From Vulcanimicrobiota bacterium (GTDB taxonomy: Bacteria; Vulcanimicrobiota; Vulcanimicrobiia; Vulcanimicrobiales; Vulcanimicrobiaceae): 64,000 bases of DNA. The notes under the pieces are model-generated. The model was not told where the DNA came from, did not search any database, and saw only the letters and a program-made list of their open reading frames with translations. Below are positions 1 through 64,000 of the stretch, piece by piece. The position numbers and the translations under genes were made by a program. The stretch is from positions 1-64,000 of the forward strand of contig JAAXCX010000002.1 of the NCBI GenBank assembly GCA_013036105.1, given 5' to 3'. Numbering within the stretch: position 1 is the first letter of the stretch; each line of letters starts with the position of its first letter.

Positions 1-50
1 GATCTACACCCTTGGGTTCGTCGGCAGCGTCAGCTTTGTATAAGAGACAG
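1..50 (+). other. Illumina Nextera adapter left on contig end
   Basis: Bases 1-9 (GATCTACAC) match the end of the Illumina P5 oligo. Bases 10-17 would be an i5 index. Bases 18-31 (TCGTCGGCAGCGTC) match the Nextera read-1 primer. Bases 32-50 match the Tn5 mosaic end AGATGTGTATAAGAGACAG with two mismatches. The order P5, index, primer, mosaic end is exactly that of a library molecule, so this is untrimmed synthetic sequence and not genomic DNA. Real sequence starts at about 51. Confidence 0.96.
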
Positions 51-679
51 CCGCTTGAGCCACCGCTTGATCCGCTTGCACCTGACGGAGCTATGCCGCC
101 TGAACCCATGACGACGTAAATCGTGGGAGATGCCGCGGTAAAAAGCAGAGCTTGCGCGGAGGCTTGATATGCTTGTGCTTCAGCGACGAAGGGTGCACAA
201 GTCTTGTCGATAGTTGCCGCCTCCGTTGCTTCGTATTGGACGACCTGCCCAACGATCGCAGGTACTTGAGGGTTTTTGACGTCCACTGTTTGAGGAAACG
301 ATGCGCTTCCGACGAGGCCATTGATGGCCCGCGCAATCTGTGCATTGAAATCGCTCTCGGGGTCGCATGCTTGCAAGGCGATAGCAGCATCGCTCCGTAG
401 GTAGAACTGAAGCTTGCTGATCAATGTAAAACAGTCCAACAAACGACGATTGAGTGTCTGACGGACGATCCGTAAATACTGCGGATCGGCCGGAGCGGGC
501 GACGGAAAACCCGAGGCACAGCCGGCGACCGAGGTTATCGACGAGGGTGATGCCGGGGCAGGGCGCTGGGCGGCATTCGCATCGCTATCGGTTAACGCGG
601 TAGCCGCTACCGCTAGCGCGACCGCGACAACACACCGTCGCAACCGTCTTGAAAACGCTAAATCTCGCAAGATAAGCAT
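51..679 (-). CDS. Secreted hypothetical protein, C-terminus cut by contig end
   Basis: The frame is open from an ATG at 679 to the adapter at the contig edge, about 209 codons with no stop. A GAGG about nine bases upstream of the ATG acts as a ribosome binding site. The N-terminus has basic residues, then a hydrophobic stretch (VVAVALAVAATAL) and an A-N-A-A-Q cleavage-like site, so the product should be exported. The mature part is Ala/Pro/Gln-rich with several Cys, and the last visible residues are Gly/Ser-rich. I recognise no family. The 3' end is missing because the contig stops here. Confidence 0.6.
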
Positions 680-751
680 TGTAGCCTCAAATCCAGACCA
701 GTCGATCTCAACGTAAACTAGACGATTGTTTGTACCTTTTCGCAGGTCTCT

Positions 752-1129
752 CTACTGCCTTTCGAGCGGAACGACGAATGTTTTATTAGTCGCGTGAACG
801 ATCACTGACTTGGGGAACGTTCGTGTCATAAAAGACCCACGCGCTACGGAAGGCACGATAACCATTCCGCAAAGCTTTCCAGCGTCGCCGGGCTTAACCC
901 GCGTCATCACTCGATACGCCCACGGGTTTAGATCCATGGGCGATCGTTGAATTTGCGCTTCGTAACAGGCATTAGCGAGCTGAACGTTGGCCGTAATAAG
1001 GATCGCTGACTTCAGCCGAAACGCATGCACGTTGGATGCGGCCGTTAGGTGCCAACCTACCGTCGCCGCCATAGCCGCACTCCCCAGCGCGATAAGTGCC
1101 GCACCAGCAAAAGCAAAATATTTGGTCAT
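752..1129 (-). CDS. Small secreted hypothetical protein
   Basis: A 125-aa protein. I start it at the ATG at 1129 because the signal peptide MTKYFAFAGAALIALGSAAMAA then sits at the very N-terminus; a longer in-frame start at 1177 would bury it. The mature domain is about 100 residues with two Cys and no membrane segment, so it is likely periplasmic or extracellular. It lies 29 bases downstream of the two-TM protein at 1159-1482 and is probably in the same transcript. No family recognised. Confidence 0.6.
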   Translation of the reverse strand: MTKYFAFAGAALIALGSAAMAATVGWHLTAASNVHAFRLKSAILITANVQLANACYEAQIQRSPMDLNPWAYRVMTRVKPGDAGKLCGMVIVPSVARGSFMTRTFPKSVIVHATNKTFVVPLERQ

Positions 1130-1158
1130 GAGGAGACCTTTCTGCGCGATGCGCCGAT

Positions 1159-1482
1159 TCAGTGATGAGCTGCCCAAGCCGAAGCGAAGGCTAGCAAGGC
1201 GAAAAAGACGGTGAAGATTCCAAGGAGAGCCGTCGGGCCAAGCGTATCGAGTTTGCTGCCAAAATCCCCGAGGGCTTTTAACGCCGTTGCGATCGCGTCG
1301 GCAATCGCAGTCACCGACTCAGTGTCGGTGCCTGCCGCCGCGACGGCCCTGAGCGCCATCACATGGTTTGCTAATTCCGGGTTCGCCGGCGGAATTGGGC
1401 GCGGGATGAGGCGCCATAGAAATGCCAGTGCGAACAAGGCGGTCAAAGCCGCGAAAAGCCAAAATGCGACCGAAATGTACAT
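1159..1482 (-). CDS. Small membrane protein, two transmembrane helices
   Basis: 107 aa starting at an ATG with a GGGAG ribosome site. One hydrophobic helix spans about residues 3-24 and a second about 86-104, with a predicted helical Ala/Thr-rich segment between them, so it is an integral membrane protein with a short soluble loop. First gene of a probable two-gene unit with the secreted protein at 752-1129. Its upstream region carries the same 18-bp semi-palindrome and inverted-repeat layout as the two peptide/regulator cassettes. Function unknown. Confidence 0.6.
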   Translation of the reverse strand: MYISVAFWLFAALTALFALAFLWRLIPRPIPPANPELANHVMALRAVAAAGTDTESVTAIADAIATALKALGDFGSKLDTLGPTALLGIFTVFFALLAFASAWAAHH

Positions 1483-1600
1483 GCGCTCACTCCCTAGCGG
1501 ATGCTTAGTTAAGCCGCGGACGGGCCGAGAGGCGGGGCGGTCGACGCTGTGCTCGCTCGCCTCGACGGGCCAGGCAGGTGTTTCCGCCTCGGCCGAATTT

Positions 1601-1616
1601 TAGCCTTTTTGGGCTA
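1601..1616. repeat. Inverted repeat TAGCC...GGCTA in leader of 1482 gene
   Basis: TAGCC-TTTTTG-GGCTA forms a short hairpin, about 60 bases downstream (minus-strand sense) of the 18-bp element at 1675-1692. On the plus strand it is followed by TTTTTCC and looks terminator-like. On the minus strand it sits in the leader of the small membrane protein gene. The same element-to-hairpin spacing occurs upstream of both peptide genes. Confidence 0.45.
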
Positions 1617-1674
1617 TTTTTCCCCCGAGAGGCCTCTAGCCGCTCGAGACAATAAAGCGGGGGAAGCCTACGGC

Positions 1675-1692
1675 GTAGCCGGAAAGGGCTGA
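1675..1692. promoter_or_regulatory. 18-bp semi-palindromic element, copy 1
   Basis: GTAGCCGGAAAGGGCTGA matches the core TAGCYRRAAAGGGCTR shared with 11827-11844, 52469-52486 and 54734-54751. It lies between the divergent genes starting at 1482 (minus) and 1849 (plus), the right place for an operator or promoter element serving both. The remaining bases of 1483-1848 hold GC-rich hairpin-forming sequence but no convincing gene. Confidence 0.5.
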
Positions 1693-1848
1693 ATAGCCAG
1701 GAAGGCCTTCGGCAAGGCGCCGTAGGGCGGCCACCCCAGCATAGACTTGGGTAACGGCAGTTCCGAAGCAGCTCCCGTCAGGCCCATTGGACCCTCAAAA
1801 ACCGCGAGAGCTGTGGCACTTGCGAGATTGACTGACGAGGTTGTCAAC

Positions 1849-2961
1849 GTGCGTAGATTGATGATTCTGGGATTTGCATTTTGCGCTCTGATTGCAGCAC
1901 TCAGCGGCCAAGACGAAAGCGCGCAGCAGCCTCTACCCCTGAGGCGAACCGCACCCCCCAGCATCGCAAAAGCAGCCGCCGCACTCCAGAGAATCGTCCC
2001 TGAAACCAGATTACTGACAGTGCGGCAGATTGATTCGGTCTATATGCCGGTAACCCGGCCGCGCGGGTTGCCGAATCCGAGACCAACGTTTGAGTGCTCG
2101 AACCCTCCGTACTCCGGATGGCACGACAACGCACCACCTAACTGTGACCCGTCCGGAACGTTTGTGCGTACATTTACGAAGCCAGGACGTGCCGCAGCCG
2201 AAGCGATCATATCCCTTCCGGACAACATCTACAAAAGTGGCCCGATCGAGCTTCCAACTGCGGCGAGGCCCCCAGCCGTAGGATTTGTGTATATCGAAGG
2301 GTGGCCTGGACCGAAGACATCAAACTCCGAGGGCGGACTGCATTACAACGCCGGTAGTGATAAGTATACGCTCTACATTGCGGTTCCAGGCGTGCCTGAA
2401 CAAGATGTCGCCAATTGGACCGTACGTCCTAACAGCTTGGTCTATCTCAGGGTCGGGTCGGATGAGAATGCCGCAGACACGACGACGCTGCCGCGCAGAA
2501 AAGCTCCAAAATCGTGCAAACCGGGCTGCATCGAGCTTATCGTAGCGGTTTTCGATGGGAACTGTTCTCCGGGAGTTCTTTGCATCGATCGACAACTCGA
2601 ATTATCTCCTGGGTGGAAAGCGAATTGCTGCATTTTCGGCCGTATGACCTCAATCGGTACGCCAATGCAGTATAGCTTCTCTGGCGGTTATAAATTCGGA
2701 CCGATCACTTGGTCGAGTTTGTTCACCGAAACCAAAACGGGATCCGCAAAGTATAGATTTGACGGATGCCAGGGCATAGCGCCATTGTCAACACCGAGCG
2801 CACCGGCCCCGTTTGCTAGCCCAGCCGGTTCCCCATGCGCGGAGGCGCAATTCTTTTCGGCCGGCACGCAGGCCTATCCGCGTATGGGCGATTATGTTCA
2901 AAGGAGCGTTACGAGCGATGGCGCCGAGACTGTCACAATCTTGAACCCGAAGCCCATTTAG
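1849..2961 (+). CDS. Secreted hypothetical protein, Cys-rich
   Basis: About 370 aa. I choose the GTG at 1849 because a GAGG lies eight bases before it and the signal peptide (VRRLMILGFAFCALIAALSG) then begins the protein; the frame is open further upstream to 1747 but would hide the signal. The mature protein has about a dozen Cys, likely disulphide-bonded, and Pro-rich segments, suggesting an extracellular or periplasmic beta-rich protein. No family recognised. It is transcribed away from the membrane-protein pair at 752-1482, with a shared regulatory region between them. Confidence 0.65.
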   Translation: MRRLMILGFAFCALIAALSGQDESAQQPLPLRRTAPPSIAKAAAALQRIVPETRLLTVRQIDSVYMPVTRPRGLPNPRPTFECSNPPYSGWHDNAPPNCDPSGTFVRTFTKPGRAAAEAIISLPDNIYKSGPIELPTAARPPAVGFVYIEGWPGPKTSNSEGGLHYNAGSDKYTLYIAVPGVPEQDVANWTVRPNSLVYLRVGSDENAADTTTLPRRKAPKSCKPGCIELIVAVFDGNCSPGVLCIDRQLELSPGWKANCCIFGRMTSIGTPMQYSFSGGYKFGPITWSSLFTETKTGSAKYRFDGCQGIAPLSTPSAPAPFASPAGSPCAEAQFFSAGTQAYPRMGDYVQRSVTSDGAETVTILNPKPI

Positions 2962-3026
2962 AGTCGCCGCTTCAAAATGGATGTTATCCTCTCTGATATC
3001 ACGTTGATCAAGTAGCAGCAGTTTTC

Positions 3027-3884
3027 GTGCCGATCCCTCTCCTCGCATCGACCAATCTAAGCGGATACAACTGCTTGGAAAATGCCACGGAATACGTCCT
3101 CGCACAAGATCGGCTCGACGTATGCCTGGATCTGCGGCAGGTGGCTTTCGTTAGGCCCGTCGGCGTTGCAAAGATATTTCTGATTGCCTCTAGCCTGATT
3201 AAGAGTGGTTATGACGTCACCGTCCAGCTTCCTCAGAACGCGGGCGCCCTATCCTACTTGCGCAGATGCGGCATACTCTTGGCGCTTCACGATTTCGGGC
3301 TGGATGTTGGAGAAAATATCGAACCTTACAATGTTGGAAATGCGCCGGGTTTGATCGAGTTCACTCCAATACGGACAGATCTTGGCGGCCATGACAACGC
3401 TGACCTCATCGACGTAACGCGGTTTCGACAATATTTGGCGCACCACAACATCCACTCTCAAAGCGCGGCGCTGAGCTGGATGGAAATTTGCTCTAATGCG
3501 GCAGAATTTTCCGGAGCAGCTCCCGGGAGCGCATTTGTTATTGCGCAGGCCTACGCGACAGAGCTTGAAATTGCGGTCGTGGACGCCGGCCTCGGCATAC
3601 CGACGACGCTGCATCAATACGGATTTCCAAGCGACGCGGAAGCAATTTTTCAGGCTGTGATCAGCGAGGAGGTCACCGGCCGCGTTGACGCAGGCGGTAA
3701 TCCGATGTACGGCGGCCTCGGCCTCCCCTACGTTCGAGACGCAGCCGATCGGTTATACGTTCGGTCGGGCTCGGGCGTGATTTCGAATGCGAGCGGGCTA
3801 CGAGACGCGGAGGGGCTTCTCTTAACGGCTTCAGAGGGCTGCAACTTGGCGGGCACGCTGGTTGCGGCCACCTTCTGCTACTGA
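3027..3884 (+). CDS. STAS-like / GHKL ATPase fusion protein
   Basis: 285 aa from a GTG start. Residues 1-100 look like a STAS-type domain (DVCLDLRQVAFVRPVGVAKI, the beta-alpha pattern of anti-anti-sigma folds). Residues 150-285 carry a GHKL ATPase: N-box MEICSNAAEF (152-161), G1 box VVDAGLGIP (184-192) and G2 box GGLGLPYV (229-236). Such proteins bind ATP and act as signalling switches; no phospho-acceptor His domain is seen, so it is not an ordinary sensor kinase. The next gene, with an N-terminal segment of similar size plus a winged helix, is its likely partner. Confidence 0.65.
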   Translation: MPIPLLASTNLSGYNCLENATEYVLAQDRLDVCLDLRQVAFVRPVGVAKIFLIASSLIKSGYDVTVQLPQNAGALSYLRRCGILLALHDFGLDVGENIEPYNVGNAPGLIEFTPIRTDLGGHDNADLIDVTRFRQYLAHHNIHSQSAALSWMEICSNAAEFSGAAPGSAFVIAQAYATELEIAVVDAGLGIPTTLHQYGFPSDAEAIFQAVISEEVTGRVDAGGNPMYGGLGLPYVRDAADRLYVRSGSGVISNASGLRDAEGLLLTASEGCNLAGTLVAATFCY

Positions 3885-3972
3885 GGCTGTGCGACGGTTG
3901 ACTTCCGCTCGAATCCCAGCTAAAATGCAACTAAAGGCGCCTGGCTTTAGTTGAAGCCGAAGGGGGATTCCT

Positions 3973-4515
3973 ATGAAAATTGACTTTACGCGAGGGACTT
4001 TGGCAAACAGGTCGCTGGGCGAAGCCGCCTTGGTTTCTTTGCAGCAGAGGCTACGAGATTCGGAAGACGATGGGCTCCTGATATTGGATTTTGGCGACAA
4101 CATAGCCACCCTATCTTGGCTAGATTCCGTCGTTTGCACCCTCTGCCGCGAGGGCGAGCGGGCGCTTGTGGTCGTCAGCCAATCGGATGATATGCGCGAA
4201 CACCTCGAAACGCTTCTGGGCAAAAGGCGCCTCGCAATATACCTCGTCCTCGACTTCGTCGAGCTCCAGGCTGGCAGCTTGATCGCAATCGGGCACGTCT
4301 CGGAGGCGCAGCTCCATTGCCTCGAGGTGATCCGACGTTTTGGTGACGCCTTTGTCGCCGAGGTTGCTTCGGCTTTGAATGTCAGCATTGAAGCTACTCA
4401 ATTACGCTTAAATGAGCTTCTGGCGCTGAATTTGCTAAGGCGTGAAAAGGAGGGCAAGGCGTATTTATATCGTCTACCCTCCGCTTCTCTTGAGCCTACT
4501 GCGTCCGTCGCTTAG
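3973..4515 (+). CDS. STAS-like / winged-helix partner protein
   Basis: 180 aa with an AGGGGG ribosome site before the ATG. Residues 1-105 have the short alternating pattern of a DUF4325/STAS-like domain, in which LLILDFGDN...LSWLDSV resembles the central strand and helix. Residues 110-170 look like a winged helix (CLEVIRRFGDAFVAEVASAL...LRLNELLALNLLRREKEGKAYLY). In known systems DUF4325 proteins pair with GHKL ATPases, and the preceding gene is one. The pair could be a small regulatory or defence switch; this is inference. Confidence 0.5.
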   Translation: MKIDFTRGTLANRSLGEAALVSLQQRLRDSEDDGLLILDFGDNIATLSWLDSVVCTLCREGERALVVVSQSDDMREHLETLLGKRRLAIYLVLDFVELQAGSLIAIGHVSEAQLHCLEVIRRFGDAFVAEVASALNVSIEATQLRLNELLALNLLRREKEGKAYLYRLPSASLEPTASVA

Positions 4516-4548
4516 CGAATCGCACCACGCATAGGACCAGCCTAGCCC

Positions 4549-5661
4549 ATGTTCATCGATGAGATCCGGCCCGAAGCTCATCACCTCATCCCGCGAGTAT
4601 CGTTAAAGAAGTTTGCGCGGGACGGCAAGGTGATGGTTTTGCGGCATGATGACGGGCGCAAAAACCCCCTGGAAATGCTCCTTAAGCCTCGCCTCATTTC
4701 CTATAAAGCTGCTGGGGCGAAACCAGAGTTCTACACACAATACAGACGCGACGGCACTCCCGATCGCTACATCGAGGAAACATTTTCCAAGTTTGAAAAT
4801 GGCTACCGGAAGCTCCTCAAAGAGGTCCGGGCCGGCCGGAACTTGAGCCCGCAAGGCAAAGATGCGGCAGCGCTGGTGTTTGCTTTACAGGAGACGCGCT
4901 CGCCTCGTACCCGGAAAAGCTTCAGTGGTTTGTTTTCGACGCTGCAAGCTCGCGCACGGGATACATTCAAGGCCTACAAACCCGACGCATCCGATGCGGA
5001 GCTCGAGGAGGTTGTTGCTGAATTCTCCCAGCGTACGATAACCAGCTCGGACGTGTCATTTGCGCCGGATAATCTAGCACTTATGAGCATCGCGCCGGCG
5101 CTGAAAACTCGCTACACCATGATGCGCCACATGAATGTGAGCATCCTTATCAGCCATGCGCAAGGATTTGTGACTTCCGACAGCCCAGCGGTTTGGGTAG
5201 ATCCTCTGCGCCGCGATGATGACTGGCGCGGGTTTTATTTCATGTCGCTCAGCGCCGAAGCAACTTTACCCCTGACACCGCGGCACTGCCTGCTGTTTTC
5301 GTATATGCCGCTGCAACCAATAGTGTGGCTAGAGCAACCCGAATTGGTCCAAATCGTTAACGCCAGGACGCTCGTTCATTCTTGCGAAGAAATCTATCTT
5401 GAACCTCAGCCTACCGTCGCTCAACGCTTATCGCAGCTGGCTGGACTGGCCGACAAGGAGCGGCGACGCGTCTCACTGCTTCCCGCTGCGGTGAGTCCTG
5501 AAGGGGGCTTTATTGTCCTCTATGACGTCGCTGATTCCGTGGGCGCAGATTGGTCTGAGGTCGTCGCCCGCAACAGACGAACGGCCGCTATTTGGAATCA
5601 GATCGGATTTGGCGTCGTCGATCTTGATACAGTCGTCGACATGCGGCAATCGGTTTCTTAA
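4549..5661 (+). CDS. DUF4238 family protein
   Basis: 370 aa. The N-terminus EAHHLIPRVSLKKFARDGKV and the following region match DUF4238, whose members begin with an HH-x-P-x-x-x-L-x-x-F motif. The mid-region contains the family's helical repeat and a conserved TSDSPAVW segment. DUF4238 proteins are cytosolic, of unknown biochemical function, and are frequently found in variable genomic regions with defence genes. It starts 33 bases after the STAS/winged-helix gene and may be part of that unit. Confidence 0.75.
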   Translation: MFIDEIRPEAHHLIPRVSLKKFARDGKVMVLRHDDGRKNPLEMLLKPRLISYKAAGAKPEFYTQYRRDGTPDRYIEETFSKFENGYRKLLKEVRAGRNLSPQGKDAAALVFALQETRSPRTRKSFSGLFSTLQARARDTFKAYKPDASDAELEEVVAEFSQRTITSSDVSFAPDNLALMSIAPALKTRYTMMRHMNVSILISHAQGFVTSDSPAVWVDPLRRDDDWRGFYFMSLSAEATLPLTPRHCLLFSYMPLQPIVWLEQPELVQIVNARTLVHSCEEIYLEPQPTVAQRLSQLAGLADKERRRVSLLPAAVSPEGGFIVLYDVADSVGADWSEVVARNRRTAAIWNQIGFGVVDLDTVVDMRQSVS

Positions 5662-5696
5662 AACCTCATTTTTCAAACAACGCGAAAGGAAACAAC

Positions 5697-5933
5697 GTGC
5701 AAGTACAGATCAAAGGAGCTCTGCCCGATCGAAGTCCGGTTTTCGCCAGCGGAGTTTGGCCTGAGGCGGTCGGCATTTTTCCTGGTTCGGACGTAATCTT
5801 CGCACAGTTCGGTGTGCGCTACATCGGTCAAATTGCCACAGTCACGGTCGATCTGGGTGACGCCACCAACGGTCGTCCGGCTCACAACCCGGTGACAATA
5901 AACGTAACGAACGTTCGTGACGCGGGAAAATAA
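5697..5933 (+). CDS. Small hypothetical protein upstream of PIN-like gene
   Basis: 78 aa from a GTG preceded by GAAAGGAAA. The sequence is beta-rich (VQIKGALPD...VDLGDATNGR...VTINVTNV) without membrane or DNA-binding signatures. It is followed 39 bases later by the PIN-like protein at 5973; the order small protein then PIN-like protein resembles toxin-antitoxin pairs, but no antitoxin fold is visible, so the role is open. Confidence 0.5.
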   Translation: MQVQIKGALPDRSPVFASGVWPEAVGIFPGSDVIFAQFGVRYIGQIATVTVDLGDATNGRPAHNPVTINVTNVRDAGK

Positions 5934-5972
5934 GACTCTCGAGGATCGAATGCGCGAAGGTTACGCAAGGTT

Positions 5973-6518
5973 GTGAGCCGTTATCGCGGCCTGTCATTTC
6001 TGCCCGACGAGGACTCAATTGGCTTGGGAACCTCTATCCGGCATTTTCGGGTGTTATCTTACAGAGAAGTTGGACTTACGCGCGGCGCGAGCGATGAAAT
6101 GGTCGCAAAACACGCCCGCTCGCATTCTGCTATCGTACTGACCAGAAATGTTCGCGACTTCAAATATAAGATGCGCGATCTCGCGCGAGAATCCTCAGCC
6201 GGTGAATGCGCCGCCGGCCACTGTCATGAAGGCGGAGGTCTTGTGACGGTGGCACCGGCACTCAAAGGCTTTCATTTTGAGCGCGTAACAAAGTCTCTAC
6301 GTCTTGCCGGCCACTTAATCGACTGGGATGATGTTTTTGTATTGAACCTTCGCGTGCGCGTTGACGCACAAGAACACGTCACTCTCACTATGCTCCCTCG
6401 ATGCGAACGGTGCTTACCGAGGCATTCCAACGATTGCCCGCGCTGTCATGAATTAGATATCCTACGCCTTTATAGCGAAACGTTTGAGCGTCAGGGTTCG
6501 GGCGTGCCAGCCGGCTAA
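5973..6518 (+). CDS. DUF5615/Mut7-C-like PIN-fold protein with zinc knuckle
   Basis: 181 aa from a GTG start. Residues 8-60 (FLPDEDS...REVGLTRGASDEMVAKHARSH...IVLTRNVRDF) follow the DUF5615/Mut7-C layout: an N-terminal LxDE, a central REVGL-GASDE and an acidic RDF. These are PIN-like nuclease folds often found as toxins. The C-terminus has a CERCLPRH...CPRCH pair that looks like a zinc-binding site, unusual for DUF5615 but seen in Mut7-C. RNA cleavage is plausible but unproven. Confidence 0.55.
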   Translation: MSRYRGLSFLPDEDSIGLGTSIRHFRVLSYREVGLTRGASDEMVAKHARSHSAIVLTRNVRDFKYKMRDLARESSAGECAAGHCHEGGGLVTVAPALKGFHFERVTKSLRLAGHLIDWDDVFVLNLRVRVDAQEHVTLTMLPRCERCLPRHSNDCPRCHELDILRLYSETFERQGSGVPAG

Positions 6519-6563
6519 GCGTCTGCTCCGAGTTGGGCGGCAAATGGCACGGCTCTTGGTCCG

Positions 6564-6923
6564 TTAGTCTGGCCCGACGGCGTCGTCAAGTTCACGCAGA
6601 GCACGCTGCAACAAACCTCGCGCAGAGCGTGCGCGAGTCACCACCAGAATACTCGGGGGGCCGCCTTTGGCGCTGCGCTTGATCGTCCGCTTGAGCCCTG
6701 CATCGATCGCAAGGTCATCAACGGAGACGTCCAGCGCTTCTGCAAGCCGGCAAATCGTTGCGAATTGGACCCCGGGCCTCGGGTCATTCTCGAGCCGGGC
6801 CAAAACCGCCGGATCGATTTGCGCTGCCTTAGCTAAGGCGTGCCGAGTGATTCCCACGCGCTTTCGCAATGACTTGATTACCTCGCCGACGGATTTCTTT
6901 GCCTTGTCGACCGGTCTTTTCAT
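6564..6923 (-). CDS. Xre-family helix-turn-helix regulator
   Basis: 119 aa. Residues 12-70 are a lambda-repressor-like HTH: VIKSLRKRVGITRHALAKAA, then DPAVLARLENDP, then ICRLAEALDVSVDDL. The C-terminal 45 residues are basic and unlike a toxin. It stands alone between convergent neighbours with a 186-base AT-richer upstream region (6924-7109) that should hold its promoter; I see no operator repeat there. Possible repressor of a neighbouring gene or an orphan antitoxin. Confidence 0.8.
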   Translation of the reverse strand: MKRPVDKAKKSVGEVIKSLRKRVGITRHALAKAAQIDPAVLARLENDPRPGVQFATICRLAEALDVSVDDLAIDAGLKRTIKRSAKGGPPSILVVTRARSARGLLQRALRELDDAVGPD

Positions 6924-7109
6924 CAGACGGTCTTTGACGGCGACACTGCCTACATACCATGACGCACGGCTTTAGTATCGTTATGCTATATGGCATAATA
7001 GCCAATGCCCTCAAGGTTTCAGGTCCGAGTGAGAGTCTGCGTGGTAAATCCGTAAATCATACTTCGCTGATTTAGGAACCTCGACGACAAAAACATAGAA
7101 TATCCGTTT

Positions 7110-8504
7110 CTAATCCGTTTCCTCTAGCGACGGGTCGATCCAGTCCTCAGGAAATTCAATCTTTGCATCCACTCCAGTGTACTCTTTTAATAGGTACAGC
7201 AGTTGACTGCCAGGTATCAATTCAATCGGCTTATTAGAAGCAAATTCATATGCGGATTTCCCGTAGCCGCTCGTAGCCACAAGTATCCCCTTTGCGGCGC
7301 CTTCATTGTGCAACGTTCCGAAGAGATCTCGAACTGCTGAAACCCCAACCGTACGACGGTACCTTTTTGCCTGGATTATGACTTTGCCGCCAATAACCGG
7401 CCGCATGTCGTAGGCAACACAATCGACGCCTCCGTCCCGCGACGGCCTGGTCAATCGCGTCTCTAAGCCCATTTTTTCAAACAGGTTGGTCATCAGTGTC
7501 TCAAATTCGTTCGGCGTTAGGTCGGCGAGGTTGGCTCGTTGATCCAATTTCCGAAGTACATCGCCTTTCTCGACGAAACGAGGATCGACCATATCGAATT
7601 CGACGACCGGCTTTACCGGGATGAGCTCATGGGCACTACGAGAAACTTGCGCGCGCAGCCCCTTAATACACGCGACCGGATCGATCTTATATAAATTTAA
7701 CGTTGCAAATTCGTCTTTGCTGGTAACAACGGTTAAAAGGCACGGTCTGATGCGTTGCCCGGTGGCGGGGTCGGTCGTGCTAACAAAGCAACTCAAAGCT
7801 ACAGTGTCCAGAGCGCTCAATCCATCGCCGTGGAAAGCATTGAACAAGCCTCGTAACGCTAGCTGTGAAATCAGCCCCGTGTAAATCTCCTTAGAAGATG
7901 CCAGCGAACGCTTCACGGCGACTATCTCGTCGCCGGTCTTCTTGTAATGGAAGGCGGCTTCGTGCGGCACAATGTCGGCGTTAGGGCACTCTAGCTCGAC
8001 GACGAGCTGCCGTGACTCAACGACATAGGCGATTCTGCTGGCCACCAGTTCACCGGCAAGCGGTCGATCTGCATCGAAAACCAGTTGGAAATATGCGCCG
8101 ATCGCTATGGCATCCTTACGCGCGCATCCCGCCTCAAGGTCCTGGATAACTTTGGCCGCCGCCGCGTTCTCTTTGTCAACTTGCTCACATGCCTGCAAAT
8201 TTTGTTGCTGCAGGTCAGCGAGCTTTCGCGACCGTGCTCCGTCACGGGCGTGCCATTGCGTGTACGCTAGGTTGTATTTTTCCTCGGAAGCGGCTACCGC
8301 CGATTCATAATTTTTGCGGAACACGGGTATTGTACGTTCGAGCCATTGTGGCGGCCCTCGCTTGAAAGCTTCTCTCGCCGGCTCCGGCTCGACGACGTCG
8401 AGACCTTGCTGATCCAGGACCGGGTAAGGCTTGGGCTTGTAGAGTAACTTAAAGTCGATGGGCGCCGCGGGGTGATTAAGGGCTCGCGCGAGCACCGTTT
8501 CCAA
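7110..8504 (-). CDS. Mrr-type restriction endonuclease-like protein
   Basis: About 464 aa from a TTG at 8504. The last 125 residues form an Mrr catalytic domain: LTPNEFETLMTNLFEKMG, then RDGGVDCVAY, then VIIQAKRYRR, where D and Q-A-K are the active-site residues of this PD-(D/E)XK class. The rest is long and helical, matching a family of Mrr-tailed proteins. Reading on upstream in the same frame gives about 40 more charged, coiled-coil-like residues (to a TAG near 8636) that look coding but contain no good start codon. The true N-terminus is therefore uncertain or damaged. Likely DNA cleavage in defence. Confidence 0.75.
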   Translation of the reverse strand: METVLARALNHPAAPIDFKLLYKPKPYPVLDQQGLDVVEPEPAREAFKRGPPQWLERTIPVFRKNYESAVAASEEKYNLAYTQWHARDGARSRKLADLQQQNLQACEQVDKENAAAAKVIQDLEAGCARKDAIAIGAYFQLVFDADRPLAGELVASRIAYVVESRQLVVELECPNADIVPHEAAFHYKKTGDEIVAVKRSLASSKEIYTGLISQLALRGLFNAFHGDGLSALDTVALSCFVSTTDPATGQRIRPCLLTVVTSKDEFATLNLYKIDPVACIKGLRAQVSRSAHELIPVKPVVEFDMVDPRFVEKGDVLRKLDQRANLADLTPNEFETLMTNLFEKMGLETRLTRPSRDGGVDCVAYDMRPVIGGKVIIQAKRYRRTVGVSAVRDLFGTLHNEGAAKGILVATSGYGKSAYEFASNKPIELIPGSQLLYLLKEYTGVDAKIEFPEDWIDPSLEETD

Positions 8505-8709
8505 TAAGAGAACGGCTCGTTCGATTACGTCCGTCTTTCGGGCTGCTTCAGCTTCACGATTGCGCTGGTACTGTAGTTTCTGCTCGCGCTCGATTTGTCT
8601 CAGAGTATTGATAGAAGTTTCCCCGCGTTTTGACTAGCTCTGGCTAATCAGATCATAGTTCAGGAAAGCAGGAAAACCTGGCGAAAGAGAAAGCCCTTTG
8701 CGCGCCACC

Positions 8710-9042
8710 CTAGACACGATCGCCGTCTTGAGGAAGAGCGCTCGCCACGGCCGACCTGAACTGCTTGTCGAAATGAGCAAGGACGGCTTCCATGAATCTT
8801 CCATGATAAATCGCGTAAATCTCCGTCGAAAGAGCGACCTCTTTAGGGGGCATGATAGTTAACACGAGAACACCCATCTCCTTTTTGGGCCGAAGCCAAG
8901 CTCTATTGCGCCACTGCTCGGTCGTATGTGTGAAGTCCCCGTCTTTGTCGTATTGCCAGGTATCGATCTTGCGGTCGTCAATCGCCTTGTAAATACTTGC
9001 CAGCAGCACGTTTGCGTCCGCAGTCGCAATACGTATTGACAT
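8710..9042 (-). CDS. Hypothetical protein
   Basis: 110 aa from an ATG. No membrane segment or known motif. The protein has a charged N-terminal half and a C-terminal helix (EAVLAHFDKQFRSAVASAL). Its start lies five bases after the stop of the membrane coiled-coil gene at 9048-9821, so the two are surely co-transcribed and probably work together. Confidence 0.6.
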   Translation of the reverse strand: MSIRIATADANVLLASIYKAIDDRKIDTWQYDKDGDFTHTTEQWRNRAWLRPKKEMGVLVLTIMPPKEVALSTEIYAIYHGRFMEAVLAHFDKQFRSAVASALPQDGDRV

Positions 9043-9047
9043 ACGTG

Positions 9048-9821
9048 TTAAGCTGGCGCCTCGATGTTAAAGCCTGGCTCCACAGCTTCGTCAGGTTGAC
9101 CAGGCATTCGCTCGAAGTGCTCGACGGGCCACGCCACTTCCTCGGAGCAGCGCTTCGGGCGCTCAACAATACCTTCTCCAATCCAAGGCGCTCGGAAAAC
9201 GGGATAAGCTAATGCGGCGCCAAGCGATCGATACTCCGTGATATATTTGTTTCCCAGTAGATCTCGGGTCCGAATGCGAATGTACTGGCAATAGCTCCCA
9301 GTCTTAGCTTTAGAGAAGAACTGAGTCACCGGTTTCGTCTCGCCAGGATCCAACTTTTGTAAGAATTCGTTGTGGAAATCCCCATCAGCATCACGACCGG
9401 TTACGAGCAGGTAAGAGGCGACGGCACCGGAGTTAAAAAGGTGCATCACATATCTATCTGCCTGTGCGCCGAGTTTCATCTCAGCGGTTACGCGAGGTGC
9501 AAGGGCACGAGCGCGGTCAACGTCGGCGCGCTGTAGGTATTCTAGTTGTTTGCGCCCCAACTCCAGCGATTCTTGAGTTTGCCGAGACGCTGCCTCCGTC
9601 GACTTGAGTTGCTCCTCCGCGAGCGTCAGTTCTCGCTCGGCAGCATCCAGCGCTTTCTCGGCGAGCTTGGTTTGGTTTTTCGCCTGACTGATAGCACGCA
9701 TCGCTAACACAATGCCAATGATCCCAAGAATCGCGGCCGCTATGGCAGCCAGCGCAGCTGTGACTGCCCACTCGTCTCGGGGTATCTGATCCACTATAAT
9801 GTGAGAAACGATCTCAATCAT
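9048..9821 (-). CDS. Membrane-anchored coiled-coil protein
   Basis: 257 aa. One transmembrane helix (about 20-42, ALAAIAAAILGIIGIVLAM), then a heptad-rich coiled coil (about 46-100), then a beta-rich C-terminal domain of about 150 residues. The same architecture recurs in this window at 38720-39496 and roughly at 37984-38688, so this is a recurring accessory type. It is in an operon with the 110-aa protein at 8710. Function unknown; it may be a membrane-bound sensor or effector. Confidence 0.6.
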   Translation of the reverse strand: MIEIVSHIIVDQIPRDEWAVTAALAAIAAAILGIIGIVLAMRAISQAKNQTKLAEKALDAAERELTLAEEQLKSTEAASRQTQESLELGRKQLEYLQRADVDRARALAPRVTAEMKLGAQADRYVMHLFNSGAVASYLLVTGRDADGDFHNEFLQKLDPGETKPVTQFFSKAKTGSYCQYIRIRTRDLLGNKYITEYRSLGAALAYPVFRAPWIGEGIVERPKRCSEEVAWPVEHFERMPGQPDEAVEPGFNIEAPA

Positions 9822-9935
9822 TGTTTATCCAGAATTGATGCAAGACCGGGAACGCCTAGCCAACGGCATCGGCACAGCTGCCCGGCGTTGGCTTGATGAG
9901 CCCGAGGGACAACGCCGAATGATGCACGCGACAAA

Positions 9936-11459
9936 CTACTTCAGGCGCCCACCTCGTTTGATGATCTCGGCGATTAATCCCGACCGCCCGGGAACTCCGA
10001 AGGCTTTGAGGGCGGCTTTAATGTGATTTTGAACCGTTGATTCCGCGCGGCCTGTTTCTTCGCAGATCTGTCGTGTCGTTTTACCTTCGTATAGCATGCG
10101 GACAATCCGCGTCTGGGCGGCCGTCAGACGCGGCAGGTTTGTTTCTCGAGCTTCAACTTCTTCCCAGAGCCAGGTTCCGCGATAATTCTTAAGCTTGTCC
10201 TGCGCTCGAGAGTACCAATCTTCGTCTTTTGTTAGATCGTAAAGCCATAGAGCCGCTCGGCCGGCTCGCCAATCGTAACCTATTTCATCATACGTTTGCC
10301 ACACTCGCTGTAGTGTCTTCCTCGCAGCTTCGCGATTATCTAGGTTGATATCGATTACCGCAGCCGCATAATCCGCCAGCGCGCTGAGGCGCCGATCGTA
10401 TCGGAACAGAACGAGAGGACTCATCGCGTCGCGCAATTCAGAGAATTGTGCAAGATAGAATGCAGCCTTACCGGAATCGACCGGCGCAAAGAGCTCGGCT
10501 GCAAGCGTAAGCGCTACTCGCTCTTCGTCCAGGGTTTCGCGCCATCTGACGGACATGAGGAGATCGTCGGCCTCAGAGAGTTCGTCGGCCGACCAGCGGC
10601 TTTCACCGAAGCAACGAGCCAGGTATGCTCTATCGAGAAGTGTCATCGCGCGCCAAGGCACCGAGGGCGCTATTTTGCCGGCCATCTTTAAGTAGCGCAG
10701 TCCGTTAAAATAATCGCCTTCCAACGCATGGCACCATCCGACCGCCTTCAAAGTTTGGAACTGGTGCGCCCGAAAATCCTCGGTCCATGTCTGCCTCCCG
10801 ACGCGAGATTTCACAAACTTGCGAATGGATGGATCATCTAACTCGCGCGCCAGCATAGAAACAGTTCGCAGGGCGTGAATGCTCTCTTCAAAATAGTGTT
10901 GGCCAGACGCATCGATGAATTGCAGGAGATCGACGAGAAGTTTGGCCTCATCGTAGTACCGTTCTTCTTGACTTAAGATTCCAGTTTCCAGAAGGTCCCC
11001 GAAAACACGCGCATCAGAGCTCTTGAAAGGGCGAATCCTCCCGAGTTCCTCTCGTGCACGTTGCGGCTGCCGCTCCTCCAAGAAACGCCTTCCGCGCATG
11101 TACGGTAATTCAGCCGGAAATAAATTTCTCGCGCCCGCAAGTTCGGCGTGGGCAAAAAACTCATCCGCCTCGTCAAACCGATTTGTTCGCGATTGGGCTA
11201 CCGCCAGGAGCATCAGCCGCTCAGCCTCAAGCGCGTTATTCAGGTCGGTTGGCGGCGAGCTCAGCAATGCGATCGCGTGCGGATACTCTTGGGTTTTGAA
11301 GCTGATCCGCGCGCGAAGGAGGGTGGCCTCGAAAGGGACCTGACCGCTCGCACTGTCGTACAGCGCGGCGGCATCAGTATATCTAGCCTCCGCAAACGCG
11401 TGGCGCATCTCGAATTGCCCCGCGTCAGCCCGCCCGCGGCTAGCCGAAGTGGGTGCCAT
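9936..11459 (-). CDS. TPR-domain LuxR-type transcriptional regulator (cassette 1)
   Basis: 507 aa. About residues 15-435 are a helical repeat array of TPR type. Residues 440-507 are a LuxR/GerE helix-turn-helix (LTAAQTRIVRMLYEGKTTRQICEETGRAESTVQNHI). No receiver or kinase domain is present, so the input is probably a ligand or peptide bound by the TPR array. The protein is a close paralogue, end to end, of the regulator at 52852-54387. It sits 54 bases downstream of a tiny lipoprotein gene, with a perfect hairpin in between, and is divergent from the RiPP cluster starting at 12100, its likely target. The TPR receptor next to a short secreted peptide resembles RRNPP logic, though the HTH type differs. 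Confidence 0.85.
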   Translation of the reverse strand: MAPTSASRGRADAGQFEMRHAFAEARYTDAAALYDSASGQVPFEATLLRARISFKTQEYPHAIALLSSPPTDLNNALEAERLMLLAVAQSRTNRFDEADEFFAHAELAGARNLFPAELPYMRGRRFLEERQPQRAREELGRIRPFKSSDARVFGDLLETGILSQEERYYDEAKLLVDLLQFIDASGQHYFEESIHALRTVSMLARELDDPSIRKFVKSRVGRQTWTEDFRAHQFQTLKAVGWCHALEGDYFNGLRYLKMAGKIAPSVPWRAMTLLDRAYLARCFGESRWSADELSEADDLLMSVRWRETLDEERVALTLAAELFAPVDSGKAAFYLAQFSELRDAMSPLVLFRYDRRLSALADYAAAVIDINLDNREAARKTLQRVWQTYDEIGYDWRAGRAALWLYDLTKDEDWYSRAQDKLKNYRGTWLWEEVEARETNLPRLTAAQTRIVRMLYEGKTTRQICEETGRAESTVQNHIKAALKAFGVPGRSGLIAEIIKRGGRLK

Positions 11460-11474
11460 TGATCAGGTAGATTT

Positions 11475-11502
11475 GGTGGCGGGTCCCTCGGGACCCGCCA
11501 CC
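11475..11502 (-). terminator. Perfect hairpin between peptide and regulator genes (cassette 1)
   Basis: Two perfect 12-base arms (GGTGGCGGGTCC and GGACCCGCCACC) around a 4-base loop, placed between the peptide stop at 11513 and the regulator ATG at 11459. No T-run follows on the minus strand, so it may work as a processing or attenuation structure more than as a full terminator. The second cassette has an equivalent hairpin at 54403-54431. Confidence 0.7.
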
Positions 11503-11512
11503 GGTCTAGCCA

Positions 11513-11704
11513 CTATCGGCCGGGTAGAGTCCCGCCTCCGTCATCGGTAGGTGGAGGGGTCACGTCCTGAGCCGTTACCGGCATCGGGCGCGGCGCTAAC
11601 GTGGCTGGAACGAAGGCGCTCGTTGAATTTCGACTGGTGCAAGCAACTAGGCCGGAGCCCAGGAGTAGCGCGCTGAGTACGGTGAGGAGGAGACGTTTAT
11701 GCAT
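11513..11704 (-). CDS. Small lipoprotein peptide, candidate signalling peptide (cassette 1)
   Basis: 63 aa from the ATG at 11704. The signal sequence (MHKRLLLTVLSALLLGSGLVA) ends in a lipobox (L-V-A-C, Cys22), followed by a Ser/Thr/Pro-rich linker and the C-terminus PPPTDDGGGTLPGR. The partner at 54441-54614 has the same plan: LGSGLTAC lipobox and PPPPGDDGGTLPGHC end. Conservation of both the lipobox region and the TLPG tail in otherwise divergent peptides suggests a matured peptide. It could be cut from the signal sequence, as for enterococcal pheromones, or from the tail. The adjacent TPR-LuxR protein is the natural receptor candidate. Role is inference. Confidence 0.75.
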   Translation of the reverse strand: MHKRLLLTVLSALLLGSGLVACTSRNSTSAFVPATLAPRPMPVTAQDVTPPPTDDGGGTLPGR

Positions 11705-11736
11705 GTTGGGCGTCCTTTCATCCCCATGGCGGGGTG

Positions 11737-11760
11737 GTTCTAGCCTAAAACAGCTAGAAC
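11737..11760. repeat. Inverted repeat in leader of peptide gene 1
   Basis: GTTCTAGC and GCTAGAAC are perfect 8-base arms around an 8-base loop, 33 bases upstream of the peptide ATG. A second, CCCC/GGGG hairpin lies closer to the start codon (about 11722-11734). Peptide gene 2 has the same arrangement at 54654-54673. Likely a leader RNA structure or regulator-binding site. Confidence 0.55.
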
Positions 11761-11826
11761 GCACCCGTAGGACGCCACTACAGCAGGGGCCTATCGCCGA
11801 TGAAAAGTCCCGGCAACCTTTACAGT

Positions 11827-11844
11827 ATAGCTAGAAAGGGCTAA
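11827..11844. promoter_or_regulatory. 18-bp semi-palindromic element, copy 2, RiPP/peptide intergenic region
   Basis: ATAGCTAGAAAGGGCTAA matches core TAGCYRRAAAGGGCTR. It sits between the divergent peptide gene (start 11704, minus) and the RiPP cluster (12100, plus). On the minus strand a TATACT that could serve as a -10 box overlaps its edge. The stretch 11705-12099 otherwise contains the leader hairpins and a 51-codon open frame at 11910-12065 that I do not call as a gene. Confidence 0.55.
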
Positions 11845-12099
11845 TAACCCTGGACAGTGTCGATTTAGCCATGTTAGACTAGGGCTCCGGAATAATTAAC
11901 CGTCTGGCGATGGAGCGGCGATTGCAAGATGCGGGTGTTTCGAGCGCAACCTTTGAGACCAGCGGCGTCGATCACCGACATCCCTCGGCTTCACGGCTCA
12001 TCAGAACCACGATGGTGCTACGGCGCGACCGCGTTTGGTCCGGCCCAGCCTCCAGCGGATCTTAAATCTCCGCTGGATTGCTGAGAGGCAGCGTCTAGA

Positions 12100-13326
12100 T
12101 TGGTCGCCGGGGCCGGGAATAACGCAACTCATCTGTCGTCGCTTTGTTCGCCGACGTCTTGCCTGTACGAGACGCCCCACGCGAACGTCCCCGACGAAGC
12201 GCGCAGGCTTTTGTTCGAGCAAATTTCCAAGCGCGAGAGTAGATGGCATGAGGATATGTCAACTCTAAGCGACACTTGGCGGACACTTAACGCTGGAGCT
12301 CCCGGCATTGCCTACGCGCTATTGCATTTTTATCGATTGTCCGGTGCCAGCGCGTATCTTGTAAATGCGCTCCAACTGTGTGAGCTCCTCAGTCGTCATC
12401 TTTATGAACTTCAACTTCCTGATGAAGTAGAAATCGAAAGATACCCGACATCGCTCTTTCACTCGGAAACCGGGCTTTGGTGGGTGTGCGCCTTGTGCTA
12501 CTTGGAAGCCGGCGATTGGAAGAGATGCGAGAGCAGTCTCAAAAACTTCGTAAATTCGGCTTCATCGCCGACGCAGGTGTTAGATATCTCTCTCGGATTG
12601 GCGGGGACGCTTCTAGCATCGCTCAATCTTCGGGAAGCGCTTCTATCGAGCGGACAATCGAGTGCCATACTTGACGCCTTGATAAGTCGGCAGTCAATGG
12701 AGTTGGACTCGCGGCTTGCTTACGCGCTCGAACACGAAACGCATTCTCTCACAAAGACGTTTGCTCACGGTACGGCTGGAATTGCTTTTGTGCTCTTGCG
12801 CATCGCTAAGGACGGCAAGCCATCGGATCTAGTTTTTTCAGTACTGCGCTCTCTTTGGCTTGCCCGGACGGGAGATGAGATTTCTCTAGCGTTTCGGCTC
12901 TCTCCGGAGGCGGATGATACATCCTGGGGGCCGAGCAGCTGGTGCAATGGTGTAACCGGCGTCGTTCACCTTTACGTCTTGGCTTACCAGGTTCTAGGCG
13001 ATCCCGAGTATCTTGACATTGCTTCTCGTGCCGCATTCTTTGCTGGGCAGCAGACTCACGGCCATGCGACATCGATTTGCTGCGGCACTGCCGGACAAGC
13101 ATATGCCATGTTCTCGATGTACAATGCGACGCACGAGCCCGCTTGGAAACAACGTGGAATTGAGTTTTCTGAGCTCACCGCTTTGAGATTGTTAAACTTT
13201 TCTCAGAAATCGAGTAGCGACAGGGGCCTCTATAAGGGTGACCTAGGCGGCGGTCTGTTGGCAATTCAGTCTATGCAGCTCAGCCATCCAGAAATGCCAG
13301 TCATTTATCCAATAGAAAGGAGGTGA
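12100..13326 (+). CDS. LanC-like lanthionine cyclase
   Basis: 408 aa from a TTG; a stop lies just upstream, and the next ATG (12256) would remove part of the first helix. LanC enzymes add Cys thiols to dehydrated Ser/Thr on precursor peptides using a zinc ion. The family motifs are visible: AHG (His223, general acid/base), SWCNGVTG (Cys282) and ICCGTAG (Cys327-Cys328). The usual zinc ligands are Cys, Cys-His; here His is replaced by Cys, giving an all-Cys site as in ProcM-type LanM enzymes. It is followed four bases later by the first precursor gene, so it is first in the RiPP operon. Confidence 0.88.
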   Translation: MVAGAGNNATHLSSLCSPTSCLYETPHANVPDEARRLLFEQISKRESRWHEDMSTLSDTWRTLNAGAPGIAYALLHFYRLSGASAYLVNALQLCELLSRHLYELQLPDEVEIERYPTSLFHSETGLWWVCALCYLEAGDWKRCESSLKNFVNSASSPTQVLDISLGLAGTLLASLNLREALLSSGQSSAILDALISRQSMELDSRLAYALEHETHSLTKTFAHGTAGIAFVLLRIAKDGKPSDLVFSVLRSLWLARTGDEISLAFRLSPEADDTSWGPSSWCNGVTGVVHLYVLAYQVLGDPEYLDIASRAAFFAGQQTHGHATSICCGTAGQAYAMFSMYNATHEPAWKQRGIEFSELTALRLLNFSQKSSSDRGLYKGDLGGGLLAIQSMQLSHPEMPVIYPIERR

Positions 13327-13330
13327 TAGC

Positions 13331-13525
13331 GTGAAGCAAGCTTTCGATGCAATTGACTTAACGATGCAAACGGGAGGCGGTTCGGGCGCTTCTTGCACGG
13401 ACTGTACCGGTTGCACAGGCGGAACATGCCCCTACACGTCGTGTGGCAACTGCACGAACTGTTCCGTTTGTACATTGACTTGCGGTGGCGCAAGTTGCCA
13501 GGCGCATACTTCGGGAACAAACTAG
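13331..13525 (+). CDS. Lanthipeptide-type RiPP precursor 1
   Basis: 64 aa from a GTG with a full-consensus AAAGGAGGTGA ribosome site. The leader has AFDAIDLTM, similar to the F-N-L-D box recognised by LanB enzymes, then a Gly-rich junction (TGGGSG). The core holds 10 Cys (residues 22, 25, 28, 33, 38, 41, 44, 47, 51, 56) with many Ser/Thr, for example CTDCTGC and CTNCSVC. Leader identity with precursor 2 (FDAIDL at the same position) plus adjacency to LanB and LanC identify it as substrate. Core spacing is less regular than in precursor 2. Confidence 0.9.
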   Translation: MKQAFDAIDLTMQTGGGSGASCTDCTGCTGGTCPYTSCGNCTNCSVCTLTCGGASCQAHTSGTN

Positions 13526-13571
13526 TTACGAAACCTGGTCCTGATGATTTTCCTCGAAAGGAGGTGAAATC

Positions 13572-13772
13572 ATGAATCTGCCATTCGATGCAATCGATCT
13601 AAAAATGGGCACTGGTTTCGGTGGTATCGTTAACGATTGCACGGGATGCACCAACTGTTCGGCATGTACCGGTTGCACGGGGTGCTCGAACTGCAGCGGG
13701 TGTTCTAATTGCAGCCTAGACACGGGCGGTTGCGTGCAACCGTCAATGGGCGGACACACGACCACCAACTAG
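13572..13772 (+). CDS. Lanthipeptide-type RiPP precursor 2 with C-[ST]-x triplet core
   Basis: 66 aa from an ATG with an AAAGGAGGTGA ribosome site. Leader PFDAIDLKM is shared with precursor 1, then TGFGG as a possible cleavage point. From Cys23 to residue 49 there are nine uninterrupted C-[S/T]-x triplets (CTG CTN CSA CTG CTG CSN CSG CSN CSL), followed by a tenth Cys54 and a Thr-rich tail. Every Cys except the last is followed by a dehydratable Ser or Thr, an ideal but topologically crowded substrate for lanthionine formation. A metal-binding or thiazole-type fate cannot be excluded. Confidence 0.92.
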   Translation: MNLPFDAIDLKMGTGFGGIVNDCTGCTNCSACTGCTGCSNCSGCSNCSLDTGGCVQPSMGGHTTTN

Positions 13773-13885
13773 CGAAGCTCTGAAAAGGAAACCCATATGT
13801 TGACTTGATCGCGCTGAAGATCTACATGACTTCGGCGCGATATTTAACTCGTTTCGGACTTGAAAAGGCGCAACAAGGTAAATAC

Positions 13886-16800
13886 ATGCTTACAACCTCT
13901 TCGGAGACTACTGCCAGGCCTGAAGTCGAGACAGAATTCGTTCTAGCGAACCGCTTGTCGCTTTTTGGCAGAACATCCTATCTCCCAATTCGGGAAGCCG
14001 AACAGCTATTTTCTAACGGATCCTATATCGCGGCTTGCGGCGATCTGCTCCGGCGCCGCCCCGAACTGCTGACTGCAATACGAATTGCATCGCCTTCATT
14101 GGCGAACGCGGTCCTATCGTGGCTAGATGGGCACTCATTCAAGAATCGCAAAGGCGCTCTTAAACTGCTCATGTATCTGTTGCGTAGCGCAACACGTACG
14201 ACGCCGTTTGGAATGTTCTCGGGTGTCGGCGAAGTGCCATTTGGCGATCGCGCAACGCTGCAGATTAGCCCAAACGGTTGGCGAACGGTCACCCGCCCCG
14301 ACATGGGTTGGGCCTTAGCGGTCATCGAAAGCCTCTCCTCTGACGAAGATGCCTTTAAGCGGATGCGGCTCTATTCGAGCGATATGTTCATCCGGCGCGG
14401 CGAACGTGTGCATGTATTCAATCCGAAGACGGTCAGTCGTGATCCACACCGCATACCTGAATATGCGAGAATTTCGCTTCGCGAAACCGATGGGGTCCGC
14501 TTCATACTTGACCAATGCTCGAGCCCCCTTAGTGTAAGCGAGCTTACCGATCGATGCGCAAAACATTTTGACGCGGATCATGAACGAGCATTGCAATTCA
14601 TCAAGCAGCTGTATGACGCCGGGTTGTTGTTACCAGATTTTCGTCCATCGCCAATTGGGCGACCAGTTGAGCAGGTCCGCAATTCGTTAGCGGCGATAAG
14701 TGAGCAGCACTTAGAACAATTCGATTATCTTCTAAGTGAGGCGCATCGCTTTGATGCGATACCGAGCTTTGCCAAAGAGCAACCAACATTAAAGCGCTTA
14801 GAAGATCTTTGCGCGCAGCTTGGGAAGCCGCCAAACATGGACGTAGCGTTACAGGTCGACATGCAAGCGACATTCGACGGGACACTCCCGGCGTCACTCG
14901 AGAGTGACATTTGCATGTTGGCCCAACTTCATTTACGAACGTCCCCCCCGTCCACCGCACTGTCCGATCTAGTTGAGAGGTTTCGGCGCCGCTACGAAGG
15001 CTACGAGCGCCTTGTGCCCTTACTCGAGTTGGCGAGTCCTGACTTCGGGATTGGCGGCACACTTGTTCAGTCGGCGCCTTCGGCGCAGGACGAGCGTTAC
15101 AACAAACTTGCGCTGCTAGCGTCGTCCGCCATTGCGGCTCGCAGCGACGAGATAATGCTAAGCGAAGACTTGTTGGATAAGATACTATTACCAGCTCCTG
15201 CGAACGGTCGTGTCCCAAACGCTTTTCAAATCGCGTTTGAGCTGTTTGCCGGCGATAAGGAATCTATTGAATCCGGCAATTATCGTATATCCGCTTCGGC
15301 GCTCATCGGAACCAACGGTGCATACCGTACAGTCGGACGGTTCGCGTACTTACTCAGCGACGAATTTCGCGCGAACATTCGTGAGGCCGCAATTCGGGAA
15401 GCCGACTTAGACGTACCGACTGAACTCGTTTACCAATCGGCCTGGGCGAGGGGAATTAACGTTTCCACTCGTCCCCGAGTTGTTGATGCTGAGCTCTGTC
15501 TGGGCGTGCGAAGCGATGCTACGGTCGCGCTCAGCCCGCAGGACGTGTTAGTTGGCGTCCGGGATGGTAGGTTTTTCCTATGGTCTAAATCTCTTAGCCG
15601 AGTGCTATGCCTGCGCGAACGGCATGTTCTCAACACGACACAAAGCGCGCCATCGCTTATCCGGTTTCTCTCCGCTATAGCGAACGACGGGTACCTGTCT
15701 CCAAGTCCACTAGACTGGGGGCCAGCGAACAGTTTGCCGTGCTTACCGCGCCTTCGCTATGGCCGAATTGTTCTTTCGCGGAGACGTTGGCTTCTTGATA
15801 GGCAAGCGCTGGAAGAAAGCTCCGACAAGCGGACTTGGCTCGATGAGTGGCGTGCATTGTGGGGAGTACCTGACGATGTTTTTCTTGTGAGCGGAGACAA
15901 TAAGCTGTTCATTCGGTTGTCTCACGAAGTCGCAGCAGACTTACTGCTGCAAGGTAGTCGCGATCATCGGTCGTCGATGCTGTTCATTCAAGAAGCACCG
16001 CCAGCGACTGAGACTGCTTGGTTCGGAAGCTCCGCCGGCGCACACCGGCTCGAACTAGTCGCTACAATAGAAAAAACAAACCGAGCAGTTACATCAAGAG
16101 CCGTTCCGTCGACGATCGTAATCTCTAACGGCGAGCGCGTACGTACGCCCGCGAGTGATTGGATCTATCTGCGACTTTTTGTGGCCGAGCCGGAATTTGA
16201 GCGAGCTCTGTCATTTCTTCGCCCGATGATACAAGAGGCCGTCGCCGGCGGAGCAATCAAGTGGTTTTTCTTACGGTATTCTGAACCGCGCTCGCACATC
16301 CGCCTGCGTATTCAGGTTGATCGCAAGTGTAGGTCGGCAACCCTCGACTTGCTCACCGATTTCGTCGAGGATGCCGTCAGGAACGAGATTATCGAAGAGT
16401 ACGAATACGCCACTTACCAACGTGAATGCGAGCGTTATGGCGGAACGTTAGCGATGGATGTCGTGGAGGGTATCTTTCATCGGAACAGTGAGGAAATCAT
16501 AAACGCGCTCGCTAGAATCAGCGAGCCGGACTCCCAAAAGAAGCTCCACGCGACTATCGTACTGGCTCATCCTCTACTGCGCTCCCTGTTAGGCGAAGAA
16601 GGGACTAACGGCTGGCTTGAACGGTACGGCGTACGCAAGCGGAAGCTGCCGCCAAGTGACTGGGAAGCAATTAGGCGGCTCCGCAAGGAGTTCGTCGGAC
16701 TGGAGGGAGGCGACGTATACGATAGTCACGCGAAGGCTCTTCGTGCGTTAAAATCTGAGTCGGCGTTGTTTGGCGACTATCTAGAGATTTCATCGTCTAT

Positions 16801-16906
16801 TCTGCACATGCATTTCAACCGGTGTGGTATAGGCATGCATGAAGACTACGCCAGAACGCTTCTGAACACGACGTACTCAAGTCTGTTTGCACAGAGTAGG
16901 ACGTAG
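13886..16906 (+). CDS. LanB-type lantibiotic dehydratase (full length)
   Basis: About 1006 aa from the ATG at 13886 (AAGG upstream); an in-frame TTG at 13805 would add 27 residues. Residues 1 to about 640 match the glutamylating lantibiotic dehydratase domain (ANRLSLFGRTSYLP, LRSATRTTPFGMFSGV). The C-terminal domain, about 757-1000, matches the eliminating SpaB_C / thiopeptide-type domain (DWIYLRLFVAEPEFERAL, WFFLRYSEPRSHIRLRI, YQRECERYGG). It dehydrates Ser/Thr of the two precursors using glutamyl-tRNA. An SD-like AAAAGGAA before a three-codon frame at 13797 may serve initiation nearby. It lies 113 bases after precursor 2. Confidence 0.92.
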   Translation: MLTTSSETTARPEVETEFVLANRLSLFGRTSYLPIREAEQLFSNGSYIAACGDLLRRRPELLTAIRIASPSLANAVLSWLDGHSFKNRKGALKLLMYLLRSATRTTPFGMFSGVGEVPFGDRATLQISPNGWRTVTRPDMGWALAVIESLSSDEDAFKRMRLYSSDMFIRRGERVHVFNPKTVSRDPHRIPEYARISLRETDGVRFILDQCSSPLSVSELTDRCAKHFDADHERALQFIKQLYDAGLLLPDFRPSPIGRPVEQVRNSLAAISEQHLEQFDYLLSEAHRFDAIPSFAKEQPTLKRLEDLCAQLGKPPNMDVALQVDMQATFDGTLPASLESDICMLAQLHLRTSPPSTALSDLVERFRRRYEGYERLVPLLELASPDFGIGGTLVQSAPSAQDERYNKLALLASSAIAARSDEIMLSEDLLDKILLPAPANGRVPNAFQIAFELFAGDKESIESGNYRISASALIGTNGAYRTVGRFAYLLSDEFRANIREAAIREADLDVPTELVYQSAWARGINVSTRPRVVDAELCLGVRSDATVALSPQDVLVGVRDGRFFLWSKSLSRVLCLRERHVLNTTQSAPSLIRFLSAIANDGYLSPSPLDWGPANSLPCLPRLRYGRIVLSRRRWLLDRQALEESSDKRTWLDEWRALWGVPDDVFLVSGDNKLFIRLSHEVAADLLLQGSRDHRSSMLFIQEAPPATETAWFGSSAGAHRLELVATIEKTNRAVTSRAVPSTIVISNGERVRTPASDWIYLRLFVAEPEFERALSFLRPMIQEAVAGGAIKWFFLRYSEPRSHIRLRIQVDRKCRSATLDLLTDFVEDAVRNEIIEEYEYATYQRECERYGGTLAMDVVEGIFHRNSEEIINALARISEPDSQKKLHATIVLAHPLLRSLLGEEGTNGWLERYGVRKRKLPPSDWEAIRRLRKEFVGLEGGDVYDSHAKALRALKSESALFGDYLEISSSILHMHFNRCGIGMHEDYARTLLNTTYSSLFAQSRT

Positions 16907-16910
16907 GAAA

Positions 16911-18596
16911 ATGGCAACCGCGGGGTTTGTCTCACAGCTTCGGACGGCCAGATGGCGTCTTGCTCGAATAATTCCGTTCGCTCGACCGTATCGAAAACAT
17001 TTCTTCATATTGCTTGCCACATTGACGCTGATCTCGGGTCTAGGCGCTGTGTCCCCCATCATTATAGGACGCGTTGTCGATGTGCTTACTAGCCGGCGCC
17101 TCGGCGAATTACTATTTTTGGTGTCTGTACAGCTTGTCATAAGTCTCACTCAAGGTGCTCTTAGCTATCTGCACGGCAAGAATAGCATTTTATTCTCTGA
17201 ACAACTCGCGAGGGACATTCGCACGACTGTGGCGGAAAATCTGCGACACTCCAAAATTGAGCAGATCGTTCTTCGTCCATTGGGGGAGATTACAAATCGT
17301 ATCGACGGAGATGTTGAGGCCGTAATAGGAGCTATATTGAACGTTCTTCCGACGTTCGAGTCCGCTGTAAATGTGCTCCTGATGTTGGTTATCATGCCCT
17401 TTGTCAACTGGCGCCTGTCTCTCATCAGCCTGATTTTTGTTCCTGCGTGGTTTTTCCTAAGTTTTTCAAGCGCGCCGCGGTTCTCGAAACTACGCGAAGA
17501 ACTTAGTCGACGCCGCGATGGACTCGACACGATCATTACCGAAGATCTTAGCGTTGGAGGAATCGTCCGAGCCAAAATTACGGCGTGTTACGATCTGGCG
17601 CATGAACGGCTTCATGGCCAGTTAAACAAAGTCATCGAGGCGAGGCTCGCCTTAAATAGTATTAGTTGCCGCCTCAATCTTAGCCAAACTGCGTTATCCA
17701 GTATCGCTCCCGCCGCGGTGCTATTGTTCGGCGGATTCTTAGTAGCGCGCGGCGAGGCGACCGTCGGATCGCTGGTGACATTTCTTGGCTTACTCGGCCG
17801 GGTGTACGGACCTATTGCTGCGATCGCGGGAATACAAACACAAGTACTCGCCCTGGGTGGCATCTTTAGTAGAATAATCGAATTTCTCGATATTACGTTG
17901 GAGCGGCATGGTGAGATGAAGCCGCGTTCTTATGACGTCGAAATCGATAACGTTTCGTTTGGTTTCGGAGAGCGAACTATACTAAGTGGCATTTCAGTTA
18001 CCATTGCCGAGGGTGAACGGCTCCTGATAATGGGCCCCAGCGGTTGCGGTAAGACGACGTTGTCGCGTCTGATCGTAGGGTTGTATAGGCCCACCAGCGG
18101 CGAAATTCGCGTGGGCGGCTTACCACTCAACACGTTGGATATCAATGATTACCGGCGGAACATTGGATATGTCTCGCAAGACCACGTTCTGTTCACTGGA
18201 ACTCTCCGGGAGAACTTAACCTATGGCTTGGGCGTGTGCCCGGACCGACAGATTTGGGACATCTTGGCGACTTGCGAGCTGGATAGCGTGGTCCAGTCAT
18301 GGCCTTCTGGGCTTGATTCGATCATATCGAGCCAGGGCTCAGCCCTCTCCGGCGGCCAGCGGCAGCGAATAGCGCTTGCTCGCGCGCTTCTTGGGGGTCC
18401 GCGTGTCTTGATACTAGACGAAGCAACGAGTTCAGTCGATCCAAAGATGGAGTCTCGGATTGTAGGCTACATTTTGCAGCGCTTTCCAAAGGCGACAATT
18501 GTAGTCATCTCTCATCGACCATCAAACCTCCTAAGCGATGGTTCTGATTATACGACTCTCGATCTCGGATCTGTCGCGGAATACGCATATTCGTGA
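16911..18596 (+). CDS. ABC transporter, exporter type (transmembrane + ATPase)
   Basis: 561 aa from an ATG four bases after the LanB stop. About residues 1-320 form the six-helix exporter domain. The nucleotide-binding domain has Walker A GPSGCGKTT (about 374), signature LSGGQRQR (about 478) and Walker B VLILDEA (about 498). No N-terminal C39 peptidase domain is present, so leader removal must be done by another enzyme; none is seen in the cluster. Expected to export the modified peptides across the inner membrane. Confidence 0.9.
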   Translation: MATAGFVSQLRTARWRLARIIPFARPYRKHFFILLATLTLISGLGAVSPIIIGRVVDVLTSRRLGELLFLVSVQLVISLTQGALSYLHGKNSILFSEQLARDIRTTVAENLRHSKIEQIVLRPLGEITNRIDGDVEAVIGAILNVLPTFESAVNVLLMLVIMPFVNWRLSLISLIFVPAWFFLSFSSAPRFSKLREELSRRRDGLDTIITEDLSVGGIVRAKITACYDLAHERLHGQLNKVIEARLALNSISCRLNLSQTALSSIAPAAVLLFGGFLVARGEATVGSLVTFLGLLGRVYGPIAAIAGIQTQVLALGGIFSRIIEFLDITLERHGEMKPRSYDVEIDNVSFGFGERTILSGISVTIAEGERLLIMGPSGCGKTTLSRLIVGLYRPTSGEIRVGGLPLNTLDINDYRRNIGYVSQDHVLFTGTLRENLTYGLGVCPDRQIWDILATCELDSVVQSWPSGLDSIISSQGSALSGGQRQRIALARALLGGPRVLILDEATSSVDPKMESRIVGYILQRFPKATIVVISHRPSNLLSDGSDYTTLDLGSVAEYAYS

Positions 18597-19651
18597 GACC
18601 TACCGACCTTACGATAGCTGTAGTCAGTTTAGAGCGGAATTGGCTATTGTTTATTTCGGGATTTCTCATTTCATTTTGTGTTGCGCTAGCTGACACGCCT
18701 ATCGTAAGACGAATAGCCATAAGAGCAAACGCGATGGATTATCCATCGACGAGACGTTCGCACGTTTTGCCAACGCCGAGAGCGGGCGGTGTTGGCGTGG
18801 CCTTTGCATTTTATGCGGCTCTTTTCGTCGTGTTTCGTATTGCTTTGGCGCAAACTTCGGCTAACTTGCATCACCTCAGCCCCGAGATGCTGACAAACGC
18901 GCTACAAGTCACGAATAGTCAGCTGGCCATGGGCCTGGGTCTCGTAACCGGAGGGTTTCTCATTTGTGCGGTGGGTCTAGTCGATGATTTGCTGGATCTT
19001 AAACCGATAACCAAGCTCGTCGCGCAAGTTGCAATAGCCTTAATCGCGAGTACCAATAATTTACGCATAGCCGGGTTTCATATTCCCTGGACCCATACCT
19101 GGCTTGAATTACCTTTTTGGTTGTCCATCGTGCTTTCAGTGGCGTGGTTCATCGCGGTTATGAACGCTGTGAATTTCTTGGACGGACTCGACGGGCTAGT
19201 TACTGGATACGCGGCCATTGCTTCGTTTATGTTGTTTGCTGTCGCAGTTACGAAGGGCAACCTGGCGCTAGCAGTTATAGCAATCGCGCTAGCAGGGGCG
19301 CTCTGTGGGTTTATCCGTTACAACTTTAATCCGGCGAAAATCTTCTTAGGCGATTCAGGGTCACTGTTTATCGGCTTTATTTTGGCGAGCATCTCGATCT
19401 TGGGTGTAAGTAAGGGAGCCTTATCGATCAGTCTTCTGATACCACTGGCCCTCCTGGCCGTCCCCTTCGGTGACACAGCCGCCGCGGTAATTCGCCGACT
19501 TTGGGCCGGCGAGCATGTCTTTAGCGCGGATCGGCAGCATGTTCACCATCAACTTGTATACCGTTATGGCTTAAGTGTTCGTCAAGCCGTCCTGCTACTA
19601 TATGCTGTATGCTTTGTGCTTGGCGCCACCGCTCTGCTCATGGCGCGTTAG
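18593..19651 (+). CDS. WecA/MraY-family undecaprenyl-phosphate glycosyl-1-phosphate transferase
   Basis: 352 aa with a GTG overlapping the ABC stop by four bases (GTGA), so translation is coupled. A polytopic membrane protein of about ten helices with the family motifs: VDDLLDL, NAVNFLDGLDG, FNPAKIFLGDSGS and the basic HVFSADRQHVHH typical of WecA/TagO. These enzymes attach a sugar phosphate to undecaprenyl phosphate. Its place inside a RiPP operon is unusual: it may supply a lipid-linked sugar, provide self-protection, or be a passenger. Confidence 0.85.
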   Translation: MRPTDLTIAVVSLERNWLLFISGFLISFCVALADTPIVRRIAIRANAMDYPSTRRSHVLPTPRAGGVGVAFAFYAALFVVFRIALAQTSANLHHLSPEMLTNALQVTNSQLAMGLGLVTGGFLICAVGLVDDLLDLKPITKLVAQVAIALIASTNNLRIAGFHIPWTHTWLELPFWLSIVLSVAWFIAVMNAVNFLDGLDGLVTGYAAIASFMLFAVAVTKGNLALAVIAIALAGALCGFIRYNFNPAKIFLGDSGSLFIGFILASISILGVSKGALSISLLIPLALLAVPFGDTAAAVIRRLWAGEHVFSADRQHVHHQLVYRYGLSVRQAVLLLYAVCFVLGATALLMAR

Positions 19652-19663
19652 GTTACGGGCCAC

Positions 19664-22189
19664 ATGAGCTTCCGAACTCGACCGCATCATAAGGTTGTGG
19701 CTTCCGCCTTCTTAGACCTTATCGATCGCTTCGCTAAAGCTCAAATATCTAGACACGGAGCGAAGACCGGCGCTTTTCTTCGGTCGTTTCTGGTGTTGTT
19801 TTTGTTCTTTAACTTGGGAGGGTCGGCGATTGCCCAACAGTTAACGCCGGGTCAAATCACCGTCGTCGTTAACGACGCTGGGACCGGGAAAAACTTGGAT
19901 AACGCGAACGTTTTCCTCTTCGGAAGCGAAGGGTCGCAAAGTTCGATCACAAACGCGCTAGGGCGGTTGACATTTACGGATGTGGCGCCAGGCATTTATC
20001 GCGTGGAAGTTCGACGCGATAGCTATCAACCGAGTAAAATCGTTGAGATTGAAGTAAGCGAAGGGCAAAGCCTAAATGTGCTCGTCGCTCTCGCAAGCGT
20101 GCTCAAGACAATCGCCAGTGTGACCGTCCATCCAAGTGTCTCGGTTAACGTCGAAGAGATCAACAGCCAGAGCGCACAACAGAAGGTTTCGCAATCTCTC
20201 AGTGACGCACTAGCGAAACTCGCTGGAGTAAACCCTTACAATCAAACGTTTGGACCAGATTCGGCATTCAATGTGTCGCTCCACAACCATGATCCGAATC
20301 AAACGGGCTATTCGATTGATGGCGTCCGTATTAACGGACCATCGGATCAGTTGCTCGGAACGGCTCAATCTCTCTTCACTGGAGCAAGCGTGAACTTTTC
20401 TCCTGCGGCTGGCTATCTTGGCGGCACCATTAACTACAATACGCTTCGCCCAACGAAGACATGGACGTATAGCCTTCTGAATACGATCGGCAATTATGGT
20501 GCCGATCTATACTCGTTCTCCGCTACTGGCTCGCATAAGAAATTAGCCATGGCGTTTCAGCATGCATACAGCGGTCGTGATTCTTTTTTGAGCGGCCTTT
20601 CGTATGCGGATGAGAGCGGCCAGACCTACTTACACCAAGGGGGAAACTCGGCGATTGGGGATCTGCTAAAAGTAGACTACACGCTCTCTGATCGTACGTC
20701 GATCGGAATAAGCGGCATCCTAACCAATGCTACTTACGCCCCTATATGTTCAGCTTTCACCACCCTACTTCCATGCGGTTTCGGCCCTGGCACATCTGGA
20801 GCCTCACGTAATGGCTATGCGAACGTGCTCTTCCATGCTTTAGCCGGAAATGTACAGTTTGATGCATTCGCCGGCACAACATTCGGCTCTTATGAATATT
20901 CCGAGCCGTTGCGCGCGGTAGCCGGCGAAGTGTCGCCATATTTTAGCAGCACCACTTACTTCGGCCCTAGCTTTGGAGTCAGTGGCAGCATTAGTGCCAA
21001 GCGCCATACAGATGCATTCGGATTCTATGCGTCCAGTTTTCGATCCGACGGCACGCAAACGTTCAACGGAACACCAATTACGATTCCAACGCTTGTGACA
21101 AGGTACAACAATGTGTATCTTAGCGACAAAATTAAGGCAAGCGGAAGCCTCGCGCTGACGCACGGCCTAAGCTTGGCTTCAGGTACAGGATCTGGCAGTT
21201 CGATAGTGATTTCGGAAACGGCGGATTTTCAGCCTGCGCGCGATGATGTCTATGAGGCAGAGATCGATTTGGGGAGCGCCCAGCCGAACTATGGTTCCAA
21301 GACGCCGATAAGCGACCCGCTTAGCGCGGATTACGATTGCTACAACGGATCAACGTATGTCTATGGCCCCCCAGATGACCAAAGCCGGCAATCGTCGGTT
21401 AGCTACAATCTGTCTTGGCGGCATACTCTTCGCGGAGGATACGTTAGTTTAAAGTTGTACAAGCAGGACAGCTTTGGCCAGCAATACCGTGTTGCCGTGC
21501 CCATAGTAGCTGAGCCGCCTTCAGTTTTTCCAAACGGACTGGCGTCTTACCTACAGTCGTTACAACAAGCATGGAGTGAACCTACGGTCTGTGGCTCGCT
21601 CCCATTTAATGCCAGTCGCGTTTACGTGACCCAAGCCGTGAGCGGCCTTGGTCAAATCAATCAAGGAATGGATCTATCGGCTCAGTTTCAGATCGGGCGT
21701 AACGTCTTGCTCCTGCCGACGTATAGTGTTGGAAGCACCTATTTTTCCAGCATCGACGCTCGCCTGGGATATCCGGGAAGCGTCTATGGCGTTGGGTTGC
21801 AACTTCCCCGTAAGCCGCTGCACACCGGAGGTCTGATTGTGGATGGCGCGCTTGGCAATGGACGCCTAGAATGGTTGGCAAACGCGCAATATACATCAAT
21901 AAACAATCAGCAAAATCTCCCAGCCTATACGACCTTTAATGCTGGCTTAGTTTTCCACGCCAAGTTAGGTACGCTGACCCTGGTGGAATCGAACGTTTTT
22001 GGAACGCATAGCGGTTTTTTCACTACTTACGAAGGCGTGAACCCGATGCCGGTTGTGGGTGGAGGTACATTTGCGTTTTCCACGGTTCCACTTCCGCCGC
22101 GACAATGGACTCTAACCTGGCGCCTTCCCTGGACCGGTTCGCGTTCCGTGCCCCCGTCTCCAAGCGCCTCAAAATCGCCCTCTAACTAA
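19664..22189 (+). CDS. TonB-dependent receptor with carboxypeptidase-regulatory domain
   Basis: 841 aa. A long positively charged N-terminus precedes a signal (FLVLFLFFNLGGSAIAQ, cleavage near residue 58). Residues 64-140 form a carboxypeptidase-regulatory-like beta domain (ITVVVNDAGTGKNLDNANVFLF). A plug-like domain follows (about 150-260, SLSDALAKLAGVN...YSIDGVRI) and the rest is a predicted beta-barrel. It starts 12 bases after the phosphoglycosyltransferase and closes the RiPP operon. It could import or release the finished peptide or a cognate metal complex. The 227 bases after it (22190-22416) contain a GC-rich hairpin near ACGGGG...CCCCGT, a likely terminator. Confidence 0.85.
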   Translation: MSFRTRPHHKVVASAFLDLIDRFAKAQISRHGAKTGAFLRSFLVLFLFFNLGGSAIAQQLTPGQITVVVNDAGTGKNLDNANVFLFGSEGSQSSITNALGRLTFTDVAPGIYRVEVRRDSYQPSKIVEIEVSEGQSLNVLVALASVLKTIASVTVHPSVSVNVEEINSQSAQQKVSQSLSDALAKLAGVNPYNQTFGPDSAFNVSLHNHDPNQTGYSIDGVRINGPSDQLLGTAQSLFTGASVNFSPAAGYLGGTINYNTLRPTKTWTYSLLNTIGNYGADLYSFSATGSHKKLAMAFQHAYSGRDSFLSGLSYADESGQTYLHQGGNSAIGDLLKVDYTLSDRTSIGISGILTNATYAPICSAFTTLLPCGFGPGTSGASRNGYANVLFHALAGNVQFDAFAGTTFGSYEYSEPLRAVAGEVSPYFSSTTYFGPSFGVSGSISAKRHTDAFGFYASSFRSDGTQTFNGTPITIPTLVTRYNNVYLSDKIKASGSLALTHGLSLASGTGSGSSIVISETADFQPARDDVYEAEIDLGSAQPNYGSKTPISDPLSADYDCYNGSTYVYGPPDDQSRQSSVSYNLSWRHTLRGGYVSLKLYKQDSFGQQYRVAVPIVAEPPSVFPNGLASYLQSLQQAWSEPTVCGSLPFNASRVYVTQAVSGLGQINQGMDLSAQFQIGRNVLLLPTYSVGSTYFSSIDARLGYPGSVYGVGLQLPRKPLHTGGLIVDGALGNGRLEWLANAQYTSINNQQNLPAYTTFNAGLVFHAKLGTLTLVESNVFGTHSGFFTTYEGVNPMPVVGGGTFAFSTVPLPPRQWTLTWRLPWTGSRSVPPSPSASKSPSN

Positions 22190-22416
22190 GCTACATTGCT
22201 TCGGCGTGCCTTGTCAGAACGGGGAACCCCCCGTACCGAAAATCAGATCGTGGCCAGCTCAGCAGAGATGTCGCATCTTTAGCGTGCGCGAGTAGGTCGA
22301 GCTCTTTCCCGAAAAGGCCGAGTGCGAGGCGGGGTTCAGGGAGACATCAACGCACTACTCGCTGTCGAATAAAAGCCTGAGAAAAGCATGCCGCGACCAA
22401 CCCCAAAGCGTACCGG

Positions 22417-23691
22417 CTATTCTAAGAGCCGCAGTTTGCCATCACCCGATTGTTTGCTGCTCAGTGTAGCGTATTCGCCGCCGCGCTCAAGAAGAGCATG
22501 AACGCGAACGTTTATGGCCGTTACGCCGAAGGAAGCTTCTAAAGGAAGACCCGCGTCAATGTTCGCAGATCGATACAAGTCACCGCATTGGAACATATAG
22601 CTGTCAAGTAGAGCAGGCCCATTTGCCAGCCGCAAGTAGCTTGGCTTTTGCAATGGAATCCCCGCCGGCACCGTTAGGTGGAGCTCAGGGCGCTGGAGTC
22701 CTGCCCGCCCGAAGCGCGCAATATAGTGCGAAAGAGCGGTTCGCTCTTCGTCAATTAGCATGGCTGGTTGATAGAAAAACACTTCGTCAACTGGCCCGTC
22801 CGGGTGTCGATGGAGATAATCAACCGCCCAGGCCTCTAGATGTGGAATGCTCGCGGAATCGTCTACGCGAACACAAACTATCGCTGCATTCGCCGTCTGG
22901 CCGGCGAGCTGTGCGCTCACTTGACCGATTTGCTCTTCGAGCTTCCCGTGATAGATTTGAATCTCATTTGGATGGAAGGGAACAATAGCGATCATTTGGC
23001 TCGATACTACTGCCGAGGAAATCCAAACCGGTTGCGGTTGCCAGAGAATATTCCAAGGTTCAATCTGATTCATCAGAAGCGTTCGTGAGCTCCCGTTATC
23101 CACGTTTGTGCAAAGAACCCGCTCGAGACGCAACCAGTCCTCTTTTGTTGGCCATCTTGTTGCCTCCGCCAAAACGCCGACCCACGGCACGCCATGCTGC
23201 CGCGCGACTTCTCGAGTTCTTTGCAATGTGCGCATTCCGAACTCGTCGACATCTCGCGCGTATCGCGTTCTCCCGAAGTTCTTGATCGATACGAGAGCTT
23301 TTTGGTTTGCCGCGAATTCAAGGTGCCCATCGTATCCGCGAGTGTTTGGCGGCGCCGGCACTAGCCGATGCGCTTGGCCGGCAAACATTGCAAGTCCGAG
23401 AATCTCAAAAATTGCGCCACGCCGGTTGTTTGCATCCTTACCGCGAGCTTTAACAATCTGATCGGTCACCCATACGCGATCGATTGCATCCATGGTCTCG
23501 AGCGCCATCCCAAGCCAGTGCAGCTCGAGGCGGGCTTGCAATTCGTTGCTTTGCCATAGACTCTGGAGCGGCGACTTAGCGGGCGATTGGATGAGCCAGT
23601 CCCGACCGAAGTGAGCCTCGACAGTCGCAAGTGCGGCCTGCAAGCGTTCCTGTGGTATATCCCACGGTGCGTAAGGGGCGTTGGCAGTCAC
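22417..23691 (-). CDS. Putative PD-(D/E)XK-type nuclease-like protein
   Basis: 424 aa. The segment GAIFEILGLAMFAGQ (Glu), RGYDGHLEF (Asp) and ALVSIKNFG (lysine after a beta strand) follows the E...D...x-x-K pattern of restriction-like nucleases, although the core is not canonical. The C-terminal half is unassigned. It has 130 bases of free sequence upstream. It may be a solitary defence nuclease. I do not recognise a named family. Confidence 0.45.
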   Translation of the reverse strand: MTANAPYAPWDIPQERLQAALATVEAHFGRDWLIQSPAKSPLQSLWQSNELQARLELHWLGMALETMDAIDRVWVTDQIVKARGKDANNRRGAIFEILGLAMFAGQAHRLVPAPPNTRGYDGHLEFAANQKALVSIKNFGRTRYARDVDEFGMRTLQRTREVARQHGVPWVGVLAEATRWPTKEDWLRLERVLCTNVDNGSSRTLLMNQIEPWNILWQPQPVWISSAVVSSQMIAIVPFHPNEIQIYHGKLEEQIGQVSAQLAGQTANAAIVCVRVDDSASIPHLEAWAVDYLHRHPDGPVDEVFFYQPAMLIDEERTALSHYIARFGRAGLQRPELHLTVPAGIPLQKPSYLRLANGPALLDSYMFQCGDLYRSANIDAGLPLEASFGVTAINVRVHALLERGGEYATLSSKQSGDGKLRLLE

Positions 23692-23825
23692 CCTGCCTTT
23701 GACACGCTAGGTTCCTATCGGGTTGCTAGATATGGTGCTTCCACTTGTTCGCACTAAGTGTGACTCCAAGTTGCAACGCCAATCCCCTTTAGCGTACGGA
23801 GGCCGGCAGCGAAACCAACGATGAA

Positions 23826-24644
23826 CTATGACTCGGGCTTATCCGGTGTTGCTCTCGCTAATTGAGCGTCCCTGAGCACCGAGATCAATTGATCTACTAA
23901 GCGCGGCGCGTCTTCTGTTTTCTGAGTGAACGCGTCGAACAACTGAAGCATGCTCCCCTCAATCTCGCGCCAGCGCAACATCAAAGCGCGTGCTACGGCT
24001 CCGTATAGACTGAATTGATTGAGCTGCTTCAGCTGCGGTATGAGCTGACTAAGTTGTTCTCCGGTGGAGGCATCAACCGCAAGCGGCTCCAGCCGCTTAG
24101 CCGCGTGGCATTTTTCATCCAGAACAATGCCAACAATGAAAATCAGGTACTTCAACGATCCTGGAAATTCCGATTCTGCCGGCTCTACGGCCAACACGGC
24201 CGCGAGTGAGGGGGCCTTCGCGAACTCCTGGCGCAGCGAGATCTCGTCCGCGAAGGACACACGGCCATGCGTGCCGTGGGCTACGGAATTTCGTAGCCTC
24301 GATAGTTTGACAAGGCCCATATACTCCTGGCTATCCAGCAGCCCAAGGTGGAAACAGAGCCGCAGCTGGTTTGCATAATCGCGGAAGTGATCGCGAAAAT
24401 TACACTTAGATAAGAACTTTGCGTTGAGAAGGTTAGGGACAACTCTTTCCAAGATCGTATGGCCCTGTAAGACAATCTGATCCTCGTCGAAGAGAAACGC
24501 AAATCGCAGCCACGACTTTACAACGGCCCAATCAACATCTGGTTGGTCCAAGATGCCCCGAAGGACTTCCAGTTTAGCCAGGAGCTCCTGCTTCCGTTCA
24601 GGCGTCAGATCTGCCAGCGTTTTTGTGGACTGCGTCTGATCCAT
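23826..24644 (-). CDS. HEPN/MtlR-like protein
   Basis: 272 aa. The segment FRDHFRDYANQLRLCFHLGLL ... LSRLRNSVAHG ... VSFADE closely follows MtlR/DUF4145-like HEPN proteins. It includes R-N-S-V-A-H (R-x4-H), the motif that forms the RNase active site in catalytic HEPN proteins. The second half is helical with no known domain. It is upstream of a 99-aa hypothetical gene in the same orientation (36 bases apart). It could be a toxin/antitoxin component or a regulator. Confidence 0.5.
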   Translation of the reverse strand: MDQTQSTKTLADLTPERKQELLAKLEVLRGILDQPDVDWAVVKSWLRFAFLFDEDQIVLQGHTILERVVPNLLNAKFLSKCNFRDHFRDYANQLRLCFHLGLLDSQEYMGLVKLSRLRNSVAHGTHGRVSFADEISLRQEFAKAPSLAAVLAVEPAESEFPGSLKYLIFIVGIVLDEKCHAAKRLEPLAVDASTGEQLSQLIPQLKQLNQFSLYGAVARALMLRWREIEGSMLQLFDAFTQKTEDAPRLVDQLISVLRDAQLARATPDKPES

Positions 24645-24679
24645 TGAAGTTTGCCTCGATGCGCGTGGAGCGGTACGGA

Positions 24680-24979
24680 CTAATCCTGTGCCAGCCGCGT
24701 TTGGAACTGCTGAATCAAATACAATCGGGCGTCCTCAAATCCATGCTCGAACTCGTCGGCGTCTGCCGGCAGAATCGCTTCTAGCTCGGCGAGGTCTCTG
24801 AATAGAATCCGCCGGACCGTTAGCCCGCCGTCATCAAGTAGAAGCACGTAGCCATCGTCGGCTCGCGCTATCCGCATGACGATGGCGCGGGCGTTAAATG
24901 TGTAAACCGCGGAGGCTAGGTCGTTGGGCGCAGAGCGTTCCCGTAGCGCTTCCTCCGGCGTTTGTCGACGGTCGTTCAT
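24680..24979 (-). CDS. Hypothetical protein
   Basis: 99 aa, acidic, no membrane segments. A small beta-rich centre (GYVLLLDDGGLTVRRILF) and a C-terminal helix. It lies between the AbrB-type gene and the HEPN/MtlR-like gene, all on the minus strand with short spacers, so the three may share a transcript. No family recognised. Confidence 0.55.
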   Translation of the reverse strand: MNDRRQTPEEALRERSAPNDLASAVYTFNARAIVMRIARADDGYVLLLDDGGLTVRRILFRDLAELEAILPADADEFEHGFEDARLYLIQQFQTRLAQD

Positions 24980-25024
24980 TTAAAAGTCGATTTGGTCGAG
25001 TTCATCGCTCTCGCGTCAAGGATG

Positions 25025-25288
25025 CTACTCCCAATCGTCGCGTTCCCTTGCGACGTAGTGATCGGAGTCGCCGTATACGCCACGCGCCATTCCAGCGTGC
25101 GATTTTCGGACCGGTCGTATCGTAGCAGCATCGCCATTGACTTCAATAATCACAACGTCGCCCTTCTGAATTCCTAGCAGCTCGACGACCTTAGGTGGAA
25201 GCGCGAGCCGATTGCGCCCTCCGAGAACCGCGCTGTGTTTGAAGGACGGAGTCGTTCGCGACTCGCGTTTCAATAGCTTACGAGACAT
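25025..25288 (-). CDS. AbrB/MazE/SpoVT-family DNA-binding protein
   Basis: 87 aa. I start at the ATG at 25288 because AGGAG lies seven bases upstream; a longer open frame exists but is a shadow of the broken antitoxin gene. Residues 20-60 form a swapped-hairpin AbrB fold (RNRLALPPKVVELLGIQKGDVVIIEV). The acidic tail (YGDSDHYVARERDDWE) is typical of MazE/VapB antitoxins that neutralise a toxin, but no toxin gene follows. It overlaps the stop of the frameshifted Xre/MbcA-like gene by four bases. Confidence 0.75.
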   Translation of the reverse strand: MSRKLLKRESRTTPSFKHSAVLGGRNRLALPPKVVELLGIQKGDVVIIEVNGDAATIRPVRKSHAGMARGVYGDSDHYVARERDDWE

Positions 25289-25674
25289 GAATACGCTCCT
25301 GCTTCGATGCCGTCGAGGGCTTCGATGAGCGGACCAACGCCGCGCGAGGCTAGAACATTCGATTGGGGCGTTTGCCTTCAAGGAGCGGCTCGCTTCCAAT
25401 AAGCCATCGAGCGGCAACATCCAGCGCAAAGAGTGCAGCATGCGGCTAGCAAATTGTGTAAACTGATGACCTGCTTCTTCATCTCGTTGTTCATGATCTG
25501 CTTTCCGTTGACGCACCGCGCCGCTGCGTCTGGAGTGATGTCGAGCAGATAGCCCAGCGGGCGCGCGCCGAACGCGAGCTTCAATCGCTCAAGCAAGGGT
25601 TTCATGTCAGTCAACGCATGTGGATCGACCATAGAAGGCAGCTCGTTCAGCAGTGAGGGCCAAGTCTTCGTCAT
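25285..25674 (-). pseudogene. Frameshifted Xre/MbcA/ParS-like antitoxin gene
   Basis: The first frame runs from the ATG at 25674 (MTKTWPSLLNEL) to about 25441 and carries LLDITPDAAARCVNGKQ...KKQVISLHNLL, the HTH-like part of MbcA/ParS/Xre antitoxins. The family's C-terminal DUF2384-like part continues in a second frame (ALFALDVAARWLIGSEPLL then EGKRP) and finishes in a third (VLASRGVGPLIEAL then DGIEAGAYS). Read together these restore a normal antitoxin. At least two indels (near 25440 and near 25350) break it. The usual RES-type partner toxin is absent. Confidence 0.7.
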
Positions 25675-25746
25675 TCGCTCTTGCTCGCGAAGCGTCGCTT
25701 CAAGGTTCTGGACGGCTGGCGGGAATGAACCAGAGCGCCGCGGATA

Positions 25747-26376
25747 TTAGTAGTCTACGAACGTCACCTCATCTGGACCGATGTCGATGACCGTCGGGCT
25801 ATGGGCGGCCTGGAATTGACGATCGCAAATGGACACGTTAGCGAACAGAATGCCATCGCGCAACTCGTGGCCATACGCATCGTGGCAGTGGCCGAAGATA
25901 TGGATGCGCGGCCTAGCCGCGCGAACGGTATTCAAGAGGTCGCGATTGCCCAGTCGACGCGGACCGCCAAGGCGCCTGTCCGATGGCCAAGTCCAGTCCA
26001 GGATATCAAAGGGCGGCTCGTGCGTTACCAAGATATCGATCCCTGAGGGGATCAGGCGCTCGTAATCCTCTCGTCGGGAAGACGGCCACGGAGCACCATG
26101 AATCTTGACGCCCCCGATTTCTAAGGATTCATCAACGAGCACGCGCGCTGCGGGAAACAGCGACGGATCGTCGATGCCGTCGAGATCGTGATTCCCAGGG
26201 ACGTATAGTTTGTGGCGGTGTGGCAACGACATGATCCAATCATTTGCTGATACCTGTTCTTCTGGAACGTCCTCGCAAAGGTCGCCGGCGATGATTAAGA
26301 CGTCGCCGTCGGGCACAACAATACGATCCCACTCGCCATGGACGTCCGACATGGCCACGATGCGTAACGATCCCAC
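25747..26376 (-). CDS. Calcineurin-like metallophosphoesterase
   Basis: 209 aa from a GTG at 26376, preceded by GGAGGCGGG. Metal-ligand motifs of the metallophosphoesterase family occur in order: SDVHGEWD, IIAGDLCED, VPGNHDLDG, LVTHEPP and FGHCHDAYG. Small stand-alone members hydrolyse phosphomonoesters, phosphodiesters or nucleotides, and the exact substrate cannot be told. It is separated from the recombinase genes by 117 bases. Confidence 0.85.
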   Translation of the reverse strand: MGSLRIVAMSDVHGEWDRIVVPDGDVLIIAGDLCEDVPEEQVSANDWIMSLPHRHKLYVPGNHDLDGIDDPSLFPAARVLVDESLEIGGVKIHGAPWPSSRREDYERLIPSGIDILVTHEPPFDILDWTWPSDRRLGGPRRLGNRDLLNTVRAARPRIHIFGHCHDAYGHELRDGILFANVSICDRQFQAAHSPTVIDIGPDEVTFVDY

Positions 26377-26493
26377 TGTTAACCCGCCTCCCTCAGCCTG
26401 AAAGTCGGAATTGGCGTAAACACGCAATTTTCCATAAAGGTTGCCGTGCTCGCCATGCAAAGCTTTAGTATAATGCCTGCTATGGCAAACGCG

Positions 26494-27363
26494 TTACATC
26501 CCAAGCCTAGCGACGACGTCGATTTGCTTCAGTTGCAACCTTGCCTGTAGTTGGCGCACGGCGCTCGCTCGAGAGTAACCCTGCTGCCGCATGATCGCAT
26601 ACTCTTCGGCGCCGCGGTTCGTCGCGGCAACCATCATGCCGGCGCGCAACGACGTCATTGGACGCCGCGTTATTCCGGCGTTCCTACAACGGAAACTTAT
26701 CGCGCCCTCACCACGCCGCAGGCCCAGTCTACGGGTCGTGATCCGTCCGTGCCAGCATGCGCGAATGAGCGCAGGCTCTTCGTCATCGAGCCGTCGTAAA
26801 TAACGCTCCATAGCCGAAACCACGCAATAGCGAGTGTCGTGATACCGACCAAAGGTAACGGGCCGCTTGCGCCTCCCATACCAGACATCCAGCACCATTC
26901 CGCGCGGATCGATGCGGACGTCGCCGCGATCGAGCTTTGCCATTGCCGGCGACGACACTCGACCACTATAGGATAGCAACACGAGCAGCTTATCTCGGGC
27001 TCCCCGGGGCGAATCTGGAATGCCGTTGATGACTGTAGCCAAATCATGCGTCAGGCATGGACTGATGTCGGGCACGCGACAGCGGCGCTGCGCTCGGCGC
27101 AGCTCGTCGAGCAGCGCTTCGTCCGCCGGATCATCGACGCCGGCTTCCAAATGCCAGCGCCGCACGGCCGCGACAACATGTCGTAGTGTGCCCGCCGTGA
27201 CACGCGCGGGCATATCTCCAATGTAGGCGCGGAGCGCTTCGACCGTCGTCGGTAGAACTGGAAATGAATGCTGCGCGCAATAACGCTCCCAGTTGCGCAG
27301 GCAGTCCGACTCGTTCTTGCGAGATTTCGGGCTGAGCGCAGCCAGGTGCAGAAGGGCTTTCAC
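26494..27363 (-). CDS. Tyrosine-recombinase-like protein lacking the catalytic tyrosine
   Basis: 289 aa. Start GTG at 27363 overlaps the stop of the upstream recombinase gene (GTGA), so the longer open frame upstream is discarded. The N-terminal SAM-like core-binding domain (KSRKNESDCLRNWERYC...) and the catalytic fold (ARDKLLVLLSYSGRVSS, RRPMTSLRAGMMVAAT, QQGYSRASAVRQLQ) are recognisable. The C-terminal position normally occupied by the nucleophilic Tyr holds Leu, and the H-x-x-R motif is degenerate. Probably a catalytically dead partner of the upstream recombinase. Confidence 0.65.
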   Translation of the reverse strand: MKALLHLAALSPKSRKNESDCLRNWERYCAQHSFPVLPTTVEALRAYIGDMPARVTAGTLRHVVAAVRRWHLEAGVDDPADEALLDELRRAQRRCRVPDISPCLTHDLATVINGIPDSPRGARDKLLVLLSYSGRVSSPAMAKLDRGDVRIDPRGMVLDVWYGRRKRPVTFGRYHDTRYCVVSAMERYLRRLDDEEPALIRACWHGRITTRRLGLRRGEGAISFRCRNAGITRRPMTSLRAGMMVAATNRGAEEYAIMRQQGYSRASAVRQLQARLQLKQIDVVARLGM

Positions 27364-28343
27364 GGCAGAATTAGCGATGTCAGGCTTTGGTGGAACGGCA
27401 CCGGCCGATCGTCGACATAGATCTGCGTGGTCTCCGGGAACTTGTGGCGCAGATGGATACGAGCTTGATCTATCGTTGCGCCGTTCTCGAGCAGCGTCGT
27501 CGCGCACCCACGGCGAGCGGAGTACGGTGTGATTCTGCCTTTTATTCCGATGCGCCGTGCGTAGCGATCGAAGATCAGCGCGATGGTACTCCCGCCCAGA
27601 GCGCGGGTTCCAACGACGCGATCCTTGTTGTCGATTCGGCGAAAGACGTAACCCGAGTCGATCTTCGCCAGCCACAGCCAACGCTGGAGCGCCAGCATCG
27701 GGCATAAGTCGCCCTGCGCTGACGCCAGAGTCAACCGCTTGGGTTCGTTGAATGCACATTTGGCCGTCGGAATGGTCAGAATTAAGCCAAGCTTGCGAAA
27801 GTCTAAGTGTTCGCGGCGCATCCAGCGCGCCTCGCTCGGGCGCAGCGCCGCGGCAAAGCAAATGAGCACCATCGCCAAGTCGCGCGCGGCGCGATTGGGA
27901 GATTCGAGTGCGATCGCGGCGCACATTGCGCGTACGTCCTCGGTCGAGAGCGGCGTGGCGTGCTGAGTGGTGTGCATATGCCGCAGCGCATGGCAGAAGA
28001 TCGATATCTCACGGCTGCGCGGCAACTCATAGTTGTTGGTCCGGTGCCAGCACCCGATCGGGCTCAGCTGCGCAAGCGTGTCGGGGATGCCGTGCCCGAT
28101 ATCTTGCAGGTAGCGCAGATAGAGGAGCACGGTCTCGGCACTGGCCGGCAGCGGACACAACCCGTTCTCAATACACCACTGGATGAAGAGGGCCAGTGCC
28201 GCAATGTACTTGTCGACGGTACCGGGCGAGTGCGTGCGGGACCGCCGCCGCCGTAGTGCCCGCGGGATCTTTTCGAGCGCCAAAATTTCCGTGGCGGTGC
28301 GCAGCAGCTCGCTGCACGGGAAGGGATCGCGGTTAAACCACAT
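27360..28343 (-). CDS. Tyrosine recombinase/integrase
   Basis: 327 aa. Core-binding N-terminal domain (about 35-125), then a catalytic domain with Arg168 (ALRPSEARW), YSARRG (Arg277, with Tyr in place of the usual His), His300 (LRH) and nucleophile Tyr309 (TTQIYVD). Upstream lies a 37-bp inverted repeat at 28451-28487 and a 12-bp direct repeat, candidate recombination or arm sites. Coupled to a second recombinase-like gene. Probably mobilises the surrounding island or inverts a segment. Confidence 0.8.
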   Translation of the reverse strand: MWFNRDPFPCSELLRTATEILALEKIPRALRRRRSRTHSPGTVDKYIAALALFIQWCIENGLCPLPASAETVLLYLRYLQDIGHGIPDTLAQLSPIGCWHRTNNYELPRSREISIFCHALRHMHTTQHATPLSTEDVRAMCAAIALESPNRAARDLAMVLICFAAALRPSEARWMRREHLDFRKLGLILTIPTAKCAFNEPKRLTLASAQGDLCPMLALQRWLWLAKIDSGYVFRRIDNKDRVVGTRALGGSTIALIFDRYARRIGIKGRITPYSARRGCATTLLENGATIDQARIHLRHKFPETTQIYVDDRPVPFHQSLTSLILP

Positions 28344-28396
28344 AGTGTTCTCCTTTTTCGGTTACGTGAATGGTCTGGCCCGAAAAAGCGAGGACG

Positions 28397-28598
28397 GTCG
28401 CGACACATGCCGCCGACCTTTCTAAGTGAAAGGCGGATGACTCGCGGCGTTATGTCAGGTAGCACAATAATTATGCTACACGACATAGTTCTCGTCCTCG
28501 TGTTTCGGATGGGTATTTCGGCCCGGGGAATAGCGAGCCGACCTGTTTTGGGGCCGCTCGTAATCGTCACTGTAAATTTAGGAACAGTCGCGACACAT
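28397..28598. repeat. 12-bp direct repeat GTCGCGACACAT (two copies, 190 bp apart)
   Basis: Perfect copies at 28397-28408 and 28587-28598 flank the inverted repeat upstream of the integrase gene. The core TCGCGA is itself palindromic. They could be arm-type integrase sites or regulator boxes. Confidence 0.5.
28451..28487. repeat. 37-bp inverted repeat upstream of integrase, possible crossover site
   Basis: 14-base arms beginning TATGTC and ending GACATA, with two mismatches, surround a 9-base A/T-rich spacer (CAATAATTA). Two opposed arms around a short A/T spacer is the geometry of a tyrosine-recombinase core site, although the arms are slightly long. It could instead be an operator for the integrase promoter. 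The rest of 28344-28615 holds no gene. Confidence 0.5.
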
Positions 28599-28615
28599 AG
28601 CAAACGCGATCGGCT

Positions 28616-28903
28616 ATGGCCGAAAAATCGGGAATCGGTCGCAAAAAGGGCGGGCTCGAGCGTGACCTCGGCGCCGGCAACGGCAAGCCCGCTCTTTCGA
28701 CCGGAGCGCAACCCGCGCGACAGCATGTTGGTGGCGCACCGTTACCAATTCGGCCTATGGTTTTGACCGCGGATCCAGAGCGCATTGCGCACTCGCTGCG
28801 CGTGCTCGATCTGCTTGAGACCATTGACAGGAATGTTAGGGCCGACGCACCGCAGGTCGCAGCCGGCGAACCGGAACCCGCGCAACGCAAGCGCGCCTCG
28901 TAG
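28616..28903 (+). CDS. Hypothetical protein near integrase (weak)
   Basis: 95 aa from an ATG without a clear ribosome site. Basic, Gly/Ala/Pro-rich N-terminal half and an amphipathic helix RIAHSLRVLDLLETIDR. No family recognised. Position between the integrase promoter and an excisionase-like gene would fit a small island accessory protein, but it could be spurious. Confidence 0.35.
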   Translation: MAEKSGIGRKKGGLERDLGAGNGKPALSTGAQPARQHVGGAPLPIRPMVLTADPERIAHSLRVLDLLETIDRNVRADAPQVAAGEPEPAQRKRAS

Positions 28904-28960
28904 GTCCGTGTACGAAATCTTCACGCGATCACTTTGCTCGCCTTACCGTCAGCGCGCAAA

Positions 28961-29010
28961 CCGCATGCGACCATATGCAACCGTACACCGCCATACGCGG
29001 CCGTGAACTA
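28961..29010. repeat. Decamer-phased array (CCRYA-type), excisionase-arm-like
   Basis: Five consecutive 10-bp units at 28961, 28971, 28981, 28991 and 29001 each begin CCG or CCA and continue Y-A or similar (CCGCATGCGA, CCATATGCAA, CCGTACACCG, CCATACGCGG, then a weaker CCGTGAACTA). Ten-base phasing puts all units on one face of the helix. They lie immediately upstream of the excisionase-like gene and may bind it. Confidence 0.4.
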
Positions 29011-29012
29011 TT

Positions 29013-29570
29013 GTGAAACATTACAAAAGGCCCCGAAACCGGGACAAGAGCCTCGTCCTCACCGTGCGTCAGGTGATGGAGTATCTCGACCTCTCGATGC
29101 CCTCGGTCTACGCCGCCCTTTACCGACGTGATTTCCCGGCTGAAAAAGTGGGCGGCATCTGGCTGATAAAAAAGGTGCCGTTTTTCGAGCGGTTCGGCTG
29201 GCCTAGGGGACGCCGCCCCAAGAACCTTGGTCCCGCCCCTGCCGCGAGCGCCGGCGGTGCGCCTATCCTAAAGGAAGACGGCCCCCCCCGATTTTGGGCG
29301 TGTCCGTTGCCCGACGCCTCTGGGGGCCTTATAGTACCCTCGGGCCGCCCGTCGGCTCAGCAGAGGGGTATGCCAAAGTTCAGAGAGGATCCGGAATGGC
29401 TATCCGCTGCGCAGGTTGCTGCGCAGCTCGGCTGCGGTCGCCGTTACGTTTGCGACCGCCTCTGCGGCGATGATCTCATCCGTTACGAAAAGCACGGCCG
29501 CGTCTACCGATTTCGGCAGGAATGGATCGACGACTATCGCCGCAGCGTCACGCACCTCCCTGCCGCTTGA
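29013..29570 (+). CDS. Excisionase-like protein with two helix-turn-helix units
   Basis: 185 aa from a GTG. An AlpA/excisionase-type HTH lies at the N-terminus (LTVRQVMEYLDLSMPSVYAALYRRDF then PAEKVGGIWLI). A second, related unit fills the C-terminus (WLSAAQVAAQLGCGRRYVC ... YEKHGRVYRFRQEWIDDY). The 55-residue linker is Pro/Gly-rich. An ATG at 29370 with a good AGAGGGG site suggests that the second unit may also be made alone, or that two ancestral genes have fused. Likely directs excision or transcription of the neighbouring integrase. Confidence 0.65.
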   Translation: MKHYKRPRNRDKSLVLTVRQVMEYLDLSMPSVYAALYRRDFPAEKVGGIWLIKKVPFFERFGWPRGRRPKNLGPAPAASAGGAPILKEDGPPRFWACPLPDASGGLIVPSGRPSAQQRGMPKFREDPEWLSAAQVAAQLGCGRRYVCDRLCGDDLIRYEKHGRVYRFRQEWIDDYRRSVTHLPAA

Positions 29571-29696
29571 GAAAACGCCCATCGAGACCCATTTTGAGGT
29601 TTTTTGATCACACCCCATATTTTGTGGGAGGAGCTCCTGTTAAGGCACAATATATAGTAGATATCTAGATGTTATAATCGTTCTGTGGGAACGGCT

Positions 29697-29924
29697 ATGG
29701 GGGTGAAACAGCCAATGAAAGCTGCCAAGCACCGATTCTCAATGGAGGCGATCGAAAAGGTCTATTGCGACCTGGGCTTATCAAAAGACACGTCGGCGCG
29801 CGAGCAGACCGGGAAACTGAAACCACCTGTCGCGCCGATACCGTCACAACAACCCGTCGCTGATCAGGCTCCTATCTTCATGCCCGGACTGTCTACGAAT
29901 ACCGCTAAGCGTACTGATCGGTAA
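29697..29924 (+). CDS. Small hypothetical protein upstream of Clp-fold protease
   Basis: 75 aa from the ATG at 29697 (an in-frame GTG at 29685 is possible). Basic N-terminus with helix MEAIEKVYCDLGL, then a Pro-rich tail. A TATAAT at 29673-29678 could be its promoter -10. Nine bases separate its stop from the GTG of the following Clp-fold protein gene, so they are co-transcribed. Confidence 0.5.
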   Translation: MGVKQPMKAAKHRFSMEAIEKVYCDLGLSKDTSAREQTGKLKPPVAPIPSQQPVADQAPIFMPGLSTNTAKRTDR

Positions 29925-29933
29925 CTGAAACCC

Positions 29934-30818
29934 GTGGCCGGGTGGAAGGACGTAGCGGACCGTATCGCCGAGCAGGGTACTGTCCAGGATATTGTAAGGC
30001 GCGAGAATCTTCGCGCCCTTTTTGATCATACAGGCCGCAACGTGATCGCTTATTACTCAAGTTGGTTGCAAAAACAAGGTCTGCAAATTCCCGGCGAACA
30101 GTTCATTATCACGGATGCCGACAAGAGCGGCTTCATGGCCGCCACACACGGCATGGATAAAGCCAAAGGTCTCGATCTCATCCTGCACACACCCGGCGGA
30201 GATGTTGGCGCAACAGAGTCTCTGGGCGATTATCTTCGGGGTCTTTTCGATGCCAATATTCGTGTGATTGTGCCTCAGCTCGCCATGTCTGGCGGAACGA
30301 TGCTCGCGTGCCTCGGAAACGAAATTCTAATGGGCAAACATTCGAGTTTGGGGCCTATTGGCCCGCAGTTTGGAGGCATTGATGCTCAGGAAATTGTGGA
30401 CGAGTTTAATAAGGCTTGCGCGGAAGCCGCCGCGAACCCAGCGACGATCCCGATCTGGCAAGTTATCATCCAGAAGTACCCGCCTGCCTTTGTCGGCACT
30501 TGCGCGCATGCGATTGAGTGGTCTAAAGAAATCGCGCAGCGATGGCTTGCAACAGGCATGGTGGACAGGAGAAAAGCACGCAAGATAGCTCTAAAGCTGC
30601 GGAATATTCCTTCACATACGCATCATATATCTGGTCCAGAGGCCCAAAAATTAGGGCTTAACGTTACGGCATTAGAGGATGATAACAAACTGCAAGACTT
30701 GGTCTTAACGGTGCATCACTGCTATATACAAAGCCTCGCAGCAAGCAATGTTACCAAAATAACGGAAAATCACGACGGATTGGCAGTTGTTTCTGACTTC
30801 ACGCTTTTGAGGCGTTAG
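29934..30818 (+). CDS. SDH-family Clp-fold serine proteinase
   Basis: 294 aa from a GTG. The Clp-protease-fold region shows LILHTPGG (about 83-89), nucleophile Ser119 in AMSGGTMLA, and HSSLGPIGPQ (about 136-145), which fits the SDH/SppA-like ClpP-class family (PF01972-type). No signal peptide or transmembrane helix is evident, so it is cytoplasmic. Such proteins cut peptides or small proteins, and members occur in defence islands. It is preceded by a small hypothetical gene in the same unit. Confidence 0.8.
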   Translation: MAGWKDVADRIAEQGTVQDIVRRENLRALFDHTGRNVIAYYSSWLQKQGLQIPGEQFIITDADKSGFMAATHGMDKAKGLDLILHTPGGDVGATESLGDYLRGLFDANIRVIVPQLAMSGGTMLACLGNEILMGKHSSLGPIGPQFGGIDAQEIVDEFNKACAEAAANPATIPIWQVIIQKYPPAFVGTCAHAIEWSKEIAQRWLATGMVDRRKARKIALKLRNIPSHTHHISGPEAQKLGLNVTALEDDNKLQDLVLTVHHCYIQSLAASNVTKITENHDGLAVVSDFTLLRR

Positions 30819-30987
30819 GTCGCCTTACAGCTTCTTCCAGCGCGCCAGCGCGCCAGCCTTAGCGATCTTGGATCGGTTCCTCAGCGCTGAGCTTCTTAGC
30901 CCTGGCCCTAGCCGTCCTAAGCCCACCTAGCCTGCGCATTCGACCCAAGCAGACAGCGGGGAGCCCGCCGGATCCTTGGAGAGTCTC

Positions 30988-31018
30988 AGGGCCAACCGCT
31001 TGGAAGGCGGCGGGCCCT
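30988..31018. other. Strong hairpin in gene-free stretch 30819-31205
   Basis: AGGGCC pairs with GGCCCT and, inside, CCGC with GCGG, around a 7-base loop. It is the most structured part of a 387-base stretch in which I see no gene. The loop with a GGA triplet resembles a tRNA-Ser anticodon arm, but acceptor and T-arms are missing. It may act as a bidirectional terminator between the convergent 29934 and 31206 genes. Confidence 0.35.
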
Positions 31019-31205
31019 GAACCCCGATGCTACCGGTAGCCTCTACACCCTCTATCGGTCGTTTCGTCACGATCGCTTTCGGCCGACTCCTTCATGTCCG
31101 CCGCGCGTGTAGCGTGGTATTTACACGAGACGCCTAGGCGCTTTTCGCATGCGTCGTGCTGACTTCGTAAGTGGCCAGCCAGGACGCTTCTTAAACCCCG
31201 GTTGG

Positions 31206-31928
31206 TTAGGTGGGCTCTTCCTCTTCGCGCATTAACGAGAAGACCGCAGCGTGGGAGGCGCCGTCGTGCCATTGGCATCGCACTAGGAAGCGAAGATTGC
31301 GAACGCACGCGGACCAAGCGAGCATGGCGGTATCCTGTGGCAATTCAAACCCCAAAATCAATTGCTCGCGAATCTGCTTCAGAGCGGCTAGGCACGAGCG
31401 CGCCTGCACGGCAGCCAAGACTAACATCAAGCGGTCGGCGTAGGGAAGTGTAATCGCCAAGAGCTTCGGGTCGCTGCCGCAGTGCACGATCAGATAGCGC
31501 TGGCCCAAGGCCTCTTCGACCCGACCGTCACGAAAGATATCATAGTCGACTACGTACCCTGGTTGTCCGTGCCGCGCAAACTGCGCATCTGCTATCGTGC
31601 GGCAGACGTTCGCCGCCGTCTGCTGGCTTTTTTCGTCGGAGAAGACCACGATAAGACCGTTCGTGATTCCGCTCACCAGAGTTGACATCTTCTCCCAGGC
31701 GCCACAGTACTGCGTTTGCAGTTTATACTCGTCGGCGCGCCGCTCGGCTTCTCGACGAAGCACCGCAGCGCGGGTGGCAGTCGCGGGTGTAATTAAGGGA
31801 AACCGGCGCCTGCGCGCCGCGCCGAGTGGAGGATGTTGACCAGGCCCGGGCGAGAGCGGGGGCGGTTTCATTGGAGGGCGCTGCAGGCTCTCTTGTGGTG
31901 ACTTGCGACTATTGGAATAACCGTTCAC
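31206..31928 (-). CDS. Hypothetical protein, paralogue of remnant at 34.6 kb
   Basis: 240 aa. Proline-rich N-terminal 50 residues, then a conserved-looking region (MSTLVSGITNGLIVVFSDEK, VCRTIADAQFARHG, YDIFRDGRVEEALG) and a helical C-terminus. No known domain. A degenerate DNA copy of the same region occurs at 34618-34778, so the gene belongs to a duplicated family in this island. It is convergent with the Clp-fold protease. Confidence 0.6.
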   Translation of the reverse strand: MNGYSNSRKSPQESLQRPPMKPPPLSPGPGQHPPLGAARRRRFPLITPATATRAAVLRREAERRADEYKLQTQYCGAWEKMSTLVSGITNGLIVVFSDEKSQQTAANVCRTIADAQFARHGQPGYVVDYDIFRDGRVEEALGQRYLIVHCGSDPKLLAITLPYADRLMLVLAAVQARSCLAALKQIREQLILGFELPQDTAMLAWSACVRNLRFLVRCQWHDGASHAAVFSLMREEEEPT

Positions 31929-32008
31929 TCATGACCTCGACGTAAACCAATTAAGCCGCGGATGGAATCCTTCCCTGCTGTAGGCGCATCAAAAGAGCGG
32001 GCGCAGTA

Positions 32009-32299
32009 TCAAAATGGATTAGTAAGCTCGCTTAAAATCGCCTCGGCTATCCGCTCAGGCTTTTCGTCCGCGCCCAGGTAATGATTCGGTTGACGAGGTT
32101 GTAGGCACCGATCTCCTTTGGCGTTCAATTCGTAACGCTGGCGCGCTATGATAAAGCGAAATGGGTTGTTTGCCGGTGCCTCGGACAACTGCACGCGGTT
32201 AAGTTTGCTTTCCCAGATCCAACCGGGCAGCTCCAGGCGTTCATGTGCAGCGCTGCGCAAAATCTCCGCAACCGCGGTCGCCGTTTCGTCAAACTGCAT
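32009..32299 (-). CDS. Hypothetical protein
   Basis: 96 aa, mixed charge, no membrane segment. Contains WIWESKLNRVQLSEAPANNPFR and a C-terminal helix PERIAEAILSELTNPF. It is oriented like the 31206 gene (80 bases apart) and could be its operon partner. No family recognised. It is divergent from the SEFIR gene, with 130 bases between them for promoters. Confidence 0.5.
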   Translation of the reverse strand: MQFDETATAVAEILRSAAHERLELPGWIWESKLNRVQLSEAPANNPFRFIIARQRYELNAKGDRCLQPRQPNHYLGADEKPERIAEAILSELTNPF

Positions 32300-32429
32300 G
32301 GTCCAATTCTACCGCAAGAGCCGCGCTTCCGATAGCAAATGTACCTTTACATGAGGGCCATTCCAAAAAACCCGACGTGCGCGCGGGTCGTAGCATCGCA
32401 TCGGCAGTGAAGGGGTGAAACGGTAGACT

Positions 32430-33665
32430 ATGTCAGCAGAAAACCCTCTGGTCGCGATTTCATACGCGCACGGAGAATACGACCAGCAGATCATCGATTT
32501 GAGCAATCGCCTGAGGGGCGATGGAATCGACTGCGAAATCGACGCATACGATGACGAGCCCGTCCACGGGTGGGGCCGCTGGATGATTAAGATGATGACG
32601 ACCCGCATCGTCCTGGTCGTGCCTTCAGAGGCGTACTTTCGGCGCTATGTCCTCGAGGAAACGACAGGCGTGGGTCAGGGCGTCGCCTTCGAAAGTGGTC
32701 TGCTGTTGCAGCGCGCGATCGAAGCGCAAGGTGGTAGCCATGAGATCATTCCGGTCCTCTTGGACAACGCGGACGTCGCTTACATTCCGGAGTTCCTGCG
32801 CGATGTAGACCGCTACGATCTCAGCGAAGAAAAAGGTTACGAAAGACTTCTGCGGCGCCTGACAAAACAACCGGCGCATCCTCGGCCCCCACTTGGCACT
32901 GTGCCACTCCTTCCGCCTCTGCAGAGTGCTACGTCGGCGCCAAAGATGAGTCCGACGCAGCTAGTTCTCTTCCATTCCGAAGACGCCGGAATATTTGGCA
33001 TGCCGCTTGCCGAGGTTGACCGCGCCGACAAGTTGCGGCTAGTGGTTCTGCCTGATGATCATGCGGACGTTGCGAGGCTTCGAGGACTTGAAAATGAATC
33101 ACGTGCTATTGCACTCGCTTATGGGTCTACCGCTCTGTTTGGGCGCATCAAATCCTTTCGGGAGATTATGAAAGATGGGCATGATAGCGTAGTGCTTGAA
33201 TTGGCTGAGGAAAGATTCGACAACAGTTTTGGAACAGAAATGTCCTACAATAATATCTCTGCCGACGAAATCGCTGAGATGCGAGCTCGCCGCATCTTGC
33301 TCGACGAAAAGCTGCCGTCAAGTCAAGGCAGCAGCATGCTCGATCGACTCAATGACACAACTTTCGAGAGCTTCGTCAGCGGCCGGACGTCAACCGCCAA
33401 CCGACTAGTGGCTAAGAGCTCGCCAATTCCGGTCCTCGTAAGAGGGGCTCAAAATTCCCCGGATTCTCTCGCTGTCGCGCGTCTAATGTGCGTAATGCTC
33501 CTGATCCTAACTGGAGCTGTGGAGCGGATCTTGCGCCTCGACCTGACGTTGGAAGCGGGAGGCGTAAGAGTTGAATTCGAGGGTCGCCGGCACAAAGTCT
33601 ATTCGAATGTGGAAGCGCCGCGCATTGCCGTCTCAGGGATTTGCCCGATTGAAGGAACTAACTGA
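32430..33665 (+). CDS. SEFIR (TIR-like) domain protein
   Basis: 411 aa. Residues 1-140 form a SEFIR domain: VAISYAHGEYDQQIIDLSNRL, GIDCEIDAYDDEPVHGWGRW, RIVLVVPSEAYFRR and GVAFESGLLLQ. SEFIR/TIR domains are found in bacterial defence proteins that degrade NAD+ or signal during infection. The C-terminal 250 residues (after a Pro-rich linker near 150) are unassigned and may sense the trigger. A membrane protein gene follows at 33815; whether it is a partner is inference. Confidence 0.8.
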   Translation: MSAENPLVAISYAHGEYDQQIIDLSNRLRGDGIDCEIDAYDDEPVHGWGRWMIKMMTTRIVLVVPSEAYFRRYVLEETTGVGQGVAFESGLLLQRAIEAQGGSHEIIPVLLDNADVAYIPEFLRDVDRYDLSEEKGYERLLRRLTKQPAHPRPPLGTVPLLPPLQSATSAPKMSPTQLVLFHSEDAGIFGMPLAEVDRADKLRLVVLPDDHADVARLRGLENESRAIALAYGSTALFGRIKSFREIMKDGHDSVVLELAEERFDNSFGTEMSYNNISADEIAEMRARRILLDEKLPSSQGSSMLDRLNDTTFESFVSGRTSTANRLVAKSSPIPVLVRGAQNSPDSLAVARLMCVMLLILTGAVERILRLDLTLEAGGVRVEFEGRRHKVYSNVEAPRIAVSGICPIEGTN

Positions 33666-33814
33666 ATTGAGAGATTCGCCAAAGCTAGCGTCTGGAGCTC
33701 GCGTCGGCATTACCATTGGCGAAATAAGAGAGCCGTAGCTCATCGTAGCGTCTCTCATTTCCCTTAGAAAGGACGATTCCACACGTGGAAACCAGAAAAC
33801 CGAGGCGCACTTAA

Positions 33815-34573
33815 ATGAAGCCGGCACTGCTCGCATTTGGCGCCGTGGTCTCATATTTCATCGCAACGTTTGAGGCGTTCTTGCTTCTCAGCGGCGAATA
33901 CATCGGCTCGCCCACCGCGCTGTTCTTCCACTATGGCCTTTTTACGGCGATGACTGCGGTTGCGCTCCATTGTACGGCATTTGGCTGGCCGGTATGGTTT
34001 GAAACGCCGATGAGTAAACGGTTACCGAAATATATCGCATATGCGAATATCGCCGTCTTGACGTTCGGGCTGTTCCAGATTGCAACTGCCGCGCCAGTCT
34101 ATCGCCTTTACCTAACCTCGCTTTGGGGGACGGAAGATCAGATCGCACAAAATATTTCGGTTCTTGCTAAGAGCGAAGTAACCCAATTTTGCGGAAAAGG
34201 ACCGCTGGATACCATCGCGGGTCCGTCGAGATGGATCACCTATTATCCGGAAGCGTACTGTAAGAAGCTAAAGAGTGTATCGGCGCCTAACAACCTCAAC
34301 AAAATACGCGCGCTTGCTCATGACTCGGAGTTTCTCAAGCAAATCGTCATCCGGTTTGAAACGACCAACAACGGTGAGTTCTACCAAAACACATACCAAA
34401 ATCCCATCGCCGCTGACGTGAGGCACTTGAGCCAACTCCGTACGCTCAGCACCTACTCGGCAAACCCTCTATCAGACGCAAGGGAAAAGGTGGTTGCCCT
34501 CATCCTCCTACCGATCGGAATTGGTCTAGCGGCACTAAAGACCTCACTAGAGCTGTTTGGCAACCTTAACTAG
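33815..34573 (+). CDS. Hypothetical membrane protein
   Basis: 252 aa with about four hydrophobic helices: residues 4-28, 36-60, 74-96 and a C-terminal one near 225-248. A soluble loop of about 110 residues with four Cys (QFCGKG, EAYCKK) lies between the third and fourth helices and probably faces the periplasm. It follows the SEFIR gene after 149 bases in the same orientation. No family recognised. Confidence 0.55.
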   Translation: MKPALLAFGAVVSYFIATFEAFLLLSGEYIGSPTALFFHYGLFTAMTAVALHCTAFGWPVWFETPMSKRLPKYIAYANIAVLTFGLFQIATAAPVYRLYLTSLWGTEDQIAQNISVLAKSEVTQFCGKGPLDTIAGPSRWITYYPEAYCKKLKSVSAPNNLNKIRALAHDSEFLKQIVIRFETTNNGEFYQNTYQNPIAADVRHLSQLRTLSTYSANPLSDAREKVVALILLPIGIGLAALKTSLELFGNLN

Positions 34574-34617
34574 GCGTCGGCGATACCCTAAGCCGGCCAT
34601 TGAACGCGCCGGCCGCC

Positions 34618-34778
34618 CGCGAGTCGTGCAAACTGCGCATTTGCTGCGGCGCGATAGACCGTAGCGCCACGTCCCGCCTCTTTTGTCTCCAAATCACAAC
34701 CAAGCCGTTCGTGAGTCCACTCGGCAGGGACGACATCTTCTGCCGGACGCGCAGTACTACTTTTGCAGTTCATAATCG
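34618..34778 (-). pseudogene. Degenerate copy of the 31206-31928 gene
   Basis: About 160 bases align, in the same strand sense, with 31573-31729. Shared features are the DNA around GCAAACTGCGCATYTGCT, AAGATGTC, ACGAACGG and AACTGCAAA, and peptides such as A-V/T-x-R-x-x-A-x-A-Q-F-A-R. At least one frameshift separates the two matching peptide parts and an in-frame stop interrupts the start. The rest of 34574-34921 shows no intact gene. Confidence 0.65.
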
Positions 34779-34921
34779 CCACTATCAAATCCGCCGTAGA
34801 AACTGTCGCGGCCAATGAAAGCACTTCATTATGCTACGTGCATTCCTCCGATAAACCGGCGTCCAGGCGCGCAACTCTTTAGCGGCTCGGGAGGTTCGAT
34901 CGTAGTATCAGGGGGTTGGTC

Positions 34922-35734
34922 GTGGCATATAAAGCATACATGTTCGCGCGCCCGGGCGGCGCAATCATCTTTGGCGAGGCGTACGGTCATGCGGCTTTCG
35001 GCTTCCAGACAGATGACAGTAACACCACGCTCGTAGGCGGAGTGGAACTTGCTGGCGGCAAGACGTCCCACGTCGACGATGCGATGGATTTCTGGTTTGA
35101 GTTAACTGATAACCCGTTACTGTTCATGTCCGCGCTTGTTCCTTTTGAACGTCGCACGCGCTACGACATGGCAAAAGTTCTTGACGTGGATACTCCTCAT
35201 GTCGAGGCTGCTCAAGCGGTGATTGAACGCATTAAAGCAACCGACTACAATTTGCTCTCGCAGAACTGTTTGACGGATTCGATAGAGGTTTTAGAAGCGT
35301 TCGGCGTTACGGGACTTCCCGGCGGCGCGCGGCCCGGAGGGGTCTTTGGTGGTGTTCATGCGCCCATCGTGCCGCTCGTCGCGCCGTGGCCCGGGCTCGG
35401 GCTAGACCTGTCGATATACGAGCAGCCCGACCAATTCGGAATAAGAACTGACATCGACCCGGATGCGAACGGTAATGCTGCCGATCCGGCCGCGAACCAA
35501 CGTCAGAACGCCCCTGAAGACCAATACACCGCGCCGCCAATCATCAGCTCGCTATTGTTGCGTAAGGGGCATTGCGCCATCTATCCGGACGCTGGCTTCG
35601 AGGGAGCACCGATTGTTCTCGAAGTCGGCAAAGTGTTCAATCTTCGCGATGCGTCTTGGCCCGACAAGACATTGCGCTCTTGGTTCGCGTCTGCTTCGCC
35701 CTTCGATCCGGCTACGCCGAAGACGGTGTCATAA
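34922..35734 (+). CDS. Permuted NlpC/P60-like protein with crystallin-like tail
   Basis: 270 aa from a GTG at 34922 with GGGGG upstream. Residues 1-130 contain GHAAFGFQ (His) followed by YNLLSQNCLTDSIEVLEAFG (Cys). This order of His before Cys is that of circularly permuted papain-like NlpC/P60 or LRAT folds. The C-terminal 50 residues (CAIYPDAGFEGAPIVLEVG ... WPDKTLRSWF) resemble a beta-gamma crystallin unit. No signal peptide is visible. It may be an effector-type thiol enzyme; activity unknown. Confidence 0.5.
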   Translation: MAYKAYMFARPGGAIIFGEAYGHAAFGFQTDDSNTTLVGGVELAGGKTSHVDDAMDFWFELTDNPLLFMSALVPFERRTRYDMAKVLDVDTPHVEAAQAVIERIKATDYNLLSQNCLTDSIEVLEAFGVTGLPGGARPGGVFGGVHAPIVPLVAPWPGLGLDLSIYEQPDQFGIRTDIDPDANGNAADPAANQRQNAPEDQYTAPPIISSLLLRKGHCAIYPDAGFEGAPIVLEVGKVFNLRDASWPDKTLRSWFASASPFDPATPKTVS

Positions 35735-35822
35735 ACAGACCTAAAGAAAAACGTTATTAGGTTTTAGTTTTGCTAGCGTTCGGCGGGCCGTCTTAGACAG
35801 ATACTCAGCGCGCCAACGGCCC

Positions 35823-37337
35823 TTAATCTCGGAGGGTGGACGACGCGAGGTGCACACGGCCAGTCCAAACAAGCCCGTCTTTGGATGCCCTACACCCGCC
35901 CAAGGCCTGAACGACCGTGTGAGCCAATTCGCGCTGCTGCTCATAGGTGGCGACTCGGTATAGCGCCCTAAAATCCTTGAGTAAGGTGCGTGCCTGCCTC
36001 TCAGAACGCGACGCCTCCTTCTCATTATCAAGGATGTTCGCAAGCTCAGCCAGCCGATCGCGACAGCCGGCTTCCTCGTCACTAATGGTTTTCAGTTGCC
36101 GGGGCAGATCGGCTGCAACGGAGTCATCGTTTAGCGCCAGTTGCCACGCTCGCTGCCGGAGCGTGTCGAACGAGCCATTTCTGAGACGCGCTTCCAGAGA
36201 GTGTTTCTCGCGCCCGAGCTCTTGCGTGTTAGTCACTCGGCTGGTCGTGATCCAGCGTTCGAGCAGCCCCGGTTCGGCCTCAAGCTCGCGGATCGTGCCA
36301 TCGAACCAGCCCTCGAGGCGGTCAGCGTTGATCATGTAGTGACAAACGATGCAGCCATAATACCGGGTCCGCTTATGATCGCGATATTTTCGGACGCTCC
36401 CGTCCGCGAGGCGATAGCTGCCGGTGGCGCCCGTGGCATGGCCGTGGAAAGAGCGTCCACAAGTTGCGCATTTAATGGCACCCGAAAGCGGATACTCGTA
36501 CTTGCGATCTTGTCGCCAGTGTGGTCGCGCGCGTAAGAGCTCTTGCGCCCTGTCAAAGAGATCCGGATCGATCAAGACGCCTCTATACCGTTTTTGCCGG
36601 AGTAGTTTTAGGACTTTATTGTACTCCCAAACGTGCACCCTTTCGCGCACGATTGGTTCACCGTCCACACCACGCTTCGAAGTGATGACGCGGTGTGGTG
36701 GGGCGCCGGCTTTCATGCGTTTTGCGATCGTATGGGCGCCAATGCCGCTTGCGTACCATTCGAACATTTTCCGAACCCAAGGGCCGCTAACAGGTTCTTC
36801 GATGTCGCGCTCGGCTTTGAGCTGCAAACCATACGGCGATTTGTTGGACATCGGCTTTCCCTCGCGTTGCCGGCGCTGCCAACTTGCCCTGCAGCGGTTA
36901 CTCTTGGCCTCGTTTTCGGCATGACCGCCCATCGCCTGACCGACCAACGCCGCCTGATCCCCGAAAGAATCCATTGCGATCTCACCACGATCGCGGATGT
37001 AGAGCTTGACCCCACTCTGCTTAAGCGCCCGCGCGATCAGCAGCGTATCGGTCATGTCCCTCGAGAGCCGATCAAAGGACGTCGCAATAACGAACTGAGG
37101 CAGATCCTGGTCCTCGTCTTCCAGCAACCCCAGAAGACGGGCGCACTGCGGGCGGCCTACGACCGTCTTGGCGGATGCACGCTCTTTGAAAAGGCGGAGC
37201 ACCGCCCCGCACTGGCGGGCGAACTCTTCTGCCCACCGGACCTGCTCCTCAAGCGAGAGTTCTTGCTCTGTCTTTAATGTAGAAACTCGACAATAAGCCC
37301 AGACGAGCCTGGGCTGGGGCGATCGCCTTTTCCTCAC
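35823..37337 (-). CDS. Large serine recombinase
   Basis: 504 aa from a GTG. The resolvase catalytic domain (about 10-150) has YCRVST with nucleophile Ser19, plus ATSFDRLSRD. A recombinase DNA-binding domain follows (about 165-270, GKPMSNKSPYGLQ). A zinc ribbon (CATCGRSFHG...YYGCIVCH, about 300-345) and a coiled-coil C-terminus complete the large serine integrase plan. It is immediately adjacent to a truncated comEC-type fragment at 37432, so this is likely one end of an integrated element. Confidence 0.9.
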   Translation of the reverse strand: MRKRRSPQPRLVWAYCRVSTLKTEQELSLEEQVRWAEEFARQCGAVLRLFKERASAKTVVGRPQCARLLGLLEDEDQDLPQFVIATSFDRLSRDMTDTLLIARALKQSGVKLYIRDRGEIAMDSFGDQAALVGQAMGGHAENEAKSNRCRASWQRRQREGKPMSNKSPYGLQLKAERDIEEPVSGPWVRKMFEWYASGIGAHTIAKRMKAGAPPHRVITSKRGVDGEPIVRERVHVWEYNKVLKLLRQKRYRGVLIDPDLFDRAQELLRARPHWRQDRKYEYPLSGAIKCATCGRSFHGHATGATGSYRLADGSVRKYRDHKRTRYYGCIVCHYMINADRLEGWFDGTIRELEAEPGLLERWITTSRVTNTQELGREKHSLEARLRNGSFDTLRQRAWQLALNDDSVAADLPRQLKTISDEEAGCRDRLAELANILDNEKEASRSERQARTLLKDFRALYRVATYEQQRELAHTVVQALGGCRASKDGLVWTGRVHLASSTLRD

Positions 37338-37431
37338 CGTCCGCGCTCCCTTGGGATCCGACCCTTCATCACTTATAATTGTACTAACAAGCCGTCGCCA
37401 TTGCGACGGACACTCATGTGAGGTAAATTCC

Positions 37432-37800
37432 TATGGCGATCATGCCGGCGGAATTGCGCCCGTATTGCGTTCATTTCCGACGGCCGAATTTGCCGACAGC
37501 GGACAGCGCTATCCGGGCTTCGCTTACAACGATGCGCTGCAGGTCTCCAAAACCCAACGCACGCCGATGTCATATCCGCGCGCGGGCACGGTCTGGCGAA
37601 CGGACGATGGCCTCACGCTGACGTTTATCGGCCCGTCGCTCCCGCTTCTCACGCGTACGCGAAACGACATCAACAACAATTCGCTGGCGTTCATCTTGCA
37701 GTACGGCAGTTTTCGCATGCTCTTCACGGGCGACGCCGGAGCAGAGGCCGAGCGGCGATTCCTATCTGAGGGAATCGATCTCCACGCGGACGTGCAGATG
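37432..37800 (+). pseudogene. Truncated ComEC-type metallo-beta-lactamase-fold fragment
   Basis: The frame from 37432 reads YGDHAGGIAPVLRSFP, DSGQRYPGFAYNDAL, LTLTFIGPSLPLL, NNNSLAFILQYGSFRMLF, TGDAGAEAERRFL and DLHADV. These are the internal strands of ComEC/competence-type MBL hydrolases. The N-terminal part of the H-x-H-x-D-H motif is missing at the left and the terminal HHGS-type strand at the right, where unrelated codons lead to a stop at 37854. A gene of this kind seems to have been interrupted and cut down, with the serine recombinase gene beginning 95 bases away. Confidence 0.7.
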
Positions 37801-37848
37801 TGCGTTACAAACCGATCGCGGATCCCGTCAAGCAACTTTCGGTGGGCT

Positions 37849-37918
37849 GAATAAACCACGCAGGTTCCTCGAACTTCAGAGCGGTCCCCGAATAAAACAC
37901 GCAGGTCGGAGGAACCTG
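37849..37918. repeat. Nested direct and inverted repeat, possible attachment site
   Basis: GAATAAACCACGCAGGT (37849-37865) recurs with one mismatch at 37890-37906. A perfect 10-base inverted repeat, CAGGTTCCTC / GAGGAACCTG, spans 37861-37870 and 37909-37918. The combination lies at the truncated right end of the MBL fragment, as expected for a recombination scar. Confidence 0.5.
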
Positions 37919-37983
37919 GGACCCCTGGCTGCAGCCAGCCCTCAGCGTTTAAACTAGCGCGTTCTGAATTCCATCCACGCAAA

Positions 37984-38688
37984 TCACTCCGCTGCCTCGA
38001 TCGAGAAAGATCCGCTTGGGGCAACGATTGCAATCTTCGCCGTACGCCGACGTCGTTCGGTCCATCTAATCTGACGACCGATGTGTCGCGCCGTAAGTGC
38101 GACCAGAAGTCCCACTCGGTTTTCAAGCGTCACAGTCTCTATTGTTCGCGCAGGGATCGCATCGAAACGGATCGTGCCGAATCCGCGGCTTCTGCCGCGA
38201 ACCATCACAAAACCCCCGGTTTGCGGGTCGCCCTCAGGCTCGAAGTCAGGAATGACCTGCCCCGCCGCAGACATCGGCATCGAGAGATCAAAATCAATTT
38301 CGACGCCAATCGCGGGAGAGCGACCGACGTTTTCGAACTGTAACATCAGCGTCGGCCAGCTCTTGCGCTCGCCCGTTACGCTAATATCTTCTTGGCGCTC
38401 ATCACTGGGCGCATGAGGTCTCAGCACAATGCCTTGTGCGATTGCTGGGTTGCCTGCAACGACATATACGGTGTAAATGGTCTCTGGTATGGTGAAGGAA
38501 TGGGCAGAAAGCACAAGTTGTTCAGGAGAACTACCCTTTACGACAACAACCGGTTCAGACTCAAGGCGAACAGATTTCAGCGCGGAAAAAGCTGCTAACG
38601 CTCCGACGACAACCCCAAGAAAAGTAATCAGCGCAAGCGCCCACTCCGCATAAGCGCTAAAAATTGCAGCGTGCCCCGCAGCGATCAT
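37984..38688 (-). CDS. Membrane-anchored hypothetical protein
   Basis: 234 aa. One transmembrane helix near the N-terminus (about 15-38, ALALITFLGVVVGALAAFSAL). The remainder is a soluble beta-rich domain (about 45-234) with no known motif. It resembles in layout the gene at 38720 (same strand, 31 bases upstream) and that at 9048. Likely co-transcribed with the 38720 gene. Confidence 0.55.
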   Translation of the reverse strand: MIAAGHAAIFSAYAEWALALITFLGVVVGALAAFSALKSVRLESEPVVVVKGSSPEQLVLSAHSFTIPETIYTVYVVAGNPAIAQGIVLRPHAPSDERQEDISVTGERKSWPTLMLQFENVGRSPAIGVEIDFDLSMPMSAAGQVIPDFEPEGDPQTGGFVMVRGRSRGFGTIRFDAIPARTIETVTLENRVGLLVALTARHIGRQIRWTERRRRTAKIAIVAPSGSFSIEAAE

Positions 38689-38719
38689 CGCGACGATCCC
38701 AGGCGCGTGATTCCAATCG

Positions 38720-39496
38720 TCATTTCACCGGCGCCGGCGGTCTTACAAGAACAGGATCCTGATGCTGTATCCTGAGTTTCTCCGGTTGCTCCCAATCATA
38801 ATCTTCAAGGTCTTTAGTCAAATCCGCCCACCCTGTTTCGTACCGATTGCCGAACATATCCCAATATTGGATAGTGACTTCTCGTAGTTCGATCCTATCG
38901 TAATGCTGCTGCAATGGCGCCACCGGCACCAGCCTCGTTTTCCCACCGGGGATCCCGGCATATTGGGCGACGATTTCTTTGAACGTGCGATCGGGGTATG
39001 GGGTTAACGGAGCTATTCCAGACTGAAACTCTCCGCTCCGCATCTTGCAGGGTCCGCACCAAATCAAGGCCGTGGTCGCCAGACCGATTCCCTCATTCTC
39101 AATCTTCAAGAACAAACCGTTGTCTTTGTACTCAACGCCCTTTACCACCAAGTACGGGAAGAACTGCTGCATGTGCCTGCGATCTTCCGCAGCGATGATT
39201 TTGCTCGTTTGCGTGATCGACTGGTACGTCGTAAAGGCCAGCGCTAAAGTCCCGACCGCCACCCAAATGCTGGCCTGCGCTTCGGGAGTCAATTTCGTAA
39301 ATAGCGCAACGCTTATTATCGCTACGCAGAGCAAAACAGCCAGCATTACGAGCCCAGCGCGGCGTCGTATCGCGAGGTCCCCCCAAGCCTCAAGTAGGCG
39401 ATCTTGAGTGGCCCACCACCACGGCCTTACCCGAATTCGAAAAAAGTACTCCATCTTTTGCCGCAGGCGAAGATGCTTTTCGCCCGATTCATTCAT
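38720..39496 (-). CDS. Membrane-anchored coiled-coil/beta domain protein
   Basis: 258 aa. Two hydrophobic helices (about 46-68 and 75-95, MLAVLLCVAIISVALF and IWVAVGTLALAFTTY), then a short helix and a beta-rich domain of about 150 residues, similar in plan to the C-terminal domain of the 9048 gene (MFGNRYETGWADL versus LLGNKYITEYRSL). This suggests a family of membrane anchored proteins in this genome. Function unknown. Confidence 0.55.
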   Translation of the reverse strand: MNESGEKHLRLRQKMEYFFRIRVRPWWWATQDRLLEAWGDLAIRRRAGLVMLAVLLCVAIISVALFTKLTPEAQASIWVAVGTLALAFTTYQSITQTSKIIAAEDRRHMQQFFPYLVVKGVEYKDNGLFLKIENEGIGLATTALIWCGPCKMRSGEFQSGIAPLTPYPDRTFKEIVAQYAGIPGGKTRLVPVAPLQQHYDRIELREVTIQYWDMFGNRYETGWADLTKDLEDYDWEQPEKLRIQHQDPVLVRPPAPVK

Positions 39497-39580
39497 AGGA
39501 TCTTCCCATTCGAAATTGCGGCTGGCTGCGACGGCGAGCAGGTCGTCGCACGCGCTGCGGATCTCCGGGACCTGTTGCCT

Positions 39581-40480
39581 TCAATCTTTTCGGAATTTCT
39601 CACGATTGAAATGGTCCTGCAAGACTGCTTGGCCGTGGGGCGATGCGATCCACTTCTCGATATCGGCCGACGCAAACGCCTCCTCGACGGCTTTCTTCTG
39701 CGCGGGCGACATGGCGGCCATTTCCTCTTGGGTCAGCTGCGCCATACCCTTGAGCATGCGCCCGAAGTATCCGTCATGAATTTCCTGATGATGGTTGCGC
39801 CATGTCGCACCAGGTGCAATCAGGGTCGCGCCGCTGCTCCATTCATCGTGCATCTGCGGAGTCGATCGGACGTGGCTGATAACGATGAGACCGTTTAAGA
39901 AAGCCAATCCGTACAAACGATCCGGAGCCTCGCTATCACCGCAGACCCAGATGCCGGCCGTCAGATTGAACAGGGCGTTCATCCCCGGCTGCTCCGTTTC
40001 GGCCGTGGAGCGCGAACAGAACAGATGATGCTCCAAATCCGCAGGATGGGGAGCTTCGCCAAGCAAGTATGCGCGCAGCTCCGCTTCACGCCGCTCCACG
40101 GCCTCCCAATCGGCGGCATCGTAATCCGCCACGTCGTCGCTACCCTTTCGAGGCAGCGTCACCGCCAGTTCCCGCCATGCAAGCGAAGCGCAGAATCCAC
40201 GGTGCTCTTCGGTGACAATCAGAGCATCTATCTCTTCACCGTTCATCGTCGGCGTGAAGATGTCGCGAGAGAACGGATCCTCGAGTCTGTTGAAGCGATC
40301 TTCGCATCCTAGACAGAGCAACGGCTGTTTCTGAACGTCCTGAACGCGCCGGTTGGGATCTTTCGTGCTGCGCAGAAAAGGCTTCGGCGAATCGTCTTTG
40401 AGCCGCTTACTTACGAAGCGTGGGACTATGTGGCTGACTACTAGGTCAGCCTCTTTCCGGCAAAGCGCGCAGACGGCCAT
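39581..40480 (-). CDS. HNH-like zinc-finger protein
   Basis: 299 aa. The N-terminus CALCRKEADLVVSHIVPRF and LLCLGCEDRFNRLED give a Cx2C ... H ... P ... Cx2C layout like HNH-type or zinc-ribbon nucleases. Ligands are good but the catalytic His-Asn-His is incomplete. The second half is helical, ending in a basic helix. Stand-alone proteins of this type are seen in islands; nuclease activity is a guess. Confidence 0.5.
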   Translation of the reverse strand: MAVCALCRKEADLVVSHIVPRFVSKRLKDDSPKPFLRSTKDPNRRVQDVQKQPLLCLGCEDRFNRLEDPFSRDIFTPTMNGEEIDALIVTEEHRGFCASLAWRELAVTLPRKGSDDVADYDAADWEAVERREAELRAYLLGEAPHPADLEHHLFCSRSTAETEQPGMNALFNLTAGIWVCGDSEAPDRLYGLAFLNGLIVISHVRSTPQMHDEWSSGATLIAPGATWRNHHQEIHDGYFGRMLKGMAQLTQEEMAAMSPAQKKAVEEAFASADIEKWIASPHGQAVLQDHFNREKFRKD

Positions 40481-40498
40481 AACCTATTGCCTGTGCCC

Positions 40499-41698
40499 TT
40501 ATCCGGCACACTTCGGCGGATTAATCGCCAAAGGCAACGGTTTGCTTCGATCGATATTCAAGACCCTCATGATCGCATTCGCGTAGGCGATTTCCCCGCA
40601 TCTGTTCGGATGGCCGATTGACGCGATGCGGCAGAACACGCCATTTTGGCAGTTCGCGGTATTGCGCTTTGAGATTGTCTCCAGCTCATCCGTTGGATCA
40701 AGATTGAGGACGTTGATCTTCGCTCCCCAAATCCAGGAGTCTCCCGAATCATGGTTTGGTACGAAGGCAGCTCTCTCGACCGGTATCTGCGGAATCGCCA
40801 CCTGGATTTTCTTGCCCTGCATCGCTTTCATCGCAGCATCATTCATAGCAGCGATCTGAGAATTGTACGCCGCGCCATTCAGTGGTTCTTGGTTCTGATC
40901 GCACGTCGGGGTCGCTATGCCGTCGGCATCTTCCGCGGCCCTGACGATATCGCACGTCGAACGAAACGCGAAGTGCAGCGAATGCTCTTCGGCATTGCAA
41001 GCCCCGGCCCAAGCGCAATTACTTGACAACTCCTTTGCGAGCGCTTTCGTCTCGTTCGCGAGATTCTTCCGCGACTTTGGCAGGAGACTCTCGATATACG
41101 TGACCGCGAGCTGGAGGCTCGGCGGACGGCTGCTGTGACTGAGCATCGGGTAGTACGCGGTGACCACCACTCTCGTGTCATTATCAAAGTTGTCGCGCAC
41201 GTAGCGAAGTAGATCCCCAAGCGCCGTGAAGCAATAGTCTTCGGTGAGCCTGTTGAGCGTGCCGTTCTCATCGCGAATCGGCCACACAAAATTCTGGAAG
41301 CCCACATCATTGGCGCAGCCCGAGATGACGACCACGTCATAGTGGACCTTGCTGTTCAACGCTTTGCGGACTTGGTAATTCACGGTCGGATCGCTGTTCG
41401 GAATCTCGCCGTTGGCGGGAGTCGGCAGGCTCGTCGGAGACGGCGTCCCGACAATAGCGCCGGACTGAGCGAGCGAGTCCACCGATGGGGTAGGCTCGCC
41501 GTTTAGTTTGTAGGCATTTGATAGCAGCGCCGGCGTCTTTTCATCTTTGTTGAGGCCCTGGCCCCACGCGATGGAATCGCCGACGATCAAAATACGCGTT
41601 CCGGCGGTAGTCCGCTTGCCGAATTTCGGCGCGCATGAAATAAGTGAAGCCGACGCCGCGAAAAATAGGATACCCGCGACGTAATGTGAGAAACGCAT
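40499..41698 (-). CDS. SGNH/GDSL hydrolase, lipoprotein
   Basis: 399 aa. The ATG at 41698 gives a signal peptide with lipobox (SASLISC). Catalytic blocks of SGNH esterases: GDSIAWGQG (Ser), VVISGCANDVG (Asn oxyanion) and, near the C-terminus, GHPNRCG (His). They hydrolyse acyl esters, often on polysaccharides. Lipoprotein anchoring means it acts in the periplasm or on the surface. The neighbouring gene is a transposase, so its origin may be foreign. Confidence 0.8.
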   Translation of the reverse strand: MRFSHYVAGILFFAASASLISCAPKFGKRTTAGTRILIVGDSIAWGQGLNKDEKTPALLSNAYKLNGEPTPSVDSLAQSGAIVGTPSPTSLPTPANGEIPNSDPTVNYQVRKALNSKVHYDVVVISGCANDVGFQNFVWPIRDENGTLNRLTEDYCFTALGDLLRYVRDNFDNDTRVVVTAYYPMLSHSSRPPSLQLAVTYIESLLPKSRKNLANETKALAKELSSNCAWAGACNAEEHSLHFAFRSTCDIVRAAEDADGIATPTCDQNQEPLNGAAYNSQIAAMNDAAMKAMQGKKIQVAIPQIPVERAAFVPNHDSGDSWIWGAKINVLNLDPTDELETISKRNTANCQNGVFCRIASIGHPNRCGEIAYANAIMRVLNIDRSKPLPLAINPPKCAG

Positions 41699-41784
41699 TC
41701 GGTACATCCCTTTCAACCCTCACCCACCTTCAAAAATAGGCTGCGCCTTCCCATAATCCTTCAGCATCTGCGGACGCACAGCCG

Positions 41785-42807
41785 TCAGCCCAGACGCTTC
41801 ACGTGAACGGAAGCGCCGAATTTCGGAAACGGTATAACGTTTGAGGCATAATACATTTCCTCCGACGACGTGGGCAGCACGATCTTCTGGCGCTTGGGTG
41901 CGATCGCCGCATCGATGAACGCGAGTGCCTTCGCATCGACAAACGGAAGCGGCATGTTCCTCTCCAAGCGCAACCCCGGGAGGAGCGACAACCCGTAGAC
42001 GAACAGCAGCGCCAAGGCCTCGACCTCGCGCGTGTGTTCCATACGCGCACGCAGCAAACGCTTGAAGACCGTCTTGATCGCATGGTTGGTCCACTCGATC
42101 AGATTCCGGCGATGATATTCCGCGAACCACGCATCGGTATCCTCATGACGCATCTTCAGCATCTCATCGTAATGCGGATATTTGCCGTTCTTCGATGGTT
42201 TCGAGTCGACGTCGAAGTCGAAAAGTGCCGTGCCGCCGTACGCGTGCACCGCCTCGAAGTTCTCGCCCGCGTTGAAACCGGCATCTCCGATGAACCCGCC
42301 GCCTTGGATGATCGCGCCCTGTTGGATCATCTGCTTGAATATGATCGGGAAAGCGAGCTGATCGCTGAAGTTGAAGTCGGTCACGAGATAGCCGACGGGT
42401 AAACCGGTCAGCAAACCACAGACAATGAATATCTTGGCGTTCCTCACCTTGATCCACACCATGTTACCATGCTGGTTCTTGACTTGGATCCGCCCGGTGT
42501 AGTTGGGCGTCTTGACGTAGGTTGCGTCAATGATGAACCAACGCTCAACTTGAAACGCAAACTTCGCCATCTCGCCGAACGCGCAACGGAAACCGCCGAG
42601 CACACCGGCATCGATCATCCTGCGGCGCAGCGTATACGCAGAGGGAGGGGAACCGGCAAAAAGACCGCTGCGGTCCAGGCCTTCATAGTCCGAAAGCGCA
42701 TCGCGGCTGGCATCGTTCTCGATCGCCTGCAACGACGCGCCGACGATCAAATCGCCGCGCGTGGCCCTCGGACGGCCGACTTTGCGCCCGATCTTCTTAG
42801 ATGCCAA
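41785..42807 (-). CDS. DDE transposase part of SWIM-type transposase
   Basis: 340 aa if started at the TTG at 42807; the frame is open to 42975. DDE catalytic residues: WFIIDATYVK (D), IGDAGFNAGE (D), RNLIEWTNHAIKTVFKRLLRAR (E). The start region (KKIGRKVGRPRATRGDLIVGA) corresponds to the middle of single-chain SWIM-DDE transposases, so in most relatives this would continue from the SWIM protein; here the join is in another frame. It overlaps the SWIM protein's stop. No terminal inverted repeats recognised nearby. Confidence 0.7.
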   Translation of the reverse strand: MASKKIGRKVGRPRATRGDLIVGASLQAIENDASRDALSDYEGLDRSGLFAGSPPSAYTLRRRMIDAGVLGGFRCAFGEMAKFAFQVERWFIIDATYVKTPNYTGRIQVKNQHGNMVWIKVRNAKIFIVCGLLTGLPVGYLVTDFNFSDQLAFPIIFKQMIQQGAIIQGGGFIGDAGFNAGENFEAVHAYGGTALFDFDVDSKPSKNGKYPHYDEMLKMRHEDTDAWFAEYHRRNLIEWTNHAIKTVFKRLLRARMEHTREVEALALLFVYGLSLLPGLRLERNMPLPFVDAKALAFIDAAIAPKRQKIVLPTSSEEMYYASNVIPFPKFGASVHVKRLG

Positions 42808-43231
42808 GATCGACCTGCTTGCCGATGCAACGCAGCAGCTCGCGCATGCACGGTCGCCGTACTCGGCGCAGCTTTTCGTAGTGGAGAGGGTGCTTGTGCG
42901 CTCCCGATTCCACCGCTGATTCCGGACCCGGTACCGTGCCGCCCTCGATCTGTTCGCGATACATGCGCGCTGCATAGATATGCTTGCACGTCACATGGTG
43001 CGCTCGCCAGAACTTACATTCGCACGTGTTGCGGATCAAGTTGACGATGTAGGCGATATCGCCGCTGGTCCCCGAGGGCACGCTGTAGATGCCCATGCCG
43101 ATCAACACGATCGGACGTTCGCCGTAGAAAATTTGGAGCGCCAGATTCATGCGGCGCTTGGACTCCATCGGCACGTGCCGATCTTGACGCGTCCGCTTGC
43201 GTTTGGCCTCGCCGTCTTCTTGCGCCCTCAT
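42797..43231 (-). CDS. SWIM zinc-finger protein, N-terminal half of transposase
   Basis: 144 aa from an ATG at 43231. The SWIM motif C-x-C...C-x-H is CECKFWRAHHVTCKHIYAARM. The C-terminal helix (RRPCMRELLRCIGKQVDL) corresponds to the join to the DDE domain. Its stop overlaps the start of the DDE frame by about ten bases, so translation may reinitiate or shift. Its own start overlaps the stop of the 42-aa frame (ATGA). Confidence 0.7.
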   Translation of the reverse strand: MRAQEDGEAKRKRTRQDRHVPMESKRRMNLALQIFYGERPIVLIGMGIYSVPSGTSGDIAYIVNLIRNTCECKFWRAHHVTCKHIYAARMYREQIEGGTVPGPESAVESGAHKHPLHYEKLRRVRRPCMRELLRCIGKQVDLGI

Positions 43232-43356
43232 TCTCCCCACCCGTTACGGTGCTGCAGATGAAGGCAGGTGAGCTGAGGCGCCACGTATGACTTTGCGAGT
43301 TTCAAGCCGGCCTCATGACGGAAGCTGCTCATCGGACGTTGCCTTTTCGCCGGCAT
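43228..43356 (-). CDS. Small protein in SWIM transposase operon
   Basis: 42 aa (MPAKRQRPMSSFRHEAG ... CLHLQHRNGWGE). Overlaps the SWIM protein's start by four bases (ATGA) and the upstream SWIM gene's end, so it is translationally coupled to both. Basic, without a known domain. Probably part of the insertion sequence. Confidence 0.4.
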   Translation of the reverse strand: MPAKRQRPMSSFRHEAGLKLAKSYVAPQLTCLHLQHRNGWGE

Positions 43357-43607
43357 GTGCAGCGAGAAGCGCGCCCCGGACTACGGCGTCGCAGCCCCTT
43401 TGCTAGCCTCGCGGAAAGCGCGAGTACGTGTTTGCAAACCCCCCGCGCAAAGGACGGGCAGTTGCAGGTGATGATTGGCGGGGTTTTGCCGTCTTGGCAA
43501 ACCCGCAGAACGTACGCGAGCCTGTGGCGGTTTCGGCGCCAAAATACCGAGGTTGTGATGTAGAGGGTCTGCTCTCGCGGCGCCCCGTTAGAGGGGTGGT
43601 TTGTCAT
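43329..43607 (-). CDS. Second SWIM zinc-finger protein
   Basis: 92 aa from an ATG with a strong AAGGAGG. SWIM motif CNCPSFARGVCKHVLAL. Preceded by a Tyr/Arg-rich beta segment typical of SWIM N-termini. First gene in the minus-strand set leading to the DDE frame. It may be an accessory DNA-binding protein of the insertion sequence or a truncated transposase. Confidence 0.55.
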   Translation of the reverse strand: MTNHPSNGAPREQTLYITTSVFWRRNRHRLAYVLRVCQDGKTPPIITCNCPSFARGVCKHVLALSARLAKGLRRRSPGRASRCTCRRKGNVR

Positions 43608-43771
43608 CGGGCCTCCTTCGAATAGCCCGACGAGAGGGTCGACAGCAGGGCTTCGTCCATGCTAAAATCGACCCGTCTAGTCGGTTGGGGAGCCGGCTTT
43701 AAGAGGTAGGCGCCCCAGGTGATAAAGATGCCGAAGGGCTCGCGAAAGCGGGTCCCTTCTTTTTTGCCGGA

Positions 43772-43981
43772 CTAAGGCTTCTTGGGGCCCTTCGTTCGGC
43801 GAGCTGGTTGGCTAAGGCCGCCGGTTTGCAATATTCGCTCGAGCGGCGCCCTTAATATCAAGATGCGGCCCCCAATCACAAGCGCAGGCAGATCGCCTCG
43901 TTTCACGGCTTGGCGCGTCGCTTTTTCGCTAAGGCCAAGGATTGTTGCAGTCTGCGCGATTGTGAGGGTAGCCCTGTCCAT
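43772..43981 (-). CDS. Excisionase-type helix-turn-helix protein
   Basis: 69 aa. Residues 5-50 are an AlpA/MerR-like HTH_17 domain: LTIAQTATILGLSEKATRQA then VKRGDLPALVIGGRILI, with a short basic tail. These small proteins act as excisionases or regulators of integrated elements. It is 164 bases upstream of the SWIM transposase unit. The bases 43982-44125 contain a possible promoter region between divergent genes. Confidence 0.7.
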   Translation of the reverse strand: MDRATLTIAQTATILGLSEKATRQAVKRGDLPALVIGGRILILRAPLERILQTGGLSQPARRTKGPKKP

Positions 43982-44125
43982 CGACCTCCTACGGCCTTTG
44001 ACGGCACTTGGTTGTCTTTCAGGGACGTTGACGTCCCCAGGTGATTTTATTAGCCCCGCGCCGAATTGGAAAGTTGCTCCCCTAATCTATAAAGGGGCTA
44101 CCCATCCTTACAATAGCCACAGCAT

Positions 44126-45127
44126 TTGACCAGAGCACACACGCCGCGAAAACGCGCGCAAAAACATCTCAGTCGCGCCGACGAAGCAACTCAAAGAGAG
44201 CGTTGGGCGCGCGATCTCCGGATGGCAATTGGCCCATCCGGAAGCCGCCTTCTCTCGTATGGCAAGGTCGAAGCACGTGCGCGGGAGATCGTAAGGCCCG
44301 ACGAGGCCGGCCTCTCATTCAGAACGATTCGGGAACACCTTGCAGCGCGGCGATATCCGTCCGCTGAGCGCGCAATATTTTTCGCCCGCGTTCTGCGTTC
44401 GTTTCGCCTGCCAGCCTATTCCGCACCCAGACAACTGTTTATGGCAGGGCTTCTGCCTGACTTCATCGGCGTGGTGGCTCGATACTATTTTGGGCAAGCG
44501 AATCAGCAAGAGGACGATATTCAACTGCTGGTTCCGTTCTTGAAACGACTGCAGAGCATCCGATCAGCCACGTTGCTCTTGCCAATTTTCAACCGGCCGT
44601 GTGTCGCACGCGTTGCTGTCAAAGGACGGCACTGCGCGAAAAAAGCTATCGTACATGCTCAACAAGAGGTCGCCGAAGCCCAACTAACGCATTCTGACGG
44701 CTTCCCAACCTTCGCCCTTGCCTTCCAGATCTATCTCTACGCGCGCGATGAATGGGCGATAGACGCAGCCGAAGAGTCCGGGTTTGAACTCGCGTGGAAA
44801 CGCTGGAAAACGTTGGGAACACCCGTGGACCCCAATCATCAACTCTTCTCTTATTTCGAGACGGCACTCGCTTTGGCGGGTAACCGCGCGCATCGTTACG
44901 ATCAGCGAGTGTCCGACGTACTAAAGTTTCTGATAAGCAATGCGCAACATTACTTATCCAAACAAGAGCAAGCAGGCCTTAAAGGACACGCGGACTCGTT
45001 TACCACATTTCCGAGATTTTATTTTGAATCGGCATCGGACATACGTATCAATAAGCATATGCACTTGCTCGGAGTGGGGATCTCCGAGGAATTATGCAGT
45101 GACTGGTTGCGCTCAGGGCAGCAATAG
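44126..45127 (+). CDS. Hypothetical helical protein
   Basis: 333 aa from a TTG. Highly helical and basic, with no domain I recognise; the N-terminal 30 residues are Lys/Arg-rich (TPRKRAQKHLSRADEATQRE). A segment near 75-90 (FRTIREHLAARRYPS) resembles a DNA-binding helix. Divergent from the excisionase-type gene. Perhaps a regulator of the island; the role is open. Confidence 0.5.
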   Translation: MTRAHTPRKRAQKHLSRADEATQRERWARDLRMAIGPSGSRLLSYGKVEARAREIVRPDEAGLSFRTIREHLAARRYPSAERAIFFARVLRSFRLPAYSAPRQLFMAGLLPDFIGVVARYYFGQANQQEDDIQLLVPFLKRLQSIRSATLLLPIFNRPCVARVAVKGRHCAKKAIVHAQQEVAEAQLTHSDGFPTFALAFQIYLYARDEWAIDAAEESGFELAWKRWKTLGTPVDPNHQLFSYFETALALAGNRAHRYDQRVSDVLKFLISNAQHYLSKQEQAGLKGHADSFTTFPRFYFESASDIRINKHMHLLGVGISEELCSDWLRSGQQ

Positions 45128-45204
45128 TTCATTTGGCTCGCCATTTGAGCGCATTCAAACATCTGCGACGCCAGCGTTCGGAGGGCCGGGTCGGCGTGCC
45201 AGCC

Positions 45205-45796
45205 CTAAGGTAGAGGAAATGGGCGCTCTGGCAGATCTCCCAAATTGGACGGAAAATCGTTTCCGTACCCGTCGTTCCAGTTCAACATGCCATCGATAAT
45301 CGTGTCGTAATTGAGCGTATAGCAACGCAGCGCGAACTCCGCGTGTAGGTCGTCGACGAGGGCCCGGCGGAATGACAACGAGCTCGGAGGATCAGCGCGC
45401 GACTGCGCAGCGTCAACGGCCTCAACGATTCGATTTTATGAACTCCATTCGCAGTTGCCGCAAGCAGTCAAAGTTTAGGAGCGACAGCCATTTTTTTTTT
45501 GGGCTGGTGAACGGCCGCAACACATGGTGGACTCGGCGATACCGAAAGTTGAAGTTGTTCCTGGCGCAGTACGAGAGCAGCGCCTCGATCGCGTGCAAGG
45601 CAAGCTCAAAATTGACCGCAGAATACTCATCGCTAAGTGCGTCGTACAACGCCGCCGCCGCGCGCCTTCGCTGCGCTTCGCCCGAAACCAACGGGTGCCT
45701 CAACGACTTAGTAATCTCCGTGAGATCGTTGCTCGTTGGTATGTGGAACGGCTGCGAGAATCCGGCGCCCGCGAGGATGGTAAGTCTCTTCAACAT
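45205..45796 (-). pseudogene. Frameshifted SIR2-like gene
   Basis: From an ATG at 45796 (MLKRLTILAGAGFSQPFHIP) the NAD-binding LTILAGAGFS and the following helix are those of SIR2-like domains. The frame closes at 45422. The protein then continues in another frame: FRRALVDDLHAEFALRCYTL, NYDTIIDGM, NDFPSNLGD, with the LNYD(T) motif of SIR2 proteins. The break is near 45425. The total is also short for a SIR2 effector. SIR2 proteins deplete NAD+ during phage defence; this copy is dead unless the frameshift is a sequencing error. Confidence 0.7.
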
Positions 45797-45943
45797 CAGG
45801 CGGACTCGCAGACTGCGCAAGAATCGAACCGAGAGGAACTATCGCCGGCTAGACGTTGCGCGCCGCGGACAATCACATGACGTCTCGAACTGCCCTTCGA
45901 AATTCGCGCTTTCATCAAGGGTCCTTTACAAGTGCAGAAATAC

Positions 45944-47521
45944 CTATTGCGAGGCAGCTAGGGCGACTGCGGCACCGGCGTTTACGCGGCCACACCCCTG
46001 CTTGGGGTCGGAGATATTATCGGCACTCATGCAGAGGTCTTGCGCTAGCTGAGAAGGCGACAGGCGCGGGTTGATTGCGCGCATCAGTGATATCACGCCG
46101 GCAACATGGGGTCCGGCTTGTGACGTGCCCGCAATAAAAACGGCGCAATTCGTACCGCACGTGGTGGTCAGGTCCGCAGCGTTCCCGGAATAGATATTCA
46201 TTATCCAATGTAAGTTGTCCGGATCCGCACCGGAAGCGGGGTCGCCACCCGGAGCGACCACATATGTGCCTCCGCCATTTGTGGTGAGGAAGTTGGAATA
46301 ACTCGCAACATACTCTTTGAACGTTGCGGTCGAGTCGTTTAGGGACGTCGCGCCGACAGCGATGACACCGGGATAGGCTGCCGGGCAATCCAGATTGGCT
46401 GCGCGTTCGTTTCCCGCTGCTGCAACCACGACCACACCAGCGGCTAGCGCGCGGGAAATTGCTGTTTGCTCCAATGAGTCGTTACAGGGCGGCGGCAGAC
46501 CGAGGCTAAGGTTGATGACGCTCGCACCATTTGCGACCGCATCGTTGATCGCGCTCACCTCGTCAACGTCTGTGGCCGAGCATTGAACACTCGTTGAACT
46601 TTCGCAGCCCCCCTTAGGTGTCGCCGGAAAGATCTTGTATATCATTAGTGGCGCATTCCAGCCCACGCCTGCGAAACCGACGTTATTGTTGGTGTCAGCG
46701 CTTGCGATCCCCGCAACATTTGTTCCGTGTCCATCGGTGTCAGTAACAAATGTTCCCGTCGTTTGAGTCGATCCGGCTGGGAATGTGACGAAGCACTTTG
46801 TAAGGACTACTTTTCCCGCGGCCAGTTCTGTTTGGCTCACATCGGCGCCAGTGTCGATGATGGCAATTTTCGTTCCGATGACCGAGCTCCCCGGAAAGCG
46901 GGCCCACGCCCCGTCCAGATTGATGACGTGCATATCCCACTGTCCATTGCCGGAGGCGCTTTGGAAATACGGAGCAATGCCCGTTCCTTTATAGTACGGA
47001 TCATTCGGGCTGGCAGCCAGCAGGGCTCGGTACTGCAACGGTTGTGCGCTGATGACCCCAGGAAGACGATTCAGCTGCCGTAGCAAATCGCGTTCATTCG
47101 CAGGGTTAACCCCGACGGTCCGGATTTGCAGCGAAAGGGCGTTCAGATCAAGTTCATTGACGAACCGTGCATTCGCCGCCGCGATTACCGATGAAAAGCC
47201 GTTCGGCATCGACGCGCGAGAGTAACTCACGACGACCGTGTCCAACGTCGTCGACAATGACTCAAGCGGCGTCATTATTCTTCTGCTAGCCCTGTCGGAA
47301 CCGCTAACCCCTTGGACGGCCGCTGCAGGAACCGCTCCGCTCTGAGGACACGTCGCGACGGCATCATTTGTTGGCGTTGCAGACGCCGCCGGTGCCGGCA
47401 TTGTATGCTTGCCGCCGCAATTGATCAGAAGGCTTGCGGCGATTATGCTAGCGAGCGGCCTGCCAATGCGGATTCCGCTGAAGATACTAGTCGCTTTCCG
47501 CGGGAACTCCGTGGCGGGCAT
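45944..47521 (-). CDS. S8 subtilisin-family serine protease, lipoprotein-like
   Basis: 525 aa. Signal with a lipobox-like LLINC (Cys35). The prodomain is about 80-200. The catalytic triad is visible: Asp223 (IAIIDTGAD), His265 (DGHGTNVAG) and Ser467 (GTSQAGPHVAG). Extracellular or surface subtilase. Last gene of a five-gene minus-strand operon whose other members include a serpin-like protein, i.e. a possible own inhibitor, and a secretin that could export it. Confidence 0.88.
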   Translation of the reverse strand: MPATEFPRKATSIFSGIRIGRPLASIIAASLLINCGGKHTMPAPAASATPTNDAVATCPQSGAVPAAAVQGVSGSDRASRRIMTPLESLSTTLDTVVVSYSRASMPNGFSSVIAAANARFVNELDLNALSLQIRTVGVNPANERDLLRQLNRLPGVISAQPLQYRALLAASPNDPYYKGTGIAPYFQSASGNGQWDMHVINLDGAWARFPGSSVIGTKIAIIDTGADVSQTELAAGKVVLTKCFVTFPAGSTQTTGTFVTDTDGHGTNVAGIASADTNNNVGFAGVGWNAPLMIYKIFPATPKGGCESSTSVQCSATDVDEVSAINDAVANGASVINLSLGLPPPCNDSLEQTAISRALAAGVVVVAAAGNERAANLDCPAAYPGVIAVGATSLNDSTATFKEYVASYSNFLTTNGGGTYVVAPGGDPASGADPDNLHWIMNIYSGNAADLTTTCGTNCAVFIAGTSQAGPHVAGVISLMRAINPRLSPSQLAQDLCMSADNISDPKQGCGRVNAGAAVALAASQ

Positions 47522-47527
47522 GCCTTG

Positions 47528-48997
47528 TTAGGCTGTCGATTGAACAGCTGGCCGTTGAAGTGGCCGAATGATGTGCGGCGTGATAATAATATAAAGGTTG
47601 GTTTGTGTCGTTGAGTCGTGCCTCGACCTGAATAGTCCGCCGAGAACCGGCAGATCGCCCAGGAACGGGATCTTTGACATTGTCTCTATCTCATCGTCTT
47701 TCAACAGCCCGCCGATCACCAGCGGGCTGCCGTCGGTTGCGACTGCTTCGGTGCTCGCCTGTCGTAAACTGATCTGCGGAACGGACCCTTGTGGTGTAGA
47801 AACGAATTGCGTTACGCTGGAAATCTCCGCAAAAATATGCGAGGTGATGTTTCCGTCGGCTGCGATCCGCGGCTGGATCTGAAGGTTTACTCCCACCGTT
47901 ACATAGTTGGTCGAAACTTGCGTGATTGCTGAAGGCCCGGGAAAGATCGTCGTTTGAATAATCGGAATGGCGTCTCCGATGAGTATCTGCGCGGGTGTTC
48001 CGTCAAGCGTCGCGATTTTCGGTGTGGCAATGAGCTTTCCGCCGCCATTGGCGATTGTCGCATATAAGCGCGCTTCTAAAGACGCGCTGGCTTGCAGCCC
48101 CCCGATGCCTTCTCCGCCATTCTGAATAATCACGCTACCTTGAACCGAGGGAGCCCCCGCAGCGCCGCTCAGGTCCAGGCCAAGATCCCTCGCAGCCCGC
48201 TGCGTGAGTTCCACGATCTGACATTCCAACATGACGCTTGTCAGCGGAACGTCCAGCTGCCGAATGAGCTGCCTCATAGTCGCGACTTGATCAGGTGGTC
48301 CGGAAAGAATAATAGCATTTAGGCGTCTGTCGATTGCCACGGTGTCGCTGATTCGCTCACCGACGGGCATAGTCGCGTTTTGAGCGTTGTAGGCCGGCTC
48401 CGGTTGGCTTACGCCCAAACCGGAAGACGTAGGAAGCGAAAAGATCGACCCGGTCGGGTGAAAGATATCATTCGAAATGGTCTGCTGCCCTCCGACCAAG
48501 ACGCCGGCGACCTCACTAACATCCGCGTAGTTCAGGCGAATTACTTCGCCGGCCGACGCAGTGGGAGAGGCAATGGCGGGAGGAGCTTGCGAAATCCGCG
48601 TCGTCCGCGTAGCCGGAATACCGACGTTTAGCTGGACTGATGAGCGTAGCTGGCGCGTTACAATCTGTGCCGGAGAACTCAATTGCAAGGAGATCGTTAC
48701 TGCGGTTCCACTGCGAGTTAGGCTGACTCTGCGCATGCCGTCAACCCCGTTGATAAAATTTGGAACGGACGGGAGAGCATGCGTAGCCGGCAAGACTAAT
48801 GTCGGTTCGCGAGTCCCCGAATGTTCCAAATGCCATCCCGGTGGAACCCCTTGCGGCAGGATCATAACAATTCGCACGCCGGGCGCTGTGGATACAACGT
48901 TTATGCCCGAAAGAGTGAAGCCCGCGGCGTACCCGGGCGCTGTCGCAAGTAACAAGATGGCCGCGAAAATGATCCCGAACTTCACGGACCTGCCCAC
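47528..48997 (-). CDS. Secretin (PilQ/GspD-type outer-membrane channel)
   Basis: 489 aa from a GTG that overlaps the upstream serpin stop (TAGTG). Signal at the N-terminus, an AMIN-like beta domain (about 25-125), a secretin N domain (about 160-265) and the secretin core with IGGLLKDDEIE, PFLGDLPVLGGLF and NLYIIITPHII. It forms the outer-membrane pore in type II secretion and type IV pilus systems. Here it stands without pilus or T2SS ATPase genes, next to secreted proteases. It may be dedicated to these clients; inference. Confidence 0.85.
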   Translation of the reverse strand: MGRSVKFGIIFAAILLLATAPGYAAGFTLSGINVVSTAPGVRIVMILPQGVPPGWHLEHSGTREPTLVLPATHALPSVPNFINGVDGMRRVSLTRSGTAVTISLQLSSPAQIVTRQLRSSVQLNVGIPATRTTRISQAPPAIASPTASAGEVIRLNYADVSEVAGVLVGGQQTISNDIFHPTGSIFSLPTSSGLGVSQPEPAYNAQNATMPVGERISDTVAIDRRLNAIILSGPPDQVATMRQLIRQLDVPLTSVMLECQIVELTQRAARDLGLDLSGAAGAPSVQGSVIIQNGGEGIGGLQASASLEARLYATIANGGGKLIATPKIATLDGTPAQILIGDAIPIIQTTIFPGPSAITQVSTNYVTVGVNLQIQPRIAADGNITSHIFAEISSVTQFVSTPQGSVPQISLRQASTEAVATDGSPLVIGGLLKDDEIETMSKIPFLGDLPVLGGLFRSRHDSTTQTNLYIIITPHIIRPLQRPAVQSTA

Positions 48998-50043
48998 TAC
49001 ATATTCAGGCGCGGACGCGCAACGTAGCCGATGAACAGAATTGTGTGCGTCAATCTGTCCACAATCGCAAAATAGAACGGATGGTCAAACGTCAGCGTCA
49101 AAGGCGGTATCGCGAAGTTCGGTAGTGGCAAATACAAGGGCAGATATTTGGGTACTAACAACGGAACTCCGATGCCGCCAGTAGCGATTTCCAATCGAGG
49201 GCCGATGGTCGCATTCACGGGGCTTTGCGTGTTGCATCGCAGAGCGCAAATTGTTGTCTGGTCCGCCAAGGTGAAACGCGGTATCGTCAATGTACCTCTC
49301 ACGAAGTGACGCTCAAACCCGTTTTGCAACCGGTCATGCGCTGCCACTTCAAGAGCCGCTGCCTTCACGGAGTCTGGATTCAAACGCTTACCGCGGAACA
49401 TAATTGCCACATAGCGCTGGTAGCGAACGGGTAACTGTATCGTCGTTACTCCGCCATAGTTGTAAACCACGAATGTGTCCGCCCATCGAATCATCGGGAC
49501 ATGATAAACGCCGCTAGGCGAATAAAATGGAGCGGGATTTGCATTTTTTGGCGAGCCAAGCCATCCGTTGTTGAAGGTCGGCGAACTTATGAGACGCGGC
49601 TTCCCTGGTTGGATAGAGCGGATGAAGCGACAGTTCGTCCCAGCGGCGCGCGCGGCCGGCAATGCCATATTCACAAACTCCAAATCGTTAACGGCAATGC
49701 GTGCGTTAGAATAGTAGGACTCTCCGCAGGCCGCCAAAATCTCCGCGGACGGTTTCACGCGGCTGCGAAGCACGTTCAAAACCTCGTAGATTAACGGGCT
49801 AACGATGGCATTACGGCCGGCCCCCACGGCCTTTGGAAAATGATCCCAGCTTTGGACCGCGCTTGGTTCTCGGCGGACGGTGCTTGCTGATTTAGGCCTA
49901 CCCTTCGACTTGGCCATTGGGCTTTTGCGTGACCCAAAGGTTGAGTTGGGCGAGATGAGCTGCGGCCCGTTGTTGGGCGCTGCGGAGTTGCAGGCCGCAG
50001 CGTACAACAGTAGGGCAGCGACGACGAAGCATTGCCGGAGCAC
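48997..50043 (-). CDS. Serpin-like protein, lipoprotein
   Basis: 348 aa from the GTG at 50043, which gives a lipobox (LLLYAAAC) and avoids overlap with the upstream gene. Serpin strands are recognisable: DTFVVYNYGGVTTIQLPVRY (strands near the middle) and the C-terminal TFDHPFYFAIVDR...ILFIGYVARP typical of serpins. The reactive-loop hinge is not the canonical Glu-Gly-Thr-x-Ala series and is Pro/Gly-rich (ATGGIGVPLLVPKYLP), so inhibition is uncertain. It lies one gene from the S8 protease. Confidence 0.6.
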   Translation of the reverse strand: MLRQCFVVAALLLYAAACNSAAPNNGPQLISPNSTFGSRKSPMAKSKGRPKSASTVRREPSAVQSWDHFPKAVGAGRNAIVSPLIYEVLNVLRSRVKPSAEILAACGESYYSNARIAVNDLEFVNMALPAARAAGTNCRFIRSIQPGKPRLISSPTFNNGWLGSPKNANPAPFYSPSGVYHVPMIRWADTFVVYNYGGVTTIQLPVRYQRYVAIMFRGKRLNPDSVKAAALEVAAHDRLQNGFERHFVRGTLTIPRFTLADQTTICALRCNTQSPVNATIGPRLEIATGGIGVPLLVPKYLPLYLPLPNFAIPPLTLTFDHPFYFAIVDRLTHTILFIGYVARPRLNM

Positions 50044-50066
50044 CCTTGGCCCAATCTTTAGCCGAT

Positions 50067-51806
50067 TTACTGCAATGAGATCGAACCAAGAATCTCGCCG
50101 GTGTACGCATCCACGGCAACTTGCGTTTGTCCGCTGATCGTGAAGATCCACGCTGACCTCGCTCCCCCTGTTGAACTCGTATCCGCATCTGGCGCCCATA
50201 AGCCCGCGTGATATGCGGTTATCTGAGCGTCCGGAGAAAGAGCGCTCGCGGCTGTCTGGGCGTCGATCGAAGTTTGCCCCACCGGCTGTATGTTGGAATC
50301 TGAACCAGCTAAGCCGCGCCACAGGCGGTAGGCATATGAAACATACGGTCTGTCAGCGTACGTATAACTCCACTCGGTGCAATAGCGCTGACGCGTCTCC
50401 GGATCATACTCATAAAGCGAACACCGGCTGCTTACGAAGTAGTTATTGTCTGAAACGATGACTTTGATTCCGTCGCCGCCACTCAGGCCATTAGAGTGCG
50501 TCCAAATGAATTCCCAGCCCACATTTGCCGCGCTGCCATCGCTCGGATCCACCTGCCAAATCTGAGGAGTCGATGTTAGCACTGCATCGGACGGCATGCC
50601 CAGCGTTTGGGTAACGAAGTTCACCGCCGTTTGCTGTGCCGTCGCAAGATCGAAAGCGATTGGATCGCCAGTATCTTCGTTGGAGTAAACAACTTCGCCG
50701 GAGTCGGCGTAGAAGTGGTTGATGCTTCCCGTGCCGCTGGTCGCCGAATACACACTCCCGTCATCGCTAACCGTCACGGGCACGCTCGATTGTGAGGCAT
50801 ATTGAGCCGCGAGTCCAGCGTCATTTATGGACTCTTTAGCCAGATCTTGCGGGTTCAATGCAAAGGTATCTGCTGAGACCGGTACGGTATCTACTTGTCG
50901 ACCGCCTGGGTTGGCCGGATAATAAAACCATTGGTGCTGGGCGAGCGATGAGGCGTACGTTGGCGGAGCGCTTCCGTCGCCTGGGCCACTCATGATATCG
51001 CCTTCTGCGTTAGCGTCCTCCCAAATTGCCCACCCGGTATCGTGGTTCGTTTGGTTCACCGCCGTTAACCACGCCTTGTGTACAGTTAGGCCGTTGGTGC
51101 CGTCTGCATGCCGGACTGCCATCATGCCGAATTTTGATCCTCGATCTGCTACGTCCGTAATGTCGCATGTACGCGTGCCCTGCGGGGCCTTACAGCTCCC
51201 GGGAGCCTGCCAACCTCCGTATAAACCATGGAGGGACGATCCAAAAATCGGTTGCCAATTGGCCGTCCACAAAGGGTCCTGTGGGTCGACGACCGGCGGC
51301 GCGGCTACTGAGTCGGACGAATCAAGGACCACCCATTTCATACGACCGGTGAACGGAGCACCGTAGTTAAGACAGCTATAGGGCGACGAATCTGACGTTG
51401 ACGCCGGACCCCAACGTTCCGTATCGCAGCCCCCGCCCGCGTTATAATAACCGAGTGCCGCGGTCCCAACATTTCCATGACCTGAAAAATACAGCGCGTC
51501 AACGTTAGACTGCTGGGCGCCGAAGGAACTTTCATGGACATCATAGTCTGTGATTCTGGCGATCTGCGTCCATCCGCGGTTTTTCATCTGTACGGCAAAC
51601 CCGTCGGCATTACTCACCCGGCTCGACAGATCCGATATTCCTTGATATTGGTTAATAGCTAACGTTTCAATTGTGCCGGCAAAATTCTGCGGAAAAACAG
51701 GCGGCGCAATGTTAAAATTCCAGACCCAATTACAATCTGACCCCAAGAGGGTTACAAAACACAGGGCTCCCAAAATCGAGTAGCGGACAAGTCGCTTCGC
51801 TAGCAT
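50067..51806 (-). CDS. Secreted caspase-like (DUF6345-type) protein
   Basis: 579 aa. Signal (LVRYSILGALCFVTLLGSDC). The central part has VDALYFSGHGN (His of a caspase-like pair) and MKWVVLDSSDSVAAP at the place where a Cys would be expected, but Ser/Asp occupy it. The last 30 residues are PepSY-like (TQVAVDAYTGEILGSISLQ). Related DUF6345 proteins are secreted. Ends 24 bases before the serpin GTG and overlaps the upstream gene by seven bases. Active-site loss is what I read here; function unknown. Confidence 0.5.
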   Translation of the reverse strand: MLAKRLVRYSILGALCFVTLLGSDCNWVWNFNIAPPVFPQNFAGTIETLAINQYQGISDLSSRVSNADGFAVQMKNRGWTQIARITDYDVHESSFGAQQSNVDALYFSGHGNVGTAALGYYNAGGGCDTERWGPASTSDSSPYSCLNYGAPFTGRMKWVVLDSSDSVAAPPVVDPQDPLWTANWQPIFGSSLHGLYGGWQAPGSCKAPQGTRTCDITDVADRGSKFGMMAVRHADGTNGLTVHKAWLTAVNQTNHDTGWAIWEDANAEGDIMSGPGDGSAPPTYASSLAQHQWFYYPANPGGRQVDTVPVSADTFALNPQDLAKESINDAGLAAQYASQSSVPVTVSDDGSVYSATSGTGSINHFYADSGEVVYSNEDTGDPIAFDLATAQQTAVNFVTQTLGMPSDAVLTSTPQIWQVDPSDGSAANVGWEFIWTHSNGLSGGDGIKVIVSDNNYFVSSRCSLYEYDPETRQRYCTEWSYTYADRPYVSYAYRLWRGLAGSDSNIQPVGQTSIDAQTAASALSPDAQITAYHAGLWAPDADTSSTGGARSAWIFTISGQTQVAVDAYTGEILGSISLQ

Positions 51807-52402
51807 GCTGATATCCTCTCGGGGAGGTGAGCCGCTTGACTTTCGGCTGCTGTGGCGATCCTAGCCTGTTCGCCTAGAAGCGCGGCCGTATTGAGATCGT
51901 ACGTAAATGTAAACACGTAGGGGCGTAGCGTACAGTCTAGACTGTCAAATCTTGCCATGCCGATCTCTTGGACATCGATCGCGCGCGCCGCGACTTGTAC
52001 GCTGGCACCGGACGCGGAAGTTATTCTTCGCACAGATTGCGGGCGTCGGAGAATGTTCGCAGGCGAGCTGCCGGCACCCATGAACGGCTTGGGAAACGGC
52101 ACCGCACGCCAGGCCGCGGCGCTAAGCCGAACCGGGCTAGAACGCGCTTGACCAAAGGTCCGAACTGTAAGCGATCTGCGAATTCCAGACTGCGATCTGC
52201 GTTGGTTGGCCTGCGATGTTGCGGCTGGACCATGAATTTGCCGAAGCTCCCTCATAATGCGAACGCCAGCATCAACCTGTAAAAATGAAAGAGTGACAGA
52301 CGTGTGCCGAAAACGAGGATAGACGATGCGCCTTGCCGAGGCGGGAGTGCTTACCAGAAGCACACAGGCGATCGATAGTAGTGAGAATGACCTCGCGAAC
52401 AT
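51800..52402 (-). CDS. Secreted hypothetical protein
   Basis: 200 aa with a clear signal (MFARSFSLLSIACVLLVSTPASA) and an Arg-rich mature part. No family recognised. First gene of the operon 52402 to 45944: its stop overlaps the start of the caspase-like gene by seven bases. Upstream at 52469-52486 lies the 18-bp element. Possibly a regulator or chaperone for the secreted set. Confidence 0.55.
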   Translation of the reverse strand: MFARSFSLLSIACVLLVSTPASARRIVYPRFRHTSVTLSFLQVDAGVRIMRELRQIHGPAATSQANQRRSQSGIRRSLTVRTFGQARSSPVRLSAAAWRAVPFPKPFMGAGSSPANILRRPQSVRRITSASGASVQVAARAIDVQEIGMARFDSLDCTLRPYVFTFTYDLNTAALLGEQARIATAAESQAAHLPERISAC

Positions 52403-52468
52403 AAGCCACCTCGCGGTCTAGGGCGGCAACTGCCTGCCCGGAAAGGCCCGGGTTCCCTGCTCGTAAAT

Positions 52469-52486
52469 CTAGCCCTTTTCAGCTAG
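52469..52486. promoter_or_regulatory. 18-bp semi-palindromic element, copy 3
   Basis: Plus-strand CTAGCCCTTTTCAGCTAG is the reverse complement of CTAGCTGAAAAGGGCTAG, matching core TAGCYRRAAAGGGCTR. It lies 66 bases upstream of the secreted operon that starts at 52402 and overlaps the final codons of the 83-aa frame at 52469-52720. Confidence 0.5.
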
Positions 52487-52720
52487 GTATTTTTTCTTTA
52501 AGCGGCTTGCTTGCTTGTACCATACGTCCTCAAGTGTTTGTTCCAGAAGTCGAATCGCTTCAGCGGCCAGATCGCGCGCATCTTCCCCTGGAAGGCCCTT
52601 CTTGCATGACAAAAATCGGGAGCGGAATTTGATAGGCGCGCGAATTCTCGGCACAGTCAATTTTGGCCGCATCATACGGGAGATATTGGCCCATCGCCGC
52701 CGTTCGCGCGGAAAGCGCAT
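52469..52720 (-). CDS. Small basic hypothetical protein
   Basis: 83 aa, Arg/Lys-rich, ending in a helix (DARDLAAEAIRLLEQTLEDV then WYKQASRLKKKYLAEKG). The stop coincides with copy 3 of the 18-bp element, so the A-E-K-G-stop ending may be DNA-element sequence more than a protein feature. It sits between the TPR-LuxR gene and the secreted operon. Weak but coherent as a coding helix. Confidence 0.4.
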   Translation of the reverse strand: MRFPRERRRWANISRMMRPKLTVPRIRAPIKFRSRFLSCKKGLPGEDARDLAAEAIRLLEQTLEDVWYKQASRLKKKYLAEKG

Positions 52721-52851
52721 GCGGGATGTGGCGCCAACCGAAGAGGAGAGGGTTTAGTTTTTTTGAGCCATTATCTCACTCTACTTAACGCCGCCAATTG
52801 ACCGCGGCGACGAGAGATCGGTACTGTAGAGATCGACTAGCGAATTCATGC

Positions 52852-54387
52852 CTATAAGTTAGAAACGCCCAGTTTAATGATCTCCGCCATCAGCGCAGCG
52901 CGATTGGGAACTCCAAATTTCTTGAGCACTGCATTTACGTGGTTCTGAATTGTATAATGACTCAAGCCCGTCTGGTCGCAAATCTCGCGCGTCGACTTTC
53001 CTTCGTACACCATCCTGAGCATGCGACGCTCCGCCTTCGTGAGCTTCGGGAGGTTTTCAGGCTCCGGATTACCGGCCTGGAGCTCTTTCGCCAACCAACT
53101 GCGTGGATAGTTCTTCAGCTTTTCTCGTGCGCATTCGAACCACCGTACCTCCTTGGTCAGTTCGTAAAGTCGCAGCGCGACGCGGCCGGCCCGCCAGTCA
53201 TATTGTATACGATCGTACACCTCCCACGCCGCGCGCAGATTCGCCATCGCTGCTCGCCGATTACCGAAATACGTATTAGCGACCCCGGCAGCATAATCGG
53301 CCAGCGCAATGAGTCGCCGATCGTATCGGAAGAGCACTACTGAATCCATAGAATCGCGTAACTCTGAGAACTCGGCCAAAAAAGACCCTGCCTTACTGGA
53401 ATCGGTGGGCGCGTACAACTCAGCGGCCAAGATCAATGCGACACGCTCGACATCGGCGGTCTCCCGCCATCGAACCGTGCGCAGCAGTTCCTCAGCCTCG
53501 CTCAGCTCGTCCTGTGCCCACTGCATCTCACCAATGCATCGGGCCAAATAGGCGCGGTCCAAAAACGTCATCGCTTGCCAAGCGTTCGTGGGAGCAATCT
53601 TACCCGCCATCTTCAAATATCGGAAGCCGTTGAAATAGTCGCCCTGCAACGCGCAGCACCATCCGACCGCTTTGAGAGTTTGAAATTGATGCGCGCGGAA
53701 GTCATCCGTCCACTGCTGTATTCCCGCGCGAGCTTTAACGAACTCCCAACCGGCCGGATCATAGAGCTCGCGAGCCAGCGAAGCCAGCGTACGCAGCGCG
53801 TGAATGCTCTCCTCGATATATGTCTGCGGCGTCGTCTCCAGAAACATCAAGAGATTGCGGAGCAGCTTTGCAGTCTCAGCATAGCGCTCTTCCTGGCTCA
53901 GAAGGCCGCACTCAAGCAAATCGCCTAGGAGTCGCGCATCCGAACTGTTCAGCGCGCGAACGCGACGAAGCTCGGCGCGAGCGCGCTTCAGATCGCGCTC
54001 CTCCAAGAAGCGCCGGCCGCGCAAGTACGGAAGTTCGGCGGGAAAGAACAGGTGGGCTTCACTCTTGGCCGCGCGCGCGAAGAAATCGTCAGACTCCTTG
54101 AAGCGATTACTGCGCGAGTTCGCGGCACCCAGGAGCATGAGTCGCTCGGCTTCATGTGCCTTCTCGGAGAGCGGGTTTAGGGACGTCAGCATGGCGATGG
54201 CGCCCGGATTGTCTAGTAGTTTCAGGTACGTCCGCGATCGCAGGAGCACGGCCTCAACCGGCGCCCTCTTTGCGTGCGCGTCAAAAATCATCGCCGCGTC
54301 GGAAAAGCGCGCCTCGGAAAAGGCGCGCCGCATATCGGAAAACCAGGGCGTGCCCCGTTCCGGGCGAGTGGCGACGACGTTACTCAT
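52852..54387 (-). CDS. TPR-domain LuxR-type transcriptional regulator (cassette 2)
   Basis: 511 aa. Same plan as the protein at 9936: TPR array to about residue 440, then a LuxR/GerE HTH (LTKAERRMLRMVYEGKSTRE then ICDQTGLSHYTIQNHV). Conserved blocks with the paralogue include TLKAVGWC, GDYFNG, RYLKMAGKIAP, FLDRAYLARC, QDELSEAE and VLFRYDRRL. It is preceded by its own lipoprotein-peptide gene (54441-54614) with a hairpin between. It is followed, on the same strand, by the secreted protease operon, which is its plausible target. Confidence 0.85.
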   Translation of the reverse strand: MSNVVATRPERGTPWFSDMRRAFSEARFSDAAMIFDAHAKRAPVEAVLLRSRTYLKLLDNPGAIAMLTSLNPLSEKAHEAERLMLLGAANSRSNRFKESDDFFARAAKSEAHLFFPAELPYLRGRRFLEERDLKRARAELRRVRALNSSDARLLGDLLECGLLSQEERYAETAKLLRNLLMFLETTPQTYIEESIHALRTLASLARELYDPAGWEFVKARAGIQQWTDDFRAHQFQTLKAVGWCCALQGDYFNGFRYLKMAGKIAPTNAWQAMTFLDRAYLARCIGEMQWAQDELSEAEELLRTVRWRETADVERVALILAAELYAPTDSSKAGSFLAEFSELRDSMDSVVLFRYDRRLIALADYAAGVANTYFGNRRAAMANLRAAWEVYDRIQYDWRAGRVALRLYELTKEVRWFECAREKLKNYPRSWLAKELQAGNPEPENLPKLTKAERRMLRMVYEGKSTREICDQTGLSHYTIQNHVNAVLKKFGVPNRAALMAEIIKLGVSNL

Positions 54388-54402
54388 AGCTCAAAAAAGT
54401 TA

Positions 54403-54431
54403 GGGTAGCGGGTCACTTGGACCCGCTACCC
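54403..54431 (-). terminator. Hairpin with T-run between peptide and regulator genes (cassette 2)
   Basis: Perfect 12-base arms (GGGTAGCGGGTC / GACCCGCTACCC) around a 5-base loop. On the minus strand TAACTTTTTT follows, so this looks like a rho-independent terminator or attenuator between the peptide and the regulator. The counterpart at 11475-11502 shares the arm core GCGGGTC/GACCCGC. Confidence 0.75.
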
Positions 54432-54440
54432 TCTATTAGA

Positions 54441-54614
54441 CTAGCAGTGGCCCGGCAAGGTTCCACCGTCGTCGCCGGGCGGTGGAGGCGAGTCGACGAT
54501 GCATTGAGGCGTGATTCGCGGCAGGAGAGTCTGCCTGGCGGTGGGGCTAGTGCAGGCCGTTAGGCCGGATCCCAGCGCGAGAGCGACTAGGGCGACCGAT
54601 AGTAGCTTGATCAT
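54441..54614 (-). CDS. Small lipoprotein peptide, candidate signalling peptide (cassette 2)
   Basis: 57 aa, too short for many gene callers. ATG at 54614, with a hydrophobic signal ending in LGSGLTAC (lipobox, Cys21), a short linker and C-terminal PPPPGDDGGTLPGHC. Both ends match the peptide at 11513-11704 (LGSGL-A-C-T-S and DDGG-TLPG). This implies that the peptide family has two conserved parts and is tied to the TPR-LuxR genes. Export and lipidation are expected from the sequence; signalling is inference. Confidence 0.75.
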   Translation of the reverse strand: MIKLLSVALVALALGSGLTACTSPTARQTLLPRITPQCIVDSPPPPGDDGGTLPGHC

Positions 54615-54653
54615 GTGCGTAGGACTCCTTCAGCCCAAAAATGGGCTCAGTGA

Positions 54654-54673
54654 GCTAGCTGAAATCAGCTAGC
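54654..54673. repeat. Perfect 20-bp palindromic repeat in leader of peptide gene 2
   Basis: GCTAGCTGA-AA-TCAGCTAGC: 9-base perfect arms and a 2-base spacer, 40 bases upstream of the peptide ATG. A second hairpin (AGCCCAAAAATGGGCT) lies at about 54631-54646. It parallels the leader of peptide gene 1. Confidence 0.6.
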
Positions 54674-54733
54674 AAGGCGAAGGTAATCCTCGACGTGATG
54701 GGGTCCCTACAAGTTAACGGAAAAGCCGCAAAT

Positions 54734-54751
54734 CTAGCTGGAAAGGGCTAG
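54734..54751. promoter_or_regulatory. 18-bp semi-palindromic element, copy 4
   Basis: CTAGCTGGAAAGGGCTAG, the best palindrome of the four copies. Located between the divergent peptide gene 2 (54614) and the small Cys protein gene (54813). It lies 61 bases from the leader palindrome, similar to copies 1 and 2 (58-67). On the minus strand TAGATT at its edge could serve as a -10 box. Confidence 0.6.
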
Positions 54752-54812
54752 CCAGGTAGCCGCCGAAAACATGCGGCCCTTCAGGGCTGGCTGAAAAGCG
54801 AGGTGAACGGCC

Positions 54813-54980
54813 ATGGCGCAGAGCTACAAACCGGGCGAAACCGTGCCGCGGGACGGCACCGTTGAGTGCACTCAGTACCCCGGCACTCTGGATAAGGTAA
54901 AAAAGGGGACGAAATTCGCGCCTTGTGATCACTGGCGCGACCACCACGGCAAAGATTGCACGTGGCAATACGTCGACTAG
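54813..54980 (+). CDS. Small Cys/His-rich protein (YjzC-like)
   Basis: 55 aa with a GAGGTGA ribosome site nine bases before the ATG. Pattern KPGETVPRDGTVECTQ, FAPCDHWRDHHGKDC, TWQYVD resembles small zinc-ribbon YjzC-like proteins, with Cys and His as possible metal ligands. Divergent from peptide gene 2 and downstream of copy 4 of the 18-bp element, so it may be controlled with it. Cytoplasmic, function unknown. Confidence 0.65.
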   Translation: MAQSYKPGETVPRDGTVECTQYPGTLDKVKKGTKFAPCDHWRDHHGKDCTWQYVD

Positions 54981-55143
54981 CCGATTACGCTTCCGTTTCT
55001 ATACGATCGCGATACCGTTGAAGCTGCCGTGTCCATGCGTTGCGCGTTCCTTAAAACGGAGAGTTTGGACTACAGGCCGTGCATAATGCGCATGCACGCG
55101 CGTAATCGCGCTTTTTTAACTTCTCGACGACTTGGAGAAATTG

Positions 55144-55527
55144 ATGAACGGTTTTGTCCGCTACTTTAACATCCTCGCGGATGTGCGATCAGCGAATACT
55201 GCAAAGGACATCGCGCCACCAGCTCCCGGGGCGCCTTCTGTTTCCTGGCTACCCCAATGGCTAGCGCTCGTTGCTGGCGTCATCGTTCAACCATTCTTCG
55301 CCGCTTATCAGAAAAACGGAAGTTGGGATGTGCACGGGGTGTGGGGCTGGCTGGTCGCGGCAGTCATCATCGCAATGGTCGTCTTTCCAGCGGTCTATCG
55401 TAACGCGTTCGATCCGACTAAACCGCTTTTCATCCAGATCATCCCGATTTTTACGGCCGGACTAGGATGGAACACGTTGTTTTCAGCTGCCGTGCACGCA
55501 GCATCGGGAAGCTCTACACCACCCTAA
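55144..55527 (+). CDS. Small membrane protein upstream of metacaspase
   Basis: 127 aa from the ATG at 55144 (GGAG seven bases upstream; an in-frame TTG lies at 55132). About three hydrophobic helices (around 40-55, 68-86 and 95-115) and a Pro-rich N-terminal loop. It precedes the metacaspase gene by 19 bases, so it is in the same transcript. Metacaspase-linked membrane proteins can be effectors released by cleavage; not shown here. Confidence 0.6.
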   Translation: MNGFVRYFNILADVRSANTAKDIAPPAPGAPSVSWLPQWLALVAGVIVQPFFAAYQKNGSWDVHGVWGWLVAAVIIAMVVFPAVYRNAFDPTKPLFIQIIPIFTAGLGWNTLFSAAVHAASGSSTPP

Positions 55528-55546
55528 CCCGCCAAAAAAAGAACAT

Positions 55547-56377
55547 ATGAAAAAAGCGTTACTCGTTGGCATAAATAACTATCCGGACCCGCAAAACCAG
55601 CTCAACGGATGCGTAAACGACGTTAATCATGTTAGGGATATCCTGGTTAATGATGCCGGATACACCGCCGGATCCATCGTTACGCTGATCGATGCCGCAG
55701 CAACCACTTCTACAATCACCAACGCCCTCAGAACTCTTGTGAGCGGTGCAGCAAGTGGTGACCGCCTAACATTTTTCTATAGCGGTCACGGAGCTCCGGT
55801 ACCAGAAACTGACTCCTCCGGGAACACGATCGCCATACACGATGCAATGTGTCCATATGACTTCGATTGGACCGATGCGCATGCGATCCGCGATGTCGAT
55901 TTCACTAGGTTGTTTGGGAACATCCCGGGCGGAGCAAAACTCTCCTGGCTTTCGGACTCATGCTATGCCGGCGGATACGCCAAACTCTTCGCGCTTCTCC
56001 TCGGGCAGCCAACCGCCCTGATCAAAACCATTCCGCCGCCGCCAAACATTCACGCGCAAATCGTCCAATTTCAACAGCGCCATGAAGCAGTAACCACGCA
56101 CTTTAAAGACATCGCGCAAACGCTAAAAAATGTCGCTTTCCTAGCTGCGTGCGGTGCATCCCAAGAATCGTCTGACGCACAGTGGTCCGATGGGTCATGG
56201 GATGGGGTGTTTACATACTATTTATCCGACCAATACAGCCACAGCGCTGGAAACGCCAAAAGCGCGCAGCAAATTGTCACCGATCTCAATTCCGCGATCC
56301 AGCAAGCTAACCGATTCAGCCAACGACCTGAGCTACACGGTGATCCGGCACTGGCAAGCAGTCCCGTCTTCCAATAG
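55547..56377 (+). CDS. Metacaspase-type (C14) cysteine peptidase
   Basis: 276 aa. Catalytic dyad: His81 in FYSGHG and Cys139 in SDSCYAGG. N-terminal strand KKALLVGINNYP is the usual C14 start. No signal peptide, so cytosolic. The second part has QEIVTDLN-type helices without a second domain. Bacterial metacaspases occur in abortive-infection systems or in developmental lysis. The upstream membrane protein could be its target or anchor. Confidence 0.88.
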   Translation: MKKALLVGINNYPDPQNQLNGCVNDVNHVRDILVNDAGYTAGSIVTLIDAAATTSTITNALRTLVSGAASGDRLTFFYSGHGAPVPETDSSGNTIAIHDAMCPYDFDWTDAHAIRDVDFTRLFGNIPGGAKLSWLSDSCYAGGYAKLFALLLGQPTALIKTIPPPPNIHAQIVQFQQRHEAVTTHFKDIAQTLKNVAFLAACGASQESSDAQWSDGSWDGVFTYYLSDQYSHSAGNAKSAQQIVTDLNSAIQQANRFSQRPELHGDPALASSPVFQ

Positions 56378-56496
56378 ATGCTGAGCCCTCGCCGGTCCTG
56401 GAGCTTCATGCGCATGCCGCATTATTTCAGACGCCGTTCTTTTAGGAACTAGCAATTTTTCCAATAGTCGCCCAGGGTTTTTAACGGAGCAAACAA

Positions 56497-57732
56497 TTGA
56501 AGTATTCGCACACAATCTTCCTCCTCACAGTCTTAGCAGCAATACCCTCGATCGCCGCAGCAACGTCATATGACGTAGCGTCTACGACGGTGACTAGGGC
56601 ACAGGCGTATGGTCCGGACACGATAACCTTTTATGGATTTAATCCGCTGAGGTGGATCCCAAGCATCAAAGCCTCGGTCACCGTCTCGGCGGCGCCGACG
56701 CCGCCGCCGTCGGTACTTCCCCCGAGCTCTTCAGGCACGAAGGGCTTTGTGGGTCCGCTCAACACGGTCAAAGAGATTGATGCGGCACTCAAGAGTATTG
56801 AACTCCAAAGCATTCCAAGCGCTCGACGCTCCGTCGAGCCGGCAGCCTCCGACCTTGACGCGCTCGTTAATGATGCGCCGGATAACGCCGCAAAGAATGC
56901 TGTACAGGACCCTGCCGTTCACACGGCAGGCATTGCGTTCCGCCATTTGCTCGACACCGATCGTCCATTGTTAGTCGAAATCGCGGACGACATTCCGAAG
57001 GCGGCTGGCGGAACCGAAGCCGAAAAGCAAAGCCTCCTCAAGCGGGTATCCGAAGCCTCAAACACGATCGATGGACTCCTCACAAGTTATCCGTTTTTCG
57101 TTCGAGCGCCGGATAAATTTTTTGTTGCCCAGGATTTTGAATCATCCTACGAGGCGAACTGCGGTGGCCTGCTAGCCGGCAGTAGCAGCACCGTCGTGAC
57201 GCTAACATTAACCAGCCGAACCGATTCGAAAACAACCAAGTTGGATGACGTGACGGTGCAATGCTTATCACGAATAGCGGTCACGGGCGGCTTCATCTTC
57301 AGTTCACTTCCGCAACGCACATTTACGGCGATCGGAGCAAATAGTGCGCTCCCAAGTCCAGCCCCGGGAGCGCCGACGCCACCACCGGCAACCATTCAGC
57401 AATCCGTTTCATCCTCTGTGCGACCGGTCCCATTTGCCTTTGTAAACGTATCCATGTCGCAGAGATGCCTTGAGCACTGCTGGTTCGCATCATTTGGCGC
57501 AGGCGTTAATAGTGGATCGGCATCGGGTTCCACGACGGTAGATTTCGCGACAGGCGCAACCTACAGCTTGTTCCGCTATCTCTTTTTGAGTGTGGGCGCG
57601 CACCTCGGACAAGTGAACTACCTAGCCAACGGATATTCACCAAACGGCCCAATCGCCGCCGGTGCCACTGTTCCCACGCTTACGCGGTCACAGATTGGCG
57701 CTTTTCTTGGAATAACGTTTGGCTCGCACTAA
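56497..57732 (+). CDS. Secreted/outer-membrane beta-rich protein
   Basis: 411 aa from a TTG with GGAG upstream. Signal (HTIFLLTVLAAIPSIAAA). Pro-rich linker PTPPPSVLPP near 70 and another APGAPTPPP near 295. Helical segment with regular Ala/Leu, then a C-terminal beta-rich domain ending in aromatic-alternating strands (SQIGAFLGITFGSH), as in outer-membrane barrels. Comes 120 bases after the metacaspase; a link is uncertain. No family recognised. Confidence 0.6.
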   Translation: MKYSHTIFLLTVLAAIPSIAAATSYDVASTTVTRAQAYGPDTITFYGFNPLRWIPSIKASVTVSAAPTPPPSVLPPSSSGTKGFVGPLNTVKEIDAALKSIELQSIPSARRSVEPAASDLDALVNDAPDNAAKNAVQDPAVHTAGIAFRHLLDTDRPLLVEIADDIPKAAGGTEAEKQSLLKRVSEASNTIDGLLTSYPFFVRAPDKFFVAQDFESSYEANCGGLLAGSSSTVVTLTLTSRTDSKTTKLDDVTVQCLSRIAVTGGFIFSSLPQRTFTAIGANSALPSPAPGAPTPPPATIQQSVSSSVRPVPFAFVNVSMSQRCLEHCWFASFGAGVNSGSASGSTTVDFATGATYSLFRYLFLSVGAHLGQVNYLANGYSPNGPIAAGATVPTLTRSQIGAFLGITFGSH

Positions 57733-57761
57733 AGTAACCGTTAGGTAATAAGGGACGCGAT

Positions 57762-58769
57762 ATGCCAATCGTTAACGCCCATAGTTTCCTGGTTCATCCC
57801 GGAAAGAACGACGAGGACCAAATCGAGATAGGCGGTGTAGCGATACGCCCCGGCAACCGCGTGTTTACTATGCTTTCCGCCCTTTACGAGCAGGCTGACG
57901 ATGAGTGCGACATCGACATCGTGTTCCGTCATAAAAACGGCGTGCAGCAGAATGATTGCCGCGACCTTGTGGTGGCGTATGCGCAGGATCCAAATATCGA
58001 AAACGGAAGGGCCATCGCCGACCGCCTCCAGCGAGTGACAACGCATCGCTCGGGCTTGGGATTGTTTTTTCTCGTAGTCGGCGATGATGCTACAAAACTG
58101 CTTATGGTTTCACGCTTTCCGGCCGACCAGGGCGTGGTTGCGCAAGAGCTCGATCGGCGCCGCCTGGAAGTAGAATTTATCGAACGAGTCTTCATGAAAA
58201 ACGCGCGGGCGTACAAATCAGCGATATATGCGGGGCCTGCCGTGGCGGGTGGGTTTTGGCAAGGCCACGCTGTCGACAAACAGATAAATGAGGTTCGGGA
58301 ACTATCTGACTATTGGATCGGCGAATTCCTTGATTCGGAGTTGGCGACGACCGGTCCAGCGGCCACAAAACGCCTCGCAGTGGCTTTCCGAGAAGCGATA
58401 AAAGCAACAACTGATGCCGGTGTGCGCGACGAGCTCATGGCTGGCGCACGGCTCGCACGCGGCTATGGAGGTCGCATGGTAAGCGCGCGGCGGCTTAGCG
58501 CGAATCTCGGCTTAAGCCCGGAGACGATCGAAACGCTTACGCGGCGAATGCCAAGGCCCGAACTCTTCAATGAGCAATTTCGCTTCAATCGAGAAGAGTT
58601 TGATAAACATGTCATGTATCGTTCGGTCGAGCTCAATAACGGCGCCGTCTTAACCGCAGAAAATGCTCGCTTCGATGAGATTTTCCACAAGGAAGATATT
58701 AGCGAGACTGAGGCCGAGTACTCGACTATCGGCAGCGTCGTCACAGACCGGCTCAAGAAAACGCCATGA
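57762..58769 (+). CDS. Nucleoid-associated (NdpA/YejK-like) protein
   Basis: 335 aa. N-terminal part (IRPGNRVFTMLSALYEQAD...) and the second half (FEEVF-like EFIERVFMKNARAYKSAIY, then helices) resemble the 37-kDa nucleoid-associated family, though the match is partial. It ends with ATGA shared with the next gene, a RelA/SpoT-type synthetase, so the two form a coupled module. The likely role is a DNA- or ligand-binding partner; not certain. Confidence 0.5.
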   Translation: MPIVNAHSFLVHPGKNDEDQIEIGGVAIRPGNRVFTMLSALYEQADDECDIDIVFRHKNGVQQNDCRDLVVAYAQDPNIENGRAIADRLQRVTTHRSGLGLFFLVVGDDATKLLMVSRFPADQGVVAQELDRRRLEVEFIERVFMKNARAYKSAIYAGPAVAGGFWQGHAVDKQINEVRELSDYWIGEFLDSELATTGPAATKRLAVAFREAIKATTDAGVRDELMAGARLARGYGGRMVSARRLSANLGLSPETIETLTRRMPRPELFNEQFRFNREEFDKHVMYRSVELNNGAVLTAENARFDEIFHKEDISETEAEYSTIGSVVTDRLKKTP

Positions 58770-59374
58770 ACGAGGAACTCCTCCACGAATACCGGCGGAT
58801 GCACGAGACCGTTCTGTCCCCGATTGCCAAGCGGCTGGAAGATCTGATACGGGGACACGTAGCTGAGGCAGCGCACATCGACCGCGTCGTAGCGCGAGCA
58901 AAGAATCCCGAGCGATTCGTCGCAAAGGCCGGCAAGACCGACGCAACCGGAAAATCGCGCTATCCGGAGCCGCTTATCCAAATACAAGACATAATCGGAG
59001 CACGAGTCATCGTGTACTACAAGTGCGACGTCGCGCCGACCGAAGCGATAATCCTTAATTATTTTCGACCTATCGAACTGCAGACGATCGTTCCCGATTC
59101 GGAATGGTCTTTTGGCTATTTCGGTCGTCACTTCATAATGGCGCTTCCGAAAGATGCTATCCCCGGGGACATTGACATCGAAGGCGCGCCGGCGTTCTTT
59201 GAACTACAAATCAAGACGCTTTTTCAGCACGCGTGGTCTGAAGCCGAACATGACCTGGGCTACAAAACACCCGAAGAGCTCAGCGCTGATCATCAACGGC
59301 AGCTAGCTTACACATCCGCGCAAGCATGGGGAGCGGATGAAATGTTTGAACGACTCGTCGCAGAACTTGCCTAG
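58766..59374 (+). CDS. RelA/SpoT-type (p)ppGpp synthetase domain protein
   Basis: 202 aa. The synthetase domain: RFVAKAGKT...YPEPLIQIQD, IIGARVIVYYKCD (75-87), then FELQIKTLFQHAWSEAEH DLGYK (145-167) with the Glu and substrate-binding basic residues of this fold. No HD hydrolase or regulatory TGS/ACT domain, so it is a small stand-alone synthetase. These make (p)ppGpp or ppApp, or act as toxins (toxSAS). Translationally coupled (ATGA overlap) to the preceding NdpA-like gene. Confidence 0.8.
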   Translation: MNEELLHEYRRMHETVLSPIAKRLEDLIRGHVAEAAHIDRVVARAKNPERFVAKAGKTDATGKSRYPEPLIQIQDIIGARVIVYYKCDVAPTEAIILNYFRPIELQTIVPDSEWSFGYFGRHFIMALPKDAIPGDIDIEGAPAFFELQIKTLFQHAWSEAEHDLGYKTPEELSADHQRQLAYTSAQAWGADEMFERLVAELA

Positions 59375-59622
59375 CGCGCCGTCGCCAAAAAAGAGTCGGG
59401 TTAGCGCTTTTATTCGGTTTCGATAGACTCCGCCATTTTCTACGCGGCACGACTATTTGCTCGCGTCTTGGGCCCGGATCTGTTTCCGCGATCGTGCGCC
59501 CAAGGGCGTACGTACGGAGCCGCCGTCGAATTCACTCGTACGCAAGCCCTCTTCCGGGAAGTGAACCGCGGTAGGTCATGGAAATGCGCATTCGGCGGTC
59601 AGCATCCAAGAGGAGGGCTCAG

Positions 59623-60342
59623 ATGAAAATTCACTCGATTCGACGCGAAATTCAAATCCTGCGCGTCTACGCTCTGCTTAGCACGGTCGCGACCGGCGCT
59701 TTTCTGCTAGGCGCCGTACACGAAGCGAAAAACGTCTCATTTGACACGATTACGTTGCATCGAATCAACGTGGTCGACCGCGCAGGAAAGCTCGCCATGA
59801 TCATCACCGATCACGACGACTTCCCGCCACCGGTGATCAATGGCAAGCCGGCGAAGCGCATGGGTGGCAATGATTCCAACGGCATTGTCTTCTACAACCA
59901 ACTGGGCAATGAACAGGGCGCATTGGCATGGGACGGCCGCATCGCGAAGGATGGAAGCTTTCAATCTAGCTCGACCCTTTCGTACGACTCGGTGAAGACT
60001 GACCAGCTGCTGCAAGTAAACGACGCTAACGATAACGGCCACCAGAATGCATATATGATCGGCTGGAATGAGCCCGACTGGACCACGCCGGAATACCAGC
60101 GGTTCATCTCTGAGTGGCACGCGGCGACGACAGATGCTCAAAAGCGAGCCGTGCGCGCGAAATATCCAAATGAGCGAATTCTGCAGCGATTCTTCTTCGG
60201 ATATGACAATGATAAATCACGGATCACGCTGCACGACGCCACCGGAAGGCCGCGCATCAATATGTTCGTTGCCAACGACGGCCAGGCGAAACTGCAGTTC
60301 CTAGACGCCGACGGCAAGGTCACATACCAAGTCCCTCAGTAA
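59623..60342 (+). CDS. Membrane-anchored hypothetical protein
   Basis: 239 aa from an ATG preceded by GAGGAGGG. One N-terminal hydrophobic helix (about 12-30, LRVYALLSTVATGAFLLGAV) anchors a beta-rich soluble domain with repeated hydrophobic-aromatic segments (IVFYNQLGNEQGALAWDG, RPRINMFVANDGQAKLQFLD). The helix is likely a signal anchor facing the periplasm. No family recognised. A 250-base gap (59375-59622) before it shows no gene. Confidence 0.6.
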   Translation: MKIHSIRREIQILRVYALLSTVATGAFLLGAVHEAKNVSFDTITLHRINVVDRAGKLAMIITDHDDFPPPVINGKPAKRMGGNDSNGIVFYNQLGNEQGALAWDGRIAKDGSFQSSSTLSYDSVKTDQLLQVNDANDNGHQNAYMIGWNEPDWTTPEYQRFISEWHAATTDAQKRAVRAKYPNERILQRFFFGYDNDKSRITLHDATGRPRINMFVANDGQAKLQFLDADGKVTYQVPQ

Positions 60343-60360
60343 CAAACCGAAGGAGCCGTC

Positions 60361-61137
60361 TTGTCCGTCCAGCGCATCAACGAAATATTTCCAACGGTCG
60401 AAAGCCTCGAAAGTGCTTCGCTGTACGATCTCGCTGCGTTCGTCTTGAATCATCTGAACGCGCAGCAGACGCGGGGATTCCATATCGCAAACGTTGTGAC
60501 ACTCGGCGATGCGTACATCGATGACAATCAGGCACCGGGGCCGCCGCACGAACGGAGGGATCGGGCGCGCCGCGTGATCGCCGAAGCCATCGGGTACCTG
60601 ATCTCTCAGAATTTCGTCGCTCCGGACGGCGAACGCGGTGTGAGCCACGGACTGTTCGTCACCCGTTTAGGCCGGACGATACGCACCCGACAAGACTTCA
60701 GCTCGTACGCGCGAGCCGGGCTGCTCCCGCGAGATTTGCTGCGCGCTGACCTCGCCGAGATTGCTACGCCCCTGTTTCTCGCCGGCAGATACGATGATGC
60801 GGTCAGCGCTGCGTTCAAACGAGTCGAAATCGCCGTCCGAGAACTCGGCAAGTTCAGCAATGAGGATTACGGCGTCACCCTGATGCGCAAAGCGTTCGGC
60901 GAGAACGGCTCAATGACGGACACAAACGCGGTCAAGTCGGAGCGCGTGGCGCTCTCCAACCTGTTCGCCGGCGCGATAGGCTACTTCAAAAACCCCCTGA
61001 GCCACCGCGACCTCGGCATCGACGACGCCCGCTTGGCGGCATCGCGCATTCTCTTCGCAAACGAACTTATCGCGATAGCGGTCCTTCAATATCGCACGCT
61101 GCACCAGGATGAAGTCGCGGCCGCGACGCCCTTATGA
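60361..61137 (+). CDS. TIGR02391 family (HEPN-like) protein
   Basis: 258 aa from a TTG with AAGGAG upstream. The C-terminal half carries the TIGR02391 pattern: GVTLMRKAFG, SMTDTNAVKSERVALSNLF and GAIGYFKNPLSHRD. It has the RNxxxH-free variant of the HEPN-like fold. These proteins are helical and appear in defence and mobile-element neighbourhoods. ATGA overlap with the next gene makes it the first in a coupled three-gene unit ending in TcmP. Confidence 0.75.
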   Translation: MSVQRINEIFPTVESLESASLYDLAAFVLNHLNAQQTRGFHIANVVTLGDAYIDDNQAPGPPHERRDRARRVIAEAIGYLISQNFVAPDGERGVSHGLFVTRLGRTIRTRQDFSSYARAGLLPRDLLRADLAEIATPLFLAGRYDDAVSAAFKRVEIAVRELGKFSNEDYGVTLMRKAFGENGSMTDTNAVKSERVALSNLFAGAIGYFKNPLSHRDLGIDDARLAASRILFANELIAIAVLQYRTLHQDEVAAATPL

Positions 61138-61814
61138 TCGATTGGAAGCGCATCGAGCAGTTCGTTGGCTATGGCAGAATTGACGCGCCCGTGATCTTCA
61201 TCGGCATGGAAGAGGGTCTCTCGAGAGACGATTCATTGGACGAGGACCTTCGGATCCGATCCCGCTTTGACCGCGTCATGGATCTGAAGGAGGCCCACAC
61301 CGGCATCGCCGGCGCCGAGCGGCTTTTCGATCCCGCGCGCACGAAATGCCAGCGAACATGGCGGCCGATGTGCGATCTGATGCTGCGACGAGAAGGCACA
61401 ACTTCAACGTGCGAAACGCGCAACCAGTACCAGGCGACGAATCTGGGACGCAAGAACGGGGACACGCTGCTCTGTGAATTGCTCCCATATCCGAGCAGAA
61501 ACGCCTCGGCCTGGACCTACTCGGAACGGTTCGACACGCGCGAAGCGTACCGCCGGGCAATGCTTCCTCGGCGGACGCGATTACTCAGGGGCGTCATCAG
61601 CGAGGCTAAGCGCTCGCTGATTGTTTGCTACGGAAAGTCCGACTGGCGCCAATTCGAGGCCCTATTCGAGGGGCCAAGAATGAACGAGCGCGGTCCGTTC
61701 CGCGTTGGGTCGTCTAATGGAACCAGAATCCTATTCGCACCGCACTTCAGCGCACGGGCGTTTAACACGGACGAACAGCTAAAAACGTTCGCCGATGCAG
61801 CGCTGCGCACATGA
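61134..61814 (+). CDS. Uracil-DNA-glycosylase-fold-like protein
   Basis: 226 aa. IDAPVIFIGMEEG near the N-terminus (beta strand with G-x-E), NGDTLLCELLPYPSRNASAW in the middle and ILFAPHFSARAFN near the C-terminus recall the strands and motifs of the UDG superfamily. It couples to genes on both sides (ATGA overlaps). The exact reaction is unknown; it would fit nucleic-acid repair or modification. Low certainty for the fold. Confidence 0.45.
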   Translation: MIDWKRIEQFVGYGRIDAPVIFIGMEEGLSRDDSLDEDLRIRSRFDRVMDLKEAHTGIAGAERLFDPARTKCQRTWRPMCDLMLRREGTTSTCETRNQYQATNLGRKNGDTLLCELLPYPSRNASAWTYSERFDTREAYRRAMLPRRTRLLRGVISEAKRSLIVCYGKSDWRQFEALFEGPRMNERGPFRVGSSNGTRILFAPHFSARAFNTDEQLKTFADAALRT

Positions 61815-62983
61815 GTATCTTCCACCCTGACGAGATCAACACCATCGAGTCACGCGCTCAGACCGAGCACAAACTCGAGGTGATGCGTCGCTACTTCGGG
61901 CAGTACCTATCAATCATTGCGCAGTCCAAAAGCAAAGCGATTGATAATGGGCACATCTGGCTGATCGACCTGTTCGCTGGCGCTGGACTGCACGCGAGCG
62001 CAAACCATCCCGAAGGTGCCGTATACGGAACAGCGATGCTCGCCTGCGTATACGCGCGAAGCGTGCAAAGACAGTTTCCGAATTCTGAGATCCACGTCCG
62101 GCTCGTCGATGTGAAAGAGAGCTATTGCGCCAAGCTCGTAGAACGCACGCAGCGATTCCGCGACGACGGGATCGACGCCCAGGTCCTATGCGTTGATTGG
62201 GTTGATGCGATTCAGCAAATCGTTCAAGAAATTAATACAGTTGCTCTCCGTTCCCTCAGCCTATGGTTCATCGATCCATATGGACCAACGGTGCTGACTT
62301 TCGAGCGGCTCCAAGTATTGCTCAACGCCCCCGGCACAGAGCTAATCATCAACCTTGACGCGACCGGGTTAAGCCGGATGCGCGGGGTGGTGCAGAGCCC
62401 GAAGGCAGCGCATAGTGCGCCCGTACGCGATCAGGCGGTGCTCCATCGCAGCCAGCTCGATGCCATTTACCGCAACACCTATTGGGAAGACCCTTCCGCA
62501 CATGTCAAAGTGCGACCAGGCATGACATTGGAAGATCAGCTTGTCGAGGCATATTTGTTGAGCTTCAAGCGCTTTCGTGCACATGCATATCCGCTGCGAT
62601 CAAGCGACAACCAGCGACGCTACCTCGTGCATTTGTCGCGAAGCCCATATGCGGAAAAGGCGTTTCAAGAAACCTATGAAGCATCGCGCAAGGTCGGTCT
62701 CGCCAAGGGGAAAGCTCTGACCGATACCGAGTGCGCGCAACACACAAAGAATCTGTTCGATCTGTACCGCGGGGCAGAGGTCTCAATCGAGGACCTACAC
62801 CTTGCGCAGGCGACGCCGCTCGACCGAGCGCAGCTCCGACGGGTTGCAAGCTATGCGGACGCGCACGAGTACGGCAGTTTTGCCGGAGACACGATCACCT
62901 GGTACTCCGACGCCCCGGCAATTCCCGAAATGCCAGCCAGGAAGCGCCCGAATCAATCGCAGATGGATATGTTCGAGAGCTAA
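61811..62983 (+). CDS. tcmP: Three-Cys-motif partner protein TcmP
   Basis: 390 aa. Rossmann-type methyltransferase-like fold with WLIDLFAGAG (SAM-binding-like loop), VRLVDVKES and WFIDPYGPTVLTF. This is the TcmP family, established as co-occurring with proteins bearing the three-Cys motif, and one such gene begins at 63600. Overlaps the previous gene by four bases and the convergent integrase-like gene by four. Predicted to be a nucleic-acid-modifying partner. Confidence 0.85.
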   Translation: MSIFHPDEINTIESRAQTEHKLEVMRRYFGQYLSIIAQSKSKAIDNGHIWLIDLFAGAGLHASANHPEGAVYGTAMLACVYARSVQRQFPNSEIHVRLVDVKESYCAKLVERTQRFRDDGIDAQVLCVDWVDAIQQIVQEINTVALRSLSLWFIDPYGPTVLTFERLQVLLNAPGTELIINLDATGLSRMRGVVQSPKAAHSAPVRDQAVLHRSQLDAIYRNTYWEDPSAHVKVRPGMTLEDQLVEAYLLSFKRFRAHAYPLRSSDNQRRYLVHLSRSPYAEKAFQETYEASRKVGLAKGKALTDTECAQHTKNLFDLYRGAEVSIEDLHLAQATPLDRAQLRRVASYADAHEYGSFAGDTITWYSDAPAIPEMPARKRPNQSQMDMFES

Positions 62984-63540
62984 GCGATCCGCCGGCGAAC
63001 CAACTCGTTCAACCCTTGAGTCACCGCGAGAGAACGGAATTCACGCTCTAAGCGAACCCAAAGACCAGAATTGATGACCTTGATGTTTCTCCCGACTTTG
63101 AGCCCGCGCTTGCGGCGCATGGCGCACGGCAGAAGAAAATCCGCCCAGACAAGCTGCCGTATCTTGGAGACAGACACGCCCTCCCTTTCGAGAAGGCCAA
63201 AGAAATCCGTTTGTCGTTCGTGGACGGCGGTCTTACGTTGATACTTTAACATTCGCAACGGATCTCGTAAAAGCACGCGCTCCGCGAACGCGTGCGCAAA
63301 GAAGTCGCCCAGAGCCGACTTCATCCTGTCCTCAACTGAACGCGGCACGGAAGACAACACACGCACGATCCGATCGGAATTCAGCTCTGAAACTCGAACC
63401 GATCCGAGCTTCCTCAGAAAACGCGCCACGTCGTTTGCATACGAGTGGGCCGTTCCTGGCGCGAGGCGCCCTTCCATGGTCCGACACCACGATTCATATA
63501 GGCGGCGATCTGGATGCTCCAGGACTCTTTTTCTTGGCAT
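62980..63540 (-). CDS. Integrase-like protein lacking the catalytic domain
   Basis: 186 aa. SAM-like core-binding domain of tyrosine recombinases (LYESWCRTMEGRLAPGTAHSY..FLRKLGSVRVSEL..., about 10-105), followed by a short helical end with no R-H-R-Y domain. Convergent with tcmP (four-base overlap) and divergent from the three-Cys gene. It could be a truncated integrase or a small DNA-binding protein that regulates the unit. Confidence 0.6.
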   Translation of the reverse strand: MPRKRVLEHPDRRLYESWCRTMEGRLAPGTAHSYANDVARFLRKLGSVRVSELNSDRIVRVLSSVPRSVEDRMKSALGDFFAHAFAERVLLRDPLRMLKYQRKTAVHERQTDFFGLLEREGVSVSKIRQLVWADFLLPCAMRRKRGLKVGRNIKVINSGLWVRLEREFRSLAVTQGLNELVRRRIA

Positions 63541-63599
63541 TAGAAAGTGTAAAATCTATACATGTATGACTTTTCCTGCTACACTTGTGTGAAATCGGT

Positions 63600-64000
63600 A
63601 TGAGCGACTCCAGCAAGATCGAATGGACCGATGCCACCTGGAATCCCGTGACCGGCTGCACGCAGGTCTCGCCGGGCTGCGATAACTGCTACGCGATGCG
63701 GTTCGCCGAGCGATGGCGCGGCATAAAAGGCCATTATTTCCAGAACGGTTTCGACGTGGTACTGCGCGCCAAGATGCTCGACAAGCCCAACCAATGGCGC
63801 AAACCGCGCCTCATCTTTGTGAACTCCATGAGCGACCTTTTCCATCGCGATGTTCCCGACAAGTACATTGATCGTGTTTTCGAACGGATGGAGGCGACGG
63901 ACCGACACGTTTATCAATTATTGACAAAACGTCCAGAGCGAATGAAGCGCTATTTAGGAAAGCGCTATGGACAAGGCGCTTGTCCACCGCATATCTGGAT
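63600..64000 (+). CDS. Three-Cys-motif Gp37/Gp68-type (DUF5131) protein, C-terminus beyond window
   Basis: Starts at ATG 63600 and runs off the window. Visible residues include IEWTDATWNPVTGCTQVSPG then CDNCYAMRF: three Cys (C-x6-C-x2-C) as in the phage Gp37/Gp68 family, also called DUF5131, the partner of TcmP. Further on: FVNSMSDLFHRDVPDKYIDR and YQLLTKRPERMKRYL. The motif is radical-SAM-like and may hold an Fe-S cluster. The 60-base gap to the divergent gene has two palindromes (TACATGTA, ACACTTGTGT). Confidence 0.85.
   Translation, partial: MSDSSKIEWTDATWNPVTGCTQVSPGCDNCYAMRFAERWRGIKGHYFQNGFDVVLRAKMLDKPNQWRKPRLIFVNSMSDLFHRDVPDKYIDRVFERMEATDRHVYQLLTKRPERMKRYLGKRYGQGACPPHIW

What the first reader, a model, noticed from the sequence alone, without database searches (positions are those of the whole stretch)
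13572..13772. RiPP precursor with nine consecutive C-[ST]-x triplets
The core of precursor 2 is a strict three-residue repeat of Cys followed by Ser/Thr, ending with a tenth Cys. I know of no described lanthipeptide with such a regular dense pattern. Each Ser/Thr could in principle link to several Cys, so the product could be a ladder, a compact polycycle or a metal-binding peptide.
Basis: partly seen in the sequence, partly recalled or inferred. Interest (0 to 1): 0.88.

Follow-up and report, generated by a model that had tools for sequence, protein, structure and literature searches.

The report
Cysteine-triplet lanthipeptide precursors with hybrid enzymes
A bacterium of a little-studied phylum has two tiny genes for peptides built largely of Cys-Ser/Thr-x repeats, sitting between the two enzymes that normally stitch Cys to Ser/Thr, so it probably makes an unusually densely cross-linked (thioether-bridged) peptide, but no chemistry has been shown.

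Summary
ORF 13572-13772 (+) encodes MNLPFDAIDLKMGTGFGGIVND-CTGCTNCSACTGCTGCSNCSGCSNCSL-DTGGC..., with nine unbroken C-[ST]-x triplets; the tenth Cys follows five residues later. A sister precursor (13331-13525) has the same FDAIDL leader, a similar tail (HT..TN) and also exactly ten Cys. Both lie between a cyclase (LanC) and a dehydratase (LanB) whose catalytic residues are conserved. In the same phylum (Vulcanimicrobiota/Ca. Eremiobacterota), about ten other small Cys-rich ORFs beside LanB genes in six genomes carry the same leader type (F[DE]x[ILV]DL), so the reading as class-I-type lanthipeptide precursors is well supported. Two things are unusual: the core (10 Cys against at most 8 in relatives; no convincing relative in a leader-plus-core scan of 84,980 species genomes) and the cyclase, a free-standing WCNG/CCG type that groups with kinase-LanC fusions, while other LanBs of the phylum pair with WCYG/CHG LanCs. 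A published survey counts this pairing ('B-CCC') for only 2 predicted peptides. Cys-x-x repeats themselves are not new (heterocycloanthracin; a phage protein family). Best reading: a new variant of class I lanthipeptide biosynthesis making a peptide with about 8-10 thioether bridges. Ring pattern, function and leader removal are unknown.

The parts
12100..13326 (+). LanC-type cyclase, free-standing, three-cysteine (CCG) zinc-site type; true start may be downstream of the TTG
   Evidence: Pfam LANC_like 1.3e-31; WC282NG and IC327C328G, H223 in AHG; CHG of LANCL2 aligned to CCG here; groups with kinase-LanC fusions 99/97
13331..13525 (+). precursor peptide 1, FDAIDL leader, 10 Cys, shorter C-[ST]-x runs
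   Evidence: translation, SD AAAGGAGGTGA
13572..13772 (+). precursor peptide 2, FDAIDL leader, nine consecutive C-[ST]-x triplets, 10 Cys
   Evidence: translation, SD AAAGGAGGTGA, pattern and shuffles
13808..13842 (+). stem-loop between precursors and lanB (possible attenuator or processing site)
   Evidence: fold of 13773-13885: MFE -30.9 kcal/mol, z = -3.1; no T-run terminator found
13886..16906 (+). LanB dehydratase (glutamylation + elimination domains); the listed ORF opens at TTG 13805, more likely start is ATG 13886
   Evidence: Pfam Lant_dehydr_N 3.8e-123 and Lant_dehydr_C 1.1e-34; alignment to NisB and another solved LanB; residues located
16911..18596 (+). ABC exporter (TM + ATPase, no C39 peptidase domain found)
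   Evidence: Pfam ABC_membrane, ABC_tran; homologues beside LanB in L022, L023, L024, L028
18593..19651 (+). extra WecA/TagO/MraY-family sugar-phosphate transferase, start overlaps the exporter stop; candidate immunity gene
   Evidence: Pfam Glycos_transf_4 2e-42; chromosomal paralogue 47% on C12, other genus members with a match have one copy of 46-48% identity; overlap read
19664..22189 (+). TonB-receptor-like outer-membrane protein, 12 bases downstream; membership of the cluster uncertain
   Evidence: Pfam CarboxypepD_reg, Plug; widespread family in the genus, not tied to LanB
9936..11459 (-). TPR + LuxR-type regulator upstream; possible regulator, membership uncertain
   Evidence: Pfam GerE, Sigma70_r4_2; homologue also near LanB in L023; several copies per genome in the genus

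Best explanation
The two ORFs are precursors of a class-I-type lanthipeptide pair. LanB binds the FDAIDL leader, glutamylates and eliminates Ser/Thr of the C-[ST]-x repeats to dehydroalanine/dehydrobutyrine; the free-standing three-Cys-zinc (CCG) LanC then adds the Cys thiols, giving a compact peptide with about 8-10 thioether bridges per chain; the ABC transporter exports it and an unidentified protease removes the leader. The literature's usual rule (Cys to the nearest preceding free Ser/Thr three or more residues away) would give interlocked i to i+5 bridges, a ladder, in precursor 2; separate i to i+2 rings or adjacent Cys-Thr rings are alternatives. Shown: ORFs, leader type, gene order, conserved catalytic residues, cyclase type. 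Inferred: all chemistry, export, leader removal and any antibacterial role.
For: Two ORFs with strong SD between lanC and lanB. LanB positions aligned to the functional residues of NisB (R87, T89, D121, D299, R464 as cited in PMC7296275; elimination residues from general knowledge) are kept: R127, R131, T133, D166, D352, R512, R824, E874, R877, H1001/H1003. Same leader type F[DE]x[ILV]DL in about ten further small Cys-rich ORFs of G100, G042, G088, G060, G122, G124, beside LanB (eight aligned). Exporter homologues beside LanB in four of these loci. LanC keeps the AHG His and the Cys ligand positions. Precursors 1 and 2 keep the Cys number (10) and the leader (three synonymous, no amino-acid changes in FDAIDL) while the core diverges. 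Ten and eight bridges are possible by the published rule (rule from PMC11251773).
Against: No experiment or mass. No protease gene recognised nearby. The repeat puts Ser/Thr only two residues before the next Cys, below the distance usual in known lanthipeptides (PMC11251773), and C-[ST]-x repeats exist in proteins with no lanthionine enzymes. The LanC is divergent (26% identity at best in the tree). No related locus with a similar core was found, so conservation of the core across species could not be tested.
Confidence: 0.78

Rival explanations
1. The peptides are dehydrated at only a few Ser/Thr and keep many free Cys, which bind soft metals (Cu, Zn, Fe): a RiPP-type metallophore or metal buffer, possibly taken up through the neighbouring TonB-receptor-like protein.
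For: Ten Cys in CxxC spacing; a TonB-receptor-like gene starts 12 bases after the WecA-like gene.
Against: Ser/Thr of the triplets match the Cys nearly one to one (9 triplet Ser/Thr, 10 Cys), as expected for thioethers. The TonB-like family is common in the genus and not tied to LanB; only one other LanB locus has one (L029). No metal transporter or sensor was recognised.
Confidence: 0.1
2. An unmodified Cys-rich repeat protein like the phage C-[ST]-x repeat proteins (PHROG 15341), placed by chance next to LanB/LanC.
For: Phage ORFs with runs such as CTNCTNCTNCTNC and CSDCSGCSDC (L096, L113, L086, L137); precursor 2 matches PHROG 15341 weakly over the repeat only (E 0.0056).
Against: The phage proteins have a different N-terminal domain (ANGNR.SVE.FGS) and no LanB/LanC motifs in the stretches held; the window peptides have a LanB-type leader instead, occur as two copies between lanC and lanB, and are of precursor size.
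Confidence: 0.06
3. The Cys are heterocyclised to thiazol(in)es as proposed for heterocycloanthracin.
For: Heterocycloanthracin precursors have Cys-Xaa-Xaa repeats (PMC2674419); very weak match of precursor 2 to TIGR03601 (E 1.1).
Against: No YcaO/cyclodehydratase or dehydrogenase family among the proteins scanned around the locus; LanB and LanC are present instead.
Confidence: 0.02
4. The LanB/LanC pair is mismatched (cyclase captured from a kinase-LanC system) and the cluster is decaying or serves another substrate.
For: LanC is unlike the other LanCs found beside LanB in the phylum; this LanC is found in one genome of the genus only.
Against: Intact long ORFs, conserved catalytic residues, tight gene order, two precursors with strong SD and conserved leader.
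Confidence: 0.04

Closest known systems
Class I lanthipeptides (LanB + LanC; nisin, geobacillin I type)
   Same: Full-length LanB with glutamylation and elimination domains, LanC-family cyclase, FxLD-like leader (F-D-A-I-D-L), ABC exporter
   Different: Cyclase is CCG not CHG type and not closely related to the phylum's class I LanCs; ten Cys in triplet repeats; known lanthipeptides reach seven bridges (PMC11251773)
CCC-type cyclases (ProcM-like D-CCC; L-CCC; 'B-CCC' of PMC11251773)
   Same: Three-cysteine zinc site by motif; B-CCC (LanB with CCC cyclase) was listed there as a computationally predicted combination with 2 peptides
   Different: Not fused to DUF4135 as in ProcM; sequence groups with kinase-LanC fusions (WCNG...CCGxAGQA) of G037 and Paenibacillus peoriae; whether it belongs with the two published B-CCC cases could not be checked
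Heterocycloanthracin/sonorensin (TIGR03601)
   Same: RiPP precursor with repeated Cys-Xaa-Xaa triplets
   Different: Thiazole-type chemistry by a cyclodehydratase, maturation genes usually far from the precursor; no fixed Ser/Thr at position 2
Phage C-[ST]-x repeat proteins (PHROG 15341)
   Same: Long runs of C-[ST]-[NDGR] triplets
   Different: Other N-terminal domain, about 150-330 aa, no LanB/LanC motifs seen nearby, function unknown
FEDIDL/FDDLDL precursors next to LanB in the same phylum (found here: G100, G042, G088, G060, G122, G124)
   Same: Leader, size, LanB neighbour, Cys/Thr-rich core; the G088 core HTCHCTNTCKSCQTCTCTFPCTLDAC is the nearest in density
   Different: 5-8 Cys without a triplet register; where a LanC was found it has the CHG motif

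Membership tests
Class I lanthipeptide system | Dedicated LanB dehydratase with both domains and catalytic residues | tested here: met
Class I lanthipeptide system | Separate LanC cyclase | tested here: met
   408-aa free-standing ORF, LANC_like 1.3e-31
Class I lanthipeptide system | LanC of the CCH/CHG zinc-triad type (Type I = B-CCH in PMC11251773) | tested here: not met
   ICCG instead of ICHG; groups with kinase-LanC fusions
Class I lanthipeptide system | Precursor with FxLD-like leader and Ser/Thr/Cys core next to LanB | tested here: met
   FDAIDL; same leader type in relatives
Class I lanthipeptide system | Lanthionine/methyllanthionine bridges in the product | not testable with these tools
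   needs mass spectrometry
B-CCC synthetase combination (PMC11251773) | LanB dehydratase clustered with a cyclase having a Cys-Cys-Cys zinc triad | tested here: met
   C282, C327, C328 with LanB about 0.5 kb downstream; zinc binding itself is inferred
Heterocycloanthracin (TIGR03601 TOMM) | Model match and cyclodehydratase/dehydrogenase genes | tested here: not met
   9.9 bits against a cut-off of 35; no such genes among those scanned
PHROG 15341 phage repeat protein | N-terminal domain plus C-[ST]-x repeats | tested here: not met
   only residues 21-48 (repeat) match, E 0.0056
ProcM-like D-CCC synthetase with scattered precursors | DUF4135 dehydratase and many genome-scattered precursors | tested here: not met
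   LanB instead of DUF4135; FDAIDL leader motif found at only two places in the genome, both in this cluster

The most novel reading that the evidence does not exclude
A LanB paired with a hyper-reactive three-Cys cyclase converts a strict C-[ST]-x repeat into a continuous ladder of 8-10 interlocked thioether rings, more bridges than any characterised lanthipeptide, in which ring number is set simply by repeat number; the extra WecA/TagO-like enzyme would be self-protection against the product.
Probability: 0.25. Interest if true: 0.8.

Novelty: new variant of a known kind. Interest (0 to 1): 0.6.

Why it matters
If the repeat is fully cyclised it would exceed the seven bridges reported as the maximum for characterised lanthipeptides (PMC11251773) and give a simple, programmable substrate (one triplet, one ring) for studying how a cyclase chooses between adjacent, i+2 and i+5 partners. 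The LanB + free-standing CCG cyclase pair would let the idea that three-Cys zinc sites make cyclases more reactive and tolerant be tested outside LanM enzymes. It also shows that this largely uncultured phylum holds its own set of FEDIDL-leader lanthipeptides.

Tried and rejected
Precursor matches in Pfam, NCBIfam, PDB, plasmids and phages: none significant. A loose three-triplet pattern over the phylum gave mostly chance readings. A four-triplet scan of viral contigs was flooded by DNA repeats read in other frames, but exposed the PHROG 15341 family. The leader-plus-core scan of 84,980 species genomes gave 108 stretches; four in Eremiobacterota looked promising but their match lengths are out of frame, and none of the in-frame ones is a LanB-type precursor. 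That pattern fixes Phe as TTC and wants three consecutive triplets, so looser relatives could be missed. The metallophore idea from the TonB-receptor-like neighbour was weakened because the family is common in the genus. ProcM-like scattered precursors: no further FDAIDL genes in the genome. Radical SAM: a single motif hit in a 93-codon frame, not a gene. No Rfam element in 11000-23000. Structure prediction was not run: a single-sequence model would add little.

Full report
OBSERVATION. The ORF 13572-13772 (+) reads MNLPFDAIDLKMGTGFGGIVND CTG CTN CSA CTG CTG CSN CSG CSN CSL DTGGCVQPSMGGHTTTN. Nine C-[ST]-x triplets follow each other without interruption; the tenth Cys comes after DTGG. In 200,000 shuffles of the same core the longest run was five, and a four-triplet DNA pattern does not occur in shuffles of the window. 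Codons in the repeat vary at silent positions, so the register is kept at protein level. The neighbour 13331-13525 reads VKQAFDAIDLTMQTGGGSGASCTDCTGCTGGTCPYTSCGNCTNCSVCTLTCGGASCQAHTSGTN: same leader (three silent, no amino-acid differences in FDAIDL), similar tail (HT..TN), also ten Cys, but triplet runs of only three. Both have the SD AAAGGAGGTGA.

SURROUNDINGS. Upstream is a 408-aa LanC (LANC_like 1.3e-31), downstream a LanB with both domains (3.8e-123 and 1.1e-34), an ABC exporter without a peptidase domain hit, a WecA/MraY-family transferase and a TonB-receptor-like protein; the transferase start overlaps the exporter stop (GTGA). The LanB listed from TTG 13805 more likely starts at ATG 13886, because a strong stem-loop lies at 13808-13842 (z -3.1); such a stem between precursor and enzyme genes would fit unequal expression (inference). 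No YcaO, C39 or other peptidase family appeared among the proteins scanned around it. GC is 52-54% here against mostly 55-59% around, and an integrase gene lies at 27360-28343, so acquisition by transfer is possible but not shown.

LANB. Aligned to NisB (4wd9) and to 5ehk, the residues for glutamylation and elimination are kept: R127, R131, T133, D166, D352, R512, R824, E874, R877, H1001/H1003. The best full-length LanB matches in 149 genomes of the phylum are 30-35% identical; 16 of 149 genomes have a match.

LEADER. Around those LanBs I found about ten further short ORFs with a plausible ribosome site, a leader F[DE]x[ILV]DL and 5-8 Cys, in six genomes: MFEDIDLKIG..., MFEELDLKIG..., MFEDVDLRIA..., MFDDIDLSIG..., and the FDDLDL array of G122 (a selection is aligned with the window pair). 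One more, MFEPVDL in L025, has a single Cys and is doubtful. Their cores have many Thr but no triplet register. The window precursors are thus members of a leader family tied to LanB, with the most Cys-rich core. This is the main evidence that they are modified.

CYCLASE. The window LanC has WC282NG and IC327C328G where the other LanCs have WCYG and CHG; the aligned position in human LANCL2 is His. Seven LanCs beside LanB in the phylum all have WCYG and CHG and are too far to be found with the window LanC by phmmer. The nearest relatives are kinase-LanC fusion proteins in G037 (same family) and Paenibacillus peoriae, both with WCNG and CCG; the three group together with 99/97 support in a 12-row tree. 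The best NCBIfam model is class IV LanL (below its curated cut-off, which is for the whole three-domain enzyme). So a class I dehydratase seems to work with a cyclase from the kinase-LanC side. A published survey names this pairing B-CCC and counts 2 predicted peptides with it against 194 for B-CCH (PMC11251773); CCC cyclases of the ProcM type are described there as more reactive.

HOW IT MAY WORK. With the survey's rule (Cys to the nearest preceding unused Ser/Thr three or more residues away) precursor 1 gives ten bridges with eight crossings and precursor 2 gives eight bridges (T51-C54 and seven i to i+5 links, six crossings) with C23 and C26 free; if i to i+2 links are allowed precursor 2 gives nine uncrossed bridges. 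Characterised lanthipeptides have up to seven bridges. Adjacent Cys-Thr rings, known from mersacidin (general knowledge), are a third option. I cannot choose among these from sequence. The extra WecA/TagO-like gene is present only in this genome of the genus; the other members with a match have one copy, like the copy that in this genome lies next to a UDP-GlcNAc 2-epimerase-like gene (the epimerase reading is from its sequence by eye). This fits self-protection of a cell-envelope target, but that is inference.

HOW WIDESPREAD. The leader motif occurs twice in the genome, both here. A leader-plus-core pattern over 84,980 species genomes found 108 stretches, none of them an in-frame LanB-type precursor. 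No relative was seen in plasmids or phages. The literature library gave no paper joining lanthipeptide with CxxCxxC, and none on this phylum's LanB clusters that I could find; the library lacks most subscription journals.

CAUTION. Cys-x-x repeats alone do not mean lanthionine. Heterocycloanthracin precursors repeat Cys-Xaa-Xaa and are read as thiazole peptides (PMC2674419). Viral contigs hold proteins with a conserved N-terminal domain and dozens of C-[ST]-[NDGR] triplets (L096, L113, L086, L137; PHROG 15341) with no LanB/LanC motifs in the stretches held.

ORGANISM. A second WecA-like protein of the genome is 59-64% identical to those of four MAGs named Candidatus Eremiobacterota (now Vulcanimicrobiota), against 37-40% in an Acidobacteria and an Actinomycetota MAG, so the window is most likely from that phylum.

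VERDICT. Real and well supported as a precursor pair of a class-I-type lanthipeptide system with an unusual cyclase; a new variant of a known kind. Product structure and role are open.

Noticed in passing
L032 12758-13147 (-), L033 13536-13925 (+) (G145, G148, same phylum): A 129-aa ORF near a LanB homologue has a Tat-like signal (RRSFVKGLAGAAFLASALG), then EFDLDLDL and 16 Cys, many directly preceded by Ser/Thr: possibly a lanthipeptide-like substrate exported by the Tat route.
   Followed up: partly
L096 2141-2791 (-), L113 3751-4737 (-), L086 3803-4486 (+), L137 349-1203 (-): Phage proteins with a conserved N-terminal domain (ANGNR.SVE.FGS...LDSL) and long C-[ST]-x triplet repeats, PHROG 15341, function unknown; fold and role of such triplet repeats would be worth study.
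   Followed up: partly
L031 8619-10842 (G122): Array of at least five FDDLDL/FEDLDL-leader Cys/Thr-rich precursors near a LanB, an unusually large class I precursor set.
   Followed up: no
L072 5708-9746 (G037); L310 3523-8068 (Paenibacillus peoriae plasmid): Kinase-LanC fusion proteins with WCNG/CCG cyclase and unannotated upstream ORFs: an L-CCC-like lanthipeptide system.
   Followed up: partly
18593-19651: Extra WecA/TagO-like transferase in the cluster, absent from other genus members, 47% identical to the chromosomal copy: candidate self-resistance gene hinting at the target.
   Followed up: partly
7110-8504 (-), 22417-23691 (-), 27360-28343 (-): Mrr-type restriction endonuclease, a 424-aa protein without family and a phage integrase flank the cluster: possible genomic island.
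   Followed up: no
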